This document shows, one piece after another, positions 1 to 64,000 of a stretch of DNA of 64,000 nt. The stretch is from Leisingera sp. ANG1. GTDB taxonomy: Bacteria; Pseudomonadota; Alphaproteobacteria; Rhodobacterales; Rhodobacteraceae. Where the stretch lies: contig NZ_AFCF02000016.1 in NCBI RefSeq assembly GCF_000203975.2, positions 62,001-126,000 of the forward strand, read 5' to 3'. The number at the start of each line of letters is the position of its first letter. Position 1 is the first letter of the stretch. Below the pieces are notes generated by a model. It saw only the letters and a list, made by a program, of their open reading frames with translations. It did not search any database and was not told the DNA's origin. The position numbers and the translations under genes were made by a program.

Positions 1-1
1 G

Positions 2-628
2 GTCAACACCGTGGTGCTGGTGCGCGCCTGGCTGGGGCAGGGGGAAAGCGCGGTGGCGCTGGCACTGGCCTGTTTCGGCGGCGGTTCGATGCTGTCGGCA
101 ATGCTGCTGCCGCGGCTGCTGGAGCGTGTTCCCGACCGCAGCGTGATGCTGGCGGGCGGCGCGCTGGGGACTGCTGCGCTGATGGTGCTGGCTTTGACCC
201 TGCTGGCGCTGCCACTGGATTTTGCACGGCTGGCAATTGCCTGGTTCGTGATCGGCCTTGGCTATTCCGCCGTGATGACGCCTTCAGGGCGGCTGCTGGC
301 ACGTTCTGCCCATGCAGCGGACCGGCCTGCGATCTTTGCCGCACAGTTCACCCTGTCGCATGCCTGCTGGCTGGTGTTCTATCCGCTGTCGGCCTGGCTG
401 ATGGCGTCCTGGGGGGCAGGGGCCGCAATGCTGGTGCTGGCGCTGCTGGCCGCTGCCGGGCTGATCGCGGCGCAGCACCTGTGGCCTGCGGACAGCGCAG
501 CGCCGGTTGCGCATGAGCACCCGGACCTGCCGCCCGATCATCCGCATCTGCAGGGCGGCCACCCGCATGCGCATCCGATCATCATTGACGATCTGCACCC
601 GCGGATACCGCAGAAAGAGGGACCCTAG
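2..628 (+). CDS. MFS transporter, C-terminal part (cut by window start)
   Basis: The reading frame is open from base 2 and ends at a TAG at 626-628, so the N-terminal half lies outside the window. The roughly 208 visible residues form alternating hydrophobic helices rich in Leu/Ala/Gly, with short basic loops such as the one after PSGRLLARS, as expected for the second half of a 12-helix major facilitator permease. The last 40 residues leave the membrane and are unusually His/Pro/Asp rich (HEHPDLPPDHPH, then GGHPHAHP), ending in IDDLHPRIPQKEGP. Such a tail could bind divalent metal, but this is inference. It is followed by a 105-base gap before hutI and need not belong to that operon. Substrate unknown. 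Confidence 0.75.
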   Translation, partial: VNTVVLVRAWLGQGESAVALALACFGGGSMLSAMLLPRLLERVPDRSVMLAGGALGTAALMVLALTLLALPLDFARLAIAWFVIGLGYSAVMTPSGRLLARSAHAADRPAIFAAQFTLSHACWLVFYPLSAWLMASWGAGAAMLVLALLAAAGLIAAQHLWPADSAAPVAHEHPDLPPDHPHLQGGHPHAHPIIIDDLHPRIPQKEGP

Positions 629-660
629 CATCGCCGGGCAAAGGCGCCGCTTATTCATTT

Positions 661-727
661 TATGACTAGACATAATGTCCTAAATGAGTAGCTTATTGCT
701 AAACCGGCAACCAAGCGACTCGGGGAG
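661..727 (+). promoter_or_regulatory. hut operon upstream region with GACAT-A-ATGTC dyad and strong RBS
   Basis: The AT-rich stretch at 652-700 interrupts otherwise GC-rich DNA and precedes hutI. A perfect dyad GACAT-A-ATGTC sits at 669-679, a plausible repressor site. A GGGGAG Shine-Dalgarno at 722-727 lies 6 bases before the GTG at 734 and supports that start. No HutC-type repressor gene is present nearby, so the cognate regulator cannot be named. Confidence 0.4.
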
Positions 728-733
728 ATTTGC

Positions 734-1942
734 GTGACTGGCAACTACGTTCTGACAGGCGCTCGGCTGGCCACGATGGTCGGCTCAGACGCGCCTTACG
801 GGCTGATTGAGGACGGGGCCGTTGCGGTGTCGGACGGGAAAATCGTCTGGGCCGGGCCGCGGCAGGAATTGTCAGCTGACAATTTTCCCTGGAAGCATGT
901 TGATCTGGACGGGCGGCTGGTGACACCGGGGCTGATCGATTGCCACACCCATATTGTTTTCGGCGGAAACCGCGCGATGGAGTTTGAGATGCGCCTGAAT
1001 GGCGCGTCTTATGAGGAAGTCGCAAGGGCAGGGGGCGGAATTGTCTCCACCGTGTCCGCCACCCGCGAGGCATCGCTTGAACAGCTGGTGCAGGATGCGC
1101 TGCCCCGTCTGGATGCGCTGATCGCCGAGGGCGCAACGGTGGTGGAGGTGAAATCCGGCTACGGGCTGGACCTGAAGACCGAACTGAACATGCTGCGCGC
1201 CGCCCGCCGTCTGGGTGAACTGCGCCCGGTGACGGTGAAAACCACCTTCCTTGGCGCCCATGCCACGCCCGGCGAATTTAAGGGCCAGGACGACGACTAC
1301 ATCGACGAGGTCTGCATCCCCGCCCTGCGCGCCGCCCATGCGGAGGGGCTGGTGGATGCGGTCGACGGCTTCTGCGAGAACATCGCCTTTGCCCCGGCGC
1401 AGATCGAACGGGTGTTCAAGGTGGCGCGGGAGCTGGGTCTGCCGGTGAAACTGCACGCCGAGCAGCTGAGCCATCAGGGCGGCACCGCATTGGCGGCGCA
1501 GTACGGTGCATTGTCAGTTGATCACGTGGAATACGCCACCGAAGACGACGCCAGGGCGATGGCCGCGGCGGGTTCTGTTGCGGTGATCCTGCCGGGTGCG
1601 TTCTACACCATCCGAGAAACCCAAGCGCCGCCGATTGAGCACTTCCGCGCCCACGGCGTGCCGATGGCGCTGGCGACCGATTGCAACCCCGGCTCCTCAC
1701 CGCTGACCTCCTTGCTGCTGACCATGAACATGGGCTGCACCCTGTTCCGCATGACGCCGGAGGAGGCGCTGGCAGGTGTCACCCGCAACGCCGCCCGCGC
1801 GCTGGGACTGGCGGACCGCGGCCAGATCGCCGCCGGCATGCGCGCCGATCTGGCGGTCTGGGACGTGGAGACGCCCGCAGAGCTCGCCTACCGCATCGGC
1901 TTCAACCCGCTTTACACCCGTATCTATGAGGGAAAACGATGA
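734..1942 (+). CDS. hutI: imidazolonepropionase (HutI)
   Basis: Hydrolyses 4-imidazolone-5-propanoate to N-formimidoyl-L-glutamate, the third step of histidine catabolism, in the cytoplasm. At 402 residues it has normal family length. It shows the metal-dependent amidohydrolase pattern: HTH metal ligands at about residues 71 and 73 ([12 protein letters not shown]), a metal-binding His in [19 protein letters not shown], and an Asp in [11 protein letters not shown]. The start is GTG at 734, chosen because a GGGGAG ribosome site lies just upstream and the first residues ([14 protein letters not shown]) match the usual N-terminal beta strand. It is the first gene of the hut operon and its stop overlaps the hutH start (ATGA). 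Confidence 0.96.
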
Positions 1943-3462
1943 TCGAGATGATCCCCGGCACCGTGACGCTGTCCACGCTGGAAGATATCTACCGCAACCT
2001 GACCCCGGCCAAGCTGGATGCCTCGGCGCGTGAGCCGGTGGAGGCCGCCGCGCAGATGGTGGCGGATGCTGCTGCCGGAGAAGAAGCGGTTTATGGCATC
2101 AACACCGGCTTCGGCAAATTGGCCTCGACCAAGATCGCACCGGCTGACACTGCCACCCTGCAGCGCAACCTGATCCTCAGCCATTGCTGCGGGGTAGGGG
2201 AGGCGCTGCCGGAGGACAAGACCCGGCTGATGATGACGCTGAAACTCTTGTCGATGGGCCGCGGCGCGTCAGGTGTGCGCTGGCTGGTGATTGAGCAGAT
2301 CGAACAGATGCTGGCGCGCGGTGTGGTACCGGTGATCCCGTCGCAAGGCTCCGTTGGTGCATCGGGCGACCTGGCTCCGCTGGCGCATATGGCGGCGGCG
2401 ATGATCGGGGCAGGGGAGGCCACCTTTGAAGGCACCCGCATGTCCAGCGCGGATGCCCTGAAAAAGGCCGGATTAGAGCCTATTGTTCTGGGTCCAAAGG
2501 AAGGCCTGGGGCTGATCAACGGCACCCAGTTCTCGACCGCTTGCGCGCTGGCCGGCTTGTTTGACGCCTGGCGCATGGCTGAGGCCTCGATGGTGATTGC
2601 CTCGCTTACCACAGACGCGATCATGGGCTCCACCGCGCCGCTGGTTGCCGACATCCATAGCTTGCGCGGCCATGCCGGGCAGATCGATGTGGCGCGGGAA
2701 ATGCGCGGCATCATGGACGGATCGGAAATCCGCGAAAGCCACCGCGAGGGCGACACCCGGGTGCAGGATCCCTATTGCATCCGCTGCCAGCCGCAGGTGG
2801 TGGGCGCGGCGCTGGACGTGCTGCGGATGGCCGCCAAGACGCTGGAGATCGAGGCCAACGCCGTCACCGACAACCCGCTGGTGCTGGTGAACGAAGGCCG
2901 GATCGTCTCGGGCGGCAACTTCCATGCCGAGTACGTGGGCTTTGCCGCGGATCAGATCGCGCTGGCGGTGGCCGAGATTGGCGCCATCGCGCAGCGCCGG
3001 GTGGCGCTGATGGTGGACCCGACGCTGAGCCACGACCTGCCGCCGTTCCTGACGCCCGATCCGGGGCTGAACTCCGGTTTCATGATCGCCGAGGTGACCA
3101 CCGCCGCGCTGATGAGCGAGAACAAGCATCTGGCCAACCCCTGTGTGACCGACTCGACTCCGACCTCGGCCAACCAGGAGGACCACGTGTCGATGGCCGC
3201 CCATGGCGCGCTGCGGCTGTCGAAGATGAACGCGAACCTGTCGGTGATCCTGGGCGTCGAAATGCTGTGTGCCGCGCAAGGGGTGGAGGCGCGTGCGCCG
3301 TTGCAAACCTCGGCCCGCCTGCAGGATGTGCTGGCAATGCTGCGTGCCGATATCCCTTCGCTGGCTGAGGACCGCTATCTGGCGCCGGATATCGAATCTG
3401 CAAGCGCCATGGTCCGTGCGGGCCGCGTGGCGGATGCCGCTGGCGTGAAGGTGGCGGCATGA
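1939..3462 (+). CDS. hutH: histidine ammonia-lyase (HutH)
   Basis: Removes ammonia from L-histidine to give urocanate, the entry step of the pathway. The 507-residue protein carries the Ala-Ser-Gly triad at 141-143 within [14 protein letters not shown], which cyclises to the electrophilic MIO cofactor of aromatic amino acid lyases. Other family landmarks are the [15 protein letters not shown] stretch ([10 protein letters not shown]), the YCIRCQPQV segment, and TDNPLV followed by GGNFHAE. The gene overlaps hutI by 4 bases upstream and hutG by 4 bases downstream, so the three are probably translationally coupled. No irregularity seen. Confidence 0.98.
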
Positions 3463-4244
3463 TCGAAGTGACCCAAGGCACCTCGCCGCTGGTGCTGGGG
3501 CTGCCCCACACCGGCACCGATGTTCCGCCGGAAATCTGGGACAGCCTGAACGAGACCGGCCGGGCGCTGGCCGATACCGACTGGCACATTCACGACCTCT
3601 ACACGGGGCTGGTGGAGGACATCACGACCGTCCGCACGCCGATCCACCGCTATGTGATCGACGTGAACCGCGACCCCGCAGGTATCAGTCTCTATCCAGG
3701 GAAAAACACCACCACTCTGGTGCCGCTCACGGATTTCGACGGGCTGCCGATCTGGCAGGAGGGCAAGGAGCCGGACGAGGCGGAGATCACCCGCCGCCGC
3801 GACGCCTATCATGCGCCCTATCACGCGGCGCTGATGGCGGAGCTGGAGCGGGTGAAGGCGATTCACGGCTTTGCCATCCTCTACGACTGCCACTCGATCC
3901 GCGGCGACATTCCGTTCCTGTTCGAAGGCCGCCTGCCGGATTTCAACGTGGGCACCAACATGGGTGAAACCTGCGACGCGTCGATCGAGGCGCTGACTGT
4001 GGCCCATTGCGCGGCGGCGGAGGGTTATACCTCCACCCTCAACGGGCGCTTCAAGGGCGGCTGGACCACCCGTCACTACGGGCGGCCTGCGGATGGCTTG
4101 CACGCGATTCAGATGGAGCTGGCGCAGGCCACCTACTGCCAGGAAAGCCCGCCCTGGACCTATCTGCCGGAGCGCGCGGAAGAACTGCGCGCCCATCTCA
4201 CCAACATTCTGACTGATCTTAAAAACTGGAGGCCCTCGGCATGA
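3459..4244 (+). CDS. hutG: N-formylglutamate deformylase (HutG)
   Basis: Hydrolyses N-formyl-L-glutamate to glutamate and formate. The 261 residues match the N-formylglutamate amidohydrolase family rather than the arginase-like formimidoylglutamase. Seen are the N-terminal [17 protein letters not shown], the metal-binding YDCHSIRGD and the C-terminal [13 protein letters not shown]. Its presence implies the five-step route, which needs formimidoylglutamate deiminase (HutF). No hutF is visible here, so it should lie elsewhere, perhaps upstream. The gene overlaps both hutH and hutU by four bases (ATGA). Confidence 0.93.
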
Positions 4245-5923
4245 GCGATCCCCGCAAGAACACCCGCGACATCTTCCCGCCCACCGGCCCGGAAATCACC
4301 GCCAAGTCCTGGCTGACCGAGGCACCGATGCGGATGATGATGAACAACCTGCATCCCGACGTTGCCGAAAACCCGCATGAGCTGGTGGTCTACGGCGGCA
4401 TCGGCCGCGCGGCGCGCACCTGGAAGGATTTCGACCTGATCGTCGAGACCCTGAAGAACCTGGAAGAAGATCAGACCCTGATGGTGCAGTCCGGCAAGCC
4501 GGTCGGCGTGTTCCAGACCCACAAGGACGCGCCGCGGGTGCTGATCGCCAACTCCAACCTGGTGCCGCATTGGGCCAACTGGGACCACTTCAACGAGCTC
4601 GATAAGAAGGGCTTGATGATGTACGGCCAGATGACGGCCGGCTCCTGGATTTATATCGGCACGCAGGGCATCGTGCAGGGCACCTATGAGACCTTTGCCG
4701 AGGCGGGCCGCCAGCATTACGGCGGCGACCTCAAGGGCAAGTGGATCCTGACCGGCGGCCTGGGCGGCATGGGCGGCGCGCAGCCTTTGGCGGCTGTCTT
4801 TGCCGGTGCCTGCTGCCTGGCGGTGGAGTGCAACCCCGACAGCATCGACTTCCGCCTGCGTACAAAATACCTGGACGAGAAGGCCGAGACCCTCGACGAA
4901 GCGCTGGAGATGATCGAGCGCTGGACCGCCGCAGGCGAGGCGAAATCCGTGGGCCTCTTGGGCAACGCGGCAGAGATCTTCCCGGAGCTGGTGAAGCGCG
5001 CCGAAGCAGGCGGAATCCGCCCCGATATCGTGACCGACCAGACCTCCGCCCACGACCCGGTCAACGGCTACCTGCCGCTGGGCTGGACCATGGGCGAATG
5101 GAAAGAGCGCCGGGAAACGGACAAGAAAGCGGTGGAAAAGGCCGCCCGCGCCTCGATGAAGGTACAGGTCAAGGCGATGTGCGACTTCCACGCGATGGGC
5201 GTGCCCACGGTGGATTACGGCAACAACATCCGCCAGATGGCGCTGGAGGAAGGGCTGGAGAACGCCTTTGACTTCCCCGGCTTTGTGCCCGCCTATATCC
5301 GCCCGCTGTTCTGCAAGGGCATCGGCCCGTTCCGCTGGTGCGCGCTGTCGGGCGACCCGGAGGATATCCGCAAGACCGACGCCAAGATGAAGGAGCTGTT
5401 CCCGGAGAATGAAGGCCTGCACCGCTGGCTGGACATGGCGCAGGAACGCATCGCCTTCCAGGGCCTGCCCGCGCGGATCTGCTGGATCGGCCTGGGTGAC
5501 CGCCACAAGGCCGGCCTCGCCTTCAACGAGATGGTCCGAAACGGCGAGCTGTCGGCGCCGGTTGTGATTGGCCGCGACCATTTGGACTCGGGCTCTGTCG
5601 CGTCTCCGAACCGTGAGACCGAGGCGATGATGGACGGCTCTGACGCTGTCTCCGACTGGCCGCTGCTGAACGCGCTTCTGAACACCGCTTCCGGCGCCAC
5701 ATGGGTGTCGCTGCACCACGGCGGCGGCGTTGGCATGGGCTTCTCGCAGCATTCCGGCGTGGTGATTTGCTGCGACGGCACCGAGGACGCCGACCGCCGC
5801 ATCGGGCGGGTGCTGTGGAATGACCCGGCCACAGGCGTCATGCGCCATGCGGATGCGGGCTATGACATCGCCAAGGATTGCGCGCGCGAGCACGGGCTGA
5901 ACCTGCCCGGCATTCTGGGCTGA
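4241..5923 (+). CDS. hutU: urocanate hydratase (HutU)
   Basis: Converts urocanate to imidazolonepropionate using tightly bound NAD+ as an electrophile; cytoplasmic, second step of histidine degradation. At 560 residues it has the normal length. Recognisable segments are the N-terminal [11 protein letters not shown], the glycine-rich NAD-binding [13 protein letters not shown] near residues 175-187, [29 protein letters not shown], and the C-terminal [18 protein letters not shown] followed by [15 protein letters not shown]. It is the last hut gene. The order I-H-G-U with ATGA junctions indicates one transcript, ending at the hairpin block just downstream. Confidence 0.97.
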
Positions 5924-5940
5924 CGTCCGAGCGAGAGAAA

Positions 5941-6020
5941 GGCAGAAATCCGGCGCGGATTTCTGCCATGAAAAATCGATTTTTCATGGCCGTTTCCCTC
6001 GCAGGGAAACGGCTATTTTT
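5941..6020. repeat. three tiled perfect hairpins between hutU and the gntR gene
   Basis: Three inverted repeats sit side by side. Stem 1: GGCAGAAATCC (5941-5951) with GGATTTCTGCC (5957-5967), 5-base loop. Stem 2: 5966-5977 (CCATGAAAAATC) with 5978-5989, a 24-base perfect palindrome. Stem 3: GCCGTTTCCC (5989-5998) with GGGAAACGGC (6004-6013), 5-base loop. Neighbouring stems share one or two bases, and the third reaches the stop codon of the convergent gntR gene. A TATTTTT run follows on the plus strand (6014-6020). It probably ends both transcripts; the tiled design also resembles a REP/BIME-type mosaic repeat. Confidence 0.75.
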
Positions 6021-6687
6021 CGTTCAGCAGCCGTTCGGCGGTGTTTTTGGCGTCGCTCAGGTGCCGTTCGATGGCGGCTTGCGCAGCCTTTGCATCCCCC
6101 GACACAATCGCCTCGCAAATGTCCTGCATATGGGCGGGGCCGGGTTTCTGGCGCTCCGCGGTCGACAGCGTCACCGCCCGCAGCCGGCTGATGCGGCCGT
6201 TCAGACGCTGGGCGATTTCCCAGGCGACGTTGTGGCCGGCGCCGTCAAAGATGATCCGGTAGAACTCTGTCGTGGCGCGCAGCATCGGGGTGGGCACGCC
6301 TGCGCCCACGGCCTCTTGCAGGCTCTGCAGTGCCGCCTTCAGCTGCTCTGCCAGCTGCGGTGTGATGTTGCGGGCGCATTCGGTGGCGGCGGCGGTCTCC
6401 AGCATCTGGCGGATGTCGTAGATCTGCCGCGCGTCGGCCCATGTGAGCTGCGCCACGATCGGGCCCTTGCCGGGCAGGATCTCCACCAGTCCCTCTGCCT
6501 CCAGATAGCGGATGGTTTCCCGCACCACGGTGCGGCTGACGCCAAGCTGGTCGCACAGGGGCCGCTCCACCAGCCGTTCGCCGGGGGTGAACTGGCCGGA
6601 GATGATCGCCTCGCGCATCCGCTCCTGCACGATGTCGCGCAGGGTCTGCGGCTGGTGGTCGATTTTGCTCATGATGGGGCTGGTCAT
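6013..6687 (-). CDS. GntR-family regulator with FCD ligand domain
   Basis: A 224-residue FadR-subfamily repressor. It has an N-terminal winged helix-turn-helix (TLRDIVQERMREAIISG, then LCDQLGVSRTVVRETIRYLEAEGLVEI), then an all-helical FCD domain with the usual metal-ligand pattern (for example DARQIYDIRQMLE, EFYRII, HMQDICEAIVSGD, AAIERHL). The start at 6687 (MTSPIMSK) is preferred to a further upstream ATG because GGAAGAA lies 3-9 bases before it. It is divergent from the monooxygenase operon beginning at 6795, and a perfect palindrome lies between them, so it most likely represses that operon until a carboxylate-like inducer binds. Not a HutC homologue: HutC carries a UTRA, not an FCD, domain. 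Confidence 0.9.
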   Translation of the reverse strand: MTSPIMSKIDHQPQTLRDIVQERMREAIISGQFTPGERLVERPLCDQLGVSRTVVRETIRYLEAEGLVEILPGKGPIVAQLTWADARQIYDIRQMLETAAATECARNITPQLAEQLKAALQSLQEAVGAGVPTPMLRATTEFYRIIFDGAGHNVAWEIAQRLNGRISRLRAVTLSTAERQKPGPAHMQDICEAIVSGDAKAAQAAIERHLSDAKNTAERLLNEK

Positions 6688-6730
6688 AGTTCTTCCGATA
6701 ACAACGAGGGCAGGGCGGAACAAGTCTGCA

Positions 6731-6760
6731 TTGACATACTGTATGATGGTATACCATATT
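6731..6760 (+). promoter_or_regulatory. promoter with GntR operator ATGGTATACCAT for the flavin monooxygenase operon
   Basis: A consensus TTGACA -35 box is at 6731-6736. With an 18-base spacer the -10 would be CATATT (6755-6760). A perfect 12-base palindrome ATGGTATACCAT (6746-6757) lies in the spacer and -10, the position expected for a repressor that blocks RNA polymerase. Many FCD-type GntR operators have a GTATAC-like core, so the adjacent regulator is the natural candidate. Confidence 0.65.
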
Positions 6761-6794
6761 ACGGCAACTGGAATCAGACAAGAAAGACCCGCCC

Positions 6795-7397
6795 ATGCCT
6801 GCCGAAATCCGCAAGACGCTGCTGCATGTCGAAGAAACCCTGATCGAGGGCGGCAAGGCAGCGGAAACCCCGCTCAAGATGATTGCCGCGGTGGCGGTGA
6901 TCAAAAACCCCTGGGCAGGGCAGGGATTTGTCGAGGACCTGCGCCCGGCGATCCATGACTGCGCGCCCGGTCTGGGCGAGAAGCTGACCGCGATGATCCT
7001 GGAAGCGGCCGGCGGCGGCGACAAGGTGGAGGGCTACGGCAAATCCGCCATCGTCGGTGTGAATGGCGAGGTCGAGCATGCCTCTGCCCTGATCCACACG
7101 CTGCGGTTCGGCAATCACTTCCGCGAGGCGGTGGGGGCGAAATCCTATCTGGCCTTCACCAACACCCGCGGGCCGGCCAATGCCTCGCTGCAGATCCCGC
7201 TGATGGACAAGAACGACGGCGGGCGCCGCAGCCATTACCTGACCATCCAGCTGTCGGTTGCCGATGCGCCCGGCCCGGATGAGATCGTGATCGCGCTGGG
7301 TGCTTCGATAGGCGGCCGTCCGCATCACCGCATCGGCGACCGCTATCAGGACCTGAAGGAACTGGGCCATGACGTCGACAATCCTGCCGCTGTCTGA
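6795..7397 (+). CDS. DUF1185 / AA_synth family protein
   Basis: This 200-residue protein resembles the 'amino acid synthesis' (AA_synth, formerly DUF1185) family, whose biochemical function is not established. Features are an N-terminal EIRKTLLHVEETLIEGGK, a central GxGGGDKVEGYGKSAIVG, GNHFREAVGAKSY, NTRGPANAS and a C-terminal GGRPHHRIGDRYQDL. Family structures are, as I recall, of the Bacillus chorismate-mutase-like fold also used by YjgF/RidA and cyanuric acid hydrolase-type proteins. It is the first gene of a five-gene operon behind the GntR operator and overlaps the next gene by 29 bases. In context it may act on a ring or enamine intermediate, but this is inference. Confidence 0.7.
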   Translation: MPAEIRKTLLHVEETLIEGGKAAETPLKMIAAVAVIKNPWAGQGFVEDLRPAIHDCAPGLGEKLTAMILEAAGGGDKVEGYGKSAIVGVNGEVEHASALIHTLRFGNHFREAVGAKSYLAFTNTRGPANASLQIPLMDKNDGGRRSHYLTIQLSVADAPGPDEIVIALGASIGGRPHHRIGDRYQDLKELGHDVDNPAAV

Positions 7398-8172
7398 GCC
7401 TTACGGGGCCGTCTCCTGCCATAGGGCAGGGGAGGGGTCTCCGCTGGTGCTGATCCACGGGGTCGGCATGCAATCGGCGGCCTGGGGGCCGCAGATTGAG
7501 GCTTTTGCGCAGACCCATGAGGTCATCGCGCTGGACATGCCCGGCCATGGCGGCAGCGCGCCGCTGCCGGAGGGCGCGGAACTGCCGGATTATGTGGCCT
7601 GGCTGCACGCGGTTTTGCAGGCGCTGGATCTGGGGCCGGTTTCCTTGGCTGGCCACTCCATGGGCGCGCTGATTGCCGGCGGCTATGCTGTCAGCCATCC
7701 GGAGAACGCGGCCCGCGTGGCGCTGCTGAACGGGGTGTTCCGCCGTTCCTCAGACGCACGGGCTGCGGTTGAGGCGCGCGCGGCTGAAATCCGCGCGGGC
7801 AGCTTTGATCTGGAGACACCGCTGGCGCGCTGGTTCGGGCAGAGTGAGACCGACCAGGCGGCACGGGCGCAGGTCGGGGAATGGCTGTCAGCTGTGAACC
7901 TGGCGGGCTACGCAGCCGCCTATACCGCCTTTGCCCGCGGTGACAGCACCTATGCGGACGGCTTTGCGGGCATCCCTTGCCCGCTGCTGGCGCTGACCGG
8001 CGATGGCGATCCGAACTCGACACCCGCGATGGCGCAAGCCATGGCGGATGCCGCGCCGCAGGGCAGGGCGGTTGTCATCGAAGGCCACCGGCATATGGTC
8101 AACTTGACTGCACCCGCAGCGGTCAATGCCGCCTTGCAGGGCTGGCTGGATACGGAAGGAGCAACGTCATGA
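7369..8172 (+). CDS. alpha/beta-fold hydrolase
   Basis: A 267-residue serine hydrolase of the alpha/beta fold. The oxyanion region is LIHGVGMQSAAWG, the nucleophile elbow is GHSMG with Ser at about 97, an acid is in TGDGDP (Asp about 212 or 214), and the catalytic His is in EGHRHMV (about 240-242). The start is inside the previous gene (29-base overlap), and the stop overlaps the next start (ATGA). Position in a monooxygenase operon suggests it hydrolyses an ester, lactone, carbamate or ring-cleavage product. It is reminiscent of RutD next to RutA and RutF in pyrimidine degradation, although the other Rut genes are missing. Confidence 0.85.
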   Translation: MTSTILPLSEPYGAVSCHRAGEGSPLVLIHGVGMQSAAWGPQIEAFAQTHEVIALDMPGHGGSAPLPEGAELPDYVAWLHAVLQALDLGPVSLAGHSMGALIAGGYAVSHPENAARVALLNGVFRRSSDARAAVEARAAEIRAGSFDLETPLARWFGQSETDQAARAQVGEWLSAVNLAGYAAAYTAFARGDSTYADGFAGIPCPLLALTGDGDPNSTPAMAQAMADAAPQGRAVVIEGHRHMVNLTAPAAVNAALQGWLDTEGATS

Positions 8173-9095
8173 GCGAGATCGACCCGCGCGCTCTGCGAAA
8201 CGCATTCGGGACCTTCATGACCGGCGTTACCGTGGTGACAACCCATGATGCGGACGGAAACCCCATCGGTTTTACCGCCAATTCCTTTACCTCGGTGTCG
8301 CTGGACCCGCCGCTGGTGCTGGTGTGCATCGCCAATTCCTCCAGCAACTACGCCGCGTTCGAGCAGGCGGGCGGGTTTGCCGTCAATGTGCTGGCGGAGG
8401 ACCAGAAGGACGTCTCGAACACCTTCGCACGGCCTGTCGAGGACCGTTTTGCCGCCGTCAGCTGGCAGAACGGGCCGCAGGGCAGCCCGGTGTTCGAGGG
8501 TGTCTCCGCCTGGTTCGACTGCACCATGCACAACCGGGTTGAGGCGGGCGACCACCTGATCCTGATCGGACGGGTGGAGGCGTTTGAAACCTCGCCCGCG
8601 CCGGGGCTGGGATACGCCCGCGGCGCCTATGTGACCGCGGCGGCGGAGGCCGAAGCCCTGACTCAAGGAGCCAAGCTGATCGTCTCGGCATTGATCGAGC
8701 ATGAGGGCAAAGTGCTGCTCATGGGCAACGATCAGGGCAAGCTGACGCTGCCGGAAATCCGGGTCGGCAAGGAGGGTGCCTCTGCCGCCCTGGCCAAGCT
8801 GATCGCGGACACCGGCGTCGAGGCGGAGCCGGGGTTCATCTATTCCGTTTACGAAGACAAAGCGCGCGAACATCAGCACATCTCGTTTCTGTGCCAATCG
8901 GCCGGCGGCACACCGGCCAAGGGGGTTTTCACACCGCTGACCCAATCCACGCTGATGGACATTGCCGACGCGGCGATGTGCACCATGCTGGAGCGGTTCG
9001 CGAGTGAATCCCGGATGGGCAATTTCGGGGTGTATTATGGCAATCAGACCACCGGGCAGGTCCGCCCCGTGGCGACAGGGAGCAAGGGCGCATGA
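8169..9095 (+). CDS. flavin reductase domain fused to Nudix-like C-terminal domain
   Basis: A 308-residue protein starting at 8169 (MSEIDPRALRNAFGTFMTG), coupled to the upstream stop by ATGA. Residues 1-165 are a flavin reductase-like FMN-binding domain (GVTVVTTHD, IGFTANSFTSVSLDPPLVL, FAVNVLAEDQ), the usual length of a stand-alone reductase. About 130 further residues begin with LIVSALIEHEGKVLLMGN and contain LPEIRVGKEGASAALAKL then IADTGVEAE. This resembles a Nudix fold whose catalytic box (GX5EX7REUXEEXGU) is degenerate. The reductase would supply FMNH2 or FADH2 to the next gene's monooxygenase. The extra domain may sense or bind a nucleotide or flavin, but that is inference. Confidence 0.85.
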   Translation: MSEIDPRALRNAFGTFMTGVTVVTTHDADGNPIGFTANSFTSVSLDPPLVLVCIANSSSNYAAFEQAGGFAVNVLAEDQKDVSNTFARPVEDRFAAVSWQNGPQGSPVFEGVSAWFDCTMHNRVEAGDHLILIGRVEAFETSPAPGLGYARGAYVTAAAEAEALTQGAKLIVSALIEHEGKVLLMGNDQGKLTLPEIRVGKEGASAALAKLIADTGVEAEPGFIYSVYEDKAREHQHISFLCQSAGGTPAKGVFTPLTQSTLMDIADAAMCTMLERFASESRMGNFGVYYGNQTTGQVRPVATGSKGA

Positions 9096-10129
9096 AATTT
9101 TCCCTCTTTGCGCATATGGAGCGGATTTCCGCGGCAGACGACCAGAAGAGGCTTTATGACGAGTTCATCCAGCTGTGCAAAATCGCCGATGACGGCGGTA
9201 TGCATGCGGTTTGGACCGGCGAGCATCACGGGATGAACTTCACCATCTCGCCGAACCCGTTTCTGAACCTCATCGACGTGGCGCGGCACACCAAGAACGT
9301 GCGGCTGGGCACCGGCACGGTGATTGCGCCGTTCTGGCATCCGATCCGGCTGGCGGGTGAGGCGGCGATGACCGACATCATCACCGAGGGCCGCCTGGAC
9401 CTGGGCATCGCCCGCGGGGCCTATTCGTTTGAATACGAACGCATGATGCCCGGCATGGACGCCTGGGAGGCGGGCCAGCGGATGCGGGAGCTGATCCCGG
9501 CAGTGCAGGGGTTGTGGCAGGGTGACTATGCGCAGGAGGGGGAGTTCCACTCCTTCCCGAAAACCACCTCCTCGCCCAAGCCGCTGCAGCAGGACGGGCC
9601 GCCGATCTGGGTCGCGGCGCGCGATCCCAACAGTCATGAATTCGCGGTGAAGAATGGTTGCAATGTGCAGGTGACGCCGCTGTGGAAGGGTGATGAGGAA
9701 ATCACCGACCTGATGGGCAAGTTCAACGATGCCTGTGCGAAACACAGCGACGTGCCGCGGCCCAAGATCATGCTGCTGCAGCACACCTATGTCGCGGACA
9801 GCGCCGAGGATGTGAAACGCGGGGCGGAGGAGCTGAACCGTTTCTACTGCTACTTCGGGGCCTGGTTCATGAACCAGCGGGACGTCAGCCAGGGCCTGAT
9901 TGATCCCCTGAGTGACGAGGAGATTGCCGCGCATCCCTTCTACAGCCCTGAAGCGATGGAGCGCGATCTGGTGATTGGCGAACCGGCGGCGGTGATCGAG
10001 CGGCTGAAAAAGTATGAGGCGCTGGGATATGATGAATACTCGTTCTGGATCGATAGCAGCATGAGTTTCGAGCGCAAGAAAGCCTCGCTTGAGCGGTTCA
10101 TCACCGAAGTCATGCCCGCGTTTCAGTAA
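9092..10129 (+). CDS. luciferase-like (LLM class) flavin-dependent monooxygenase
   Basis: A 345-residue bacterial-luciferase-like TIM barrel that uses reduced flavin and O2 to oxygenate an organic substrate. Landmarks are the N-terminal MKFSLFAHMERI, VWTGEHHGMNFTISPNPF, RLGTGTVIAPFWHPIRLAGEAAM, and the RGAYSFEYERM segment typical of the alkanal/limonene-type branch. It overlaps the flavin reductase by four bases (ATGA), the classical arrangement of a two-component system. The substrate is not deducible; a downstream aldehyde dehydrogenase suggests that oxygenation yields an aldehyde. Start chosen by the overlap and by the family N-terminus. Confidence 0.88.
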   Translation: MKFSLFAHMERISAADDQKRLYDEFIQLCKIADDGGMHAVWTGEHHGMNFTISPNPFLNLIDVARHTKNVRLGTGTVIAPFWHPIRLAGEAAMTDIITEGRLDLGIARGAYSFEYERMMPGMDAWEAGQRMRELIPAVQGLWQGDYAQEGEFHSFPKTTSSPKPLQQDGPPIWVAARDPNSHEFAVKNGCNVQVTPLWKGDEEITDLMGKFNDACAKHSDVPRPKIMLLQHTYVADSAEDVKRGAEELNRFYCYFGAWFMNQRDVSQGLIDPLSDEEIAAHPFYSPEAMERDLVIGEPAAVIERLKKYEALGYDEYSFWIDSSMSFERKKASLERFITEVMPAFQ

Positions 10130-10141
10130 GGGAACCTGAGA

Positions 10142-11605
10142 ATGCAGACATTCCAGCAGTATATCGGCGGTGCGTTCGAGGACGCGAGCGAGACCTTTGA
10201 CAGCCTCGATCCGGCCACCGGCAAACCCTGGGCACAGATGCCTGCCGCTTCGGCGGCGGATGTGGACCGGGCGGTCAAGGCTGCGGAGGCTGCGTTCTTC
10301 TCGCCTGAATGGTCTGGGATGACGGCCACCCAGCGCGGCAAGCTGCTGATGCGGCTGGCTGATCTGGTGGCGGAAAATGCGCCGCGACTGGCGGAGCTTG
10401 AAACCCGCGACACCGGCAAGATCATTCGCGAGACTTCGGCCCAGATTGCCTATGTGGCGGAATACTACCGCTACTATGCCGGCCTCGCCGACAAGATCGA
10501 AGGCGCGCATCTGCCGATTGATAAACCGGACATGGAGGTCTGGCTGCGGCGCGAGCCGGTGGGGGTGGTGGCGGCCATCGTGCCGTGGAATTCGCAGCTG
10601 TTCCTGTCTGCGGTCAAAATTGGCCCGGCGCTGGCGGCGGGCTGCACGGTTGTCTTGAAGGCGTCCGAGGAAGGCCCGGCGCCGATGCTGGAATTTGCCC
10701 GCATCTTTGATCAGGCGGGCTTTCCGCCCGGCGTGCTGAACGTGATCACCGGCGGGCCGGAGGCGGGTGCTGCGCTGACCAGCCACGCGTCGGTCGCCCA
10801 TGTGGCCTTCACCGGCGGGCCGGAGACCGCGCGCCATATCGTGCGCAACTCGGCAGAGAATCTTGCCTCCACCTCGCTGGAGCTGGGCGGCAAGTCGCCC
10901 TTTATCGTGTTCGACGATGCGGATCTGGAAAGCGCAGTGAATGCGCAGGTCTCTGGTATCTTCGCTGCCACCGGGCAAAGCTGCGTCGCGGGATCGCGGC
11001 TGGTGATCCAGAAGGGCATCAAGGATGCTTTCCTTGCGCGGCTGAAGGAGAAAGCCGAAGCGGTGGTGATCGGCGCGCCGGATGACATGGCAACCGAGGT
11101 CGGGCCGCTTTGCACCCTGAAACAGCGAGATCACGCACTGCGGCTGATCGGAGCCTCGGTTGACGCCGGGGCGAAACTGGTCACTGGCGGCGCAGCGCCG
11201 GAAGGGGAGGGGTTCTATTTTCCGCCCACGGTGCTGGATTGCTCCGGTGCACCGGAGGCACCCTGCCTGTCGACTGAATTCTTCGGCCCGGTGTTGTCGG
11301 TGGTGGAGTTTGAGACCGAGGCGGAGGCGATGGAAATCGCCAACAACACCGCATTTGGCCTGGCCTCGGGCGTGTTCACCCAAAACCTCACCCGCGCGCA
11401 CCGGATGATCCGGGGCATCCGGGCGGGCATCGTCTGGGTCAACACCTACCGCGCGGTGAGCCCGATTGCGCCCTTTGGGGGCCATGGGCTGTCGGGCCAC
11501 GGGCGCGAGGGCGGGCTGCAGGCGGCCTTGGATTACACCAAGGTGAAGGCCGTCTGGCTTCGCACCAGCGATGATCCAATCCCCGATCCCTTTGTGATGC
11601 GCTGA
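10142..11605 (+). CDS. NAD(P)+-dependent aldehyde dehydrogenase
   Basis: A 487-residue aldehyde dehydrogenase. It has the catalytic Cys at about 281 (TGQSCVAGSR), the general-base Glu at about 247 (LELGGKSPF), the cofactor-binding PWNSQLFLSAVKIGPAL segment and the Rossmann FTGGPETAR. The C-terminal SPIAPFGGHGLSGHGREGG is the usual subunit-contact strand. It is the last gene of the flavin monooxygenase operon, 12 bases after the LLM stop with a GGGAACC ribosome site. It presumably oxidises the aldehyde produced by the pathway to an acid. A hairpin follows at 11623. Confidence 0.93.
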   Translation: MQTFQQYIGGAFEDASETFDSLDPATGKPWAQMPAASAADVDRAVKAAEAAFFSPEWSGMTATQRGKLLMRLADLVAENAPRLAELETRDTGKIIRETSAQIAYVAEYYRYYAGLADKIEGAHLPIDKPDMEVWLRREPVGVVAAIVPWNSQLFLSAVKIGPALAAGCTVVLKASEEGPAPMLEFARIFDQAGFPPGVLNVITGGPEAGAALTSHASVAHVAFTGGPETARHIVRNSAENLASTSLELGGKSPFIVFDDADLESAVNAQVSGIFAATGQSCVAGSRLVIQKGIKDAFLARLKEKAEAVVIGAPDDMATEVGPLCTLKQRDHALRLIGASVDAGAKLVTGGAAPEGEGFYFPPTVLDCSGAPEAPCLSTEFFGPVLSVVEFETEAEAMEIANNTAFGLASGVFTQNLTRAHRMIRGIRAGIVWVNTYRAVSPIAPFGGHGLSGHGREGGLQAALDYTKVKAVWLRTSDDPIPDPFVMR

Positions 11606-11622
11606 TCTGAGGCGCTCAGGAA

Positions 11623-11676
11623 CGAGGGGGCTGCCTGCCCCCTCGCGCTCCCCCGGGGATATTTTCAGCCAGGAGA
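11623..11676 (+). terminator. hairpin plus conserved-looking GGGGATATTTT tail
   Basis: CGAGGGGG (11623-11630) pairs with CCCCCTCG (11638-11645) around a 7-base loop. It is followed by CTCCCCCGGGGATATTTTCA and a purine-rich GCCAGGAGAAG. This hairpin-then-GATATTT layout is, from memory, frequent downstream of genes in Rhodobacterales and may act as a terminator or RNA processing site. It closes the flavin monooxygenase operon. Nothing else is seen in 11606-11771. Confidence 0.55.
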
Positions 11677-11784
11677 AGAGGGGATCCGCGCCGTGCGGCA
11701 GCGGAATCTCTGGACGCGGGCGCTGATCGGGGCACACTTAATCAATACTGCAGCCGCTTTGGATGCAGCGTGAGGAGGTGTGTG

Positions 11785-11991
11785 ATGAGTGACGCAATTT
11801 ACAAGACGGTGGATGTGGTGGGCAGCTCGCAGTCCAGCATCGAGGACGCGATCAGCGGGGCGATTGCCCGCGCGTCCAAGACCATTGACCATATCAGCTG
11901 GTTCGAGGTCGGAGAGATCCGCGGCCATGTCGAGGACGGCAAGGTGGCCCATTACCAGGTGGGGCTGAAGATCGGCTTCCGGCTGGACTGA
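11785..11991 (+). CDS. dodecin family flavin-binding protein
   Basis: A 68-residue protein of the dodecin family, small dodecameric shells that store FMN/riboflavin or CoA. It matches the family from YKTVDVVGSSQSSIEDAI through ISWFEVGEIRGHVEDGK to HYQVGLKIGFRLD; the Trp of SWFEV is the flavin-stacking residue. The start at 11785 is used rather than the ATG 15 bases upstream because GAGGAGGTG (11772-11780) is correctly spaced for it. It is a separate unit, but lies next to a flavin-consuming operon, where flavin buffering could be useful (inference). Confidence 0.93.
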   Translation: MSDAIYKTVDVVGSSQSSIEDAISGAIARASKTIDHISWFEVGEIRGHVEDGKVAHYQVGLKIGFRLD

Positions 11992-12072
11992 TCCGGCAGA
12001 GACGGGCGCAAGTGGCGCAGCGGCGCGGATGCGCTATCTGTTGGCGCAGACCCGGATGGGGAGCGTTTCCAG

Positions 12073-12969
12073 ATGCAGATCAGCCCCCGCAGCGTGATTG
12101 TGCTGGGCGGCACGGGGTTTCTCGGCCGCCGGGTGGTTCGGCGTCTTCAGCAGCAGGGATGCCGCGTCAGCGCAGGCACCCGCACCCCCGGCGCACCAGC
12201 GCCGGAGGAATGGGAGACCGGGGTGCAGCAGGTGCAGGTCGATCTTGCGCAGCAGGGTGTCATGGCGCGCGCCCTCAGCGGCGCCGGCTGGGTGGTCAAC
12301 TGCATCGGATTTTACACGGAGACACGGCAGCAGAGTTTTCAGGACGTGCACCTGGCAGGCGCCCGCAGGGTTGCCCGGCTGGTGCAGGAGACACCTGGCC
12401 AGCGGCTGATCCACGTCTCCGGGATCGGTGCCAGCCTGCATTCGCCCTCAGCCTATGTGCGGGCCAGGGCAGAAGGCGAGGTGGCCGTGCGAAATGCCTG
12501 CCCCGATGCGGTGATCCTGCGGCCCAGCGTGATGTTCTGCCAGGGCGGCGTGTTCTTTGGCGATCTGCAGAAGATCGCAGCCCGCCTGCCGGTGATCCCG
12601 CTGTTCGGGGCCGGACGCACCCGGCTGCAGCCGGTTTGGGTGGAGGATGTGGCCGAAGCGGTGGCCTGTGTGCTGGAAGGGCCGCGCGCGCAGCGGAAAG
12701 TCTATGAGCTGGGCGGGCCGGATGTGTTTGCTTACCGCGACATCCTGCGGCGGCTGGCGGCCCGCAGTGGCCGCCGCCGCCTGCTGCTGCCGGTGCCCTT
12801 TGCGCTGTGGCGGCTTGCGGCGGCGCTGCTGGCGCCGCTGTCAAAACCGCCGGTCACCCCGGCGCAGATTGCGCTGATGCGGCGCGACAATACCGTGGGC
12901 GCAGGTGTTGCAGGGTTCACCGATCTGGGGATCAAGCCGCATTCCGCCGTGGCGATGGGGCTGGTGTAG
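12073..12969 (+). CDS. NDUFA9-like NAD-binding SDR-family protein
   Basis: A 298-residue atypical/extended short-chain dehydrogenase relative. The N-terminal VIVLGGTGFLGRRVVRRL (GxxGxxG at about residues 12-18) is the dinucleotide-binding fold. It lacks a convincing YxxxK catalytic pair and instead has HVSGIGASLHSPSAYVRARAEGE and VILRPSVMFCQGG, as in the NDUFA9-type accessory proteins of complex I and NmrA-like proteins. The C-terminus (RRLLLPVPFALWRLAAALLAPL) is hydrophobic and may contact the membrane. No operon partner is evident. Whether it has enzymatic activity is unknown. Confidence 0.8.
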   Translation: MQISPRSVIVLGGTGFLGRRVVRRLQQQGCRVSAGTRTPGAPAPEEWETGVQQVQVDLAQQGVMARALSGAGWVVNCIGFYTETRQQSFQDVHLAGARRVARLVQETPGQRLIHVSGIGASLHSPSAYVRARAEGEVAVRNACPDAVILRPSVMFCQGGVFFGDLQKIAARLPVIPLFGAGRTRLQPVWVEDVAEAVACVLEGPRAQRKVYELGGPDVFAYRDILRRLAARSGRRRLLLPVPFALWRLAAALLAPLSKPPVTPAQIALMRRDNTVGAGVAGFTDLGIKPHSAVAMGLV

Positions 12970-12999
12970 ATCGAAGGGGTCCTGCCCCCGTCCGCCCTG

Positions 13000-13974
13000 T
13001 CAGCCGCTGGTGTTCCTGACCCAGGGCTTCTCCTGCACTCGTGCCTCGCGGATGGTCCGCCCGTAATGCCCGCTGAACGACCGCCCCAGCGAAGAGGCAG
13101 AGGAAAACCCGCAGCGCATCGCAATCTGCTCCAGGCTGAGATGGGTTTCCTCCGACAGGTAGCGGGCGTGCTGGAGCCGCAGCATCTTGTAGTATTTTCC
13201 CGGCGTCATGCCGAGTTCGCGCTGGAACGCCCGGGCCAGGGTGCGTTCGGACAGCGACACCCGCTTGGCCAGGGCCGCCGTGCTTAGCGGGGTTTCGATG
13301 GTCTCGGCCATCAGGTTCGCGGCCTTCAGGATCTTGGGCGAGCCGCGCTGCTCCAGCCTCGCGGCGCCGCGGTTCAGTTCCGACTGGCGCGACGGGTCAT
13401 AGACAAACATCGTTGAGGCACCGAAGGCGGCGGCGGAACCGTAAAGATCCTGAATGAGGCTCAGCATCATGTCGAGCGCGGTGCTGGCGCCGCCGCAGGT
13501 CAGGAAGGGGCCGGAGCGGACAAAGCGGGCTGTCGAAACCTCGGCATTCGGGAAGGCCTCGGCAAAGGCGTCCAGCTCCTGCCAGTGGATCGTCGCGCTG
13601 TGCCCGTCCAGCACCCCGGCCGCAGCCAGCAGCCAGGCGGCGGTATCGAGCGCCAGTACGAGCCGGGCAGCCCGCGTGGCTGCCCGGAGCTTGGCCAGCA
13701 GGGCAGGCGTCACCTGTTCGCGCACATGGTAGCCGGCAACCAGAACCAGGGTGCGGTTGCCCTGGCCTTCGTCAAAGGCACCGTCCGGTGTGATCTGCAG
13801 CCCGCTGGAACTGCGCACCGGCGCCCCGTTCAGCGTGGTGACACGCCATCCGGCAACATCCTGGCCCGCATTCATCCGCACATCGCGCAGCGGTTCCATG
13901 GCGCTGGCCAGCACCATGTTGGAAAACCCCTCGAACAGCAGGAATTCGAATATTGGCGGCGGATTTGTCTGCAT
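13000..13974 (-). CDS. GlxA-family (DJ-1/PfpI + AraC) transcriptional regulator, probable carnitine regulator
   Basis: A 324-residue regulator. Residues about 1-190 are a class I glutamine-amidotransferase-like sensor domain (FEFLLFEGFSNMVLASAMEPLR, LVLVAGYHV, DTAAWLLAAAGVLDG). A C-terminal AraC DNA-binding domain with two helix-turn-helix motifs follows (LSTAALAKRVSLSERTLARA; LSLEQIAMRCGFSSASSLGR). The ATG at 13974 (MQTNPPP) is chosen over one at 14070 because the domain begins directly after it. Carnitine and betaine regulators (CdhR, GbdR) belong to this family, and the gene is divergent from the carnitine operon, so it is probably its activator. It has no adjacent gene on its own strand. 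Confidence 0.9.
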   Translation of the reverse strand: MQTNPPPIFEFLLFEGFSNMVLASAMEPLRDVRMNAGQDVAGWRVTTLNGAPVRSSSGLQITPDGAFDEGQGNRTLVLVAGYHVREQVTPALLAKLRAATRAARLVLALDTAAWLLAAAGVLDGHSATIHWQELDAFAEAFPNAEVSTARFVRSGPFLTCGGASTALDMMLSLIQDLYGSAAAFGASTMFVYDPSRQSELNRGAARLEQRGSPKILKAANLMAETIETPLSTAALAKRVSLSERTLARAFQRELGMTPGKYYKMLRLQHARYLSEETHLSLEQIAMRCGFSSASSLGRSFSGHYGRTIREARVQEKPWVRNTSG

Positions 13975-14010
13975 CTGTATAGTAATTGACCGAAATTGTA
14001 TAAGCGCTGC

Positions 14011-14052
14011 GTCAACTCCTGCGCTAATCACGCAGGAAGTCAAGCATCTTGA
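14011..14052. promoter_or_regulatory. dyads in the regulator/carnitine operon divergent promoter
   Basis: TCCTGCG (14017-14023) and CGCAGGA (14031-14037) form a perfect dyad with a 7-base spacer. TCAAG-cat-CTTGA follows at 14040-14052, and the direct repeat GTCAA occurs at 14011-14015 and 14039-14043. They lie between the two divergent genes and are candidate sites for the GlxA/AraC-type regulator. No clear -35/-10 pair was assigned. Confidence 0.4.
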
Positions 14053-14102
14053 CGATCCGCCGAAGACCACCTGACGCCTGCTCTCTAACCGCTGATACCT
14101 TC

Positions 14103-16049
14103 ATGACTACCGCTCCTCTTCTCTGGCAGCCGGATCTTTCGGCGCGCCGCAAACCTTTGCTGTCCGGCTTCATGGCGCAGGCTTCTGCTGCCGCTGGTAC
14201 AGCTCTGGACAGCTTCGCCGCACTGCACGCCTGGTCGGTTGCGCAGCCGCAGGACTTCTGGCCGCTGGCCTGGGACTTTTGCGGGCTAGAGGGCGATCAG
14301 GGCACGGTTCCGTTGCTGGCCCATCAGGACCCGATGCAAGTCCGCTTCTTCCCCGAAGCGCGGCTGAACATCGTGGAGACATTCCTGAAGAACGCTGACG
14401 GGCGCGAGGCAATTGTGTTCATCGGTGAGGATGGCCGCCGCATGGCCTGGACCCGCGCAGAGCTGAAGCGCGAGGTTGAAATGCTCGCTGCCGCCCTGCG
14501 GGACGCCGGGATCGGCGCTGGCGACCACGTCGCGGGCTATGTGCCGAACATGCCGCAGACCGTGGCGGCGATGCTGGCCACGGCCTCTCTGGGGGCGGTC
14601 TGGTCCTCCTGCGCGCCGGAGAGCGGGCCGGATGTGGTGGTCGACCGGTTTGGCCAGATCGAGCCCAAGCTGATGTTTGCCGCAGATGGCTATTTCTACA
14701 ACGGCAAGGTGTTTGAGACCCGCGCCGCCATTGCCGAGGTCGCCGCCCGGGTGCCGTCGGTCCGGCAGATCGTGGTCTGGCCCTATGCCGGCGAGGCGCA
14801 GGACCTGCCGAAAGGCATGGCCGCCTATGAGGGTTTCAAGCAGGAAGATGCCCCGGCGCTGGACTGCCGTCCCATGGGCTTCCGCGATCCGCTCTATGTG
14901 ATGTTTTCCTCCGGCACCACCGGCAAGCCCAAGTGCATTGAGCATTCCGGCGGCGGCACCCTGCTGCGGATGCTGGTGGAGCAGCAGCTGCACTGCGACC
15001 TGCAACCGGGCGACCGGATGTTCTATTACACCACCTGCAACTGGATGATGTGGAACTGGCAGGTGGCGGCGCTGGCCTCCGAGGCCGTGATCGTGCTGTT
15101 TGACGGCAATCCGATGTATCCGGGCATGCGCCGCCTGTTCGACCTGGCTGAGGCGGAGAAGGTCACGCATTTCGGTATTTCCGCCAAATACATCGATGCC
15201 TCGCAAAAGCGCCGCAACCGGCCTGCGGACAGTCATGACCTGGCTGCGCTGCGGGTGGTTCTGTCCACCGGTTCGCCGCTGTCGCCCGAGGGCTTTGCCC
15301 ATGTCTATGCCGACTGGAAGGCGGATGTGCAGCTGGCCTCGATCTGCGGCGGCACCGATATTCTGGGCTGTTTCATCGGCGGCTGCCCGCTGCTGCCGGT
15401 GCATCAGGGCGAAATTCAGGCGCCGATGCTGGGGCTGGATGTGGCGACTCTGAACGATCAGGGCGAACCTGTTGAAGGTGTGGCGGGCGAGCTGGTCTGC
15501 CGCAATGCGCATCCGTCGATGCCGACGCGGTTCCTGAACGACCCCGGCAATGCCCGTTACCGCGCCAGCTATTTCGAAGCCTATCCCAATATCTGGCGGC
15601 AGGGCGATTTCACCATCCGCACGGAACATGGCGGCTATGTGGTGCTGGGCCGCTCGGACGCGACGCTGAACCCCGGCGGCGTGCGGATCGGCACGGCGGA
15701 AATCTACCGGCAGCTCGACAAGATAGACGAGGTCGCGGATGCGGTGGTGGTCGGCCAGAGCATCGATAACGACGTGCGGGTGGTGCTGTTTGTGGTTCCT
15801 GCCGAAAGTGCTGCGCTAGACGACGCGCTAACCGCCCGGATCAAAACGGAAATCCGCAGAAATGCCTCGCCACGCCACGTGCCCGCGAAAATCATCGCCG
15901 TCGCAGACATCCCGCGCACCAAGTCCGGCAAGACTGCCGAGCTGGCGGTGCGCGATGTGGTGAACAAACATCCCGTCCGCAACCTCTCCGGCCTCGCCAA
16001 TCCGCAGGTGCTGGAGCTGTTTGCGGATCACCCTGAATTGCAAGCTTAA
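14103..16049 (+). CDS. acetoacetate--CoA ligase
   Basis: Activates acetoacetate with ATP and CoA to acetoacetyl-CoA. The 648 residues have the length of the AACS family (about 650). The adenylation core is evident: SSGTTGKPK at about 269-277, YTTCNWMMWNWQ, GISAKYIDASQK, CGGTDILGCF, GDFTIRTEHGGYVVLGRSDATLNPGG and a C-terminal catalytic-Lys motif PRTKSGKTAE. The start at 14103 (MTTAPLLW) gives the family N-terminus; an in-frame ATG at 14049 lies in the regulatory region. In this cluster it recycles the acetoacetate released by the beta-keto acid cleavage enzyme during carnitine breakdown. Confidence 0.93.
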   Translation: MTTAPLLWQPDLSARRKPLLSGFMAQASAAAGTALDSFAALHAWSVAQPQDFWPLAWDFCGLEGDQGTVPLLAHQDPMQVRFFPEARLNIVETFLKNADGREAIVFIGEDGRRMAWTRAELKREVEMLAAALRDAGIGAGDHVAGYVPNMPQTVAAMLATASLGAVWSSCAPESGPDVVVDRFGQIEPKLMFAADGYFYNGKVFETRAAIAEVAARVPSVRQIVVWPYAGEAQDLPKGMAAYEGFKQEDAPALDCRPMGFRDPLYVMFSSGTTGKPKCIEHSGGGTLLRMLVEQQLHCDLQPGDRMFYYTTCNWMMWNWQVAALASEAVIVLFDGNPMYPGMRRLFDLAEAEKVTHFGISAKYIDASQKRRNRPADSHDLAALRVVLSTGSPLSPEGFAHVYADWKADVQLASICGGTDILGCFIGGCPLLPVHQGEIQAPMLGLDVATLNDQGEPVEGVAGELVCRNAHPSMPTRFLNDPGNARYRASYFEAYPNIWRQGDFTIRTEHGGYVVLGRSDATLNPGGVRIGTAEIYRQLDKIDEVADAVVVGQSIDNDVRVVLFVVPAESAALDDALTARIKTEIRRNASPRHVPAKIIAVADIPRTKSGKTAELAVRDVVNKHPVRNLSGLANPQVLELFADHPELQA

Positions 16050-16067
16050 CCCCAAAGGAGCGAGACC

Positions 16068-16985
16068 ATGCCCCTGACCATGAACCGAGACGTCTTCATC
16101 ACTGCCGCCGTGACCGGCTCTGGCGGCACCCAGGACAAATCCCCCCATGTGCCGCGCTCGCCCAAGCAGATCGCGGAGTCCGCGATCGCGGCGGCCAAGG
16201 CTGGTGCGGCGGTGGTGCATTGCCATGTGCGCGACCCCGAAACCGGTGCACCGTCCCGGAAACTTGAGTATTACCGGGAGCTTACTGACCGCATCCGCGA
16301 TTCCGAAGTTGACGTGGTGCTGAACCTGACCGCAGGCATGGGCGGCGACATCGTGTTCGGCTCGACTGAAGCGCCGCTGCCGGTCAACGAGGCGGCAACC
16401 GACATGATCGGCGCCACCGAGCGGATGGCCCATATCGCCGAATGCCTGCCGGAAATCTGCACGCTCGACTGCGGCACCATGAACTTTGCCGAGGCCGATT
16501 ACGTCATGACCAACACACCGGGCATGCTGCGGGCGATGGGTCAGATGATGACCGATCTGGGCGTGAAGCCGGAGATCGAGGCGTTTGATACCGGCCACCT
16601 GTGGTTTGCCAAGCAATTGGTAAAAGAAGGAATTCTGGAGCCGAACGCGCTGGTGCAGCTGTGCATGGGTGTTCCGTGGGGCGCGCCGAACGACCTCAAC
16701 ACCTTCATGGCGATGGTCAACAATGTGCCGTCCGACTGGACCTGGTCGGCGTTCTCCCTTGGCCGGGACCAGATGCCCTATGCGGCGCAGTCGGTGCTGG
16801 CGGGCGGCAACGTGCGGGTGGGCCTTGAGGACAACCTGTTCCTGGACAAGGGCGTGCTGGCCACCAACGCACAGCTTGTGGAGCGCGCGGTCGGCGTGAT
16901 CGAGGGCATGGGCGCCCGGATCATCGGCCCGGAGGCGGTCCGCGAGAAGCTGGGCCTGACCAAGCGCGCGCCGGTGGCGAAATAA
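16068..16985 (+). CDS. beta-keto acid cleavage enzyme (BKACE), probable 3-dehydrocarnitine:acetyl-CoA cleavage
   Basis: A 305-residue TIM-barrel protein of the BKACE family, which condenses a beta-keto acid with acetyl-CoA to give acetoacetate and a new acyl-CoA. The zinc ligands sit in VVHCHVRDP (His 51 and 53), and the family pattern continues with LNLTAGMGGD, LDCGTMNF, EAFDTGHLWFAKQL, MGVPWGAPN and GLEDNLFLDKGVLATN. Between an acetoacetate ligase and a carnitine dehydrogenase, the substrate is almost certainly 3-dehydrocarnitine, giving betainyl-CoA and acetoacetate (the CdhC role in pseudomonads). A good GGAG ribosome site precedes the ATG. Confidence 0.92.
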   Translation: MPLTMNRDVFITAAVTGSGGTQDKSPHVPRSPKQIAESAIAAAKAGAAVVHCHVRDPETGAPSRKLEYYRELTDRIRDSEVDVVLNLTAGMGGDIVFGSTEAPLPVNEAATDMIGATERMAHIAECLPEICTLDCGTMNFAEADYVMTNTPGMLRAMGQMMTDLGVKPEIEAFDTGHLWFAKQLVKEGILEPNALVQLCMGVPWGAPNDLNTFMAMVNNVPSDWTWSAFSLGRDQMPYAAQSVLAGGNVRVGLEDNLFLDKGVLATNAQLVERAVGVIEGMGARIIGPEAVREKLGLTKRAPVAK

Positions 16986-16995
16986 GCCGAAATGC

Positions 16996-17037
16996 GGGGG
17001 TGCCACGCGTGCACCCCCTGTACACCCCCTGTGCACC
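16996..17037 (+). repeat. intercistronic hairpin with 11-base tandem repeats
   Basis: GGGGGTGC (16996-17003) pairs with GCACCCCC (17011-17018) across a 7-base loop. The right arm is the first of two copies of an 11-base unit (GCACCCCCTGT at 17011-17021, ACACCCCCTGT at 17022-17032), followed by GCACC. The left arm can therefore alternatively pair with either unit. It lies between the BKACE gene and the carnitine dehydrogenase gene, with no T-run, so it is more likely an mRNA processing or stability element than a terminator. Confidence 0.6.
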
Positions 17038-17073
17038 GGCGGGCGCACAGGGAAGGCGATCAGAGGATAGATC

Positions 17074-18495
17074 ATGAAAACAGCAGCAATCATCGGCGGC
17101 GGGGTTATCGGCGGCGGCTGGGCCGCGCGGTTCCTTTTGAACGGCTGGAACGTGCGGGTGTTCGACCCGGACCCGGAAGCGGAGCGCAAGATCGGCGAAG
17201 TGCTGGCCAACGCCCGCCGCTCGCTGCCGTCGCTGTATGACAAGGCGCTGCCGGCCGAAGGTGAACTGACCTTCCACGCCGACATGGCGGAGGCGGTGGC
17301 AGATACCGCCTGGATCCAGGAGAGCGTGCCGGAGCGGCTGGACCTGAAGCACAAGATCCACGCTCAGCTGCAGGAGCACGCACCGGCATCTGCGGTGATC
17401 GGTTCCTCGACCTCCGGCTTCAAGCCCTCGGAACTGAATGCCGAAGGCGCCCGCGCCGTGGTGGCGCATCCGTTCAACCCGGTTTACCTGCTGCCGCTGG
17501 TCGAGCTGGTGGGCGATGCGGACACCTGCGCGCAGGCCGCAGACCTGCTGCGCGAGGTGGGGATGTACCCGCTGACCGTGCGCAAGGAGATCGACGCGCA
17601 TATCGCCGACCGTCTGCTGGAAGCGGTCTGGCGCGAAGGGCTGTGGCTGATCAAGGACGGCATCTGCACCACTGAGGAGCTGGACGAGTCGATCCGTATG
17701 GGCTTTGGCCTGCGGTGGGCGCAGATGGGTCTGTTCGAGACCTACCGGATTGCCGGCGGCGAGGCGGGTATGAAGCATTTCATGGCGCAGTTCGGCCCGG
17801 CGCTGGAATGGCCCTGGACCAAGCTGATGGATGTTCCGGAGTTCACCGAGGAGCTGGTCGACCTGATCGCGGGCCAGTCCGATGCGCAATCCGGCCATAT
17901 GCCGATCCGCGCGCTGGAACGTCTGCGCGACGACAACCTGGTCGGCATGATGCGGGCGCTGAAGAAATCCGGCAGCGGTGCCGGCGGTGTCATCAACACC
18001 CATGAGGCCACGCTGCCCGTGCCGGACGCGGTGGAGCTGCCGGTCACCGTCAGCCGCCCGGTGCCGCAGAGCTGGACCGACTACAACGGCCACATGAACG
18101 AGGCGCATTACACCGAGGCCTCGGCCCAGGCGACCGACCGGTTCATGGAGATGATCGGCGCGGATGCAGACTACATCGCCGCGGGCGGCAGCTACTTCAC
18201 CGTCGAGAACCATGTGCGCTTCCTGGATGAGCTGCACGAGGGCGATGTGCTGACCGTGACCACCCAGGTGCTGCAGGGCGAAGGCAAGAAAATGCAACTG
18301 TTCCACCGCCTGTTCGGCCCCGAGGGCAAGCTGGCGGCGACCGTGGAAACGCTGCTTTTGCACATGGACCTGAACGCGCGCGGCACCTCGCTGCCGTCGC
18401 CGGAGGTTGCGGACAAGCTGGCAGGTTTCGCTGCGGCGCACGCGGGTCTGCCGCTGCCCGAAGGTGCCGGGCGCCACGTCGGACAGCGCGGATAA
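17074..18495 (+). CDS. lcdH: L-carnitine dehydrogenase / betainyl-CoA thioesterase fusion
   Basis: A 473-residue bifunctional enzyme. Residues 1-320 are a 3-hydroxyacyl-CoA-dehydrogenase-like L-carnitine dehydrogenase: NAD-binding IIGGGVIGGGWAARF (GxGxxG at about 8-15), VQES-type IQESVPERLDLK, and the catalytic His at about 132 in VVAHPFNPVYLLPLVE. Residues from about 323 are a hot-dog thioesterase, beginning LPVTVSRPVPQSWTDYNGHM with Asp at 336 and followed by FLDELHEGDVLTVTTQVL. The dehydrogenase oxidises carnitine to 3-dehydrocarnitine and the thioesterase releases glycine betaine from betainyl-CoA. Pseudomonads use separate proteins. I recall a fused form being reported in rhizobia. It ends at a strong terminator. 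Confidence 0.95.
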   Translation: MKTAAIIGGGVIGGGWAARFLLNGWNVRVFDPDPEAERKIGEVLANARRSLPSLYDKALPAEGELTFHADMAEAVADTAWIQESVPERLDLKHKIHAQLQEHAPASAVIGSSTSGFKPSELNAEGARAVVAHPFNPVYLLPLVELVGDADTCAQAADLLREVGMYPLTVRKEIDAHIADRLLEAVWREGLWLIKDGICTTEELDESIRMGFGLRWAQMGLFETYRIAGGEAGMKHFMAQFGPALEWPWTKLMDVPEFTEELVDLIAGQSDAQSGHMPIRALERLRDDNLVGMMRALKKSGSGAGGVINTHEATLPVPDAVELPVTVSRPVPQSWTDYNGHMNEAHYTEASAQATDRFMEMIGADADYIAAGGSYFTVENHVRFLDELHEGDVLTVTTQVLQGEGKKMQLFHRLFGPEGKLAATVETLLLHMDLNARGTSLPSPEVADKLAGFAAAHAGLPLPEGAGRHVGQRG

Positions 18496-18500
18496 CTTGG

Positions 18501-18536
18501 AAACCCGGCGGCTCGCGCGCTGCCGGGTTTCTTTTT
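18501..18536 (+). terminator. Rho-independent terminator after the carnitine catabolic genes
   Basis: AAACCCGGC (18501-18509) pairs with GCCGGGTTT (18522-18530) and is followed at once by CTTTTT (18531-18536). It begins 6 bases after the dehydrogenase stop codon. It separates the catabolic genes from the BCCT gene; 18537-18714 holds no gene I can support and should contain the promoter of the transporter gene. Confidence 0.9.
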
Positions 18537-18725
18537 GCGGGCCGGGTCTCCTCCCCGATCCGGCCCGTTTTTTATTGATTGGCGGTCTGCTGCGGATGCG
18601 GCGGCCGGGGGAGGATCAAGCCGGAGCGCGGCGGGGAAAGCTTCATCCCGTCAGGGCGTTCTGATCAGCCCGCCGGGCAAGGAGGGTCCCGGCGCTGAGA
18701 CACCTGAAATCTACGGGAGGACCAA

Positions 18726-20417
18726 ATGTCTGAAGAAAACTCCAACAGCCACCTGGTGGCAAAATCCGGTTTCTTTACCGGCCTGCATCCGGGGATGAGC
18801 ATTGCAGCCAAGGGCATGATTGCCGCCTTTGTGATCTTTACGGTCATGAACGTCGAGTTCGCCGGAGGCCTTTACAAGTCGATCCGCAGCTGGATCGAAA
18901 ACGGGCTCAGCTTCTATTACATCACCCTGTTTTCCATCGGGCTTTTTGTCTGCTTCTGGCTGATGTTCTCGCGTTTCGGAAAGATCCGCCTGGGCGATGA
19001 CGACTCGCGTCCCGAATTCAGCAACTTCAGCTGGTTCTCGATGCTGTTCTCCGCAGGCATCGGCATCGGCATCCTGTTCTTTGGTGTTGCCGAGCCGATC
19101 TTCTACTTCGACACCTCTGCAGTCTGGGGCTATCCCAACAACCCGCATGCGGACCTTGCGGGCCATACGGAAATGGACATGCAGCGCGCGGTGGACGCGA
19201 TGCGCGTGACCTTCTTCCACTGGGGCTTCCACGGCTGGGCGTTTTACGTACTGGTTGGTCTGAGCCTGGCGTATTTCGGGTTCCGCAAGAAGCTGCCGCT
19301 GACCCTGCGGTCGGCGCTCTATCCGCTGATCGGCGAGCGCATTTACGGCCCCTGGGGGCACGCAGTGGACCTTCTGGCGGTGTTCGGCACGGTGTTTGGC
19401 GTCGCGACCTCGCTCGGTCTGGGCGTCAGCCAGATGGCGGCGGGTCTGAACCATCTGTTCGGTGTTGATCCCGGCACCGGCACCAAGCTGGTTCTGATCG
19501 CGGTTGTGTCGGTCATCGCAACTATTTCCGCGGTGTCCGGCGTTGGCAAGGGCATCCGCATCCTGTCGGAATGGAACATCTGGCTGTCGATCGTGCTGCT
19601 GGCAGCCTTTGTGATCTTTGGGCCGTTCCAGTGGCTGATGGGCCTGTTTGTGACCACTCTTGGTGACTATGTTGCAAGCTTCGTTCCGATGGGGTTCTGG
19701 ACGGCAACCGAAGGCCCGGATGTGGCCTGGCAGGGTGGCTGGACGATCTTTTACTGGGGCTGGTGGATTTCCTGGTCGCCGTTTGTCGGCGTGTTCATTG
19801 CCCGCATTTCGCGCGGCCGGACGATCCGCGAATTCATGGTCGGGGTGATGTTTGTTCCCACCACCATCGCGTTCTTCTGGCTGTGCATGTTCGGCGGCAA
19901 TGCGATCTGGCAGGAAATGCACATGGGCTCCGGCATTGCTTCGGCTGACGGGGCGGGCATCATCCAGACCGTGCGTGACTGGAACCTGCCGAGCGCGCTG
20001 TTCGGGACCATCGACAACATCGGCGCCACCAGCTGGATGGGCGACATGAGCTGGGTCAGCTGGCCGATGTCGCTGCTGGCGACGTTCCTGTTGTTCTCGT
20101 GGTTCATCACCTCGTCGGACTCCGGCACGCTGGTGATCACCACCATGCTTTCGATGGGGGACGACAACCCGCCGAAGAAGTTCCGCATCATCTGGGGCCT
20201 GGGCGAAGGCGTGGTTGCGGCGGCGCTGCTGCTGGCCGGGGGGCTTGGCGCGCTTCAGACCGCGTCGATTGCGGCGGCCTTCCCGATTTCCTTTGTGCTG
20301 ATCGCAATGATCTGGGGTTTGCTTAAGTCGCTGCACGACGATCCTTCGGCGTCGCCGATCTCGGTTGAGACGGTGGCAGCGGACGGAACCCGTATGAAGC
20401 AGGACCTGCACGCCTGA
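18726..20417 (+). CDS. BCCT-family betaine/carnitine transporter
   Basis: A 563-residue, 12-helix inner-membrane transporter of the betaine/carnitine/choline family. Family marks are WFSMLFSAGIGIGILFFGVAEP, HWGFHGWAFYVLVGLSLAYF, the Trp-rich WTIFYWGWWISWSPFVG with IARISRGRTIREF, FWLCMFGGNA and a C-terminal FLLFSWFITSSDSGTLVITT. A GGGAGG ribosome site precedes the ATG. Location directly behind carnitine catabolic genes suggests uptake of L-carnitine, or possibly gamma-butyrobetaine or betaine, coupled to ion or exchange. Sequence alone does not separate these. It has its own terminator, so it is probably a separate transcript. Confidence 0.92.
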   Translation: MSEENSNSHLVAKSGFFTGLHPGMSIAAKGMIAAFVIFTVMNVEFAGGLYKSIRSWIENGLSFYYITLFSIGLFVCFWLMFSRFGKIRLGDDDSRPEFSNFSWFSMLFSAGIGIGILFFGVAEPIFYFDTSAVWGYPNNPHADLAGHTEMDMQRAVDAMRVTFFHWGFHGWAFYVLVGLSLAYFGFRKKLPLTLRSALYPLIGERIYGPWGHAVDLLAVFGTVFGVATSLGLGVSQMAAGLNHLFGVDPGTGTKLVLIAVVSVIATISAVSGVGKGIRILSEWNIWLSIVLLAAFVIFGPFQWLMGLFVTTLGDYVASFVPMGFWTATEGPDVAWQGGWTIFYWGWWISWSPFVGVFIARISRGRTIREFMVGVMFVPTTIAFFWLCMFGGNAIWQEMHMGSGIASADGAGIIQTVRDWNLPSALFGTIDNIGATSWMGDMSWVSWPMSLLATFLLFSWFITSSDSGTLVITTMLSMGDDNPPKKFRIIWGLGEGVVAAALLLAGGLGALQTASIAAAFPISFVLIAMIWGLLKSLHDDPSASPISVETVAADGTRMKQDLHA

Positions 20418-20443
20418 GGCACGTAAGGTTTCCGCAAAAGGAA

Positions 20444-20478
20444 AGCGCCGGGCTGGAGAGGCCCGGCGCTGTTTTTTT
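20444..20478 (+). terminator. Rho-independent terminator after BCCT gene
   Basis: AGCGCCGGGC (20444-20453) pairs perfectly with GCCCGGCGCT (20461-20470) around a 7-base loop, followed by GTTTTTTT (20471-20478). The minus-strand RidA gene ends at 20493, and the A-rich bases before the stem (20436-20444) could let it serve both directions. Confidence 0.93.
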
Positions 20479-20492
20479 CGTGCTGGTGCGGG

Positions 20493-20837
20493 TCAGTCGC
20501 AGGCGGCGGTGACGATGATTTCCACCTTCAGGATTTCGCGCGCCAGCTTGGCCTCGCCGCAGGCGCGGGCCGGGGCGTGGCCTTCGGGGACCCAGGCGTT
20601 CCAGACCTCGTTCAGCTCTGCGAAATAGGACATGTCGGAGAGCCAGATCACGGTCTGCAGCAGGCGGGTCTTGTCGCTGCCTGCCTCGGCCAGCAGGGCG
20701 TCGACCTTGGCGAGGATCTCGCGGGTCTGCTCGGCGGCGGTTTCGGCCTCGGACACCTGGCCGCTGAGGTACACAACGCCGTTGTGCTTGACGATTTTGC
20801 TGGAGCGGGCGGTAGTGCCGATGCGGGTGATGGTCAT
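20493..20837 (-). CDS. RidA family protein (reactive enamine/imine deaminase type)
   Basis: A 114-residue YjgF/YER057c/UK114 protein. It shows the family strands VVYLSGQVSE, EQTREILAKVDALLAEAGSD, VIWLSDMSYFAELNEVW, and the active-site Arg segment GHAPARACGEAKLAREILKV ending in a near C-terminal EI. RidA enzymes hydrolyse 2-aminoacrylate and related enamines produced by PLP enzymes; other members serve in pathway-specific roles. A good ribosome site (AAGGAAAGG) precedes the ATG. It lies 95 bases after the TPP-enzyme gene on the same strand and may be co-transcribed with it. Confidence 0.9.
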   Translation of the reverse strand: MTITRIGTTARSSKIVKHNGVVYLSGQVSEAETAAEQTREILAKVDALLAEAGSDKTRLLQTVIWLSDMSYFAELNEVWNAWVPEGHAPARACGEAKLAREILKVEIIVTAACD

Positions 20838-20860
20838 GGGATTTGCCTTTCCTTGGGTAA

Positions 20861-20949
20861 GCTGCCGCGGTCATAGCGGCCGCGGCAGCCGGGGGAAAGG
20901 GCGGGCAGATCAGGCCACCTGGATCAGGCCCGTCAGATCAGGCAGGTCT
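20861..20949 (-). repeat. hairpin and 14-base tandem repeats between TPP enzyme and RidA genes
   Basis: GCTGCCGCGG (20861-20870) pairs with CCGCGGCAGC (20880-20889). Beside it the octamer GATCAGGC occurs three times at exactly 14-base steps (20908, 20922, 20936), running into the last codons of the TPP-enzyme gene (its stop is at 20933-20935). This looks like a small tandem duplication of the 3' end of the coding region. The hairpin has no T-run in either direction. Confidence 0.5.
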
Positions 20950-22594
20950 TGGCGGCCAGCTCATCAATCAGCACCCGCTGGTTTTCGCTGTAATCGACCG
21001 GCACGTCGATCAGATGCACGCCGCCCGCGGCAAAGGCGGCCGCGAACGTTGGCGCCAGGTCTTCGGTCCGTTCAATCCGGTGGCCGGTGGCGCCATAGCT
21101 GGCGGCGTATTGCACGAAATCGGGGTTGTTGAATTCCAGCCCCCAGTCGGCAAAGCCGACATGCGCCTGTTTCCAGCGGATCATGCCGTAGGAACTGTCG
21201 TTCAGCACCGTGACCACGAGGTTGAGGCCAAGCCGCACCGCAGTTTCCAGTTCCTGGCTGTTCATCATAAAGCCGCCGTCGCCGCAGATCGCCATCACCC
21301 GGCGGTCCGGGTTCAGAAGTGCGGCCATCATGGCCGAAGGAAGCCCTGCGCCCATGGTTGCCAGCGCGTTGTCCAACAGCACGGTGTTGGGGTGAAAGGC
21401 TTTGTAATTGCGGGCATACCAGAGCTTGTAGATGCCATTGTCGAGCGCGATGATATCGCAGTCCGCCATCACCTTACGGGTGTCGGCGACCAGCCGCTGC
21501 GGGATCACCGGGAAGCGCGGATCATCGGCGAGTTCAGTGATATGGCTGTCGGTCTCCGCCTTCATGCGCTGGAAGAAGCTGCGGTCGAAATCGAGCGGTC
21601 CGCCGAGGATGTCTCCCAACCGGGTGATGGATCCTTCCAGATCGCCCACCACCTCGGCTTGCGGGAAATAGACCTGATCGACCTGCGCCGCCTTGTAGTT
21701 CACATGGATCACTTTGGTGCCGCCCTCGGTCATGAAGAAGGGCGGTTTTTCGACCACGTCATGGCCCACGTTGATGATCAGATCGGCGCGTTCGATGGCG
21801 CAGTGGAGGTAGTCGCCGTCTGACAGCGCAGCGGTGCCGAGGAAAAGGTCCGAGCTTTCGTCGACCACCCCCTTGCCCATCTGGGTGTTGAAGAAGGGGA
21901 TTTGCACCCGTTCGATGAAATCACAGAGTGCCGAGCGTGCCTTGCGGCGGTTGGCGCCGGCGCCGATCAGCACCAGTGGCATTTTGGCGGCGCGGATCAT
22001 GTCAGCCGCTTCGGTCAGAACGGCCTCGTCCGGCACGGCGTAATGGCGGACGTGGGGCGGGATGACAGAGGCGTCTGTGTCCTCCGCCGCGATATCCTCG
22101 GGCAGTTCCAGCAGCACCGCGCCGGGGCGTTCTTCTTCGGCCACGCGGAAGGCCTCGCGGATCAGCGCGGGGATGGTGTTGCCGTGCACGATCTGACGCG
22201 ACATCTTGCAGACCGGATCAAACAGGTTCACCACGTCGATGATCTGGAACCGGCCCTGCTTGGATTTCTTGATCGGTTTCTGCCCGGTGATCATGATCAG
22301 CGGCATCGCCCCCAGATGGGCATAGGCCGCCGGCGTGGCGAGGTTGGTGGCGCCGGGGCCAAGCGTTGCCATGCAGACGCCCGGTTTGCCGGTGAGGCGG
22401 CCATAAGTTGCCGCCATGAATCCGGCGCCCTGCTCATGCCGGGTCAGCACCAGCTTGATGTTTGAGGTGCGCAGGGAGTCCAGCAGATCAAGGTTTTCCT
22501 CACCCGGGACGCCAAAGACGTATTCGACGCCTTCGGCCTCCAGCGCGGCCACAAGAAGGTCGGAAGCTTTGGCGGGGCGGTCAGAATCTGGCAT
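20933..22594 (-). CDS. acetolactate-synthase-like TPP-dependent enzyme
   Basis: A 553-residue thiamine-diphosphate enzyme with the three-domain layout of acetolactate synthase large subunits. The N-terminal Pyr domain has VFGVPGEENLDLLDSL and the catalytic Glu at about 54 in LTRHEQGAGFMA. The central domain has PLVLIGAGANR. The C-terminal PP domain has the Mg/TPP motif starting GDGGFMMNSQELETA and followed by LNDSSYGMI. No ilvN-type regulatory subunit is next to it, so it is unlikely to be the biosynthetic IlvB. The reaction (acetolactate formation, decarboxylation or another 2-keto acid ligation) is open. It lies 32 bases after the FMN glutamate-synthase-like gene. Confidence 0.9.
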   Translation of the reverse strand: MPDSDRPAKASDLLVAALEAEGVEYVFGVPGEENLDLLDSLRTSNIKLVLTRHEQGAGFMAATYGRLTGKPGVCMATLGPGATNLATPAAYAHLGAMPLIMITGQKPIKKSKQGRFQIIDVVNLFDPVCKMSRQIVHGNTIPALIREAFRVAEEERPGAVLLELPEDIAAEDTDASVIPPHVRHYAVPDEAVLTEAADMIRAAKMPLVLIGAGANRRKARSALCDFIERVQIPFFNTQMGKGVVDESSDLFLGTAALSDGDYLHCAIERADLIINVGHDVVEKPPFFMTEGGTKVIHVNYKAAQVDQVYFPQAEVVGDLEGSITRLGDILGGPLDFDRSFFQRMKAETDSHITELADDPRFPVIPQRLVADTRKVMADCDIIALDNGIYKLWYARNYKAFHPNTVLLDNALATMGAGLPSAMMAALLNPDRRVMAICGDGGFMMNSQELETAVRLGLNLVVTVLNDSSYGMIRWKQAHVGFADWGLEFNNPDFVQYAASYGATGHRIERTEDLAPTFAAAFAAGGVHLIDVPVDYSENQRVLIDELAAKTCLI

Positions 22595-22626
22595 GGAGTC
22601 TCCTTTAATTTTTCTGGCGGGGCGGG

Positions 22627-24135
22627 TTACTGCGCGGCGTGCTGCTGGGCCTGTTCCGGGTAAAGCTCCGCCATCGAGACCGAGCGGCCGCTGTCATGCA
22701 CGATCCGCGCGTGGTAGCGGCGCAAGAGCCGCGGTTCAGTAACGCCGCAGCTGTGGGCGAGGATGGTCACCTCCTTGAGCATGTTCTTGGCATAAGAGGC
22801 GACCCGTTCCGCCTTGTCGGCGGGGTCGAGGCCGAACTGCAGCTTGGGATTATGGGTGGTGATGCCGGTGGGGCAGGTGTTTTTGTTGCACTGCAGCGCC
22901 TGGATGCAGCCGAGCGCAAACATGAAGCCGCGCGCCGAATTGACGAAATCGGCGCCGGCGCAGAAGGCCCAGGCGACCTCTGACGGGTTGATCAGCTTGC
23001 CGCTGGCGCAGACCTTGATGCGCTGTCGCAGGCCGTAGCGGGTCAGCACATCCACCGCCTTGGGCAGGCTTTCGCGCAGGGGCATGCCCATGTTGTCGAT
23101 CAGGCTCATCGGGGCGGCGCCGGTGCCGCCGTCGGCGCTGTCGATGGTGATGAAATCGGGGGCGCTGGCCTCGCCGCGGGAGAGGATCTCCTGGCAGAGG
23201 CCGTCGAGGAAGCCGTGGGCGCCGAGCACCGCCTTGAACCCCACGGGCTTGCCCGTGACCTCGCGCACATAGGCGATCATGTCGAGGAGTTCGCCCACGT
23301 TGGAGGCTTCGGGGTGGCGGTTGGGGCTGATCGCGTCCTCGCCCGGCGTCAGCCCGCGGATGGCCGCGATTTCCTCAGTCACCTTGGCGCCGGGCAGGAT
23401 GCCGCCCTTGCCGGGCTTGGCGCCCTGGCTGAGCTTCAATTCGAACATGCGGACGGTTTCATGGGCGGCGACGGCGCGGAGTTTCTCCTCGTCAAAGCCG
23501 CCTTCGGGCTTGCGGACGCCGAACTTGCCGGTGCCGATTTGGAAGACGATGTCGCAGCCGCCCTCCAGATGGTAGGGCGACAGCCCGCCCTCGCCGGTGT
23601 TGAGCCAGATGCCGGCCTTCTTGGCGCCGCGCGACAGGGCGCGGACGGCCGGAACCGAGATGGCGCCGTAGCTCATGCCGGAGATGTTGAAGATCGACGA
23701 GGTGGTATAGGGCGTGCGCGCGTGGGGGCCGATGGTGACTTCGGCAGGCGGGGTTGTGCCGTGTTCCAGGTCCGGAAACGGCGCGTTGGCGAAATAGACG
23801 GTTCCCGCCGGGCGCAGGTCGCGGGTGGAGCCGAAGGCGACGGTGGAATCCACATTCTTGGCGGCGCGGTAGACCCAGGAGCGTTCAGCGCGGTTGAACG
23901 GCATCTCCTCGCGGTCGAGGGCAAAGAAATACTGCCGGAAGAATTCGCCCAGATGCTCGAACAAATAGCGGAAGCGGGCGATTACCGGGTAATTGCGGCG
24001 CAGGGTGCTGGCGGTCTGGGTCTTGTCGTGGATGTAGATTGCAATCACCCACAACAGGCCTGCACCCAGGGCGAAGATGAAGGCATAAGACAGGATTTCG
24101 AGCAGCGCCAGGACGGTGCTGGATATCTGGGACAT
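22627..24135 (-). CDS. FMN-binding glutamate-synthase-family protein, membrane-anchored
   Basis: A 502-residue homologue of the GltB synthase domain without glutaminase or GltD parts. The N-terminus (LALLEILSYAFIFALGAGLLWVIAIYIH) is one membrane segment, so the protein is probably anchored. The FMN barrel is clear: FNISGMSYGAIS, WLNTGEGGLSPYHLEGGCD, SQGAKPGKGGILPG, TIDSADGGTGAAP and the cysteine motif CNKNTCPTG (about 416-421), which may hold part of an iron-sulfur cluster. The start at 24135 is set by AAGGAAACC just before the ATG; an upstream in-frame ATG at 24198 would place the leader hairpin inside the coding region. The true amination reaction is unknown. Confidence 0.88.
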   Translation of the reverse strand: MSQISSTVLALLEILSYAFIFALGAGLLWVIAIYIHDKTQTASTLRRNYPVIARFRYLFEHLGEFFRQYFFALDREEMPFNRAERSWVYRAAKNVDSTVAFGSTRDLRPAGTVYFANAPFPDLEHGTTPPAEVTIGPHARTPYTTSSIFNISGMSYGAISVPAVRALSRGAKKAGIWLNTGEGGLSPYHLEGGCDIVFQIGTGKFGVRKPEGGFDEEKLRAVAAHETVRMFELKLSQGAKPGKGGILPGAKVTEEIAAIRGLTPGEDAISPNRHPEASNVGELLDMIAYVREVTGKPVGFKAVLGAHGFLDGLCQEILSRGEASAPDFITIDSADGGTGAAPMSLIDNMGMPLRESLPKAVDVLTRYGLRQRIKVCASGKLINPSEVAWAFCAGADFVNSARGFMFALGCIQALQCNKNTCPTGITTHNPKLQFGLDPADKAERVASYAKNMLKEVTILAHSCGVTEPRLLRRYHARIVHDSGRSVSMAELYPEQAQQHAAQ

Positions 24136-24156
24136 GGTTTCCTTCGCTCCTTTGAG

Positions 24157-24178
24157 GCCGGGCTTGGGCCCGGCTTTT
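24157..24178 (-). promoter_or_regulatory. leader hairpin before the FMN glutamate-synthase-like gene
   Basis: GCCGGGC (24157-24163) and GCCCGGC (24168-24174) form a 7-base stem with a 4-base loop in the untranslated leader, 22 bases before the ATG and just ahead of the purine-rich ribosome site. On the plus strand it is followed by TTTT (24175-24178), but no plus-strand gene precedes it. The remaining divergent region up to 24401 shows no gene. Confidence 0.4.
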
Positions 24179-24401
24179 GCTATTCCAGACTGCGCCATCG
24201 CGGCTGAAATTGCAGCCGCGGGGCGGTCACATCCTCGGGAGCCGCAGCAGCAGTGTTCAGGATGCTGTCCCGGGACGCAACGTGCCGCCGCCCGGAAAGG
24301 TTCCGCCTGGCATTGATCTTGTTTCCGGAGTGTGCGGCAGGCGCGCAGAAGTTGTCCAGCCTTGAGAGCGGCTGGCGCCTGAGGTCCACTAATGTCTTGC
24401 C

Positions 24402-26155
24402 ATGGCGCGTTTTTGCGGCCTATCGACGGGAATGCGCCTGATCCCGTTCCTGATATCCCTCGTGGTGACGATTGCCGTCGCGGTCGGCGTGTTCAGGGTT
24501 TCGAGCGTTTACTTCCAGTCGGAAGAGGTTTCGCAGGCCGAAGGGCCGCTGTCGCTTTATCAAAGCTCCGTTGTCGCTGAGCTGGAGCGGTTTTCCCATC
24601 TGACGCATGTGCTGGCGCGGGATGCCTCTGTCATAGGTGCCGCCGGCGGTGATGACACCGGCACGCTGAACCTGCGGCTGGAAGACTTCGCCGCCAAGGC
24701 GGGGCTGGATGCGATTTACCTGATGGACACGAACGGAGTTGCCATCGCGGCCTCCAATTTCCGCCAGCCCGGCAGTTTTGTCGGCCAGAACTACGCCTTC
24801 CGGCCCTACTTTCAGCAGGCGCTGCAAGGCGGGCAGGGGCGGTTTTATGCCATTGGCACCACAACCGGCCTGCCGGGGTATTTCATCGCCGATGCAGTGC
24901 GGGGTCCGGATGGAACGCTTGCGGGCGTGATTGCGATCAAGATCGGCTTTCAGCCGCTGGAGCAGAGCTGGAGCGGATCTGGCGAGCAGGTATTGATGGC
25001 CAATGAAGACGGGGTTGTGCTGCTGGCCTCTGACCCCGCCTGGCGGTACCGGGTGCTGGCGCCGCTGACGGCAGGGCAGCGGCAGCGTATCAAGGCGGCG
25101 CGGCAGTTTCCGGGCCAGGCGCTGGAACCGCTGGAGTGGCAGGCGGGCGAGGGGCCGCGCGCGGTGATTTCCGGGCGGGAGCAGATCCACCTGACGGCAC
25201 CGATCCCGCCGCACGGCTGGACCCTGCATTACTTTGCCAGCGGCGACCGGGCGGTGGCGCGCAGCTGGCTGGTCACCTCGCTGGTTGGATTTGCCGCGGG
25301 CCTTGCACTGATCCTGTTCCAGGTGCAGCGGGCGCGCCGGATCAGCGCCGCGCTGGCGCGGTCCGAACAGGAAGAGGCGCAGCTGCGCCGGGCCAACGAA
25401 CTGCTGGCGGGCGAGATCGAGGACCGCCGCACCGCGGAACGGCGGCTGAAGCGCACCCAGGATGAACTGGAGCGCGCCAGCCGCCTGGCAGCTCTGGGCA
25501 GGCTGGCCGCATCGGTGACGCATGAGCTGGGCCAGCCGATTGCCGCCATGCGGAACCATCTGGTTGCCGCGGAGATCGCTCCGGGCAATTCCGCGGCGCT
25601 GCCAGCCAGGATCGGAGCGCTGGTAGACCGGATGGAGGGGATCACCCGGCAGCTAAAGTTCTTTGCGACTCCGGATGCCGAGAGCCAAACCGCGGTTGAC
25701 CTGAACGCTGCGATGCGTGCCTCTGCCGCCCTGGTTGCCCCCAATCTTGAGGAGGCGGGGGCAGAGCTGCGGCTGGATCTCTGTCCCGGCCCGGTCAGCG
25801 TGCAGGGCAGCCGCCTGCGGATCGAGCAGGTGATGACCAACCTGCTGCGCAATGCCATTGATGCCAGCGATGAAAGTGCGGCGCCGCTGATCGTGGCCCG
25901 CACCGGCGCCGAGGGGGGCGAGGCCTGGTTTGACATCAAGGACAATGGCCATGGCCTGGGCGAAGCCACGCTGGCCGACCTGCAGGAACCCTTTGTCACC
26001 ACCCGCGAAAGCGGCCGGGGCATGGGCTTGGGCTTGGCGATTTCTGCCGGTATCGTGCAGGATCACGGCGGCACGATGACGGCCCGCAACAGGGACGCGG
26101 GCGGTGCGGTGTTCCGGGTCGCGTTTCCGGTCCGGCCAGCAGAGGAAGAACAGCC

Positions 26156-26159
<4 letters not shown>
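24402..26159 (+). CDS. DctB-like sensor histidine kinase
   Basis: A 585-residue inner-membrane kinase. A first membrane segment (LIPFLISLVVTIAVAVGVF) is followed by a periplasmic Cache-type sensor of about 240 residues, with LDAIYLMDTNGVAIAASNF, FVGQNYAFRPYFQQAL and GLPGYFIADAV as in DctB. A second segment (WLVTSLVGFAAGLALILF) and a coiled-coil linker come next. The kinase core has SVTHELGQPIAAM (phospho-His), N-box NLLRNAIDAS, DNGHGLG and GMGLGLAIS. It overlaps the response regulator gene by four bases. It presumably senses a C4-dicarboxylate-like acid and controls the TRAP genes downstream. The start could also be the ATG at 24432; neither has a good ribosome site. Confidence 0.9.
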
Positions 26160-27493
<1,334 letters not shown>

Positions 27494-27618
27494 CCCGTGC
27501 ACCTTGCGGAAATCCGCAGGGCGGCCCGCAAATGCCGCGCGGTTTCCTTCATAGGCAGGTGGCCCGCCGTCCCGGATACTCCCCCAATCATATCCGCATG
27601 TTTCTGGGAGGAGCACTG

Positions 27619-28629
27619 ATGCGCACTTATCTCAAGGGGGCCGCGCTGGCCGCCCTCACCGCCGCCTTTGGCACCGAAGCCCTGGCCACCGAATGGAACG
27701 TCTCGCTGTGGGGCAAGCGCCGGGCCTTTACCGAGCACGTCGAGAAACTGGCCGATCTGGTCAGCGAAAAGACCGGGGGCGAATTCACACTGAACATCAG
27801 CTATGGCGGGCTTTCGAAGAACAAAGAAAACCTCGATGGCATCTCCATCGGCGCCTTTGAAATGGCCCAGTTCTGCGCCGGCTACCACCGCGATAAGAAC
27901 CCGACCATCACCGTGCTGGAGCTGCCGTTCCTGGGGGTGACATCGCTGGAGCAGGAAATCGCCGTCTCGCAAGCGGTCTACCAGCACCCGGCAGTGCAAA
28001 AGGATCTGGCCCGCTGGAACGCAACCCTGCTGATGCCTTCGCCGCTGCCGCAATACAATCTGGTCGGCACAGGCGATGTGCCCGGCACGCTGAAGGACTT
28101 TGAAGGGCTGACCGTGCGCGCAACCGGCGGTATCGGCAAGGCGATGGAAGCGGTCGGCGCGGTGCCCACCTCGATGTCGGCCACCGAGGTGCGCCAGGCA
28201 ATGGACAGCGGCATCGTCAAGGCGGTGGCCTTTGCGCCGCACGCGCATATGTCCTTTGGCACCATCGAAAACGGCACCTGGTGGACCACCAACCTGAACC
28301 CCGGCACGGTGAACTGCCCGGTGGTGGTGAACACCGATGCGCTTGACAGCCTGTCCGATGAACACCGCGAAGCGCTGCTGGGCTCGGTGGATGAGGCGCT
28401 GGCCCATTACGTTGATTTCTACAAGTTCAACTCGCTGGACACCTGGGAACCTGCGCTGGATGCCGCCCGGATTGAGCTGGTGACCTTCCCGGATGCGGAA
28501 ATCGCCGCCTTCAAGGAGGCCGCCGCAGCACCCGCTGCCAAGGCCTGGATCGAGGAAAACGCCGCCCGCGGCCTGCCTGCGCAGGAACTTTACGATCTGG
28601 TGACAGGCCTGATCGCCGACGGCAGCTGA
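27619..28629 (+). CDS. TRAP transporter substrate-binding protein (DctP family)
   Basis: A 336-residue periplasmic binding protein. The signal peptide is MRTYLKGAALAALTAAFG followed by TEALA, with likely cleavage before TEWNVSL. The mature chain shows the DctP fold pattern, including the ligand-carboxylate Arg region DFEGLTVRATGG and the downstream VAFAPHAHMSFGTIENGTWW. The start at 27619 has a GGGAGGA ribosome site (27606-27612); longer in-frame starts would hide the signal peptide. The substrate is presumably an organic acid, from the Arg and the DctB/D-like neighbours. It is followed by a hairpin and the two membrane subunit genes. Confidence 0.92.
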   Translation: MRTYLKGAALAALTAAFGTEALATEWNVSLWGKRRAFTEHVEKLADLVSEKTGGEFTLNISYGGLSKNKENLDGISIGAFEMAQFCAGYHRDKNPTITVLELPFLGVTSLEQEIAVSQAVYQHPAVQKDLARWNATLLMPSPLPQYNLVGTGDVPGTLKDFEGLTVRATGGIGKAMEAVGAVPTSMSATEVRQAMDSGIVKAVAFAPHAHMSFGTIENGTWWTTNLNPGTVNCPVVVNTDALDSLSDEHREALLGSVDEALAHYVDFYKFNSLDTWEPALDAARIELVTFPDAEIAAFKEAAAAPAAKAWIEENAARGLPAQELYDLVTGLIADGS

Positions 28630-28638
28630 CCCTGCCGC

Positions 28639-28675
28639 GCCCCGCAGCCGCGCGTTGCGGGGCCACTGCTTTTTT
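28639..28675 (+). terminator. intercistronic hairpin with T-run between TRAP SBP and small permease genes
   Basis: GCCCCGCA (28639-28646) pairs with TGCGGGGC (28656-28663), and a T-run follows at 28670-28675 after six bases. Placed just after the binding-protein stop codon, it probably lets only part of the transcripts continue into the permease genes. Confidence 0.65.
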
Positions 28676-28700
28676 CCTGAAAAACTGATGGAGTCCCGCC

Positions 28701-29333
28701 ATGGCCGGCTCATCCCTCGTGCTGACAGACGGCAGCCGTCTCAGCGCGCTTGACCAGAACCTCTACCGCTTGGAAAAACCCCTTGCCCTGCTCAGCGGCC
28801 TGGCGGTGTTTTCCCTGATGCTGCTGGCCGTTGGCTCTGTCGGCGGGCGCAATTTGTTCAACAGCCCGCTGCCGGGGTACGTGGACTGGATCGAGCAGGC
28901 GATGCCGCTGATTGCCTTCATGGGTATTTCGTTCACCCAGCGCGACGGCGGCCATATCCGCATGGATATGCTGGTGGGCGCCCTGAGGGGGCGGGCGCTG
29001 TATCTGGCCGAATTTCTGACCACCGCCGCTGTGCTGATCCTGATGCTGCTGATGGTCTGGGGCAGCTGGGCGCATTTTCAGCGCAGTTTCGACTTTGCTG
29101 CGCCGTGGTGGAGCGCCGACAGCTCGATGGATATCTCGCTGCCGCTCTGGCCTGCGAAACTGCTGGCGCCGGTAGCGTTCAGCGTGCTGTGCCTGCGCCT
29201 TTCACTGCAGCTCTGGGCCTATGGCCGTGCTTTGCGCAGCGGCACGGACAGGCCCGTTGCCGTCCCGATGATTGCCGATGCCGCCACCCAGGCGGCGATG
29301 GAGGCGGATCACGTCTCCGGCCACGACAGCTGA
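28701..29333 (+). CDS. TRAP transporter small permease (DctQ family)
   Basis: A 210-residue four-helix membrane protein, the small subunit of a tripartite periplasmic transporter. Helices: LALLSGLAVFSLMLLAVGSV, a second around the conserved DWIEQAMPLIAFMGISFTQRDGGHIRMDM region typical of DctQ, LAEFLTTAAVLILMLLMVWGSW, and LLAPVAFSVLCLRLSLQLW. The N-terminal 25 residues are cytoplasmic. It has a GGAG ribosome site 10 bases before the ATG and lies between the binding protein and the large permease, 12 bases before the latter. Confidence 0.9.
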   Translation: MAGSSLVLTDGSRLSALDQNLYRLEKPLALLSGLAVFSLMLLAVGSVGGRNLFNSPLPGYVDWIEQAMPLIAFMGISFTQRDGGHIRMDMLVGALRGRALYLAEFLTTAAVLILMLLMVWGSWAHFQRSFDFAAPWWSADSSMDISLPLWPAKLLAPVAFSVLCLRLSLQLWAYGRALRSGTDRPVAVPMIADAATQAAMEADHVSGHDS

Positions 29334-29345
29334 GGAATTTCTGAC

Positions 29346-30746
29346 ATGGAACCGATTGAAATTGGGCTGATCGTTTCAGCCGGGCTGCTGGTGATGGTGA
29401 TCCTGGGCATGCGGGTGGCCTTTGCCGCTGCTGCTGCCGGGATGATTGGCCTGATCTGGATTTTCTGGGCCAAGTTCGGCTATGACCCGGCGCGGTTCAC
29501 CAAGGCGCTGACCATCGCGGTCAAGACCGCAGGCCAGGTGCCGCATTCCAAGGTGTCCAGCCAGGCGCTGAGCCTCATCCCGACGTTCATCCTGATTGGC
29601 TATCTCGCCTATTACGCGGGCCTGACCAAGGCATTGTTCGAGGCCGCCAAGCGCTGGATGGCCTGGGTTCCGGGCGGGCTGGCGGTCTCCACCGTCTTTG
29701 CCACCGCGGGGTTTGCCGCCGTGTCCGGCGCAAGCGTGGCCACCTCCGCCGTCTTTGCCCGCATCGCCATCCCGGAGATGCTCAAGATCGGCTATGACAA
29801 GCGCTTTGCCGCCGGTGTGGTGGCAGCGGGCGGCACCCTGGCATCGCTGATCCCGCCCTCGGCCATTCTGGTGATCTATGCGATCATCGTTGAACAGGAT
29901 GTGGGCAAGCTGTTGCTGGCAGGCTTCATTCCCGGGGCGTTTTCGGCAGTGATCTATGGTCTCTTGATCGTTGGCATGGCGATGGTGATCAAGGACTTCG
30001 GGCCGCGCGTCACCGGTTTCACCTGGCGCCAGAGGTTTGCGGCATTGCCGCCTGCGCTGCCGATCGTGTTTGTCGTCGTGACCATCATCTTCTTTGTCTA
30101 CAACCCCTTTGGCGGCGACGCCTGGGGCACCCCGACCGAGGGCGGGGCAATCGGGGCGTTTGTGGTGTTCCTGATGGCCCTGCGCCACGGCATGCGCTGG
30201 CGGGAACTGAAGGATGCGCTCTTGGAGACCGCCAAGCTGAGCGTGATGATCTTCACCATCATATGGGGGGTGCTGATCTATGTGCGGTTCCTCGGCTTTG
30301 CCGATCTGCCCGGTGCCTTTGCCGATTGGATCACCTCGCTGACCATGAGCCCGATGCTGATCCTGATCTGCATTCTGCTGGCCTATGCGGTGCTGGGGAT
30401 GTTCATGGATGCAATCGGGATGCTCTTGCTGACGCTGCCGGTGGTCTACCCGGCGGTGATGGCGCTCAATGGCGGCGAGGCGGTTTCCGCCGCGGACAGC
30501 GCCTTTGGCATGTCCGGCCCGATGTGCGCGATCTGGTTCGGCATCCTGGTGGTGAAAATGGCCGAGTTCTGCCTGATCACCCCGCCCATCGGCCTCAACT
30601 GCTTTGTGGTGGCGGGCGTGCGCGATGACCTGAGCGTGCAGGACGTGTTCAAGGGGGTGACACCTTTCTTTATAGCCGATGCGGTGACCATTGCGCTGCT
30701 GGTGGCCTTCCCGGCGATTGTACTGTGGCTGCCGGGGCAGGTCTGA
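29346..30746 (+). CDS. TRAP transporter large permease (DctM family)
   Basis: A 466-residue ion-transporter-superfamily membrane protein with about 12 hydrophobic segments, the translocating subunit of the TRAP system. Family marks are the N-terminal GMRVAFAAAAAGMIGL, SLIPTFILIGYLAYYAGLTKALFE, AAVSGASVATSAVFARIAIPEM, the GGTLASLIPPSAILVIYAI signature and the C-terminal ITPPIGLNCFVVAGV. The insert RRLLx-free segment at 29500-29560 is slightly longer than in short DctM forms. It is the last gene of the transporter operon and is convergent with the sensor kinase at 30801. Confidence 0.93.
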   Translation: MEPIEIGLIVSAGLLVMVILGMRVAFAAAAAGMIGLIWIFWAKFGYDPARFTKALTIAVKTAGQVPHSKVSSQALSLIPTFILIGYLAYYAGLTKALFEAAKRWMAWVPGGLAVSTVFATAGFAAVSGASVATSAVFARIAIPEMLKIGYDKRFAAGVVAAGGTLASLIPPSAILVIYAIIVEQDVGKLLLAGFIPGAFSAVIYGLLIVGMAMVIKDFGPRVTGFTWRQRFAALPPALPIVFVVVTIIFFVYNPFGGDAWGTPTEGGAIGAFVVFLMALRHGMRWRELKDALLETAKLSVMIFTIIWGVLIYVRFLGFADLPGAFADWITSLTMSPMLILICILLAYAVLGMFMDAIGMLLLTLPVVYPAVMALNGGEAVSAADSAFGMSGPMCAIWFGILVVKMAEFCLITPPIGLNCFVVAGVRDDLSVQDVFKGVTPFFIADAVTIALLVAFPAIVLWLPGQV

Positions 30747-30766
30747 CACGTCTTTGATGCGCTGAA

Positions 30767-30794
30767 CCGGGCCGCCTGCTGCTGGGCGGCCCGG
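30767..30794. terminator. bidirectional hairpin between convergent TRAP and kinase genes
   Basis: CCGGGCCGCC (30767-30776) pairs perfectly with GGCGGCCCGG (30785-30794) around an 8-base loop. It fills the 54-base gap between the two convergent stop codons. There is no T-run on either strand, so termination efficiency is uncertain. Confidence 0.6.
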
Positions 30795-30800
30795 CTGATT

Positions 30801-32363
30801 TCAGCGGAAGGTCAGCCGGAAACAGGCGCCGCTGCTGGAGGGGATGACACTCAGGGTGCCGCCGAGGGCCTCTGCCGTTGCCTTGACGATGTTGAGGCCC
30901 ATGCCGGTGCCGCCGCTGTCCCGCCGGGTGGTGAAGAAGGGCTGCAGGATCTTGTCTGCGTTGCCTTCACTGATGCCGGGGCCGTCGTCTGCGATCTGAA
31001 GACAGGTGGCGGTGCCGTCCTGACAGGCGGACAGCACGGCCTGTTTGGCGCCGTGCTGCTGTGCGTTTTCCAGAAGATGGGTGAGGATGATCTGCAGGGT
31101 GCGCGGCGCCACTGGCAGCGGCAGGCTGCCGTTCTCCAGCTTGACCGCAAGGGCCGGGAAGGTTTGCGAAAACTGGGCCTGGAGTTCGTTCAGGCAGCAG
31201 CTTCCTGCCATGGCGCTCTGATCTGCCAGGCTGAAGGCGCGCATGTTGGCCAGCAAATCCTCCATCCTCTTGCCGCCCTTGTCTACGGTGTCGAGCAGCC
31301 GGTGCCGTTGTGCCGGGGGCAGATCGTCGTCGCGCAGCAGTTCTGCAGCGCCTTTCAGAGCCGTAAGCGGCGATTTCAGCTCATGAGTCACATGGGCGGT
31401 GTAGGTTTTCAGTGCGTCCTGCTTGCTTTGCAGGCGGCCGGTCAGAGACTGGAAGCTGCGGCTCAGCTCTTCGATTTCGCGGGTGCCGAGCTGGTCCGGC
31501 GGCTCCCACATCTGGCTGCCGTGGCCGGCCAGCTGGCTGCGCTGGATCAGCAACTGGATCGGGCGGGTGATGAAGCGCCAGAACACATAGCCGATCAGTA
31601 TGGTGGAAAGGGCAATAAAACCCGCGGCCTTGGCAAGATTGAAGCGCTCGCCATAGAGAAAGCGGAAGATGTGGTTCGGGGTGCGGCTGAGGTAGACCGC
31701 GCCGATCAGGGTCTGGTCCGCATAGACCGGCATCGCCACAAAGACGCGCACGCGGGCGCCGCGGCTGAGAGTGTAAAGCGCGGGCGGCGCGTCCTCGCGC
31801 AGGCGGGTGCGCGCAACAGAGACGGTTTCGCCTGCCAGCGCGCCCTGCACCTCCTCCACATGGCCCAGAAAGGTGCCGGTTTCAGCGGTGCCTGCAAAGA
31901 CGTTGCCGCGGGCGTCAAGAAACCGGTAGCCGGCCAGCGTCTGCGCCTGTGCGGCATTGGCAATGCGGGTCAGCGGGGTTGCGATCTTCCGGTAAGGGGC
32001 GCCCGCAGGACCAGAGAGCGGTTTTGCGTCGGGGCGGGGCGGCAGGACGGTTTCGCTGTTGACGGACAGCGACGGAAACACCGCGTGCTCGCCGGAGACC
32101 GGGCGCCCGCGGGGCGGCTTGGTGCCAGCTGCGCCTGCATAAAGCTCGGCATAGGCCGCCGACATCACCGCGGCCTGGGTCAGCAGGCTTTCCTCGGTCT
32201 GCTGCACCAGCTGGCTGTCGTAGAAGCGGAACAGGATCAACCCGGCAAAGGGCAGGCAAAGGACCAGCGCCAGCACCAGAAGCACCACAGCCCAGAGCCG
32301 CGGCCGCCATTTGCGGGTCAGCCCGTTTCGGGCCAGTGTGTTGCGATTCAGGCTGGGGTGCAT
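30801..32363 (-). CDS. CreC-like sensor histidine kinase
   Basis: A 520-residue inner-membrane kinase with one N-terminal helix (LWAVVLLVLALVLCLPFAGLIL) and a large periplasmic domain to about residue 260. A second helix (AAGFIALSTILIGYVFWRF) and a HAMP-like linker follow. The kinase core has AHVTHELKSPLTALKGAAE (phospho-His), THLLENAQQHGAKQ, ADDGPGI and GTGMGLNIVKATAEALGG. The layout and the RR-then-kinase order resemble CreB/CreC. The gene overlaps the response regulator by 16 bases and is the last gene of the three-gene operon. The signal is unknown. Confidence 0.88.
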   Translation of the reverse strand: MHPSLNRNTLARNGLTRKWRPRLWAVVLLVLALVLCLPFAGLILFRFYDSQLVQQTEESLLTQAAVMSAAYAELYAGAAGTKPPRGRPVSGEHAVFPSLSVNSETVLPPRPDAKPLSGPAGAPYRKIATPLTRIANAAQAQTLAGYRFLDARGNVFAGTAETGTFLGHVEEVQGALAGETVSVARTRLREDAPPALYTLSRGARVRVFVAMPVYADQTLIGAVYLSRTPNHIFRFLYGERFNLAKAAGFIALSTILIGYVFWRFITRPIQLLIQRSQLAGHGSQMWEPPDQLGTREIEELSRSFQSLTGRLQSKQDALKTYTAHVTHELKSPLTALKGAAELLRDDDLPPAQRHRLLDTVDKGGKRMEDLLANMRAFSLADQSAMAGSCCLNELQAQFSQTFPALAVKLENGSLPLPVAPRTLQIILTHLLENAQQHGAKQAVLSACQDGTATCLQIADDGPGISEGNADKILQPFFTTRRDSGGTGMGLNIVKATAEALGGTLSVIPSSSGACFRLTFR

Positions 32364-33043
32364 GCGCCCATCCTGAGGCCGACGCCGTGCACGGTCACGA
32401 TCCCCTCGGCGCAGCCCGCCTGCGCCAGCTTGGCGCGGATGTTGCGGATGTGGCTGTCGATGGTGCGGTCGGAGACATGGATGTTGTAGCCATACAGCGC
32501 ATCCACCAGCTGCGCCCGCGACAGCACCCGGTCCGGGCGGGCCATCAGGGTTGCCAGCAGCCGGAACTCCGACCCGGTCAGGGACACTGGCACAGCGGCA
32601 AAACGGCAGAGGTGGCGCTCCGCATTCAACTCCAGGCTGCCCTGCGCCAGCACCGCTTCGGGCTGTGCCGGGGCGGCGGGGGCGCTGCGTTTCAGGATCG
32701 CCTTGATCCGGGCCACCAGTTCACGCGGGGAGAAGGGTTTGGTCAGGTAGTCGTCGGCGCCCAGCTCCAGCCCGACGATGCGGTCGATCTCGTCATCACG
32801 GGCGGTGAGGAACAGGATCGGCACGTCGGAGGATTTGCGGATCTCGCGGCAGACTTCCAGCCCGTCCATTTCCGGCAGGCCGATGTCCAGCACGATCAGG
32901 TCGGGGTTTTCCTCCCGGCTCGCGTTCAGCGCGGCGAGGCCGTCACTGGCAAAAAGCGTCTCAAAGCCTGCCTTTTCCACCGCGAAGCCGGTCACCTCAA
33001 GGATATCGGGATCGTCATCGACAACAAGAATGCGGGCTGGCAT
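32348..33043 (-). CDS. OmpR/CreB-like response regulator
   Basis: A 231-residue regulator: receiver domain (ILVVDDDPDILEVTGFAV, phospho-Asp at about 53 in LIVLDIGLPEMDG, LTARDDEIDRIVGLELGADDYLTKPF) followed by an OmpR-type winged helix (LTGSEFRLLATLMARPDRVLSRAQL then SDRTIDSHIRNIRAKL). The start at 33043 gives the canonical MPARILVVDDD; a longer in-frame reading to 33220 would run through the upstream gene. It is 13 bases after the DUF4173 stop and overlaps the kinase start, so the three genes are one transcript. Confidence 0.93.
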   Translation of the reverse strand: MPARILVVDDDPDILEVTGFAVEKAGFETLFASDGLAALNASREENPDLIVLDIGLPEMDGLEVCREIRKSSDVPILFLTARDDEIDRIVGLELGADDYLTKPFSPRELVARIKAILKRSAPAAPAQPEAVLAQGSLELNAERHLCRFAAVPVSLTGSEFRLLATLMARPDRVLSRAQLVDALYGYNIHVSDRTIDSHIRNIRAKLAQAGCAEGIVTVHGVGLRMGACTPA

Positions 33044-33056
33044 CAAATGGGGTCCT

Positions 33057-34583
33057 TCAATTTTGCCGCTGATAATAGGCTTGGATCCGCCACCTCCGAA
33101 AGCCCCATTCGCGCCAGTTGGTGATGGCGGTCTTGTAGAGGTCATAGTGCATTGCGCTGCCGCAGACCTGCTGTCCGGTTTCGGTTTCAAAGGCATGGAC
33201 AGCGGGGTAGGCACCGGCACCGAGGCTGCAGATGTAATATGTGTCCTGTTTCACCAGCGTACTGCCGTGGGTCAGGTTGTAGCGGGCGATGACCTCGGCG
33301 AAGTTCACGAAACCGCAGATGTAGAGGGTTCCTGCAAGGGCGGCAAAGCAGCGGCGCAGCAGCCAGGCATTGCCGTGGCCGCGGCGGATTTGCATCACGG
33401 TCAGAACCAGCCCTGCCAGCACCAGCGCCATCCAGATGAAGGCAGCAATCCGCAGGTAAGTCAGCGCATAGGCTCCGACATAATGATGCAGCCGGATGGC
33501 GGCGGTCAGCACCAGGAACATGTTCTGCGCCAGCCAGAGGTAGACCAGAGCGCGCAGGGTTCTGTCGGCGCCAGTCATGCTGCGCGTCACCAGCGTGAAC
33601 ACACCGGCCAGCAGTGCCGTCACCACCAGCGGATAGGATCCACGGTGGGCGTAAGAAGCATAGCTCATCCCTTCAGGCAGGGAGACGCCGCCGGTCAGAA
33701 TGCCAAGATCCATCACCGTTTGGACCAGAAACAGCAGGTTGAACAGCACCAGCGAATTGCGCACCGAAACCGGGTTGATCAGAAAGGCGGCCCGGCTGGG
33801 GCCTGCCTTTTGCACGGAAACGGGCGGTGCTGCACTGCCCAGCCATGTCCCGCTGAGGTTGAGGCAGGGCCACAGCAGCGCTGCCATCACGGTCCAGAAC
33901 AGGAGCCGCAGCCAGAATTCCAGCTCGAACAGGCGGCCCGGGTCCAGCTCTGCCAGAACCTCCTCCAGCACCGGGTTGGCGGCGGCCAGAAGCATCAGAA
34001 AAACCGCGCCCATGAGCAGCGGCAGCGCCATCGCTGCCGCCTGGCGGCGGGCGCCTGAGCTGAGGTCCGTGGCGGGCATGGCGCGGAATGCATCGCGCAG
34101 CAGCAGCGTGGCGCCGATGGTCGGCAGGCGCAGGGCGGTGCGCAGCGCCAGACGTTCGCTGGCGGCCTGGCCGTAGACCGCCCAGACCACAAGGCAGACC
34201 AGACCGCCGAGGCTGAACAGAACCGACAGGAACTGCAGCTCAATGGCGGCGGGCAGATTGCTGAGCACAGCAAAACCTGCCGCACCGGCCCATTCCCGGG
34301 CTGTTGGCCGCCGCGGTTTCATCGCCATGACGGCAGCAGAGAGGATCAGCGCAAAAACCGCAACCGAGATGCCTGCGGGCTGTTCCCAGAACAGCCAGTC
34401 GGCAACTGCAACCAGGGCCGCCAGAAGCGGTATCGCATGGCGGATCCGTAAAGCGGCGATGAGCGGCCCGCCGTCCCGCGGGCGGCGGTGCGGAGCCTGC
34501 GGCGGCCCGTCCGCCGTTTCCAGCCACCACCCATCCAGCCTGATGCTGTCGGGCACCCCGTGAATAACCAGTTCCTGCCTCAT
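33057..34583 (-). CDS. DUF4173 (DUF4153-like) multi-pass membrane protein
   Basis: A 508-residue membrane protein with about 11-12 hydrophobic helices, first at about residue 45, and a soluble C-terminal tail of about 80 residues (ARYNLTHGSTLVKQDTYYIC followed by SLGAGAYPAVHAFETETG and ending WGFRRWRIQAYYQRQN). The DUF4153/DUF4173 group has no established function. The HxxxxYPLVVTALLAGVFTLVTR and ARYNL segments are family-like. It is the first gene of an operon with the CreB/CreC-like pair, so it may modify or report on the signal sensed by the kinase, occupying the place of CreD functionally. Cys-containing tail could be redox-active; this is inference. Confidence 0.75.
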   Translation of the reverse strand: MRQELVIHGVPDSIRLDGWWLETADGPPQAPHRRPRDGGPLIAALRIRHAIPLLAALVAVADWLFWEQPAGISVAVFALILSAAVMAMKPRRPTAREWAGAAGFAVLSNLPAAIELQFLSVLFSLGGLVCLVVWAVYGQAASERLALRTALRLPTIGATLLLRDAFRAMPATDLSSGARRQAAAMALPLLMGAVFLMLLAAANPVLEEVLAELDPGRLFELEFWLRLLFWTVMAALLWPCLNLSGTWLGSAAPPVSVQKAGPSRAAFLINPVSVRNSLVLFNLLFLVQTVMDLGILTGGVSLPEGMSYASYAHRGSYPLVVTALLAGVFTLVTRSMTGADRTLRALVYLWLAQNMFLVLTAAIRLHHYVGAYALTYLRIAAFIWMALVLAGLVLTVMQIRRGHGNAWLLRRCFAALAGTLYICGFVNFAEVIARYNLTHGSTLVKQDTYYICSLGAGAYPAVHAFETETGQQVCGSAMHYDLYKTAITNWREWGFRRWRIQAYYQRQN

Positions 34584-34831
34584 GTCCTGTCTCCTGCTCT
34601 CAAATCTCTTTGCCAGGCAGGATGAGGCCCGCGCTTGCAGCTTTGGCGTGCTGTCTCCGCAGGTTTCAGGGGGCTTTTGTGCAGATTTCGTGCAGGGATG
34701 AAGTGTCCGCTGCTTGCCTTTGAAGGGAGAGATTCCGCGGGCTTCCCCAGGGTATGCCTCTGCAGTTTTCGGCTGCGGGTGCAGCGGGCCGCCTTCTCGG
34801 CGCCGTCGCGGCAGGCCGAGACGTGCTGCAG

Positions 34832-35503
34832 TCAGCGGTCCATCTTTTGTTCCGCAAAGGCCCGGGCCGCGGCCACCGCCTGCTGGTCCGGTTCAGCCCC
34901 GGTGAAGCCCAGCAGGTAGCCTTCCAGCCGGGCGGTGCGGGCCTGCATAGGCTCGCGCACTTCCAGTGCGTGGTAGCCGCATTGCATGAAGTAAAGGATC
35001 CGGGCGCGGGCCTCAGCTTCATAGGCGGAGTAGTCGTGGCGTTCGAACATCGCCGTCACCGCAGCCAGCCGCTGCGCATCCGCCGCGTCGATCCGGTTGC
35101 GCACCTTGCCGTCGCGGCGCGACCATTCGCGCACCGCAAAATCCAGGGAAGCGTCGAACAGGTCCGGGTCGACAAAACAGCGGAAGAAATTGCAGACCGC
35201 CCAGGAGATATTGGCGGCGGGCAGGTCGCAATGGTCGAGGATGGGCGCGGTGTTGCGTGCCTCCCAGTCGTCCAGCAGCGCCTCCAGAAGGTGTTTGCGG
35301 CTCTTGAAGTACCAGTAGAAGCTGGAGCGCGATACGCCGAGCCGTTCGCCGATCGCCAGCACCTTGACCCCGGCCACCCCTTCGCTGACCAGCAGGTCGC
35401 GGGCCACGTTCAGCCAGTCCTCCGGCGTGACCTTCACATGGCCGCTGAGGGGTTCCTTCTCGGGGTTGTCCCGGTGCAGTACCGGGGCGGCGCGTCTGGC
35501 CAT
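34832..35503 (-). CDS. TetR-family regulator of the MttB/dehydrogenase operon
   Basis: A 223-residue TetR regulator. The N-terminal DNA-binding domain has VTPEDWLNVARDLLVSEG, then VLAIGERLGVSRSSFYWYFKSRKHLLEALL; the helical C-terminal part (from about residue 80) would bind the inducer. It is the third gene on this strand, one base after the methyltransferase stop, so it is made from the operon it probably controls. The paired inverted repeats at 39530-39578 are the likely operators. The stretch 34584-34831 upstream of the DUF4173 gene shows no supported gene. Confidence 0.9.
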   Translation of the reverse strand: MARRAAPVLHRDNPEKEPLSGHVKVTPEDWLNVARDLLVSEGVAGVKVLAIGERLGVSRSSFYWYFKSRKHLLEALLDDWEARNTAPILDHCDLPAANISWAVCNFFRCFVDPDLFDASLDFAVREWSRRDGKVRNRIDAADAQRLAAVTAMFERHDYSAYEAEARARILYFMQCGYHALEVREPMQARTARLEGYLLGFTGAEPDQQAVAAARAFAEQKMDR

Positions 35504-35504
35504 G

Positions 35505-37061
35505 TCAGCTCTCCGGCGGGGCGCCGCCTTCTGCGGTGCGCTTGGCGATGAAGGCTTGCAGCGCTTCAGCGCGGGTTTCGTCCGTCACAGGCCGGGTATC
35601 ATGGGCGAGGATCTCCTTCCAGACCCGGGTGGCACGCTGGCTGGCGTCCAGACTGCCGCGTTCGGTCCAGGTGCCGAAATTGGCATAATCATGCACCACG
35701 GGTTCGTAGAATTCCGTACTGTAGCGCTCCATGGTCTGGGGCGCGGCAAAGAAATGCCCCTGCGGCTCCACCTGTGTCAGGGCGCTGGCGTAGCCGATTT
35801 CGTCTGTCCCGGCCTGGGCGCCTGCGCAAAGTTCGGCAATCATGTTCAGGACTTCGGCGTCGGTGACCAGTTTTTCGTAGGAGACGGACAGCCCGCCCTC
35901 CAGCCAGCCGGCCGAGTGAATGATCACGGTGGCGCCGGCCATCAGGCAACCCCAGAGCCCCATCTGGTTTTCATTGGCCGCCTGCACGTCGTTGCAGTTT
36001 GACGCGGACCCGGCGGCAGAGCGCCAGGGCAGACCAAGGTGCCGCGCCAGCTGGCCTGCGGCCAGGGAGGCTTGGAAATGCGCGGGCGTGCCGAATGCAG
36101 GCGCGCCGGATTTCATGTCCACGTTGGAGGTGAAAGTGCCATAACAGACCGGCGCGCCGGGATTAGCCAGTTGGGTGAGAGTGAGCGCGGCCAGCACCTC
36201 CGCATGGCTGAGGGTGATCGCGCCCGCGACGGTGATCGGTGCCATTGCACCCATCAGGGTGAAGGGCGTGATGATCGAGACCTGCCCGTGGTGTGCAAAG
36301 TCGATGAGGCCTTGCGCCATCGGAATGTCCAGCGTGCGCGGGCTGTTGGTGTTGATGATGGTGTAGCATCGCGGCTCCGACTGGAACTCCGCGTCAGACA
36401 GCCCGCGGAAGTCGCGGATCATCTCGAAGCAGTCCATCACCTGCGGCGTGCCGCGTGAGAAGATGAAGGGGAACTTGTCGGTCCGGGTCATCTGCGCCTC
36501 AGTGGTGAAGTAATGGCGCAGATGGATGGGGACGTCCTGCGGTTCCACCTGGGGGGAGATCATGTGGAAGACGTCGAAGTGATGGGTAAGCTGCAGGTAT
36601 TCCAGGTAATCCCGGGCTGAGCCGGGGCGGCGGCCGCGTTCCAGATCGGTGGCATTTGGCGCGCCTGCCCCTGCCTGGAACACCAGGCTGCCCAGCTCCA
36701 GCGTGATATCGCGCTCCCGTGCGCCCGCCCGGCAGGTGATTGAGCGGGGGGCAGTGGCCAGCGCCGCCTCCACCATGTCGCGGCCGATATAGACCATTTC
36801 GCTGTCTTCATCGACGCGGGCGCCGCCTTTGGCATAGACTTTGCGCGCCTCCGGCAGCAAAACCTTCATGCCCAGTTCCTCGAGCATCTTCAGCGCGGTT
36901 TCATGCATGTCCGCGATCTGATGCGCCGGGAAGACCTCTATTTGCGGGAAGGGGTTTCTTAGCTGGCGGTAGTTTGTGGTGCGTTGCGGGGCAGGGGCGG
37001 TGTCGCCCCCGCGTCCCCGCCGTCTGCGCCCGCGTTGGTTGCCTTCATTCTCAAAGGTCAT
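35505..37061 (-). CDS. trimethylamine methyltransferase (MttB) superfamily protein, no pyrrolysine
   Basis: A 518-residue member of the MttB superfamily. An Arg/Gly-rich head (RGRRRRGRGG) is followed by the TIM-barrel pattern: HETALKMLEELGMKVLLPEA, GRDMVEAALATAPRSITC, GAGAPNATDLERGRRPG, FHMISPQVEPQDVP, ITPFTLMGAMAPITVAGAI, CYGTFTSNVDMKSGAPAFGTP. There is no in-frame amber codon, so it is of the glycine betaine methyltransferase (MtgB)-like type rather than the pyrrolysine TMA enzymes. It could take a methyl group from a quaternary or tertiary amine, but no corrinoid protein is encoded nearby. It starts 4 bases after the flavoprotein stop. Confidence 0.88.
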   Translation of the reverse strand: MTFENEGNQRGRRRRGRGGDTAPAPQRTTNYRQLRNPFPQIEVFPAHQIADMHETALKMLEELGMKVLLPEARKVYAKGGARVDEDSEMVYIGRDMVEAALATAPRSITCRAGARERDITLELGSLVFQAGAGAPNATDLERGRRPGSARDYLEYLQLTHHFDVFHMISPQVEPQDVPIHLRHYFTTEAQMTRTDKFPFIFSRGTPQVMDCFEMIRDFRGLSDAEFQSEPRCYTIINTNSPRTLDIPMAQGLIDFAHHGQVSIITPFTLMGAMAPITVAGAITLSHAEVLAALTLTQLANPGAPVCYGTFTSNVDMKSGAPAFGTPAHFQASLAAGQLARHLGLPWRSAAGSASNCNDVQAANENQMGLWGCLMAGATVIIHSAGWLEGGLSVSYEKLVTDAEVLNMIAELCAGAQAGTDEIGYASALTQVEPQGHFFAAPQTMERYSTEFYEPVVHDYANFGTWTERGSLDASQRATRVWKEILAHDTRPVTDETRAEALQAFIAKRTAEGGAPPES

Positions 37062-37065
37062 CGGA

Positions 37066-39471
37066 TCAGCCTCTCATCGCTTTGCCGGAGGGGTCGTAGG
37101 GGGAGGGGGCAATCACGCGCGCAGGGCGTTCCTGCCCCACGATATGCACGGTCAGTTCCGTTCCTTCGGCGGCTGCGTTGCGGTCCACCATCGCCATGGC
37201 GAGCGACTTGCCCGTGGTGTGGCCATAGCCGCCGGAGGTGACAAAGCCGACGCGGGTTCCGCTCTGCCAGACGGGTTCATAGCCGCTGGCGTCTGCATCC
37301 GTGGCGTCCACCTCAAGGGTCACAACAACCTGACCCGGGCCGCCCGCGTCGCGTTCCTTCATCGTGGCGGCGCGGCCGATGAAGTCCTTGTTCCAGTCAA
37401 TCCAGCGGTCCATGCCGGTCTGCGCTGCGGTGTAGCCTTGGGTGAATTCAGCGCTCCAGATGCCAAAGCTTTTTTCCAGTCGCAGGCTCAGGAGCGCGTT
37501 GAAGCCGACTTCGCGGAGGCCAAGGTCTGCACCGGCCTCCAGCAGCGTTTCGCGCAGGGTGATGTGCTCGGCAGCGGAGCAGTGGAGTTCGTAGCCCAGT
37601 TCCCCCGCGACCGAGAGGCGGCCCACCTTGAGGCGCAGCATGCCGATGTCGAAGGTGCCGCAGCCCATGAAGGGCAGGTCTGCGATGGGGCCATCCGTCA
37701 GCTTTTCCAAGACCTTGCGGCTGTTCGGGCCGGAGAGGCTGAAGCCGGTGACGGCATCGGTCACGTCGCGCACCCCGACGTCCTCTCCCATATGGTCCTG
37801 GAACCAGCGCATGTGCCATTCGCGCAGGTAGTAGCTGCCCATGATCCACCAGCTGCCGTCCCCCCAGTTGAACACGGTGAGGTCGCCCTTGAGGCGGCCC
37901 TCAGGCGACAGCATCGGCGCCAGTTTGGCGCGGCCAGGGGCGGGGAGTTTCGACGCCATGAGGCGGTTGAGCCAGGCCACGGCGCCTGCACCTGAGACCT
38001 CAAACCGGGAGAAGGCGGAAATGTCGAGGAGGCCCACGGCCTCGCGCACCGCCTTGCATTCCTCTGCGACGATGCCAAAGGCGTTGGAGCGCTTTAGGGT
38101 CGGGGTTTCGGTAAAGTCTTCCGACGGGGCGAAATAGAGCGGGATCTCCAGCCCGTAGCTTGCACCCCAGCGGCAGCCAGCGGCGGTCATACCGTCATAG
38201 GCGGGTGCCTTTTTCAGCGGGCGGCCTGCGGGCAGTTGCTCATTCGGGTAGGTCATCACGAAGCGGCGGGTGTAGAACTGGCCGGTGGTTTCCTTGATGA
38301 AACGCTTGTTCTGCGCATAGTCGCCGAAACGCGCCACATCCATGCCGAACACATCCGCCTCCGGCTCGCCGTGGATCATCCATTCGGCCAGCGACTTGCC
38401 GACGCCGCCGCCCTGCAGGAAACCGGCCATCACGCCGCAGGCGCACCAGTAGCCGGGCTTGCCGCGCACCGGGCCCACCAGCGGGTTGCCGTCGGGGGCA
38501 AAGGTGAAGGCGCCGTTGACCCAGGTTTTGACCCCGGTGGTTTGCAGCGCCGGGTAGCGTTCGAAACCGAGGGTCAGCTCCCTTTCGATCCGGTCGGGGT
38601 CTTCCTGCTGCAGCTCGAACCCGTATTCCCAGGGCGCGCCGTCCATCATCCAGTGCTCATGGTCGATCTCGTAGATGCCCAGCAGGATGCCCTTCTGATC
38701 CTGCCGCATATAGGTGAAGCCTTCGAGGTCCACGGTCATCGGCACCTCGAAGTCGAGCTGTTCCAGCTCGGGGATGGTGTCGGAGATCAGGTAGTGGTGG
38801 TTGAGCGGCGAGACTGGCAGTTCCACCCCCGCCATCCGGCCCACCTGCTTGGCCCAAAGACCTGCGGCATTGACCACATGCTCGGCATGGATGGTGCCCT
38901 TTTCGGTCACCACCTGCCAGCCGCCCTCCACCTGGTGCAGTTCCAGCACCCGGTTGTGCTCGATCACCTCGGCGCCGCGTTTCTTGGCAGCCCCGGCATA
39001 GGCGTGCACGGTGCCGGTGGTGTCGACATAGCCCTCGCGGTCGGCCCACATGCCGCCGAGGATGCCCTCGGTGGACATGATCGGGCATAGCTCGCCAGCC
39101 TCCTGGGGGGTGATCAGGCGGCAGTCGTCGATGCCGATCGACTGGAAAGTGCGGTAGGCCGATTGCAGCCATTCCCAGCGGTCCGGGGTGCCTGCCAGCG
39201 TCATGCCGCCGGTCATATGCATGCCGACGGACTGGCCGGATTCCTGTTCGATCTCGGATAAGAGGTCGATGGTATAGGCCTGCAAGCTGGCGATGTTGGG
39301 GTCTGCGTTCAATGCGTGAAATCCGCCTGCCGCGTGCCAGCTGGATCCTGCTGTCAGCACCGAGCGCTCGATCAGGCAGACATCGGTCCAGCCGAATTTC
39401 GCCAGGTGGTAGAGGACGGAGGTGCCGACAACACCGCCCCCAATGACAACGGCACGATAGTGCGACTTCAT
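37066..39471 (-). CDS. dimethylglycine/sarcosine-dehydrogenase-like flavoprotein with GcvT domain
   Basis: An 801-residue flavoprotein. The N-terminal FAD-binding oxidase domain has AVVIGGGVVGTSVLYHL and TAGSSWHAAGG, whose His (about 46) matches the covalent FAD-linking His of dimethylglycine dehydrogenases. A C-terminal GcvT-type aminomethyltransferase domain (from about residue 440, with DISAFSRFEVSGAGAVAWLN, VTGFSLSGPNSRKVLEKL and GMDRWIDWNKDFIGRAA) would pass the released one-carbon unit to tetrahydrofolate. It is the first gene of the operon behind the paired operators. It likely demethylates an N-methylated glycine or related amine; exact substrate not determined from sequence. Confidence 0.92.
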   Translation of the reverse strand: MKSHYRAVVIGGGVVGTSVLYHLAKFGWTDVCLIERSVLTAGSSWHAAGGFHALNADPNIASLQAYTIDLLSEIEQESGQSVGMHMTGGMTLAGTPDRWEWLQSAYRTFQSIGIDDCRLITPQEAGELCPIMSTEGILGGMWADREGYVDTTGTVHAYAGAAKKRGAEVIEHNRVLELHQVEGGWQVVTEKGTIHAEHVVNAAGLWAKQVGRMAGVELPVSPLNHHYLISDTIPELEQLDFEVPMTVDLEGFTYMRQDQKGILLGIYEIDHEHWMMDGAPWEYGFELQQEDPDRIERELTLGFERYPALQTTGVKTWVNGAFTFAPDGNPLVGPVRGKPGYWCACGVMAGFLQGGGVGKSLAEWMIHGEPEADVFGMDVARFGDYAQNKRFIKETTGQFYTRRFVMTYPNEQLPAGRPLKKAPAYDGMTAAGCRWGASYGLEIPLYFAPSEDFTETPTLKRSNAFGIVAEECKAVREAVGLLDISAFSRFEVSGAGAVAWLNRLMASKLPAPGRAKLAPMLSPEGRLKGDLTVFNWGDGSWWIMGSYYLREWHMRWFQDHMGEDVGVRDVTDAVTGFSLSGPNSRKVLEKLTDGPIADLPFMGCGTFDIGMLRLKVGRLSVAGELGYELHCSAAEHITLRETLLEAGADLGLREVGFNALLSLRLEKSFGIWSAEFTQGYTAAQTGMDRWIDWNKDFIGRAATMKERDAGGPGQVVVTLEVDATDADASGYEPVWQSGTRVGFVTSGGYGHTTGKSLAMAMVDRNAAAEGTELTVHIVGQERPARVIAPSPYDPSGKAMRG

Positions 39472-39529
39472 GGCTTTGCTCCCTGTCTGCCGTCACCGGG
39501 CAGGCGGGGATCTCCCCCGAATCCGCCCT

Positions 39530-39578
39530 TTGGACATTTCTGTCCAATTCATCGACGATCCTGGACAGTCTTGTCCAG
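39530..39578 (-). promoter_or_regulatory. tandem operator pair for the TetR regulator
   Basis: Two inverted repeats of identical design: TTGGACA-N4-TGTCCAA at 39530-39547 and CTGGACA-N4-TGTCCAG at 39561-39578. Both have 7-base arms and 4-base spacers. Their centres are 31 bases apart, about three helical turns, so two dimers would bind the same DNA face. They lie 59-107 bases before the flavoprotein start codon. The TetR encoded in the same operon is the obvious ligand. Confidence 0.8.
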
Positions 39579-39607
39579 AGAAAATTTCAGGGTCTCACGC
39601 GAGGATG

Positions 39608-40594
39608 CTATTCGGCGGGTGTGCCGCTACTGACCTGGGTTTCCGCCCAGGTGCCGGTGCGCAGGGTTTGAGCGGCAAACCTTCCCGGGCCGGTTCGCCA
39701 GGGCAGGGCGGCTTCCAGCCACAATCCCTTGTGAAGGGTAAAGCGCCAGCCGCGCTGTGCGCGTTCAAAGGCGGTCACGTCCGGATGGTCTTCTTCCAGC
39801 AGCTCCACCGTGCCGGTCAGCAGCAGAAGGCTGCCGGTCTCGAAGTTCGGGAAGGCCAGGCCTGCGCGCGGGTTCAGCAGGAAATTTCCCAGCGTGTTGA
39901 AGTGGTTGTTGCCGCGAAAATCCGGGATGGTGAGGGTCTTGCCCGCCACCCGGACAAAGCCGGGCCGCCCGCCGCGGTGGGAGACATCGACACCCTCGCG
40001 ATCCGGGTTCGCGGCGGCGGGGATGTGGCTGGCGACAAAGAATGTGTCGGCCTGGGCGATCCGCGTGCTGTGCTCCGGCGGCAGTGTGGTAAAGGCCTGT
40101 GGGCGCGCGGGGGCCGCGTCATTGGCAGGGGTCAGATCGCGCTCCTGGATGTACTGCGGGCAATTGCCAAAGGACTGGTCGACCCGCAAGGTGAAGCCGT
40201 CGCGGCTTGCCGAAACCACGCGCCCGTTCAGCCGGTTGCGGCGGCGGCTGTGCAGCTCGATCCCTAACAACCCCAGCGGTGCGCCCTCGCGGATGGCGGC
40301 TTGGACCGGATCCCCGGCAGTTCCGTTCAGCGAGACCTGCAGGTGTTCCGGGTCGGGCGAGACGGCAAAGCCGGGCGCACCGCTGAGCAGGTTGGCCCAG
40401 GGCCAGCCGTCATCGTCCACGGCGCCGGCCGCCAGGAACGGCAGCTGGGCGAAGAACTCCCGGTGCTCCTCAGGCATGAAGGGGCGGATCATCCGGCGGC
40501 CCAGGGTCTCTGCCATGCCGCGCTTGCCTGCGCGGCGCTGCATTTCCTGTTCGCCCGCGTGGAAAGGCGAGGGGCTTTCTGGGTCATGGGGCAT
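39608..40594 (-). CDS. pyridoxamine 5'-phosphate oxidase-like FMN-binding protein
   Basis: A 328-residue protein with a split-barrel flavin-binding fold in the middle (FLAAGAVDDDGWPWANLLSG, AAIREGAPLGLLGIEL, RNRLNGRVVSASRDGF) and a second barrel-like half (STRIAQADTFFVASHI, GGRPGFVRVAGKTLTIPDF, NHFNTLGNFLLNPRAGLAF, LLLLTGTVELLEED). The family includes stand-alone PNPOx-like proteins of unknown substrate, not PdxH. An AGGAGG ribosome site lies directly before the ATG. It follows the GST gene by 59 bases on the same strand and is probably co-transcribed with it from the divergent LysR promoter. Confidence 0.85.
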   Translation of the reverse strand: MPHDPESPSPFHAGEQEMQRRAGKRGMAETLGRRMIRPFMPEEHREFFAQLPFLAAGAVDDDGWPWANLLSGAPGFAVSPDPEHLQVSLNGTAGDPVQAAIREGAPLGLLGIELHSRRRNRLNGRVVSASRDGFTLRVDQSFGNCPQYIQERDLTPANDAAPARPQAFTTLPPEHSTRIAQADTFFVASHIPAAANPDREGVDVSHRGGRPGFVRVAGKTLTIPDFRGNNHFNTLGNFLLNPRAGLAFPNFETGSLLLLTGTVELLEEDHPDVTAFERAQRGWRFTLHKGLWLEAALPWRTGPGRFAAQTLRTGTWAETQVSSGTPAE

Positions 40595-40653
40595 GGGAAC
40601 CTCCTGTGGCTGGAGAAATGCGGCGGCGGCCCGTCAGGCCGCCGCCTGCAGGA

Positions 40654-41274
40654 TCAGGCCGCGAGGCCAACCTTGGTTGCGGGCATCGGCTTGAAGCCTT
40701 TCAAGCCTTCGATATTGGCCAGTAGGGCGCGGACATTGGCGTAGGGCTCCAGCGAGATGCCGCCCTCCGGTGCGTGGGCGACGTAGGAATAGACGGCCAC
40801 GTCTGCGATGGTGGGGGTGTCGCCAACCAGGAACCGGCGGCCCGCCATATGGGCGTCGATCTTGCCCAGCACGCGGGCCGCAACGGTTGCGCAGAAGTCT
40901 GCATCCAGTGGCGCATTGAAGACGTTGATCAGCCGCGCCGCCGCCGGGCCAAAGGCAATCTCGCCTGCCGCAAGGGTCAGAAACTTCTGCACCTCGGCCT
41001 CTTGGACCGGATCGGAGGGCAGCCAGGACGGCGCGTATTTGCGGGCGAGGTAGACCAGGATGGCGTTGGAATCGCTGATGACGGTTTCACCGTCCTCGAT
41101 CACCGGCACCTGGCCTGCGGGGTTCAGCGCCAGGAAGGGCGGCTGTTTGTGCTCGCCAGCGGCGAGGTCGACGTTCACAACCTCATGGGCGAGGCCGGTG
41201 AGGCTGGCGAACAGCTCCACCCGGTGGGCGTGGCCGGAAAGGGGGAAGCTGTGGATGCGGATCTGATGTGCCAT
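40654..41274 (-). CDS. glutathione S-transferase
   Basis: A 206-residue GST with an N-terminal thioredoxin-like domain (IRIHSFPLSGHAHRVELF, QVPVIEDGETVISDSNAILVYL) and a helical C-terminal domain with the N-capping motif region FLVGDTPTIADVAVYSYV. The start at 41274 (MAHQIRIHS) matches the family; the longer open frame reaching 42297 is opposite the LysR gene and not coding. Divergent from a LysR gene with a shared 141-base promoter. Substrate cannot be told from sequence. Confidence 0.93.
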   Translation of the reverse strand: MAHQIRIHSFPLSGHAHRVELFASLTGLAHEVVNVDLAAGEHKQPPFLALNPAGQVPVIEDGETVISDSNAILVYLARKYAPSWLPSDPVQEAEVQKFLTLAAGEIAFGPAAARLINVFNAPLDADFCATVAARVLGKIDAHMAGRRFLVGDTPTIADVAVYSYVAHAPEGGISLEPYANVRALLANIEGLKGFKPMPATKVGLAA

Positions 41275-41355
41275 GTCTGGGGTCCTTTGCTGCGGCAGGG
41301 GCCGCTGTTTTCTGATGACACCCGGTAGATACACTGTGCCGTGCATGGCGATAAT

Positions 41356-41372
41356 ATTCCAATTCATGGAAT
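41356..41372. promoter_or_regulatory. LysR-type box between GST and lysR genes
   Basis: ATTCCA (41356-41361) and TGGAAT (41367-41372) form a perfect dyad with a 5-base spacer, and contain the T-N11-A pattern typical of LysR binding sites. It lies in an AT-rich pocket, 44 bases before the lysR ATG and 82 bases from the GST start, the position expected for dual control. Confidence 0.6.
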
Positions 41373-41415
41373 GATTGTGTATATGTCGTTCATAACTGAT
41401 GCCGGAGGCTCTGGG

Positions 41416-42312
41416 ATGGACAAGCTGGACTGCATGCGCGCCTTTGCCGCCGTGGCGGCGCAAAGCTCCTTTACTTCCGGCGCACGGCAGCTGGGGATCA
41501 GCACCAAGCTGGCCAGCAAGTATGTCGCCCGGCTGGAGGAGCAGCTGGGCGCGCAGCTGCTCAATCGCACCACCCGCAAGGTGACGCTGACCGATACCGG
41601 GCGGGCCTATCTGGAGCGGTGCCTGCCGCTGCTCGCGCAATTCGACGAGCTGGAGGACGTGGTGCAGCTGCGCCAGCAGGAGCTGGCAGGCCCGATCCGC
41701 ATCACCGCGCCTACTGGTTTCGGCAGCCGGGAACTGGTGGAGGCACTGCAGCCGTTCCAGCAGGCGCACCCCAAGGTGTTGGTGGAGCTGGTGCTGTCCG
41801 ACCGGCATCTGCCGATGCTGGAGGAGGGGGTCGATTTGGCGGTGCGTTTTGGCGCCCTGAAGGATTCGACGCTGGTCGCCCGCAAGCTGTGCGGCATGCG
41901 GCTGGTGGTGGTGGCCTCGCCCGGCTATCTGGCCACGCATGGCGAACCGGCCGAGCCGGAGGCGCTGGCCACCCACAATTGCCTGCTGCAGATGACCTCG
42001 CCGCAGCCCGATGCCTGGGTCTTTGGCCAGGGTGCTGCGCAACGGACCGTCACCGTCAGAGGCAGCTTCCGCGCCAACTCCCCCCGGGCGGTGGCGCATA
42101 TGGCCGCCAGCGGGCTCGGCATTGCCCGCTGCCCGCATTACACCGCGCTGCCGTTCCTGCGCGACGGCAGGCTGCAAGTGCTTTTTGAACAACAGGAAAC
42201 TGACCCGGCAACGCTTTACGCCGTTTATCCCTCCAGCCGCCACCTGACGGCGCGGATCCGGGCACTGATTGATCATCTGGCAGGTTGCTTTGGACAAGGC
42301 TTTTCAGCCTGA
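41416..42312 (+). CDS. LysR-family regulator, divergent from GST
   Basis: A 298-residue LysR regulator. The N-terminal helix-turn-helix is MDKLDCMRAFAAVAAQSSFT followed by SGARQLGISTKLASKYVARLEEQLG; the sensor domain follows (ELAGPIRITAPTGFGSRELV, LVLSDRHLPMLEEGVDLAVRFG, MAASGLGIARCPHYTAL). The start at 41416 is chosen because GGAGG lies upstream and the DNA-binding domain begins there; a longer in-frame start at 41341 runs through the LysR box. Likely controls the divergent GST/PNPOx genes. Confidence 0.92.
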   Translation: MDKLDCMRAFAAVAAQSSFTSGARQLGISTKLASKYVARLEEQLGAQLLNRTTRKVTLTDTGRAYLERCLPLLAQFDELEDVVQLRQQELAGPIRITAPTGFGSRELVEALQPFQQAHPKVLVELVLSDRHLPMLEEGVDLAVRFGALKDSTLVARKLCGMRLVVVASPGYLATHGEPAEPEALATHNCLLQMTSPQPDAWVFGQGAAQRTVTVRGSFRANSPRAVAHMAASGLGIARCPHYTALPFLRDGRLQVLFEQQETDPATLYAVYPSSRHLTARIRALIDHLAGCFGQGFSA

Positions 42313-42618
42313 GAACCTGCTGCTTCTTTCTGGTGACCAGTACCCCGGGGAGCGCGAGGGGCCGGCCCCTCGCATCTGCAGCAAGGCCATTATCATGCAT
42401 CTGCAGCAATTCGGGCAACAATATTGCCCTATATATTTTATGCTTGAAATATATATTCAAGCCTGCGTAGGCTGATCCCGAGGGCTGGCGCAAGATCAGC
42501 CGCGACGATGCCGGCTGCGGCGGGTCTTGGCTTCTGCCGGGGCGGCGTTAAAGTCGCAAGCATTTGATCAAGAACCCAGGCCCCCAAGGGCCGGTCATAT
42601 TCTGGGAGGAAAGACGTA
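42313..42618 (+). promoter_or_regulatory. 306-base intergenic region with GCTTGAA palindrome before the Liv-type operon
   Basis: No gene is supported here. The notable element is GCTTGAA (42442-42448), a 7-base ATATATA spacer, and TTCAAGC (42456-42462), embedded in an AT-rich tract at 42418-42462 that contrasts with the surrounding GC-rich DNA. It may be an operator overlapping the promoter of the ABC transporter genes. A GGGAGG ribosome site precedes the ATG at 42619. Confidence 0.5.
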
Positions 42619-43755
42619 ATGAAGACCATTCGGATGCTTGCAATGGCGGCTGCGATTCCGGCGCTGGCTGTTGCAGCACAGGCGGATACCAAGATCGGTA
42701 TGATCACCACATTGTCCGGCGGCGGCGCCGGGCTGGGCGTGGATGTGCGCGACGGTTTCATGCTGGCGATCGAACAGGATGGCCGCGAGGGTGTCGAGGT
42801 GGTGATTGAGGACGATCAGCGCAAGCCCGACGTGGCGGTGCAGATCGCCGACCGGATGATACAGTCCGAGAAGGTGGACATACTAACCGGCATCATCTGG
42901 TCGAACCTTGCGATGGCGGTGGTGCCTGCGGCAACCGCGCAGAACGTGTTCTACCTGTCGCCGAACGCCGGCCCCTCGGCGCTGGCGGGCAAGCGCTGCC
43001 ACCAGAACTATTTCAACGTCGCCTGGCAGAACGACAACCTGCACGAGGCCGCGGGCGCCTATGCCAACGAGGCAGGGCTGAAGAACAGCTTCATCCTGGC
43101 GCCGAACTACCCGGCGGGGCAGGACGCTCTGACCGGCTACAAGCGGATGTATGGCGGCGAACTGGCGGGTGAGATCTACACCAAGCTGGGTCAGACCGAT
43201 TATGCCGCCGAAATCGCGCAGATCCGGGCGTCCGGAGCCGACTCGGTCTATTTCTTCCTGCCCGGCGGCATGGGGATTTCCTTCCTCAAGCAATATGCGG
43301 GCAGCGGTGTGGACCTGCCGGTGGTGGGACCTGCGTTCTCGTTCGATCAGGGCATCCTGCAGGCGGTGGGTGACGCCGCACTGGGGGTGAAGAACACTTC
43401 GCAGTGGAACAAGGATATCGACAATGAGGCCAACGCTGAATTTGTCGCTTCCTTCCAGGAGAAATACGGCCGTCTGCCGTCGCTCTATGCCAGCCAGGGG
43501 TTCGACACTGCCAATCTGATCCTGAGCGCGCTGGACAAGGCGGAGGTGTCTGATCAGGACAGCTTCCGCGCGGCGCTGAAAGCGGCGGAGTTCGCATCGG
43601 TTCGCGGTGATTTCAAATTCGGTGACAACCACCACCCGATCCAGAACATCTATGTGCGTGAGGTGATCAAGGAAGGCGACGTCTTCACCAACAAGATCAT
43701 CGCCACCGGCCTGAGCGATCACGCCGACGCCTACGCGGCCGAGTGCAAGATGTAA
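42619..43755 (+). CDS. branched-chain amino acid-type ABC transporter substrate-binding protein
   Basis: A 378-residue periplasmic binding protein of the LivJ/type I family. It has a signal peptide (MKTIRMLAMAAAIPALAVAA, cleavage before QADTKIG), then KIGMITTLSGGGAGLGVDV, VEVVIEDDQRKPDVAVQIA, SPNAGPSALAGKRCHQNYF and YAAEIAQIRASGADSVYFFLPG. The Cys pair (KRCHQN near 130 and ECKM at the end) may form a disulfide. It is the first gene of a five-gene importer operon. Related proteins bind amino acids, amides or aromatic acids, so the ligand is open. Confidence 0.92.
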   Translation: MKTIRMLAMAAAIPALAVAAQADTKIGMITTLSGGGAGLGVDVRDGFMLAIEQDGREGVEVVIEDDQRKPDVAVQIADRMIQSEKVDILTGIIWSNLAMAVVPAATAQNVFYLSPNAGPSALAGKRCHQNYFNVAWQNDNLHEAAGAYANEAGLKNSFILAPNYPAGQDALTGYKRMYGGELAGEIYTKLGQTDYAAEIAQIRASGADSVYFFLPGGMGISFLKQYAGSGVDLPVVGPAFSFDQGILQAVGDAALGVKNTSQWNKDIDNEANAEFVASFQEKYGRLPSLYASQGFDTANLILSALDKAEVSDQDSFRAALKAAEFASVRGDFKFGDNHHPIQNIYVREVIKEGDVFTNKIIATGLSDHADAYAAECKM

Positions 43756-43768
43756 GACCTGACCCGGA

Positions 43769-43791
43769 CGGGGGCGCCTGAGGTGCCCCCG
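43769..43791 (+). terminator. intercistronic hairpin after the Liv-type SBP gene
   Basis: CGGGGGCGCC (43769-43778) pairs with GGTGCCCCCG (43782-43791), ten pairs with one G-T wobble and a TGA loop. There is no T-run, so it more likely protects the binding-protein mRNA or attenuates read-through into the permease genes than fully terminates. Confidence 0.7.
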
Positions 43792-43823
43792 CACACGGCA
43801 AGACTTCCCCTTCGGAAAATCAA

Positions 43824-44744
43824 ATGACGTATATTCTAGTTCTGGAGCAGATCCTGAATGGGCTCCAGCTCGGGATGATGCTGTTTCTAATGGCAGCCGG
43901 GCTGACGCTGGTGTTCGGGGTGATGGGGCTGATCAACCTGGCCCATGGCTCGCTTTATATGGTTGGCGCCTTTGCCGCCGCGGCGGTGGCGGGCTGGACC
44001 GGATCGTTCCTGCTGGCGCTGATCGCAAGCCTGGCCGCCGCTGCCGCCGCGGGCGCGCTGATGGAGCTGGTGGTGATCCGGCGCCTCTACCGGCGCGACC
44101 ATCTGGACCAGGTGCTGGCGACCTTTGCGCTGATCCTGATTTTCTCTGAGGGCACACGCTGGCTGTTCGGTTCTTTCCCGCTGTTCCTGGACGTGCCGTC
44201 CTACCTGTCGGGGCCGGTGAGCCTGCCGGGGGGTATTCAATATCCGCTGTACCGGCTGACGATCATCTTGATCGGCTTGGCCATTGCCGCCGGGCTTTTC
44301 CTGCTGATTGCGCGCACGCGCATCGGCATCCAGATCCGGGCGGGCGAGGCCGACCGGGAGATGATTGCCGCGCTTGGCGTTGATATTTCCAAGCTCTACA
44401 CGCTGGTATTTGCGCTCGGCGCGGCGCTGGCCGGGCTGGCAGGCGCGCTGGTCGGCGCGATCCAGTCGGTGCAGGTCGGCATGGGCGAGCCGGTGCTGAT
44501 CCTGGCCTTTGTGGTGATCGTGATCGGCGGCATCGGCTCCATCAAAGGCGCGTTGGCCGGGGCGCTTCTGGTGGGGATGACCGATACGCTGGGCGGTGTG
44601 TTCCTGCCGCAGCTGTTTGCAGTCTTCATGGACCCGGCCAGTGCGGCCTCTGCCGGGGCGTCGCTGGCCTCGATGCTGATCTATATCCTGATGGCGGCGA
44701 TCCTCTTGGTGCGCCCCTCTGGCCTTTATGGAGGGAGCGCATGA
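43824..44744 (+). CDS. livH: branched-chain amino acid-type ABC permease LivH
   Basis: A 306-residue inner-membrane permease of the LivH family with about eight helices. Characteristic parts are LEQILNGLQLGMMLFLMAAG followed by LTLVFGVMGLINLAHGSLYM, and the cytoplasmic loop AGEADREMIAALGVDISKLYTLVFALG that contacts the ATPases. LVGAIQSVQVGMGEPVLILAF and VIVIGGIGSIKGAL follow. Its stop overlaps the livM start (ATGATG), so the permeases are coupled. Confidence 0.93.
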   Translation: MTYILVLEQILNGLQLGMMLFLMAAGLTLVFGVMGLINLAHGSLYMVGAFAAAAVAGWTGSFLLALIASLAAAAAAGALMELVVIRRLYRRDHLDQVLATFALILIFSEGTRWLFGSFPLFLDVPSYLSGPVSLPGGIQYPLYRLTIILIGLAIAAGLFLLIARTRIGIQIRAGEADREMIAALGVDISKLYTLVFALGAALAGLAGALVGAIQSVQVGMGEPVLILAFVVIVIGGIGSIKGALAGALLVGMTDTLGGVFLPQLFAVFMDPASAASAGASLASMLIYILMAAILLVRPSGLYGGSA

Positions 44745-45730
44745 TGCTGACGCGCGAGAGCCTGCTCAATTGGGCGATGATTGCGGCGCTGCTGGTCGTG
44801 CCGCTGGCCGCCTGGAGCCTGGATGAGCCGTTCATCATTACGCTGGCGACCAAGGCCGCGATCCTGGCGCTGGCCGGGGTTGGGCTGAACATTGCCCTAG
44901 GGCTTGGCGGGCTGATCAGCCTGGGCCACGCAGCGTTTTTCGGGATCGGCGGCTATGCCATGGGCATTCTTGCGGCCCACGCCCAGAACTATGAGCCGCT
45001 GTTTGAATGGCCCTTCCTGTTTGAGGGCAGCAACCAGATGCCGCTGATCTGGCTGGTGGCGGTAGTGTTCAGCGCGCTTGCGGCGCTGGTGATCGGCGCG
45101 CTGTCTTTGCGCACTTCGGGCGTATATTTCATCATGATCACCCTCGCCTTCGGGCAGATGCTCTATTACTTCGCAATCAGCTGGAGTGCCTATGGCGGCG
45201 AGGACGGGCTGTCGATCTGGGTGCGGAATGAATTCCCAGGTCTCAACACCCTGGATCCGATCCAGTTCTTTGCCATTGCCTATGTCATCCTCTGCCTGGC
45301 GCTGGTTTTCGCGGCGCGGCTGGCGCGCTCACCCTTCGGGCTGGCTTTGGCGGCGGCGCGGCAGAATGAGGACCGGGTGCAGGCGGTGGGCCTCACACCG
45401 TTCGTCTTACGGCTGACGGCCTTTGTGATTTCCGGCGCCATCACCGGGCTGGCGGGGGCGCTGTTTGCCGATTTGAACCGGTTCGTCAGCCCGACCATGC
45501 TCAGCTGGCACACCAGCGGCGAGATCATGATCTTTGTGATCCTCGGCGGGGTCGGGCGGCTTTACGGTCCGGTTGCCGGTGCCGCGCTTTATATTCTGCT
45601 GGAGCATCTTCTGGGCGGGATCAGCGATTACTGGCAGATTTTCCTAGGCGTGCTTCTGCTGCTCATCGTGCTCTTTGCCCGCGGCGGGTTGATTGGAGCG
45701 CTGGCTGGACGGGAGAAGGCACATGGCTGA
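44741..45730 (+). CDS. livM: branched-chain amino acid-type ABC permease LivM
   Basis: A 329-residue permease. It shows AAILALAGVGLNIALGLGGL, SLGHAAFFGIGGYAMGILA, SLRTSGVYFIMITLAFGQML, the coupling loop SPFGLALAAARQNEDRVQAV and GLAGALFADLNRFVSPTML. The C-terminal DLNRF and GEIMIFVILGGVGRLYGPVAG match LivM. The start is the first ATG of ATGATG at 44741. It overlaps the LivG gene by eight bases. Confidence 0.93.
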   Translation: MMLTRESLLNWAMIAALLVVPLAAWSLDEPFIITLATKAAILALAGVGLNIALGLGGLISLGHAAFFGIGGYAMGILAAHAQNYEPLFEWPFLFEGSNQMPLIWLVAVVFSALAALVIGALSLRTSGVYFIMITLAFGQMLYYFAISWSAYGGEDGLSIWVRNEFPGLNTLDPIQFFAIAYVILCLALVFAARLARSPFGLALAAARQNEDRVQAVGLTPFVLRLTAFVISGAITGLAGALFADLNRFVSPTMLSWHTSGEIMIFVILGGVGRLYGPVAGAALYILLEHLLGGISDYWQIFLGVLLLLIVLFARGGLIGALAGREKAHG

Positions 45731-46478
45731 TGTGGTTCTGAAAACCGATAGGCTCAACAAGTGCTTTGGCGCGCTGAAAGCAAGCAGCGATGTTTCCCTG
45801 GACCTGCGGTCCGGAGAAATTCACGCGCTGATCGGGCCGAACGGGGCGGGCAAGTCCACTCTGATCAAGCAGATCGCGGGCAACCTAGTGCCGGACAGCG
45901 GCACGGTCGAGCTGCTGGGGCAGGATGTGACCGCGCTGGATACGGTGGCGCGGGCGCGGATGGGGCTGGGGCGGACGTTCCAGATCTCCGCACTGGCGAT
46001 GGAATACACGGTGCTGCAAAACGCGGTGCTGGGCGCGCTTGGCGGGCGGGGCCGGGTCTTCCATTTTTTCCGCAATGTGATGAAGGACCCGGAACTGCTG
46101 GAGCAGGCGCGCGACGCGCTGGAGCGGGTCGGGCTGACGCAGGACGCAAACCGCCGCACCGCCGACCTGTCGCACGGCCAGCGCCGCCAGCTGGAGGTGG
46201 CGGTGGCGCTGACGCTGAAGCCCAAGTTGTTTCTGATGGATGAGCCGATGGCGGGTCTGGGCACTGCGGGGTCCAAGGCGCTGACCGGGTTCCTCGATGG
46301 CTTGCGGCAAGAGGCTCCGATTCTGCTGGTGGAGCACGACATGGATGCGGTCTTTGCCCTGGCGGACCGGATCAGCGTGCTGGTCTACGGCCAGATCATC
46401 GCCACCGGTACCGCGGATGAGATCCGCGCCAATGCCGAGGTGCGCCGCGCCTATCTGGGAGAGGAGGATGCCGCATGA
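45723..46478 (+). CDS. livG: ABC transporter ATP-binding protein LivG
   Basis: A 251-residue ATPase: Walker A GPNGAGKST (near residue 40), Q-loop region FQISALAMEYTVLQN, signature LSHGQRRQLEVAVAL, Walker B LFLMDEPMAGLG, and switch His in LLVEHDMDAVFALADRI. The D-loop and the C-terminal tail (GTADEIRANAEVRRAYLGE) are those of the LivG subfamily. Start at 45723 (MADVVLKTDRL) fits a GGGAGAAGG ribosome site; an earlier ATG at 45693 is inside livM. Confidence 0.95.
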   Translation: MADVVLKTDRLNKCFGALKASSDVSLDLRSGEIHALIGPNGAGKSTLIKQIAGNLVPDSGTVELLGQDVTALDTVARARMGLGRTFQISALAMEYTVLQNAVLGALGGRGRVFHFFRNVMKDPELLEQARDALERVGLTQDANRRTADLSHGQRRQLEVAVALTLKPKLFLMDEPMAGLGTAGSKALTGFLDGLRQEAPILLVEHDMDAVFALADRISVLVYGQIIATGTADEIRANAEVRRAYLGEEDAA

Positions 46479-47164
46479 GCCTGCTGTCATTGCAAGGGGT
46501 TGAGGCCTCCTACGGCCCGGCGCAGGCGCTGTTCGGCGTCAGCCTGGAGATCGGCGAGGGCGAGGTGGTGGCGCTGATGGGCCGCAACGGCATGGGCAAA
46601 TCCACCACCATCAAGACGATTTGCGGGATGCTGGCGGCCTCCAAGGGGGAGCTGACGTTCGACGGCCACGACCTGCGCCAGCTGCCGTCGCACAAGGTCG
46701 CCCGGCTGGGAGTTGGTCTAGTGCCGGAAGGCCGGCGCTGTTTCGCGCCGCTGACGGTGGAGGAGAACCTGATTGCCGCGGCCTGTCCCGGCCCTTGGGA
46801 TATGGCCAAGGTGGCAGAGCTGTTTCCGCGGCTGGAGGAGCGCCGGACGCAGGCTGCCGGATCGCTTTCGGGCGGGGAGCAGCAGATGCTGACCATCGGC
46901 CGGGCTCTCATGACCAATCCGCGGCTGCTGATCCTGGACGAGGCAACCGAAGGCTTGGCGCCGGTGGTGCGGCAGGAAATCTGGGCTGCCATTGCCCGGC
47001 TGAAGCGCGAGGCGGGTCTGTCGATCCTGGTGGTGGACAAGTCGCTGAAGGAGCTGTCTGCCATCGCCGACCGGGCGGTGATCCTGAACAAGGGCAGCAA
47101 TGCCTGGGTGGGCCGGATTGCCGAGCTGCCTGCGGATATTGCGGACCGGTTCCTGGGGGTCTAG
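46475..47164 (+). CDS. livF: ABC transporter ATP-binding protein LivF
   Basis: A 229-residue ATPase of the LivF type: Walker A GRNGMGKST, signature LSGGEQQMLTIGRALMT, Walker B LLILDEATEGLAP, and GLSILVVDKSLKELSAIADRA with an Asp-Lys in place of the usual His-rich switch (VDKSL instead of EHD), normal for many LivF proteins' VEQ position but worth noting. It overlaps livG by four bases and ends the operon at a hairpin. Confidence 0.93.
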   Translation: MSLLSLQGVEASYGPAQALFGVSLEIGEGEVVALMGRNGMGKSTTIKTICGMLAASKGELTFDGHDLRQLPSHKVARLGVGLVPEGRRCFAPLTVEENLIAAACPGPWDMAKVAELFPRLEERRTQAAGSLSGGEQQMLTIGRALMTNPRLLILDEATEGLAPVVRQEIWAAIARLKREAGLSILVVDKSLKELSAIADRAVILNKGSNAWVGRIAELPADIADRFLGV

Positions 47165-47222
47165 GTGAGAGGTCTGTAATGATACTTATGTTAAGTTTGA
47201 TCCGTTTCCCCGCATTGTGAAT

Positions 47223-47246
47223 TTCCCCCGGCTGATGCCGGGGGAA
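47223..47246. terminator. bidirectional hairpin between livF and the chemoreceptor gene
   Basis: TTCCCCCGGC (47223-47232) pairs perfectly with GCCGGGGGAA (47237-47246) around the TGAT loop. It lies in the 88-base gap between convergent stop codons (47164 and 47253), so it can serve both. T-runs are absent. Confidence 0.75.
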
Positions 47247-47252
47247 CTATGT

Positions 47253-49502
47253 TCAAGCGCTCATTCGGTGCGGTTCTCTGGCGAACTCTTGGGCCGGGGC
47301 TGAACCGCTGCCGCCCAGGTCAAAGCGGCCAACAACATCCGTCAGGCTTTGTGATTCATTCTGCAAGAGCTGGCTGGCTGCCGCGGCTTCTTCGGACATG
47401 GCTGCGTTCTGCTGGGTCATATTGTCCAGCTGATGCATGGCGCCGTCGATTTTCTCCAACCCTTCGGACTGGATGCGGACGCCGTCAGCGATTTCAGTCA
47501 CCAGCCCGGAAACGGCTGAGACCTGCTCGATGATGCTGGTCAGCGCATCGCCTGCGCGGCCCACCATGGCAACGCCATTGGCAACGTGTTCTTCACTGGC
47601 GGAGGTCAGCCCCTTGATCTGCCCTGCGGCATTGGAGGCGCGTTGCGCCAGTGCGCGCACTTCAGAGGCGACCACGGCAAAGCCTGCCCCGGCGGGACCC
47701 GCTCGGGCGGCTTCGACGCCCGCGTTCAGCGCCAGAAGGTTGGTCTGGAAGGCAATGTCGTCGATCATGTTGATGATCTTGGAAATCTCCGCCGAGGCTT
47801 CCTGAATCTGATCCATTGCCGCCACCGCCGAGGTTACTACATCGGTGCTTTGCTCTGCCTCGCTGCGGGCGCCGCGCATAGTCTCGTCCATCCGGCCTGC
47901 CCGGTCGGCGGTATTGCGGATGCCACCGGTCAGCTCGCGGATGGCGCCTGCGGTTTCTTCCAGTGTCGCTGCCTGGCTCTCGGTGCGATGCGCCATCTCA
48001 GTTGCTGCGCCGCGCTGTTCTTCTGAGAAACGGCCGACGTTTTCTGCAGCATCGACAACCTCGCCCATAGAGCTGCGCAGGCGCTCCAGGCTGCGGTTGA
48101 AGTTTTCCCGCAGGGTTTCGTAATGCCCGTCGAATGGCGCCTGGATGTCGCAGGCCAGGTTGCCGCGCTGCAGTTCTGACAGGGCCGCGCTCATGCTTTC
48201 GACTACGGCGGCGGTATGGCGGGCAGCCTCTACTTCGCGGGCTGCGGCCTCATCGGCGTCCTTCAGCTTGCCGCGGAAGGTGTCGAGGCTGCGGGCCAGA
48301 TCGCCAAGCTCATCACCGCGGGCGAGGCCCTGGATTTCAGAATTGTAATCTGCATCGGCCAGCGCATTGGTGGCTTCGCGCAGAGCGTGGATCGGACGGG
48401 TGACGCTGCGCGCCGCCAGCCAGGAAACACCGATCGCGGCCAATAGCGCCGCGCCGATCATGGCAGCCGCAATCAGGCGGATACGCTCGACAACGGCAAA
48501 GGCGGTATGTTCGTCGGTTTCCAGCACCAGCGACCAGTCGAATCCGGGCAGGCCCAGCGGCATTACCTGCGCAATGGCGCGTCCGCCCATTGAGGAGGCG
48601 ACACCTTCGAACTGGCCTGCCTCGCGCGACTTGGCGGCCTCGATCTGCGGTGATCCCGTAAGTTTCTGCAGTGCCGGAAACAGGCCCACAACGGAGGACG
48701 GGCTGCGGGCTACACCGTCGCTGCTAACCACATAGATGTTCTGATGGGTGCCGCCGGACAGGTTGCTGGTCAGCGCCTTGACGACGCCATCGGTGCCGAG
48801 CTGGATGGCAATCACCCCGGCGATCTTACCATTCTTGGCAAACACTGGTGCGGCCATAAAGGCTGCGGCGTCCGGACTGTGGCTGTAAGCGGAAAAATCT
48901 GCCACCGCGATTGTGCCTGCTTCTGCCTCCAGCGCTGCCTGGAACACCTGCGACAGACCGCTGTCAGGCGCTTCCTGAACACCGGTCATGAAATCGTCCT
49001 GTTTTTTCACCGAATAGACCACCTGCCCGGCGGGGGTGATCAGATACAGGTCCTGATAACCGTTGAGGCGCAGGCTTTGCAGGAAAGTGGGGTGATAGGT
49101 GACATGCGACTGGTTGTAGTAGGAACCGTCGCCCGCATCTGTCAGCTCCTCCCGCCGGTCCTCAGCGTTGGGGTTTCCGGCGGCGTAGGTCTGCTTGAGA
49201 TACGCAACCGGGTCGTCTTCCTCGACCATGCCGATCACCCGCTCGAAATTGCTGATGGCGCGGAACACCGCAGGCTGCCCTGCCAGGCTGGAGAGGTCGG
49301 AACGCGCAGCCTTGATCAGGAAGCCAAGCGCCTGGGCGCCGGATTTGGCCTCGATCTTCTGGGCGGCAAAGGCGTTTTCTCGGATGCTGCGCTCTGCCAT
49401 GGAATAGACCAGAACGGACACGGTGACGAGAAACACACCCGTCAGCGCAACCATGATCAGCGGCAGTTTCAGTTTCAGCGGCAGTTTCGTTAGTCGGGGC
49501 AT
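47253..49502 (-). CDS. methyl-accepting chemotaxis protein
   Basis: A 749-residue transmembrane chemoreceptor. An N-terminal helix ([21 protein letters not shown]) is followed by a periplasmic double-Cache sensor (for example [20 protein letters not shown] and [15 protein letters not shown]) and a second helix ([22 protein letters not shown]). Two HAMP-like regions and a cytoplasmic four-helix bundle come next, with the conserved hairpin tip region [19 protein letters not shown] followed by [16 protein letters not shown]. The usual -EQGRGFAVVA- reads [11 protein letters not shown], two unusual positions. There is no C-terminal CheR-binding pentapeptide. The start at 49502 ([10 protein letters not shown]) has GGAG 10 bases upstream. 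Ligand unknown. Confidence 0.93.
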
Positions 49503-49878
49503 TGGCCAGGGTCTCCTGCAGTCTGCGGCGCCCGGTCGCACCGGGGCCTGAAGGAGTCATAGTCTGGAAAGTCCTGATAAAGTGTGTACCGCAAATAGGC
49601 CGCAAATGAAGTTTTCCGGAATCTTTGCGTATTTGATGCCGCAAATTTGAATCGTGTGCCAATCCGGCCGGAAAGATGCCTGAAGCACTTATTTTTAAGG
49701 CCCTGCTAGAGCGTTGAGTCAGGAAATGCGCTGCGGGAATGACGCAAACTGTCAGGTCTGAACATATTCACATTCCGTAGTTTTGCATCCGCAAGACGTT
49801 CGCTTTAGCCGGCCGCCGGCAAGGCCCGTGGCGGGTTTTCAAGTTGTCATTCATGTTAAACCAAACCAAAAATCACTC
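49503..49878. promoter_or_regulatory. 376-base intergenic region with three CCGCAAAT repeats
   Basis: No gene is supported. The octamer CCGCAAAT occurs at 49589-49596, 49600-49607 and 49639-49646, all in the same direction; the first two are one helical turn apart. They lie about 87-144 bases upstream of the chemoreceptor ATG and may be regulator sites. The rest is moderately AT-rich, with a TTTTTAAGG tract at 49692-49700 and a short dyad TGAC-N7-GTCA at 49740-49754. Confidence 0.4.
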
Positions 49879-50328
49879 ATGGACAAAAAAGACCGTGAAA
49901 TTCTGAGGCTGATACAGGCCAATGCCCAGCTGACCGCTGAAGCGATCAGCCAGGAGGTCGGCCTGTCAGCGCCCGCGGTGCAGAAACGGCTGAAGAAGCT
50001 GCGTGACACCGGGGTGATCGAAAGGGAAATCGCGATCCTGTCGCCGTCCAAGATGGGCCGGGAGATGACGGTGATCGTGCAGGTTGTGCTGGAGCGTGAA
50101 AGCCGGATGCATCTGGACGCCTTCAAGCGCAAGATGCGCAAGGCGCCGCAGGTGCAGCAGTGTTACTACACCACTGGAGAGGCGGACTTTATTCTGATGG
50201 TGATTGTGAAAGACATCAAGGAATACGAAGCCTTCACCCAGGAGTACTTTTTTGATGAGTCCAACGTCAGCCGGTTCACATCTTCTGTGGTGATGGACCG
50301 GGTCAAGGTGTCGCTGGACATCATTTGA
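49879..50328 (+). CDS. Lrp/AsnC-family transcriptional regulator
   Basis: A 149-residue regulator: helix-turn-helix at the N-terminus (DREILRLIQANAQLTAEAIS then QEVGLSAPAVQKRLKKLRD TGVIEREIA) and a C-terminal RAM/AsnC ligand domain (APQVQQCYYTTGEADFILMV, DIKEYEAFTQEYF, SSVVMDRVK). The ATG at 49879 gives the family N-terminus (MDKKDREIL) but has no good ribosome site; upstream in-frame starts (49783) are possible. The gene is convergent with a LysR gene, 11 bases away. Target genes not evident. Confidence 0.9.
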   Translation: MDKKDREILRLIQANAQLTAEAISQEVGLSAPAVQKRLKKLRDTGVIEREIAILSPSKMGREMTVIVQVVLERESRMHLDAFKRKMRKAPQVQQCYYTTGEADFILMVIVKDIKEYEAFTQEYFFDESNVSRFTSSVVMDRVKVSLDII

Positions 50329-50339
50329 ACAGTTTCGGC

Positions 50340-51290
50340 TCAGGTCCGGGCAAGTAGCGCATCGGCCGCCGGGAGGGAGTGCGCGGCGGTCAGCGTGTCC
50401 AGAAACAGCTTGGTGATGCGGTTCACCGCAGGGCGTCTGCGGGTGACAGCCGCAAATTGGCTGCGGTAGCGGATCTCCTCGGGCAGCACTGCTTTCATCA
50501 GTCCTTTTCGGATATAACCCTCGGCCATATGGTCCGGGAGGAACCCCAGATAGCTGCCGGACATGATGAGGATCGCCAGTGCCTGTTCATTCTGCACTTT
50601 CGCGGCGCGGCGGAAACCCAACGTCTGACCAACATGCAAGTTAGGGGAGTTCACCCGGATTCCCGCATAGTTCATTGCCTGCACATCCGACAGGCTCAGA
50701 GCGGATAGGTCGCGGTCCATGAACGGGTGCCCCTTGCCGCAGTAAAGGAACATGTTTTCACCATAAAGCGGCATGTAATCAAGGCTGGGGGACGGCCGGT
50801 GCAACGCAAGAATGCCAATGTCGAGCTGGCCGCTGATCACCTTGGTTTCGATCACGTTGGGCGGCTCCAACGATAAATCGATTTCCACCGCGGGGGCGGC
50901 TTTGTTGAAGGCCCGGATGCCGCCCGGGACGAAGGCTTCCGGATTTGAGGCGCATTGATCGAACAGCGCAATCCGGATGGTTCCGGCCAGTTGCTGCTTG
51001 ATTTCATTCACCTCGGCGCGGAAATCCGCCACAGAGATCAGCAGCCCTTCGGCGGAGCGCAGCACCTTGGCGCCATCGTCTGTCAGGGAAAACCCCGCAG
51101 GCCCCCGGTTGCAAAGCTTCAGGTCCAGCCGCAGTTCAAGGTCAGCAATGTATTTGGAAATCGTCGATTTGCCGATGTTCAGTTCGCTTTCGGCGGCAGC
51201 CAGACCACCACTTTCGGCCACTGCCTTGAACACGCGAAGTAATTTCAGATCGGCGTCTGCGACATGTTTGAGATGGGTTTTGCGGGCCAT
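50340..51290 (-). CDS. LysR-family regulator of the second TRAP operon
   Basis: A 316-residue LysR regulator. The DNA-binding domain is LKLLRVFKAVAESGGLAAAE followed by SELNIGKSTISKYIADLELRLD; the sensor domain has QLAGTIRIALFDQCASNPEAF, SGQLDIGILALHRPSP and LAILIMSGSYLGFLPDHMAE. It is divergent from the TRAP operon starting at 51459, with dyads between them, so it most likely regulates uptake of that transporter's substrate. Confidence 0.92.
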   Translation of the reverse strand: MARKTHLKHVADADLKLLRVFKAVAESGGLAAAESELNIGKSTISKYIADLELRLDLKLCNRGPAGFSLTDDGAKVLRSAEGLLISVADFRAEVNEIKQQLAGTIRIALFDQCASNPEAFVPGGIRAFNKAAPAVEIDLSLEPPNVIETKVISGQLDIGILALHRPSPSLDYMPLYGENMFLYCGKGHPFMDRDLSALSLSDVQAMNYAGIRVNSPNLHVGQTLGFRRAAKVQNEQALAILIMSGSYLGFLPDHMAEGYIRKGLMKAVLPEEIRYRSQFAAVTRRRPAVNRITKLFLDTLTAAHSLPAADALLART

Positions 51291-51330
51291 TTTAAAGTTC
51301 GATAAATGTGAAACCTTGAGCTCAATAGTT

Positions 51331-51359
51331 TACATTCTAGAAACATAGAACGCAATGTA
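51331..51359. promoter_or_regulatory. nested dyads between the LysR gene and TRAP operon
   Basis: TTCTA-GAAACA-TAGAA (51335-51350) is flanked by the outer dyad TACATT (51331-51336) and AATGTA (51354-51359), all centred on the same point near 51343-51345. T-N11-A pairs fit (51335/51347 and 51338/51350). It is a likely LysR activator site, 41 bases from the regulator start and 100 bases from the TRAP start. Confidence 0.6.
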
Positions 51360-51458
51360 GCCTCCCGCAGACCAAGGCTGGAACCGGCTGGCAGATGTGC
51401 TGTGGAGGGCGCGCCGCCCCGGACCTTGGGACCCAAGATGACAATACGGGAGGAAGTT

Positions 51459-52472
51459 ATGTCATTTCTCAAGAAGGTCTGCACGCTGACTGCGGCCGTT
51501 TCTGCTGCCGCAATGCTGACCACCGGCGCTGTTTCCGCCAAGAACTTCAAGATCGCCGTGGGTGACGGCGCTGGCAGCTCGCAAGAAGGCACCGGCAAGT
51601 TCTTTATCGAGGCGCTGGAAGAAAAATCCGGCGGCAAGCACACCGGCACCATGTTCCTGAACGGCCAGTTGGGCTCTGAGCAGGACACCGTGAACGAGGC
51701 CGCAATCGGCACCTTGGACATGTCGCTGCTGGCAATCAACAACGTCACGCCGTTCTCGCCGACCGTCGGCGTGTTCACCCTGCCTTATGTGATCCTGTCG
51801 CTGGAAGATGCGGAAAAGCTGACCCAGGGCCCGATCGGCCAGGAGCTGACCGAAAACACCATCCGGGACGCCGGCGTGCGTATCCTGGCCTGGACCTACA
51901 CCGGCTTCCGCCGTCTGACCAACTCCAAGAAGCCGGTCACCACCGTGGCTGACCTGCAGGATCTGGTCATCCGCGTTCCCAAGAACGAAATCATGATCGA
52001 GACCTACAAGTCCTGGGGCATCAACCCGACTCCGATGGCCTGGTCCGAGACTTTCACCGGCCTGCAGACCAAGGTTGTTGACGGCCAGGACAACCCCTAC
52101 ACCACCATCAACGCGATGAAGTTCTACGAAGTGCAGGAATATGTGACCAACCTGCGCTACATCTTCTCGATCGAGCCGCTGATCGTGTCTGAGGCAGTGT
52201 TCCAGGACCTGTCCGAAGAAGACCAGCAGATCCTGATCGAGGCGGGCAAGGAAGCGACCGTGAAGTCGGCTCAGTTCCTGCGCGACATCGAGGCCCAGAT
52301 CAAAGAAGAACTGCTGGCCAAAGGCATGCAGATCGATGATCCGGCAAACGACGAAGCCGAGTTTATCAAGCTGGCGACCGAGGCAGTCTGGCCGCAGTTC
52401 TATGACTCCATCGGCGGTGTCGAGAAGCTGAACACCGTGCTGACCACCATTGGCCGTGATCCGGTTCAATAA
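51459..52472 (+). CDS. TRAP transporter substrate-binding protein, second system (DctP family)
   Basis: A 337-residue periplasmic protein. Signal peptide MSFLKKVCTLTAAVSAAAML followed by TTGAVSA, with cleavage before KNFKIAV. The mature chain has GTMFLNGQLGSEQDTVNEAA, DLQDLVIRVPKNEIMIETYK (ligand Arg in IRVP) and LQTKVVDGQDNPYTTI, hallmarks of DctP-type binders of carboxylates. Start at 51459 supported by the GGGAGGA ribosome site at 51447-51453. Followed by a 26-base perfect palindrome and the permease genes. Confidence 0.94.
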   Translation: MSFLKKVCTLTAAVSAAAMLTTGAVSAKNFKIAVGDGAGSSQEGTGKFFIEALEEKSGGKHTGTMFLNGQLGSEQDTVNEAAIGTLDMSLLAINNVTPFSPTVGVFTLPYVILSLEDAEKLTQGPIGQELTENTIRDAGVRILAWTYTGFRRLTNSKKPVTTVADLQDLVIRVPKNEIMIETYKSWGINPTPMAWSETFTGLQTKVVDGQDNPYTTINAMKFYEVQEYVTNLRYIFSIEPLIVSEAVFQDLSEEDQQILIEAGKEATVKSAQFLRDIEAQIKEELLAKGMQIDDPANDEAEFIKLATEAVWPQFYDSIGGVEKLNTVLTTIGRDPVQ

Positions 52473-52497
52473 GACTCTGACAGACCTATAAAAATAA

Positions 52498-52523
52498 CGA
52501 AGCAGCGCCGCGGCGCTGCTTCG
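52498..52523 (+). terminator. 26-base perfect palindrome between TRAP SBP and permease genes
   Basis: CGAAGCAGCGCCG (52498-52510) is followed directly by its exact reverse complement (52511-52523), which would form a long GC-rich hairpin 26 bases after the SBP stop and 8 bases before the ribosome site of the small permease. No T-run follows. It likely limits permease expression or stabilises the SBP transcript. Confidence 0.75.
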
Positions 52524-52542
52524 CACAGGGGAGGAGTGCATC

Positions 52543-53079
52543 ATGTTCTGGAAATTCCTGGAAAATATAGAAAGCTATATCTGCCGAATATTGCTGTCCG
52601 GCTTTGTCATTCTGCTGTTTGTGCAGATCGTTTCGCGCGAGGTGTTCGGCCATTCGTTTTCATGGATCGAAGAGCTGTCGGTCTACATGTTCGTCTGGTT
52701 CGTCTACTTTGGTGCCAGCTATGCCGCGCTGAAAGGCGCGCATAACCGGGTCACCTTCCAGTTCAAGTTCCTGCCTGCGGGCTGGATCAAGTACATTGAG
52801 GCCTTTGCCGACCTCTTCTGGCTGTTCTTCAACTGCTATTTCCTGTGGCTGGCCACCGATTTCGTCTTCAACAAGATGAACAAGTTCTGGAAGTCGCAGA
52901 CCTTGGGCATTGAGATGAAATACATCTACATGGTGCTGCCCATTGCCTTTGCGCTGATGACGATCCGCATTTTGCAGGTGAATTACCGCAAGCTGATCCG
53001 CGGCGAAGATATCCATGATCCAGACCAGATCGACCTTGATGAAATCAAGGCCGCCGCTGGCGTGGACAAGCGCACGTAA
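52543..53079 (+). CDS. TRAP transporter small permease, second system (DctQ family)
   Basis: A 178-residue membrane protein with four helices (ICRILLSGFVILLFVQIVS; SWIEELSVYMFVWFVYFGAS; IEAFADLFWLFFNCYFLWLA; KYIYMVLPIAFALMTIRIL). The conserved WIEEL...W-YFGAS region is typical of DctQ. The GGGGAGG ribosome site is adjacent. The C-terminal tail is acidic and cytoplasmic. It is 18 bases from the large-permease start. Confidence 0.92.
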   Translation: MFWKFLENIESYICRILLSGFVILLFVQIVSREVFGHSFSWIEELSVYMFVWFVYFGASYAALKGAHNRVTFQFKFLPAGWIKYIEAFADLFWLFFNCYFLWLATDFVFNKMNKFWKSQTLGIEMKYIYMVLPIAFALMTIRILQVNYRKLIRGEDIHDPDQIDLDEIKAAAGVDKRT

Positions 53080-53097
53080 CCGGGAAGGGACAGGACT

Positions 53098-54438
53098 ATG
53101 GAAACCGAAATCGTCACGATCCTGTTTGGATCCTTTCTTCTTCTGCTGCTTCTGGGCGCTCCGATCACCGTTGCGCTGGGGGTGTCGTCGCTGCTGTCAT
53201 TCCTCTATCTGGATGAAAACCCGATCAAATTTGTGCAGATCGCCTTTACATCTGTCGGCTCCTTCCCACTGATGGCGCTGCCTGCATTCATTCTGGCAGG
53301 CGCGCTGATGGAGGCTGCGGGGATATCCAAACGGCTCATTAACGTGGCCGAAAGCCTGGCTGGGCCATTCACCGGCGGCATTTCAGCGGCCACCGTGATG
53401 GCCTGCCTGTTCTTTGGTGCAATCTCCGGCTCCGGCCCGGCCACCACGGCGGCAGTCGGTATGCTGATGATCCCGGCAATGATCAACCGGGGCTATGAGA
53501 AGGGTTATGCTTCTGCGGTCACGGCGTCCTCCGGCGGTCTGGGCATCATCATCCCGCCGTCGATCCCGATGGTGATCTTTGGTATCGCAGCCCTGGGCAT
53601 GGCGCCGCCGCCGGAAGCGGTTGAGAAATTCGGCACCTTCCAGTCAGTGTCGATCTCGAAACTGTTCATTGCAGGTTTCGTGCCAGCCTTCCTGATTGCC
53701 ACAAGCCTTTTGATCCTGAACTTCTTCATGTCGAAGAAGCGCGGCTACAAGGGTTCTGCCGACGGCTGGTCGATCCGCAATGTCGGCTGTGAGATGTACC
53801 GCGGGTTCTGGTCGCTGATGGCGCCGCTGGTAATCCTGGGAGGTATCTACACTGGCTTCTTCACCCCGACCGAAGCGGCCATCGTGGCGATCTTCTATAC
53901 CCTTGTGATTGGTGTCTTCATTTACCGCGAACTGACCTGGTCGTCGCTGTTCCAATCGCTGGAGGCCACGACCTGGCTGACAGGGCGGGTGCTGCTGATC
54001 CTGTTCACGGCGACGGTGTTCGGCCGCCTGCTGGTGGAAAACCAGATCCCGGCAATGATTGCTGACAGCATGCTGAGCTTTACTCAGAATCTCTATGTGA
54101 TCTGGGCGCTGATCATCTTCTTCCTGCTTTTTGTCGGCATGTTCATGGAGACGCTGGCAACCATCCTGATCCTGGTGCCGGTGATGCTGCCGGTGGCCTA
54201 TTCTGTGGGCATCGACCCGATCCACTTTGGCGTGGTGATGGTCTGCACCTTGGGCATCGGCTTCCAGACGCCGCCTTTGGGGGAGAACCTGTTCATTGCC
54301 TCTGGCATCTCGAACATCTCGATTGAGACGATTTCGCTGCGGGCCCTGCCCTTTGCGGCTGTGAACACGATTGCGATCTTCATCATCGCCTTCTTCCCGG
54401 AAATCTCGCTGTGGCTGCCGCGGCTGTTCGGCTACTGA
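53098..54438 (+). CDS. TRAP transporter large permease, second system (DctM family)
   Basis: A 446-residue DctM protein. Family marks: FLLLLLLGAPITVALGVSSL, SFPLMALPAFILAGALMEAA, MACLFFGAISGSGPATTAAV, the substrate/ion signature SGGLGIIIPPSIPMVIFGI, and a C-terminal LGIGFQTPPLGENLFIASGI. A glycine-rich first cytoplasmic loop and 12 helices are consistent with the translocating subunit. It lies between the small permease and a universal stress protein gene. Confidence 0.94.
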   Translation: METEIVTILFGSFLLLLLLGAPITVALGVSSLLSFLYLDENPIKFVQIAFTSVGSFPLMALPAFILAGALMEAAGISKRLINVAESLAGPFTGGISAATVMACLFFGAISGSGPATTAAVGMLMIPAMINRGYEKGYASAVTASSGGLGIIIPPSIPMVIFGIAALGMAPPPEAVEKFGTFQSVSISKLFIAGFVPAFLIATSLLILNFFMSKKRGYKGSADGWSIRNVGCEMYRGFWSLMAPLVILGGIYTGFFTPTEAAIVAIFYTLVIGVFIYRELTWSSLFQSLEATTWLTGRVLLILFTATVFGRLLVENQIPAMIADSMLSFTQNLYVIWALIIFFLLFVGMFMETLATILILVPVMLPVAYSVGIDPIHFGVVMVCTLGIGFQTPPLGENLFIASGISNISIETISLRALPFAAVNTIAIFIIAFFPEISLWLPRLFGY

Positions 54439-54455
54439 TCTGAAAGGAGACTGGC

Positions 54456-54959
54456 ATGAAACCGATGATCACAAACATCCTGTTTGCCACCGACCTGTCG
54501 CACAACTCTACCTTGGCGCTGCGCCATGCGGCCAGCCTGGCGCATGCGACAGGAGCGGAGATCCACGTGCTGCATGTGAATGAGCCGATCTCAGAGGATG
54601 CGCGCATCACGTTTGAGATGTTCGTGCTGAACGATGAAACCCGCAAATCCGCGGCCAAACGGCGGCATGAGATGGTCAAGCAGATGCTGGCCGAGCGGCA
54701 GGCGCGGTTCTGGGCATCTTTTGAAGGCGACGAGGCCAAGATCCGCGATCAGGTCACCTCTGTCGAGGTGACCGACGGCCACCCGGCAGAGGTGATCCTG
54801 CGCCGTTCGGTCGAGTTAGGGTGCGACCTGATCGTGCTGGGGGCCCATGACCACGGGTTCTCCCATACGTTTCTGGGCACTGTGGCCAAACGGGTGCTGC
54901 GCCGCTCGCAGATCCCGACGCTGGTGGTGCCCTACCAGAACGGCGAGGACGAGGACTGA
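54456..54959 (+). CDS. universal stress protein (UspA family) linked to the TRAP operon
   Basis: A 167-residue UspA-domain protein: MITNILFATDLSHNSTLALR, then ASLAHATGAEIHVLHV, and the nucleotide-binding end VLGAHDHGFSHTFLGTVAKR with VLRRSQIPTLVVPYQ. The canonical G-2x-G-9x-G(S/T) ATP motif is imperfect (GAHD in place of GxxG, LGT retained). It starts 17 bases after the permease gene with AAAGGAGA as ribosome site, so it belongs to the operon. By analogy with TeaD of Halomonas it may modulate transport activity. Confidence 0.92.
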   Translation: MKPMITNILFATDLSHNSTLALRHAASLAHATGAEIHVLHVNEPISEDARITFEMFVLNDETRKSAAKRRHEMVKQMLAERQARFWASFEGDEAKIRDQVTSVEVTDGHPAEVILRRSVELGCDLIVLGAHDHGFSHTFLGTVAKRVLRRSQIPTLVVPYQNGEDED

Positions 54960-54968
54960 TCCTCCCCG

Positions 54969-55037
54969 CAGGCGGTTTCCCCTGGCCGCCTGCAAAGACC
55001 ATCCCTGCAACAGGTGTCAGCCCTTTGCAGGGATGGT
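54969..55037. terminator. two hairpins between convergent usp and mlrC-like genes
   Basis: GCAGGCGG (54969-54976) pairs with CCGCCTGC (54987-54994), 10 bases after the usp stop. A second, longer repeat, ACCATCCCTGCA (54999-55010) with TGCAGGGATGGT (55026-55037), overlaps the last codons of the convergent metallopeptidase gene. No T-run is seen. Together they probably block convergent read-through. Confidence 0.6.
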
Positions 55038-56513
55038 TCTGACGTCCGGGTGCAGGTTCTTGTACGGGAACCCGCCCAGATCACAGGGAAACACGCCCGG
55101 GGCCGCTACCGGAAAAACGGCGCTGCCAATGGGCTCAAAGTCAGCGCGGAAATGGGCAGTGCTTTTCACGCAGACCGTGCTGAAGGCCGCCGGGGCCAGC
55201 CCGATATGGGTGAAATGCGCCAAGTCGAGGCATTGGTTGCGGATGCTGGTAACAACCAGGGTGATGTCTGCGCTTGTCCCATGCAGCCGCAGCGCCGCTG
55301 CGGGACCCAGCTCCGCTACTCCGCCGCCATACATCTCACCGCTATAGCGGCAGCGGCCATCGCCAAGTGCCAGAACCTCGAACTTTGCTTCAAACGGCTG
55401 GTCGCCTTCTGCGCCTGAGCGTCCGCCAAGTGCTGTGCGGAAGATGCCGCCCTGCCCGGCTTCATGCGCCGCGGCGGCGGTTGCGGGGTCATGGAACAGT
55501 CCCATCAGAACGCCTTTTGCGCCTGCCTGTGCCAGTGCCGACAGCAGTCCGGTGGTGTCAGAGGTGCCGCCTGCGCCCGGATTGTCCTGCACATCCGCCA
55601 GCACAATCGGCATGCCTGCGCGCGGCTGGCAGGCAATCTCCGCCGCTTGCTGTGGCGTCAGCATCGGGTGGCTGAAGTGCGGTTCCAGCTCGGTAAACAG
55701 CCTGGCGATATGGTCCGCGGCTTGTGCCGCGGGGCCAGAAGTACGGGCATAGGCCACGCAAGAGGGCCGCGTATCCGGGAAATCCGCTGCGGTGAACCCC
55801 AGCGCGATGTCCGCCAGCACGCCCGCCTGCTCCAGAGGCGGCAGCGCGGCATAAAGCTCCCGCGCAGGTGTGGCGGTGGTGTATTGCGCATGCAGCGGGA
55901 TCAGGCAGTCCATCTGCCGGAAAGCCTTGTGCAGCCTGTCGCCCGCCAGAAGGTGCTGCAGCACCGGTACACAGCGGGCGCCGGTTTCCGCCATGTCGAG
56001 ATGCGGATAGGTGCGGTAGATGGCGATGTAATCGGCCCGTTCCACCGACGCCGCAGAGATATTGGCGTGCAGGTCGAGGCTGACCACGATGGGCAGATCC
56101 GGCCCGGCCCACGCGCGCACCCGGTCTAGCAGCTCCCCTTCGCCGTCGGGGTGGCTTTCGGTCACCATCGCACCGTGCAGTTCCAGGAAAATGCCATCAA
56201 GCGGGCCTGCCGCCTTAAGGCCTTCCAGAATTTTGGCACAGACGGTTTCAAAGGCCTCATCGGTGACATGCGCTGACGGCTCCGCTGCGCACCACAGGAT
56301 GGGGACGAGGTCCATCCCGGCCCCCGCTGCGGCCTCGGCAAAGCCTGCGATGGGCAGGTTCATGCCGCGGGTTTCGCGGATCACTTGCTCACCTTGCAGC
56401 ATGGCTGGCCAAGAATCCGCCATCTCGAATTCTGCCAGCCCGGCCTTGGTGGTGCCGAAGCAATTGGTTTCATGCTGAAAGCCTGCAATGGCAATCCGCG
56501 GTTTGGCCTGCAT
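55017..56513 (-). CDS. M81-family metallopeptidase (MlrC-like)
   Basis: A 498-residue protein of the M81 family, which includes MlrC, the peptidase that degrades linearised microcystin. Visible features: N-terminal IAIAGFQHETNCF, LHGAMVTESHPDGEGELL, SLDLHANISAASVERAD, YRTYPHLDMAETG (with SLDLHAN and PHxDxAETG metal/substrate residues), then LADVQDNPGAGGTSDTTGLL and C-terminal beta-rich domain. The start at 56513 (MQAKPRIA) follows GGAG; earlier ATGs are inside the previous gene. It is the last gene of the peptide importer operon, two bases after the amidohydrolase stop. Substrate is probably a small peptide or peptide-like molecule. Confidence 0.92.
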   Translation of the reverse strand: MQAKPRIAIAGFQHETNCFGTTKAGLAEFEMADSWPAMLQGEQVIRETRGMNLPIAGFAEAAAGAGMDLVPILWCAAEPSAHVTDEAFETVCAKILEGLKAAGPLDGIFLELHGAMVTESHPDGEGELLDRVRAWAGPDLPIVVSLDLHANISAASVERADYIAIYRTYPHLDMAETGARCVPVLQHLLAGDRLHKAFRQMDCLIPLHAQYTTATPARELYAALPPLEQAGVLADIALGFTAADFPDTRPSCVAYARTSGPAAQAADHIARLFTELEPHFSHPMLTPQQAAEIACQPRAGMPIVLADVQDNPGAGGTSDTTGLLSALAQAGAKGVLMGLFHDPATAAAAHEAGQGGIFRTALGGRSGAEGDQPFEAKFEVLALGDGRCRYSGEMYGGGVAELGPAAALRLHGTSADITLVVTSIRNQCLDLAHFTHIGLAPAAFSTVCVKSTAHFRADFEPIGSAVFPVAAPGVFPCDLGGFPYKNLHPDVRTIPAKG

Positions 56514-56515
56514 TG

Positions 56516-58138
56516 TCACTGCTCCTGCGTCCAGACGGTCTGCCCGCGGCGGATGGTGCGGGTGACTGTGGTGGTCTCGATCTGGTCCGGGTCGTCCAGC
56601 GGATTGCGGTTCAGAACCGCGAAATCCGCCAGCTTGCCCGGTTCGATGGAGCCACGGGTGTTTTCCTGGAAGACTTGCCAAGCGGCGTCGATGGTCTGGG
56701 CGCGCAGGGCCGACAGGGCGCTGATCCGCTGCGCCTCACCAAGCCGCCGCCCGCTGGCGGTCAGCCGGTTCACCGCGCAATGGGCCAGGTGGATGGGTCG
56801 CGTCGGCGTTACGGAGGCGTCGTTGTGGATGGTGTAGCGCACGCCAAACCGTTCAGCGGAGGCGCAGGGGGAAATCCGCTCTGCCCGCTCCGGCCCCAGG
56901 AAGGTGTCGTAATGGCGGTCGCCCCAGAAATGTACATGCGCCGGGAAGAAGCTGACGGTGATGCCAAGCTTTGCCATCTGCTGCAATTGGTCGTCGCGCA
57001 AGGCTTGCCCGTGGATGATGGTGTGGCGGTGATCTTCGCGGGGGTTGGCCTCCAGCGCGGCGGCCACTGCATCAATGAACATCTGCGCGCCTGCGTCGCC
57101 GTTGCAGTGGCAGTGGATTTGAAAACCCAGGTCGTGCAGCTTTTGGACCTCCGCCCGGTGTTCGGCGGCATCCGCGTATGACATCCCGCAGGGGTGCGCC
57201 GGGTCCACCGGCTTGTGATAAGGCGCGCTGAGCAATGCGGTCTGCAACTGGAACGCCCCATCGGTGAACAGCTTGCGCGGGCCAAGTGTGAAATGCGGAT
57301 TTCCGGGCCAGTCCAGCGCATCGGGGCCGCGGCTCAGCTCCGGCTCTAGTTCTCCGATCGGCAGCAGCATCAGGTCGTAGCCGGGATCCTGATCAGCAGG
57401 CAGCGAGGCGAAATGCTCCAGCATCTGCCGTGTGGCCCAGGCGTTCTGGGCGTAGGTGACGCCATACGCCAAGTACTCGTCGCGGCAGCTGTCGAACCCG
57501 GCCCAGAAGCGGTCGCGGTCGATCAGGAAATCGGTATCGCCCATCTCCCCCATCGCTGACAGGCCTTCGATCAGCCCGGTCAGCGCGCCGGTGTCCGGGT
57601 CGCGCCCGAAACGCCCGCCCAAGGGATCGGGCGTGTCCCGGTTGACGCCGCGGCGCTCCAGCGCCAGCGAATTGGCAGCGCCGTTGTGGCCGGAGGCATG
57701 AATGACCCAGACGGGATGCTCAGTTGAGACACTGTCCAGCTCGGCGCGTGTCGGCATCCGGCCTTCGGCAATCGCGGTGTTGTCGAACAGCACCCCCATC
57801 ACCCATTCCCCGGCAGGGGTTTCGGCTGTCTTGGCCCGCAGCCGGTCCAGCGCGGTTGGGATATCCGGGCAGTCGCCGCTGGGGGCAGAGGCCAGGTTGA
57901 CCCGGAACAGCCGGATGAAGCCGGGATCGGGAAAATGCCCGTGCGGGTCGATGAAGGCGGGGATCAGGGTCTGGCCCCTCAAATCCACCTCATCGGTGCC
58001 CGCAGGCATCCGCGCGCGCAGGTCCGCCTCAGCGCCAACAGCGCGGATGACTTCGCCTTCGGTCAGCACCGCCTGGGTGCAGGAATCGGCCGCGTCCATC
58101 GTCAGGACAGCGCCGTTGAAATACAATGTGCTGGTCAT
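56516..58138 (-). CDS. metal-dependent amidohydrolase (YtcJ-like)
   Basis: A 540-residue amidohydrolase-superfamily protein of the YtcJ/exoenzyme regulatory AepA-type branch. Metal-binding motif PAFIDPHGHFPDP, KLFTDGAFQLQ, FQIHCHCNGDAG (HxH), TIIHGQALRDDQL and the C-terminal Asp motif TIHNDASVTPT are visible. The family hydrolyses amide or cyclic C-N bonds. It lies between the ABC importer ATPase gene and the metallopeptidase gene. It probably acts on a cargo of the importer after uptake, although the family's true substrates are mostly unknown. No obvious signal peptide. Confidence 0.88.
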   Translation of the reverse strand: MTSTLYFNGAVLTMDAADSCTQAVLTEGEVIRAVGAEADLRARMPAGTDEVDLRGQTLIPAFIDPHGHFPDPGFIRLFRVNLASAPSGDCPDIPTALDRLRAKTAETPAGEWVMGVLFDNTAIAEGRMPTRAELDSVSTEHPVWVIHASGHNGAANSLALERRGVNRDTPDPLGGRFGRDPDTGALTGLIEGLSAMGEMGDTDFLIDRDRFWAGFDSCRDEYLAYGVTYAQNAWATRQMLEHFASLPADQDPGYDLMLLPIGELEPELSRGPDALDWPGNPHFTLGPRKLFTDGAFQLQTALLSAPYHKPVDPAHPCGMSYADAAEHRAEVQKLHDLGFQIHCHCNGDAGAQMFIDAVAAALEANPREDHRHTIIHGQALRDDQLQQMAKLGITVSFFPAHVHFWGDRHYDTFLGPERAERISPCASAERFGVRYTIHNDASVTPTRPIHLAHCAVNRLTASGRRLGEAQRISALSALRAQTIDAAWQVFQENTRGSIEPGKLADFAVLNRNPLDDPDQIETTTVTRTIRRGQTVWTQEQ

Positions 58139-58176
58139 GGTCTTTCAGATGTTGAGAGGTTTCGAGCGAAAGGCCT

Positions 58177-59100
58177 TCAGCCCAAGGGTGCCAGGCAGCG
58201 CAACCCGTGGCCGTTTTCGACCTCCCATTGCGGGGTTTGACTGCAGATCTCCTGGGCAAACGGGCAGCGTTCGCGGAATTCGCAGCCTTTGGGGCGGCGC
58301 AGCAGGCTGGGCGGCTCGCCTTTCAGCGCGATGCGCTCCAGCCGGGCGTCGGGGTCGGGTTCCGGGTTCGCGGACAAGAGGCAGCGGGTATAGGGATGGC
58401 GCGGCTCCTTGAAGATGGCCTCGGTGGTGCCTTCCTCGACCAGCCGGCCAAGGTACATGATGCCCATCCGGTCGGCCACATGGCGCACGACGTTCAGATT
58501 GTGGGTGATGATCACCATCGCCAGCCCCAGCCGTTCGCGCAGGTCGTTCATCAGGTTCAGAAGCTCTCCCTGCACCGACACATCGAGGCCCGCGGTGGGT
58601 TCATCCGCCAGGATCAGCTTGGGTTCCAGCGCCAGCGCGCGGGCGACGCCGACCCGGCGCGCCTGCCCTCCGGACAGCTGATAGGGATAGCGGTCGGCAA
58701 AATGCGCAGGCAGGTTCACCATCTCCAGCAGGCGCCTGGCCTCTGCGTCCAGATCGCGGTCCTTCATGCCCTGGATGCGATAGGGTTCGGTGATCAGGCT
58801 GCGGATCGTCAGGCGCGGCGACAGGCTGCCGACCGGATCCTGGAACATCATTGCGATGTCCTTGCGCAAGGGGCGCAGTTCGCGTTCCGAGGCACCGCGT
58901 ATCTCTCGCCCCTCGAAGGTGACGGAACCCTCCTGCGCCGGCGCCAGACCGGCAATTGCGCGGATCACCGTGGTCTTGCCGGAGCCGCTCTCACCCACCA
59001 GCGCGTAGGTCTCGCCCTGCTCCACGGTGAAGCTGACACCGGCGAGCACATTGACCGGGCCATAGCTGGTCTTGAGGTCTTTTACATCCAGCAGGCTCAT
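58177..59100 (-). CDS. peptide-type ABC transporter ATPase (OppF/DppF-like)
   Basis: A 307-residue ATPase: Walker A GESGSGKT, signature LSGGQARRVGVARALAL, Walker B LILADEPTAGLD, switch His in VIITHNLNVVRHV. The C-terminal oligopeptide extension contains HPYTRCLLSANPEPDPDARL and a Cys motif CEFRERCPFAQEIC, typical of DppF-like proteins that bind an iron-sulfur cluster in this tail. The start at 59100 (MSLLDVKDL) overlaps the DppD-like gene by four bases; a longer open frame to 59415 lies within that gene. Confidence 0.93.
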   Translation of the reverse strand: MSLLDVKDLKTSYGPVNVLAGVSFTVEQGETYALVGESGSGKTTVIRAIAGLAPAQEGSVTFEGREIRGASERELRPLRKDIAMMFQDPVGSLSPRLTIRSLITEPYRIQGMKDRDLDAEARRLLEMVNLPAHFADRYPYQLSGGQARRVGVARALALEPKLILADEPTAGLDVSVQGELLNLMNDLRERLGLAMVIITHNLNVVRHVADRMGIMYLGRLVEEGTTEAIFKEPRHPYTRCLLSANPEPDPDARLERIALKGEPPSLLRRPKGCEFRERCPFAQEICSQTPQWEVENGHGLRCLAPLG

Positions 59101-60077
59101 TCTGCGGCCTCCTTGTGGTTCAGCCAGCAGGCAGCGTGGTGACCGTTCTTGAGCTGATCGAGCGGTGGGACTTCCGCTGTGCAGCGCGGCATCGCCTGGT
59201 CGCAGCGGTCGCGGAAGATGCAGCCGCCGGGCAGGTTGGCGAGGTCCGGCACCTCTCCGGGGATCGTCGGCAGCACGCGGGCGCGCTCCTTGATGTGGCC
59301 CGGGTCGCAGTCGATCAGGCGGCGGGTGTAGGGGTGTTTGGGATCGTGGAAGATCTCGCGCACCTCGCCGCTTTCGACCACGGCGCCCGCATACATCACC
59401 ACCACCCGGTCGCAAAGCTCTGCAATCACCCCCAGATGGTGCGAAATGAACAGGATGGCGCAGTTGAATTCCTGTTGCAGCTCCTGCAGGCGCTCGATGA
59501 TCTGCACCTCCAGCGTGGCATCCAGCGCCGTGGTCGGCTCATCCGCGATCAGCAGGTCCGGTTCCGACATCAGCGCCATGGCGATGGCGATGCGCTGGCG
59601 CATGCCGCCGGAGAATTCGTGCGGAAACTGCGCCAGCCGCGCCTCAGGGTCAGGGATGCCCACCGCGCCGAGCATCTGCGCTGCGCGGGCGCGTTTTTCA
59701 GCCTTGGACGCTTTGGAGCGGTGCTGGATATCCAGCATCTGCTGGCCGATGGACAGAACCGGGTTGTGGGTCTGCATCGGGTCCTGAAACACGATGGAGA
59801 TATCGGCGCCGCGCAAGTTCCGCATCTTGCGTTCGGGCAATTGCAGCAAGTCTTCGCCCTTGAACCGCACCGCGCCCTGACGGAACCGGGTGTTCGGCGC
59901 GGTCAATCGCAGAATCGAGGAGATCAGGGTGGACTTGCCGCAGCCCGATTCCCCGACGATGCCGACAATCTCGCCCTTGCGCACATCAAAGGAGATATCG
60001 CGCAGGGCCTTCAGATCACCGCGGGCGGTCTCATAGTCAACGCTGAGGCGGTCGATTTCCAACAAGCTTTCAGTCAT
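59097..60077 (-). CDS. peptide-type ABC transporter ATPase (DppD/OppD-like)
   Basis: A 326-residue ATPase with Walker A GESGCGKST, the family insert FRQGAVRFKGEDLLQLPERK, signature FSGGMRQRIAIAMALMS, Walker B LLIADEPTTALD, and a C-terminal HPYTRRLIDCDP, GCIFRDRCDQAMPRC cysteine motif. It pairs with the DppF-like ATPase and overlaps the DppC-like permease gene by four bases. Importer of peptides or peptide-like amines. Confidence 0.94.
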   Translation of the reverse strand: MTESLLEIDRLSVDYETARGDLKALRDISFDVRKGEIVGIVGESGCGKSTLISSILRLTAPNTRFRQGAVRFKGEDLLQLPERKMRNLRGADISIVFQDPMQTHNPVLSIGQQMLDIQHRSKASKAEKRARAAQMLGAVGIPDPEARLAQFPHEFSGGMRQRIAIAMALMSEPDLLIADEPTTALDATLEVQIIERLQELQQEFNCAILFISHHLGVIAELCDRVVVMYAGAVVESGEVREIFHDPKHPYTRRLIDCDPGHIKERARVLPTIPGEVPDLANLPGGCIFRDRCDQAMPRCTAEVPPLDQLKNGHHAACWLNHKEAAE

Positions 60078-60931
60078 CGCTGTTTCCTCAATTTGGGGTC
60101 AACCACGTCGCGCAGGGACTCGCCCAGGAAGGTGAAGCCAAGGGTTGCCAGGATGATCGGCAGCCCGCCGCCCACCACCAACCAAGGGGTTTGGCGGATC
60201 AGCGAATAGCCGTCCTTCAGCAGTGCGCCCCAGCTGGGTGTCGGCGGTTTCACCCCGAGGCCGAGGAAGGACAGCCCCGCCTCCAGCGCGATCACGGTGG
60301 GAATGTCCATCGCCGCCAGCACCGCCAGAACGCCGACGATATTGGGCAGCATGTGCACGCCCAGAATACGCTTCATGCTGGCACCCATGGAGCGTTCGGC
60401 CAGGATGAACTCGGAATTGCGCAAGGTCAGCGTCTGGGTCCGCGCCACCCGGCCATAGGTCGGGATCGAGGTCGCCATCACCACAAACACCACAGTTTGC
60501 AGGCTTGGCCCCACCAACGCGACCACCGCCAGGGCAAACATCACGGTGGGAAAGGAGCGGATGGTGTCAAAGAACAGCATCAAGAGGTTGTCGAGCCATT
60601 TCGGCCCGTAACCGGCGATCATGCCCAGCGTCAGGCCAATGGCCATGGCGCCGAAGACAGCCGGCAGGGCAACCTGCAGCGCCACCTGGCCGCCCGCAAT
60701 CACGCGGGAAAACGTGTCGCGGCCCAGCTGGTCGGTGCCCAGAAGATGGGTCCATGACGGTCCCTGAAGCCGGTCCTTGATGTTCATGCCAACCGGATCG
60801 AAGGGCACGATCCAATAGGCAAAGATGGCGCAGAACACGATGGTGCCGACGATGATCAGCCCCATCAGCCCCAGCGGGTCGCGGGCGACGCCGTGGATGA
60901 TCTGGCCCAGTTCGGAACGGGATTTTGCCAT
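60074..60931 (-). CDS. peptide-type ABC permease (DppC/OppC-like)
   Basis: A 285-residue permease with an N-terminal helix, HLLGTDQLGRDTFSRVIAGG (the OppC periplasmic signature DxLGRD) and the EAA loop TLTLRNSEFILAERSMGASM, followed by VLAAMDIPTVIALEAGLSFL and SWGALLKDGYSLI. The ATG at 60931 is 14 bases after the DppB-like stop. Membrane partner of the DppB-like protein. Confidence 0.93.
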   Translation of the reverse strand: MAKSRSELGQIIHGVARDPLGLMGLIIVGTIVFCAIFAYWIVPFDPVGMNIKDRLQGPSWTHLLGTDQLGRDTFSRVIAGGQVALQVALPAVFGAMAIGLTLGMIAGYGPKWLDNLLMLFFDTIRSFPTVMFALAVVALVGPSLQTVVFVVMATSIPTYGRVARTQTLTLRNSEFILAERSMGASMKRILGVHMLPNIVGVLAVLAAMDIPTVIALEAGLSFLGLGVKPPTPSWGALLKDGYSLIRQTPWLVVGGGLPIILATLGFTFLGESLRDVVDPKLRKQR

Positions 60932-60945
60932 ATCTCACGCCCTCC

Positions 60946-61884
60946 TTATGCTGCTGTGCGGGCGCGGGGATCGAGCCAGGCGTTAATCAGGTCGGCCAGC
61001 GCGGTGGAGACCACAAACAGGCCGGTCGAGATCAGCACCGATCCCATCACGATCGGGTAGTTGCGGGTGGTGATGCTGTCGATAACCAGCTTGCCAAGGC
61101 CGGGGCGGGCAAAGACGATTTCGGCAAAGACGGCAGAGGACAAAAGGAAACCCATGCCGACGCCGATCACCGTGACCACCGGCAGGATGGCGATGCGCAG
61201 CGCATAGACCATCACAACCCGGCGTTCATGAATGCCAAAGGCGCGGGCGGTGCGGATGTGGCTCTCGCCCATTACCTCCAGCATCGAGGCGCGCACCAGC
61301 CGGGCGATATAGCCGACCCAGCTGAGGCCGATGGCAAAGGCGGGCAGCACCAGGTGGTCAAGGCGGCCCCAGAAACCCTCGCCTGCGCCGATGGCCGGGA
61401 ACCATTGCAGGTTCACCGCAAAGATCAGCAGCGATAGCAGCGCGACCACAAAGGCGGGCGCGGCAACGAAGCTCACCGAAATGGCCGCGGTAATCCTGTC
61501 GATCAGCGTATTGGGGTGCGCGGCAGCATAGGCGCCAAGCGCGATGCCCAGAGTGGCGGACCAGGCGATTGACCCCAGGATCAGCCACAGGGTGTGCGGC
61601 AGCTGTTCAAAGACAATGGCCGTCACCGAGCGGCCCGAGAACACGTCGATCCCCAGGTCGCCCTGCATCAGGTTGCCGTAGAAGATCAGCAGCTGTTTCC
61701 AGATAGGCTGGTCCAGCGCCAGTTCCGCCGTCAGCCGCGCCTGCAGCTCTGGCGTGGCGCGCGGGCCCAGCATGATCTGGACCGGATCGCCGGGCACGGC
61801 GCGGATCATCAGGAACATGACGGTGACCGCCACGATCAGGATCAGCAGTGCCAGCCCGAACCGCCGGATTGCATAAAGTAACAT
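60946..61884 (-). CDS. peptide-type ABC permease (DppB/OppB-like)
   Basis: A 312-residue permease beginning MLLYAIRRFGLALLILIVAV, a family-typical N-terminus, then FLMIRAVPGDPVQIMLGPRA, a large periplasmic loop, HLVLPAFAIGLSWVGYIARLVRASMLEV and the EAA region HIRTARAFGIHERRVVMVYA. A GGAG ribosome site sits ahead of the ATG at 61884; a longer open frame to 61929 has no such support. Confidence 0.92.
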   Translation of the reverse strand: MLLYAIRRFGLALLILIVAVTVMFLMIRAVPGDPVQIMLGPRATPELQARLTAELALDQPIWKQLLIFYGNLMQGDLGIDVFSGRSVTAIVFEQLPHTLWLILGSIAWSATLGIALGAYAAAHPNTLIDRITAAISVSFVAAPAFVVALLSLLIFAVNLQWFPAIGAGEGFWGRLDHLVLPAFAIGLSWVGYIARLVRASMLEVMGESHIRTARAFGIHERRVVMVYALRIAILPVVTVIGVGMGFLLSSAVFAEIVFARPGLGKLVIDSITTRNYPIVMGSVLISTGLFVVSTALADLINAWLDPRARTAA

Positions 61885-61924
61885 GGCCGCATGGCTCCCT
61901 TGTCTTCGCTGTGCGGATGAAAAC

Positions 61925-61986
61925 GGCACGGCTGCGCCGCATATTGCAGCCGTGCCAGGTCAGGCCCGGGGGGAGGACCGGGCCTG
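61925..61986 (-). terminator. two hairpins between the peptide SBP and permease genes
   Basis: GGCACGGCTGC (61925-61935) pairs with GCAGCCGTGCC (61946-61956), and CAGGCCCGG (61961-61969) pairs with CCGGGCCTG (61978-61986). Both are perfect and fill most of the 111-base gap after the SBP stop on the minus strand. Neither has a T-run. Same placement as the hairpins after the other SBP genes in this window. Confidence 0.7.
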
Positions 61987-61995
61987 CGGGGAGTG

Positions 61996-63558
61996 TCAGG
62001 CCTTGCCGAAGTAGCGCAGCAGTGCCAGCCCGTCGGGCCGCAGCGCCGGCACCACGCCAGCCGAGTGGATCACCGGCGTCGCCTCATGGGTCAGGAAGCG
62101 GTAGGCGCCGCTTTCCTCCATCAGATCCTGTGCCCGCCGGTACATCTCGTCTCGTTTCGCCTGGTCGGTCAGCTGCGAGGCCTCGGCATGGATCTTGTCG
62201 AACTCGTCGTTGCTGAACTGCTCCCAGTTCCAGTGGCCGACCTGTTCGGTGGTGAACCAGGAGGTCGCGTAGTAGGGATCAGGGGTCATCGAGTAGCGGT
62301 TCAGTACCAGCTGCAGATCCTCGTTGTCGGCGCTGGCCCAGAAGGCCCCGGATTCCAGCACGTTGACCTCAACCGTGATGCCGATCTGCGCCAGCGTGGC
62401 CTGGATCACCTGGGCGGCAGTGGTGAAGGTGGTCTTGTTCAGCGTGTCGAGCTTCAGCGTGACGTTGGTCTCACCGGATTCCGCCAGCAGCTCCGCCGCC
62501 TTGGCAAAATCGGCCTGCGGTGGAACCAGCGATTGCGGACGGTGGCCCGCCAGGCCCGGCGCGATGATGCCGGTCGAGGGCTCGACGGCACCGAAATAGG
62601 CAGCTTCCAGGACCGAGGGCACATCAATCGCGTGCTGGATCGCCTGACGCAGTTTCTTGTTCTGCAGCTTGGGGTGGTCCAGGTTCATGCCGAGCCATGC
62701 ATAGTACAGCGACGGGTACTCCAGCAGCGTGCCGCCATTGGGCACACCAGCGCGGTAACGTTCGACAGAGCCCAGCGAGACACGGGTGAAATCCAGTTCC
62801 CCGGCTTCAAACGCGATTTCGGCGGTGTTCTCGTCGTCGATCGGCAGAATCTCGATGGTGTCCCAAGCGGGAGCTTCGCCCTTCCAGTTCGGGTTGCGCT
62901 TCAGCACGGTCTTTTCCTTGGGCGACCAGCTGTCGCGCAGGTAGGGGCCGGATTCCGCCAGCGGATCGGTGGTTGCCTTGCCGCCCGCGGCCTCCCAGGC
63001 CTTCTTCGACACGATGTTGCCGGTGATATAGGGCAGCGCAATGGACCACAGCGGCGCAAAGGGTTCCTTCAGCACGATGGTGCCTTCCCGCTCGCCGGTC
63101 ACTTCGACGTGACTCAACGGGCCCATGTCGGGTTTGTTGGGGCTGTCGGTCGCCTCGTCCACGATTCGCTCAAAGCTGAATTTCACGTCCTCGGCGGTCA
63201 TCGCGCCAAAACCGTTGGTGAATCCGATGTCGTCACGCAGCGCGAACTTGATGTGGGTCTCGTCGCCCTGCTCGATCATCGCGGCGGCATCCATCTGCCA
63301 GTCCCATTCGCGGCCCGGCTTGTACTGGATCAGCTTGTTGTAGATCGAGGCATGGATTTCCTCGTCGATCACGCCTTTGGAAAACGCCGGGTCGATGCTT
63401 TGCATGTCGCCGTAGGAGCGCACCCGCAGGGTGCCATCCTCTGCCGCCATGGCGCGGCCGCCCAGCCCCATCGGCAGCGCCGCCGCCGCCCCCAGCGCCG
63501 TGGCGCCCTTCAGAAATCCGCGGCGTCCCAGCGCCGTCTTGGTCCATTCGATCTTCAT
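61996..63558 (-). CDS. peptide-type ABC transporter substrate-binding protein (DppA-like, Tat signal)
   Basis: A 520-residue family 5 binding protein. The N-terminus carries a twin-arginine signal (LGRRGFLKGATALGAAAALP, then AMAAEDG), so it is probably exported folded. The mature chain shows RVRSYGDMQSIDPAFSKG, FALRDDIGFTNGFGAMTAED, VKFSFERIVD, the conserved GTGPY-like GPYLRDSW, LKRNPNWKG, and a late LLAESGETNVTLKL. The ATG at 63558 has an AGGGAGG ribosome site. It is the first gene of the seven-gene operon. Ligand is a peptide or amide-type solute; not determined. Confidence 0.94.
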   Translation of the reverse strand: MKIEWTKTALGRRGFLKGATALGAAAALPMGLGGRAMAAEDGTLRVRSYGDMQSIDPAFSKGVIDEEIHASIYNKLIQYKPGREWDWQMDAAAMIEQGDETHIKFALRDDIGFTNGFGAMTAEDVKFSFERIVDEATDSPNKPDMGPLSHVEVTGEREGTIVLKEPFAPLWSIALPYITGNIVSKKAWEAAGGKATTDPLAESGPYLRDSWSPKEKTVLKRNPNWKGEAPAWDTIEILPIDDENTAEIAFEAGELDFTRVSLGSVERYRAGVPNGGTLLEYPSLYYAWLGMNLDHPKLQNKKLRQAIQHAIDVPSVLEAAYFGAVEPSTGIIAPGLAGHRPQSLVPPQADFAKAAELLAESGETNVTLKLDTLNKTTFTTAAQVIQATLAQIGITVEVNVLESGAFWASADNEDLQLVLNRYSMTPDPYYATSWFTTEQVGHWNWEQFSNDEFDKIHAEASQLTDQAKRDEMYRRAQDLMEESGAYRFLTHEATPVIHSAGVVPALRPDGLALLRYFGKA

Positions 63559-63782
63559 TGTGTCCTCCCTTGGATCAGATCAGCTCCGCCTGAGCTCCTC
63601 CGCCTGCAAGCACCTCTCGGGGGCAGCCCCCGGCGGGCCTTTTTGCTGGTATTCTGGTTCCCCTGGCTCAGACGGCTTGGCACCAGAAGACGCCTGTTTC
63701 GCGGAACGTGGAATTGTGCAAACATGCGCGAAGCAGCGCGGTTTGCATCACAGCCGCGTCACTTTGCGAAGGGAAATGGGCG
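63559..63782. promoter_or_regulatory. divergent region between DppA-like gene and HTH regulator
   Basis: No gene is supported. A CGGGGG (63618-63623) / CCCCCG (63627-63632) stem with CAG loop is followed by GCGGGCCTTTTT, a terminator-like structure reading on the plus strand although no plus-strand gene precedes it. It could end a small untranslated RNA or act in the leader of the binding-protein transcript. The promoters for both flanking genes should lie here. Confidence 0.4.
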
Positions 63783-64000
63783 GTGTCCGAAAATTTTTCA
63801 GAAAACCTGCGTTCGCTCTGCGCCGAACACGGCAGCATTGCCCAGATCTGCCGCGAGGTTGGAATCAACCGTCAGCAGTTCAACCGCTACCTAAACGGCT
63901 CCAGCCTGCCCGCGGCTCACAACTTGCGCCGGATTGCCCGTTATTTCGACATTCCGGAAGCGCGGCTGTTTGCTCCGCAAGCGGAGTTCGAGGCACAGCT
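63783..64000 (+). CDS. helix-turn-helix (XRE-type) regulator, N-terminal part, cut by window end
   Basis: A coding frame starts at GTG 63783, 9 bases after GAAGGG, and stays open to the window end (72 codons visible). It begins SENFSENLRSLCAEHGSIAQ, followed by ICREVGINRQQFNRYLNG and SSLPAAHNLRRIARYFDIPE, a clear Cro/XRE-type helix-turn-helix. The nearby ATG at 63776 is in another frame and lacks a continuing domain. It is divergent from the peptide importer operon and may regulate it. The rest of the protein lies outside the window. Confidence 0.85.
   Translation, partial: MSENFSENLRSLCAEHGSIAQICREVGINRQQFNRYLNGSSLPAAHNLRRIARYFDIPEARLFAPQAEFEAQ

What the first reader, a model, noticed from the sequence alone, without database searches (positions are those of the whole stretch)
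6687..11605. GntR-controlled five-gene flavin monooxygenase operon of unknown substrate
Genes encode a DUF1185/AA_synth protein, alpha/beta hydrolase, flavin reductase, luciferase-like oxygenase and aldehyde dehydrogenase, joined by overlaps (29, 4, 4 bases) and one 12-base gap. This is a complete oxygenate-then-hydrolyse-then-oxidise set with its own regulator and operator. It recalls Rut pyrimidine degradation (RutA/RutF/RutD types) but lacks RutB, RutC and RutG and adds an aldehyde dehydrogenase, so it is not Rut. No known pathway I can name has these five genes.
Basis: partly seen in the sequence, partly recalled or inferred. Interest (0 to 1): 0.72.

Follow-up and report, generated by a model that had tools for sequence, protein, structure and literature searches.

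The report
Trigonelline-degradation (tgn) operon in Leisingera
The five-gene operon is real, but it is the marine-bacterial version of an already described gene set that breaks open and consumes trigonelline, a plant and algal alkaloid, so it is ordinary rather than a new pathway.

Summary
The reading "no known pathway" is wrong. An Acinetobacter plasmid carries the same six genes in the same order, the last three annotated tgnA, tgnB, tgnC for trigonelline breakdown; window proteins are 47-74% identical to them. A paper read in passages says that the DUF1185 protein TgnF stimulates TgnE-dependent succinate-semialdehyde oxidation. Sinorhizobium pSymA, needed for growth on trigonelline, carries the same operon. 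77 of 80 relatives hold all six genes; the exact operator core occurs once in the genome. So: tgnR and tgnF-D-A-B-C, turning trigonelline into succinate semialdehyde, methylamine and formate (products recalled). Against: the genome taken for R. pomeroyi DSS-3, reported to grow on trigonelline, has no close TgnB. Open: what TgnF does, and the role of a Nudix-fold tail on the reductase. Known kind, low interest.

The parts
6013..6687 (-). tgnR: GntR/FCD-family regulator (open frame runs to 6723; likely ATG at 6687)
   Evidence: Pfam GntR 2.7e-18, FCD 4.8e-24; 47% identical to the GntR beside the PK01 tgn genes; divergent in 76 of 77 complete loci
6731..6760 (+). promoter-like TTGACA-18-CATATT with the operator ATGGTATACCAT (6746-6757) lying over the second hexamer
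   Evidence: core at one place in the genome; core in 74 of 84 relatives' promoters
6795..7397 (+). tgnF: DUF1185/AA_synth protein (PF06684)
   Evidence: Pfam 2.3e-70; 70% identical to PK01 orthologue; TgnF described as a DUF1185 homologue (PMC7913881, passage)
7369..8172 (+). tgnD (name inferred): alpha/beta hydrolase, S97-D214-H242 conserved in at least 98% of 74 rows
   Evidence: 58% identical to PK01 hydrolase; conserved columns; PDB relatives include 3kxp, E 2.2e-11
8169..9095 (+). tgnA: flavin reductase component; residues about 168-288 (8670-9032) form a Nudix-fold tail without the Nudix box
9092..10129 (+). tgnB: luciferase-like trigonelline monooxygenase, oxygenase component
   Evidence: 73.8% identical to annotated tgnB
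10142..11605 (+). tgnC: aldehyde-dehydrogenase-family MFMB dehydrogenase; C281 and E247 conserved in at least 98% of 82 rows
   Evidence: 70% identical to annotated tgnC; conserved columns
18726..20417 (+). BCCT transporter: only a candidate for trigonelline uptake; equally a carnitine carrier
   Evidence: 65% identical to the BCCT next to the tgn operon of L018, own genome's next best 39-42%; but follows carnitine genes

Best explanation
This is an orthologous trigonelline (N-methylnicotinate) catabolic operon: tgnR divergent from tgnF-tgnD-tgnA-tgnB-tgnC. The GntR/FCD regulator binds a palindrome over the -10 box and, by inference, is a repressor released by trigonelline or an intermediate. 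TgnA makes reduced flavin; TgnB uses it with O2 to cleave the C5-C6 bond of the pyridinium ring, giving a hydroxybutyrolactone (MFMB); TgnC oxidises this to (E)-2-((N-methylformamido)methylene)succinate (MFMS); TgnD hydrolyses MFMS to formate, methylamine, CO2 and succinate semialdehyde; an SSA dehydrogenase (TgnE, elsewhere in this genome), helped by TgnF, feeds succinate to the TCA cycle, and methylamine supplies nitrogen. Shown here: gene content, order, homology, operator. From literature seen here: ring opening by TgnAB (section read), the TgnF effect (passage read). Recalled from the abstract of Perchat et al. 2018, which I could not open: bond cleaved, MFMS, products. Inferred: repressor role, inducer, uptake, which SSADH, and that the hydrolase is TgnD.
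For: Same six genes in the same order in Acinetobacter sp. PK01 with tgnA/tgnB/tgnC annotated; identities GntR 47, DUF1185 70, hydrolase 58, reductase 51, LLM 74, ALDH 70%. DUF1185 = TgnF family (PMC7913881, passages). TgnA/TgnB open the trigonelline ring (PMC8269262, section 8 read). S. meliloti 1021 pSymA has the same operon plus an SSADH, and a strain without pSymA does not grow on trigonelline (PMC4207669, one passage; title of Goldmann 1991 in a reference list). Order conserved in 77 of 80 loci; exact operator core in 74 of 84 promoters, PK01 included. The genome has an SSADH 56% identical to that of PK01 and a TIGR03105 protein over cut-off (its link to methylamine use is recalled).
Against: No assay in Leisingera. 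No tgnE and no transporter in the operon. The hydrolase is not named tgnD in the PK01 record. GntR (47%) and reductase (51%) are only moderately alike. The S. meliloti promoter lacks the operator core. The genome that I take for R. pomeroyi DSS-3 (SPO0826 stretch 100%) has no TgnB above 40%, although DSS-3 is reported to grow better on trigonelline than on homarine; so another route or a diverged set exists. pSymA is 1.35 Mb, so the S. meliloti trait links to a replicon, not to this operon. The source paper could not be read.
Confidence: 0.92

Rival explanations
1. The operon's main substrate is another N-methylpyridinium betaine, above all homarine (N-methylpicolinate), a far more abundant marine isomer; the enzymes are TgnAB relatives with shifted specificity.
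For: Homarine reached 0.6-67 nM in marine particles against 1-300 pM for trigonelline (PMC8269262, section 8; a later correction, seen only in a search listing, says the homarine values were overstated). Diverged sets with the same gene families exist in A. fabrum and G416, so the kit can diversify.
Against: The LLM is 74% identical to annotated TgnB and groups with it apart from the diverged LLMs. PMC8269262 argues that TgnAB is sterically unlikely to act on homarine. A homarine pathway paper exists in which Mgd takes part (cited in PMC13390433, passage), but it is not held and could not be compared.
Confidence: 0.05
2. An uncharacterised pathway for another heterocycle or amide, as the first reader proposed (Rut-like but not Rut).
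For: LLM + RutF-type reductase + RutD-type hydrolase resemble Rut at family level; no NCBIfam equivalog model reached its cut-off for any of the six proteins among the matches shown.
Against: All six genes have orthologues in the same order in a locus annotated for trigonelline, and the replicon that carries the same operon in S. meliloti is required for growth on trigonelline.
Confidence: 0.03

Closest known systems
tgn trigonelline-degradation gene set of Acinetobacter (A. baylyi ADP1, Perchat et al. 2018, not readable here; compared through Acinetobacter sp. PK01 NZ_CP094644.1)
   Same: GntR, DUF1185, hydrolase, tgnA, tgnB, tgnC in the same order; 47-74% identity; same operator core
   Different: No SSA dehydrogenase, CMD, DUF1330 or permease gene beside the operon here, as PK01 has
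Same operon on S. meliloti 1021 pSymA
   Same: All five operon genes in order, 52-76% identity; GntR 43%
   Different: GntR lies on the same strand; SSADH 4.4 kb downstream; operator core absent
Rut pyrimidine degradation
   Same: Works alike: LLM ring opening with reduced flavin from a separate reductase, and an alpha/beta hydrolase (general knowledge)
   Different: Not a member: RutF and RutD models far under cut-off, no RutA match; DUF1185 and ALDH genes instead of RutB, RutC, RutG in the operon
Diverged sets of the same gene families: A. fabrum pAt (L098) and the G416 genome (L109)
   Same: LLM, flavin reductase, ALDH, alpha/beta hydrolase and DUF1185 genes together
   Different: LLM only 43% and 40% identical; other gene order and extra genes (glyoxylate/hydroxypyruvate reductase, CoA-transferase III, enoyl-CoA hydratase, L-PSP); substrates unknown

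Membership tests
tgn (trigonelline catabolic operon) | Two-component flavin oxygenase TgnA + TgnB | tested here: met
   51% and 74% identity to annotated tgnA and tgnB over nearly full length; LLM groups with PK01 TgnB
tgn (trigonelline catabolic operon) | MFMB dehydrogenase TgnC (ALDH family) | tested here: met
   70% identity to annotated tgnC; C281 and E247 conserved
tgn (trigonelline catabolic operon) | MFMS hydrolase TgnD | tested here: inconclusive
   Orthologous hydrolase in the same place (58%) with S97, D214, H242 conserved, but the PK01 record calls it only 'alpha/beta hydrolase'; the name TgnD is recalled
tgn (trigonelline catabolic operon) | DUF1185 protein TgnF | tested here: met
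   70% identity to PK01 DUF1185; TgnF is a DUF1185 homologue (PMC7913881 passage)
tgn (trigonelline catabolic operon) | SSA dehydrogenase TgnE | tested here: inconclusive
   Not in the operon; best of 23 genome matches is 56% identical, on contig C17; a like gene lies beside the operon in 20 of 86 loci scanned
tgn (trigonelline catabolic operon) | GntR regulator with shared operator | tested here: met
   47% identity; TGGTATACCA in both promoters
tgn (trigonelline catabolic operon) | Consumes trigonelline | not testable with these tools
   Needs growth or enzyme assay
Rut pyrimidine degradation | RutF and RutD equivalog scores | tested here: not met
   102.6 of 254.75 and 60.5 of 238.5 bits
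Rut pyrimidine degradation | RutA oxygenase | tested here: not met
   No RutA model among the 24 NCBIfam matches of the LLM at E<=0.001
RidA/RutC-type enamine hydrolases (for TgnF) | Shared fold with RidA/RutC beyond the general chorismate-mutase-like arrangement | tested here: inconclusive
Homarine (hom) pathway | Homology to the published hom genes | not tested
   Paper not held

The most novel reading that the evidence does not exclude
TgnF is not a mere stimulator of TgnE but the pathway's missing enzyme: it hydrolyses the N-methyl enamine/imine left after TgnD has removed the formyl group and CO2 has been lost, releasing succinate semialdehyde and methylamine, and so does the job that RutC does in the Rut pathway. 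Alongside, the degenerate Nudix-fold tail of TgnA would be a substrate sensor that lets the reductase make reduced flavin only when trigonelline is present.
Probability: 0.2. Interest if true: 0.45.

Novelty: already known. Interest (0 to 1): 0.15.

Why it matters
It removes a false lead and names the likely substrate: trigonelline, a methylated pyridine found in plants and in marine particles. TgnB is present in 21 of 21 genomes of the window's genus and in 64 of 394 family genomes from 393 genera, so it is a usable marker for likely trigonelline use. [quoted passage not shown]

Tried and rejected
Rut membership: rejected on model scores. Homarine as main substrate: set aside on orthology and on the argument in PMC8269262 (rival 1); the homarine pathway paper cited in PMC13390433 is not held, so its genes could not be compared. 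I first expected the 40%-identical set of G416 (L109) to be a homarine cluster; it also holds CoA-transferase III, enoyl-CoA hydratase, 3-hydroxyacyl-CoA dehydrogenase and L-PSP (RidA-family) genes, so I leave its substrate open. That RidA-family gene in the same cluster as a DUF1185 gene argues against TgnF simply replacing RutC.

Literature: searches gave nothing that I used beyond what other calls gave; search 5 led to PMC13390433; 106 led to passages without new facts. Reads that gave background or nothing used. Searches were passages whose content I used only as background (UniProt Q6F9F6 is TgnB in a figure legend). I did not read any paper whole. The Correction PMC10134881 was seen only in the listing.

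Rows dropped: three reductase rows and two DUF1185 rows were left out of the alignments used for structure prediction (against 52, 53). The conservation counts used 74, 82 and 86 rows (hydrolase, ALDH, LLM) after start-codon and length filters. In the operator count 84 of 86 loci were used; the two left out (L050, L080) have no AA_synth hit. In one search, 17 of 87 loci (the window's own copies L001 and L082 among them) did not give all six ORFs under that script's start and length rules; the tblastn count is the one that I use. The tree used 25 rows chosen by hand, 19 of the 80 loci among them.
Full report
OBSERVATION. Pfam supports every family call. The window lies in contig C8 of a 4.59-Mb, 20-contig genome. 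The seven closest relatives of the LLM in genome contigs (92-98% identity, of 80 loci returned) are all Leisingera, so the host is most likely Leisingera.

REGULATION. The 107 bases between the likely gntR ATG (6687) and the DUF1185 ATG (6795) hold a TTGACA-18-CATATT pair at 6731-6760 (4 promoter-like sites in the scanned region against 0.9 expected) and, overlapping its second hexamer, the perfect palindrome ATGGTATACCAT at 6746-6757. Its core TGGTATACCA occurs at one place in the genome; the pattern read backwards, the tool's control, occurs three times. Of 84 promoters examined (78 of the 80 loci plus six plasmid loci), 74 have the exact core, starting 37-71 bases ahead of the DUF1185 start. 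Of the ten misses five hold a near form and five none of the cores looked for (L037, L041, L060, L062 and S. meliloti L097). Of 15,600 mononucleotide shuffles of the upstream regions 1 has the core. This fits a GntR/FCD repressor that blocks RNA polymerase; that it represses, and what releases it, is inference.

IDENTITY. A tblastn search of plasmid records with the LLM found 1,075 records. One, Acinetobacter sp. PK01 NZ_CP094644.1, annotates its 73.8%-identical protein as tgnB, flavin-dependent trigonelline monooxygenase oxygenase component. Its neighbourhood reads DUF1330, GntR, 'amino acid synthesis family protein' (DUF1185), alpha/beta hydrolase, tgnA, tgnB, tgnC, cytosine permease, a hypothetical protein, NAD-dependent succinate-semialdehyde dehydrogenase and a CMD-family protein. 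Window against PK01: GntR 47%, DUF1185 70%, hydrolase 58%, reductase 51%, LLM 74%, ALDH 70%. [quoted passage not shown] baylyi ADP1; its authors could not see such an effect with HcdD. PMC8269262 (section 8 read) says that bacterial trigonelline degradation begins with ring opening by TgnA/TgnB. Perchat et al. 2018, the source, is not held; the bond cleaved, MFMS and the end products are recalled from its abstract, and the tgnC product name in PK01, a (Z)-2-((N-methylformamido)methylene)-5-hydroxybutyrolactone dehydrogenase, agrees with them.

GENETIC SUPPORT. S. meliloti 1021 pSymA carries the same operon: DUF1185 75.5%, hydrolase 53%, reductase 52%, LLM 71%, ALDH 74%, GntR 43% identical to the window, and 4.4 kb after the ALDH an SSADH 56.5% identical to that of PK01. 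A strain without pSymA does not grow on 10 mM trigonelline as sole carbon source whereas the wild type does (PMC4207669, one passage); the title of Goldmann et al. 1991 places genes essential for trigonelline catabolism on pSym (seen in the reference list of PMC12489286). pSymA is 1.35 Mb, so this links replicon and trait, not operon and trait.

CONSERVATION. Of 80 loci 77 hold all six genes; in those 77 the five operon genes keep order and strand within 6 kb, and GntR is divergent in 76. Of the other three, L050 and L080 are cut by contig ends and L048 has no reductase match. The DUF1185-hydrolase overlap is exactly 29 bases in 77 of the 83 loci where both could be placed, one of the window's own copies among them. 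In the window's genus 21 of 21 genomes have the LLM (E<=1e-100); of 394 family genomes (393 genera) 64 have it at E<=1e-150. In a 25-row tree the window LLM, PK01 TgnB and the rhizobial, Xanthomonas and Lampropedia proteins fall on one side of a branch (100/99) with the A. fabrum and G416 LLMs on the other; the latter are long rows and the root is only a midpoint. Further genes recur beside the operon: SSADH in 20, CMD in 29 and DUF1330 in 29 of 86 loci scanned (ORFs under 100 aa not seen), and a BCCT transporter in an 11-locus cluster, all downstream.

HOW IT WORKS. TgnA reduces flavin; TgnB opens the ring; TgnC oxidises the hydroxybutyrolactone to MFMS; TgnD splits MFMS; TgnE, helped by TgnF, oxidises succinate semialdehyde. 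The hydrolase's PDB relatives include 3kxp, alpha-(N-acetylaminomethylene)succinic acid hydrolase (E 2.2e-11), whose substrate by name is an acetyl analogue of MFMS; but it is one of 273 hits and not the best. The genome also holds an SSADH 56% identical to that of PK01 (its neighbourhood was not examined) and a TIGR03105 protein at 649 bits (cut-off 469.6; over cut-off in 1 of 14 control genomes), which I take, from memory, as an entry to methylamine use by the N-methylglutamate route.

AGAINST. The genome that I take for R. pomeroyi DSS-3 (two contigs, 4.6 Mb, SPO0826 stretch 100%) has no LLM above 40% identity to the window's, yet DSS-3 was reported to grow better on trigonelline than on homarine. 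Either its diverged set does the job or another route exists. This weakens growth on trigonelline as a sign of this operon, not the identity of the window operon.

VERDICT. An ordinary orthologue of a described operon. Interest is low; what is left of interest lies in TgnF and in the reductase tail.

Noticed in passing
window 11785-11991 (+): A 68-aa open frame after the operon reads like dodecin, a small flavin-binding protein (recognised by eye, not by a search).
   Followed up: no
window 13000-20417: Carnitine-catabolism cluster downstream: GbdR/GlxA-type AraC regulator (below its equivalog cut-off), acetoacetate-CoA ligase, beta-keto acid cleavage enzyme, carnitine 3-dehydrogenase with thioesterase domain, BCCT transporter. 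With hutU upstream (4241-5923; 95% identical to annotated hutU of L. methylohalidivorans) the region gathers catabolic genes for nitrogen-rich small molecules.
   Followed up: partly
window 6735-6745: A second, odd-length palindrome CATACTGTATG lies directly before the main operator, possibly a second half-operator (seen; conservation not tested).
   Followed up: no
L098 1796-8586 (A. fabrum pAt, NZ_CP067029.1): A diverged set of the same families (reductase 41%, ALDH 43%, LLM 43%, hydrolase 31%, DUF1185 55%) with CMD and NIPSNAP genes beside a ProXVW-type betaine transporter: an uncharacterised relative of tgn, perhaps for another betaine.
   Followed up: partly
L109 (G416:C1:2851000-2870900): Another diverged set (LLM 40%, ALDH 56%, DUF1185 62%, reductase 38%, hydrolase 31%) with CoA-transferase III, enoyl-CoA hydratase and RidA-family genes in the genome that I take for R. 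pomeroyi DSS-3; the CoA-transferase and the reductase read as one 703-aa open frame.
   Followed up: partly
L099 6420-7585 and L100 6968-11978: DUF1185 genes elsewhere: two in tandem after 6-hydroxynicotinate reductase and UPF0280 genes in Sulfitobacter, one beside hydrolase, hydroxylase, NIPSNAP and SSADH genes in Burkholderia pyrrocinia. Suggests a DUF1185 role shared by several ring-opening pathways.
   Followed up: no
L048: A locus with the operon but no flavin reductase match between hydrolase and LLM.
   Followed up: no
loci L009-L081, minus strand beside gntR: DUF1330 and CMD-family genes recur next to the regulator (29 of 86 loci each, ORFs under 100 aa not seen); their part in the pathway is unknown, and no hit was listed in the Leisingera loci L002-L008.
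   Followed up: partly
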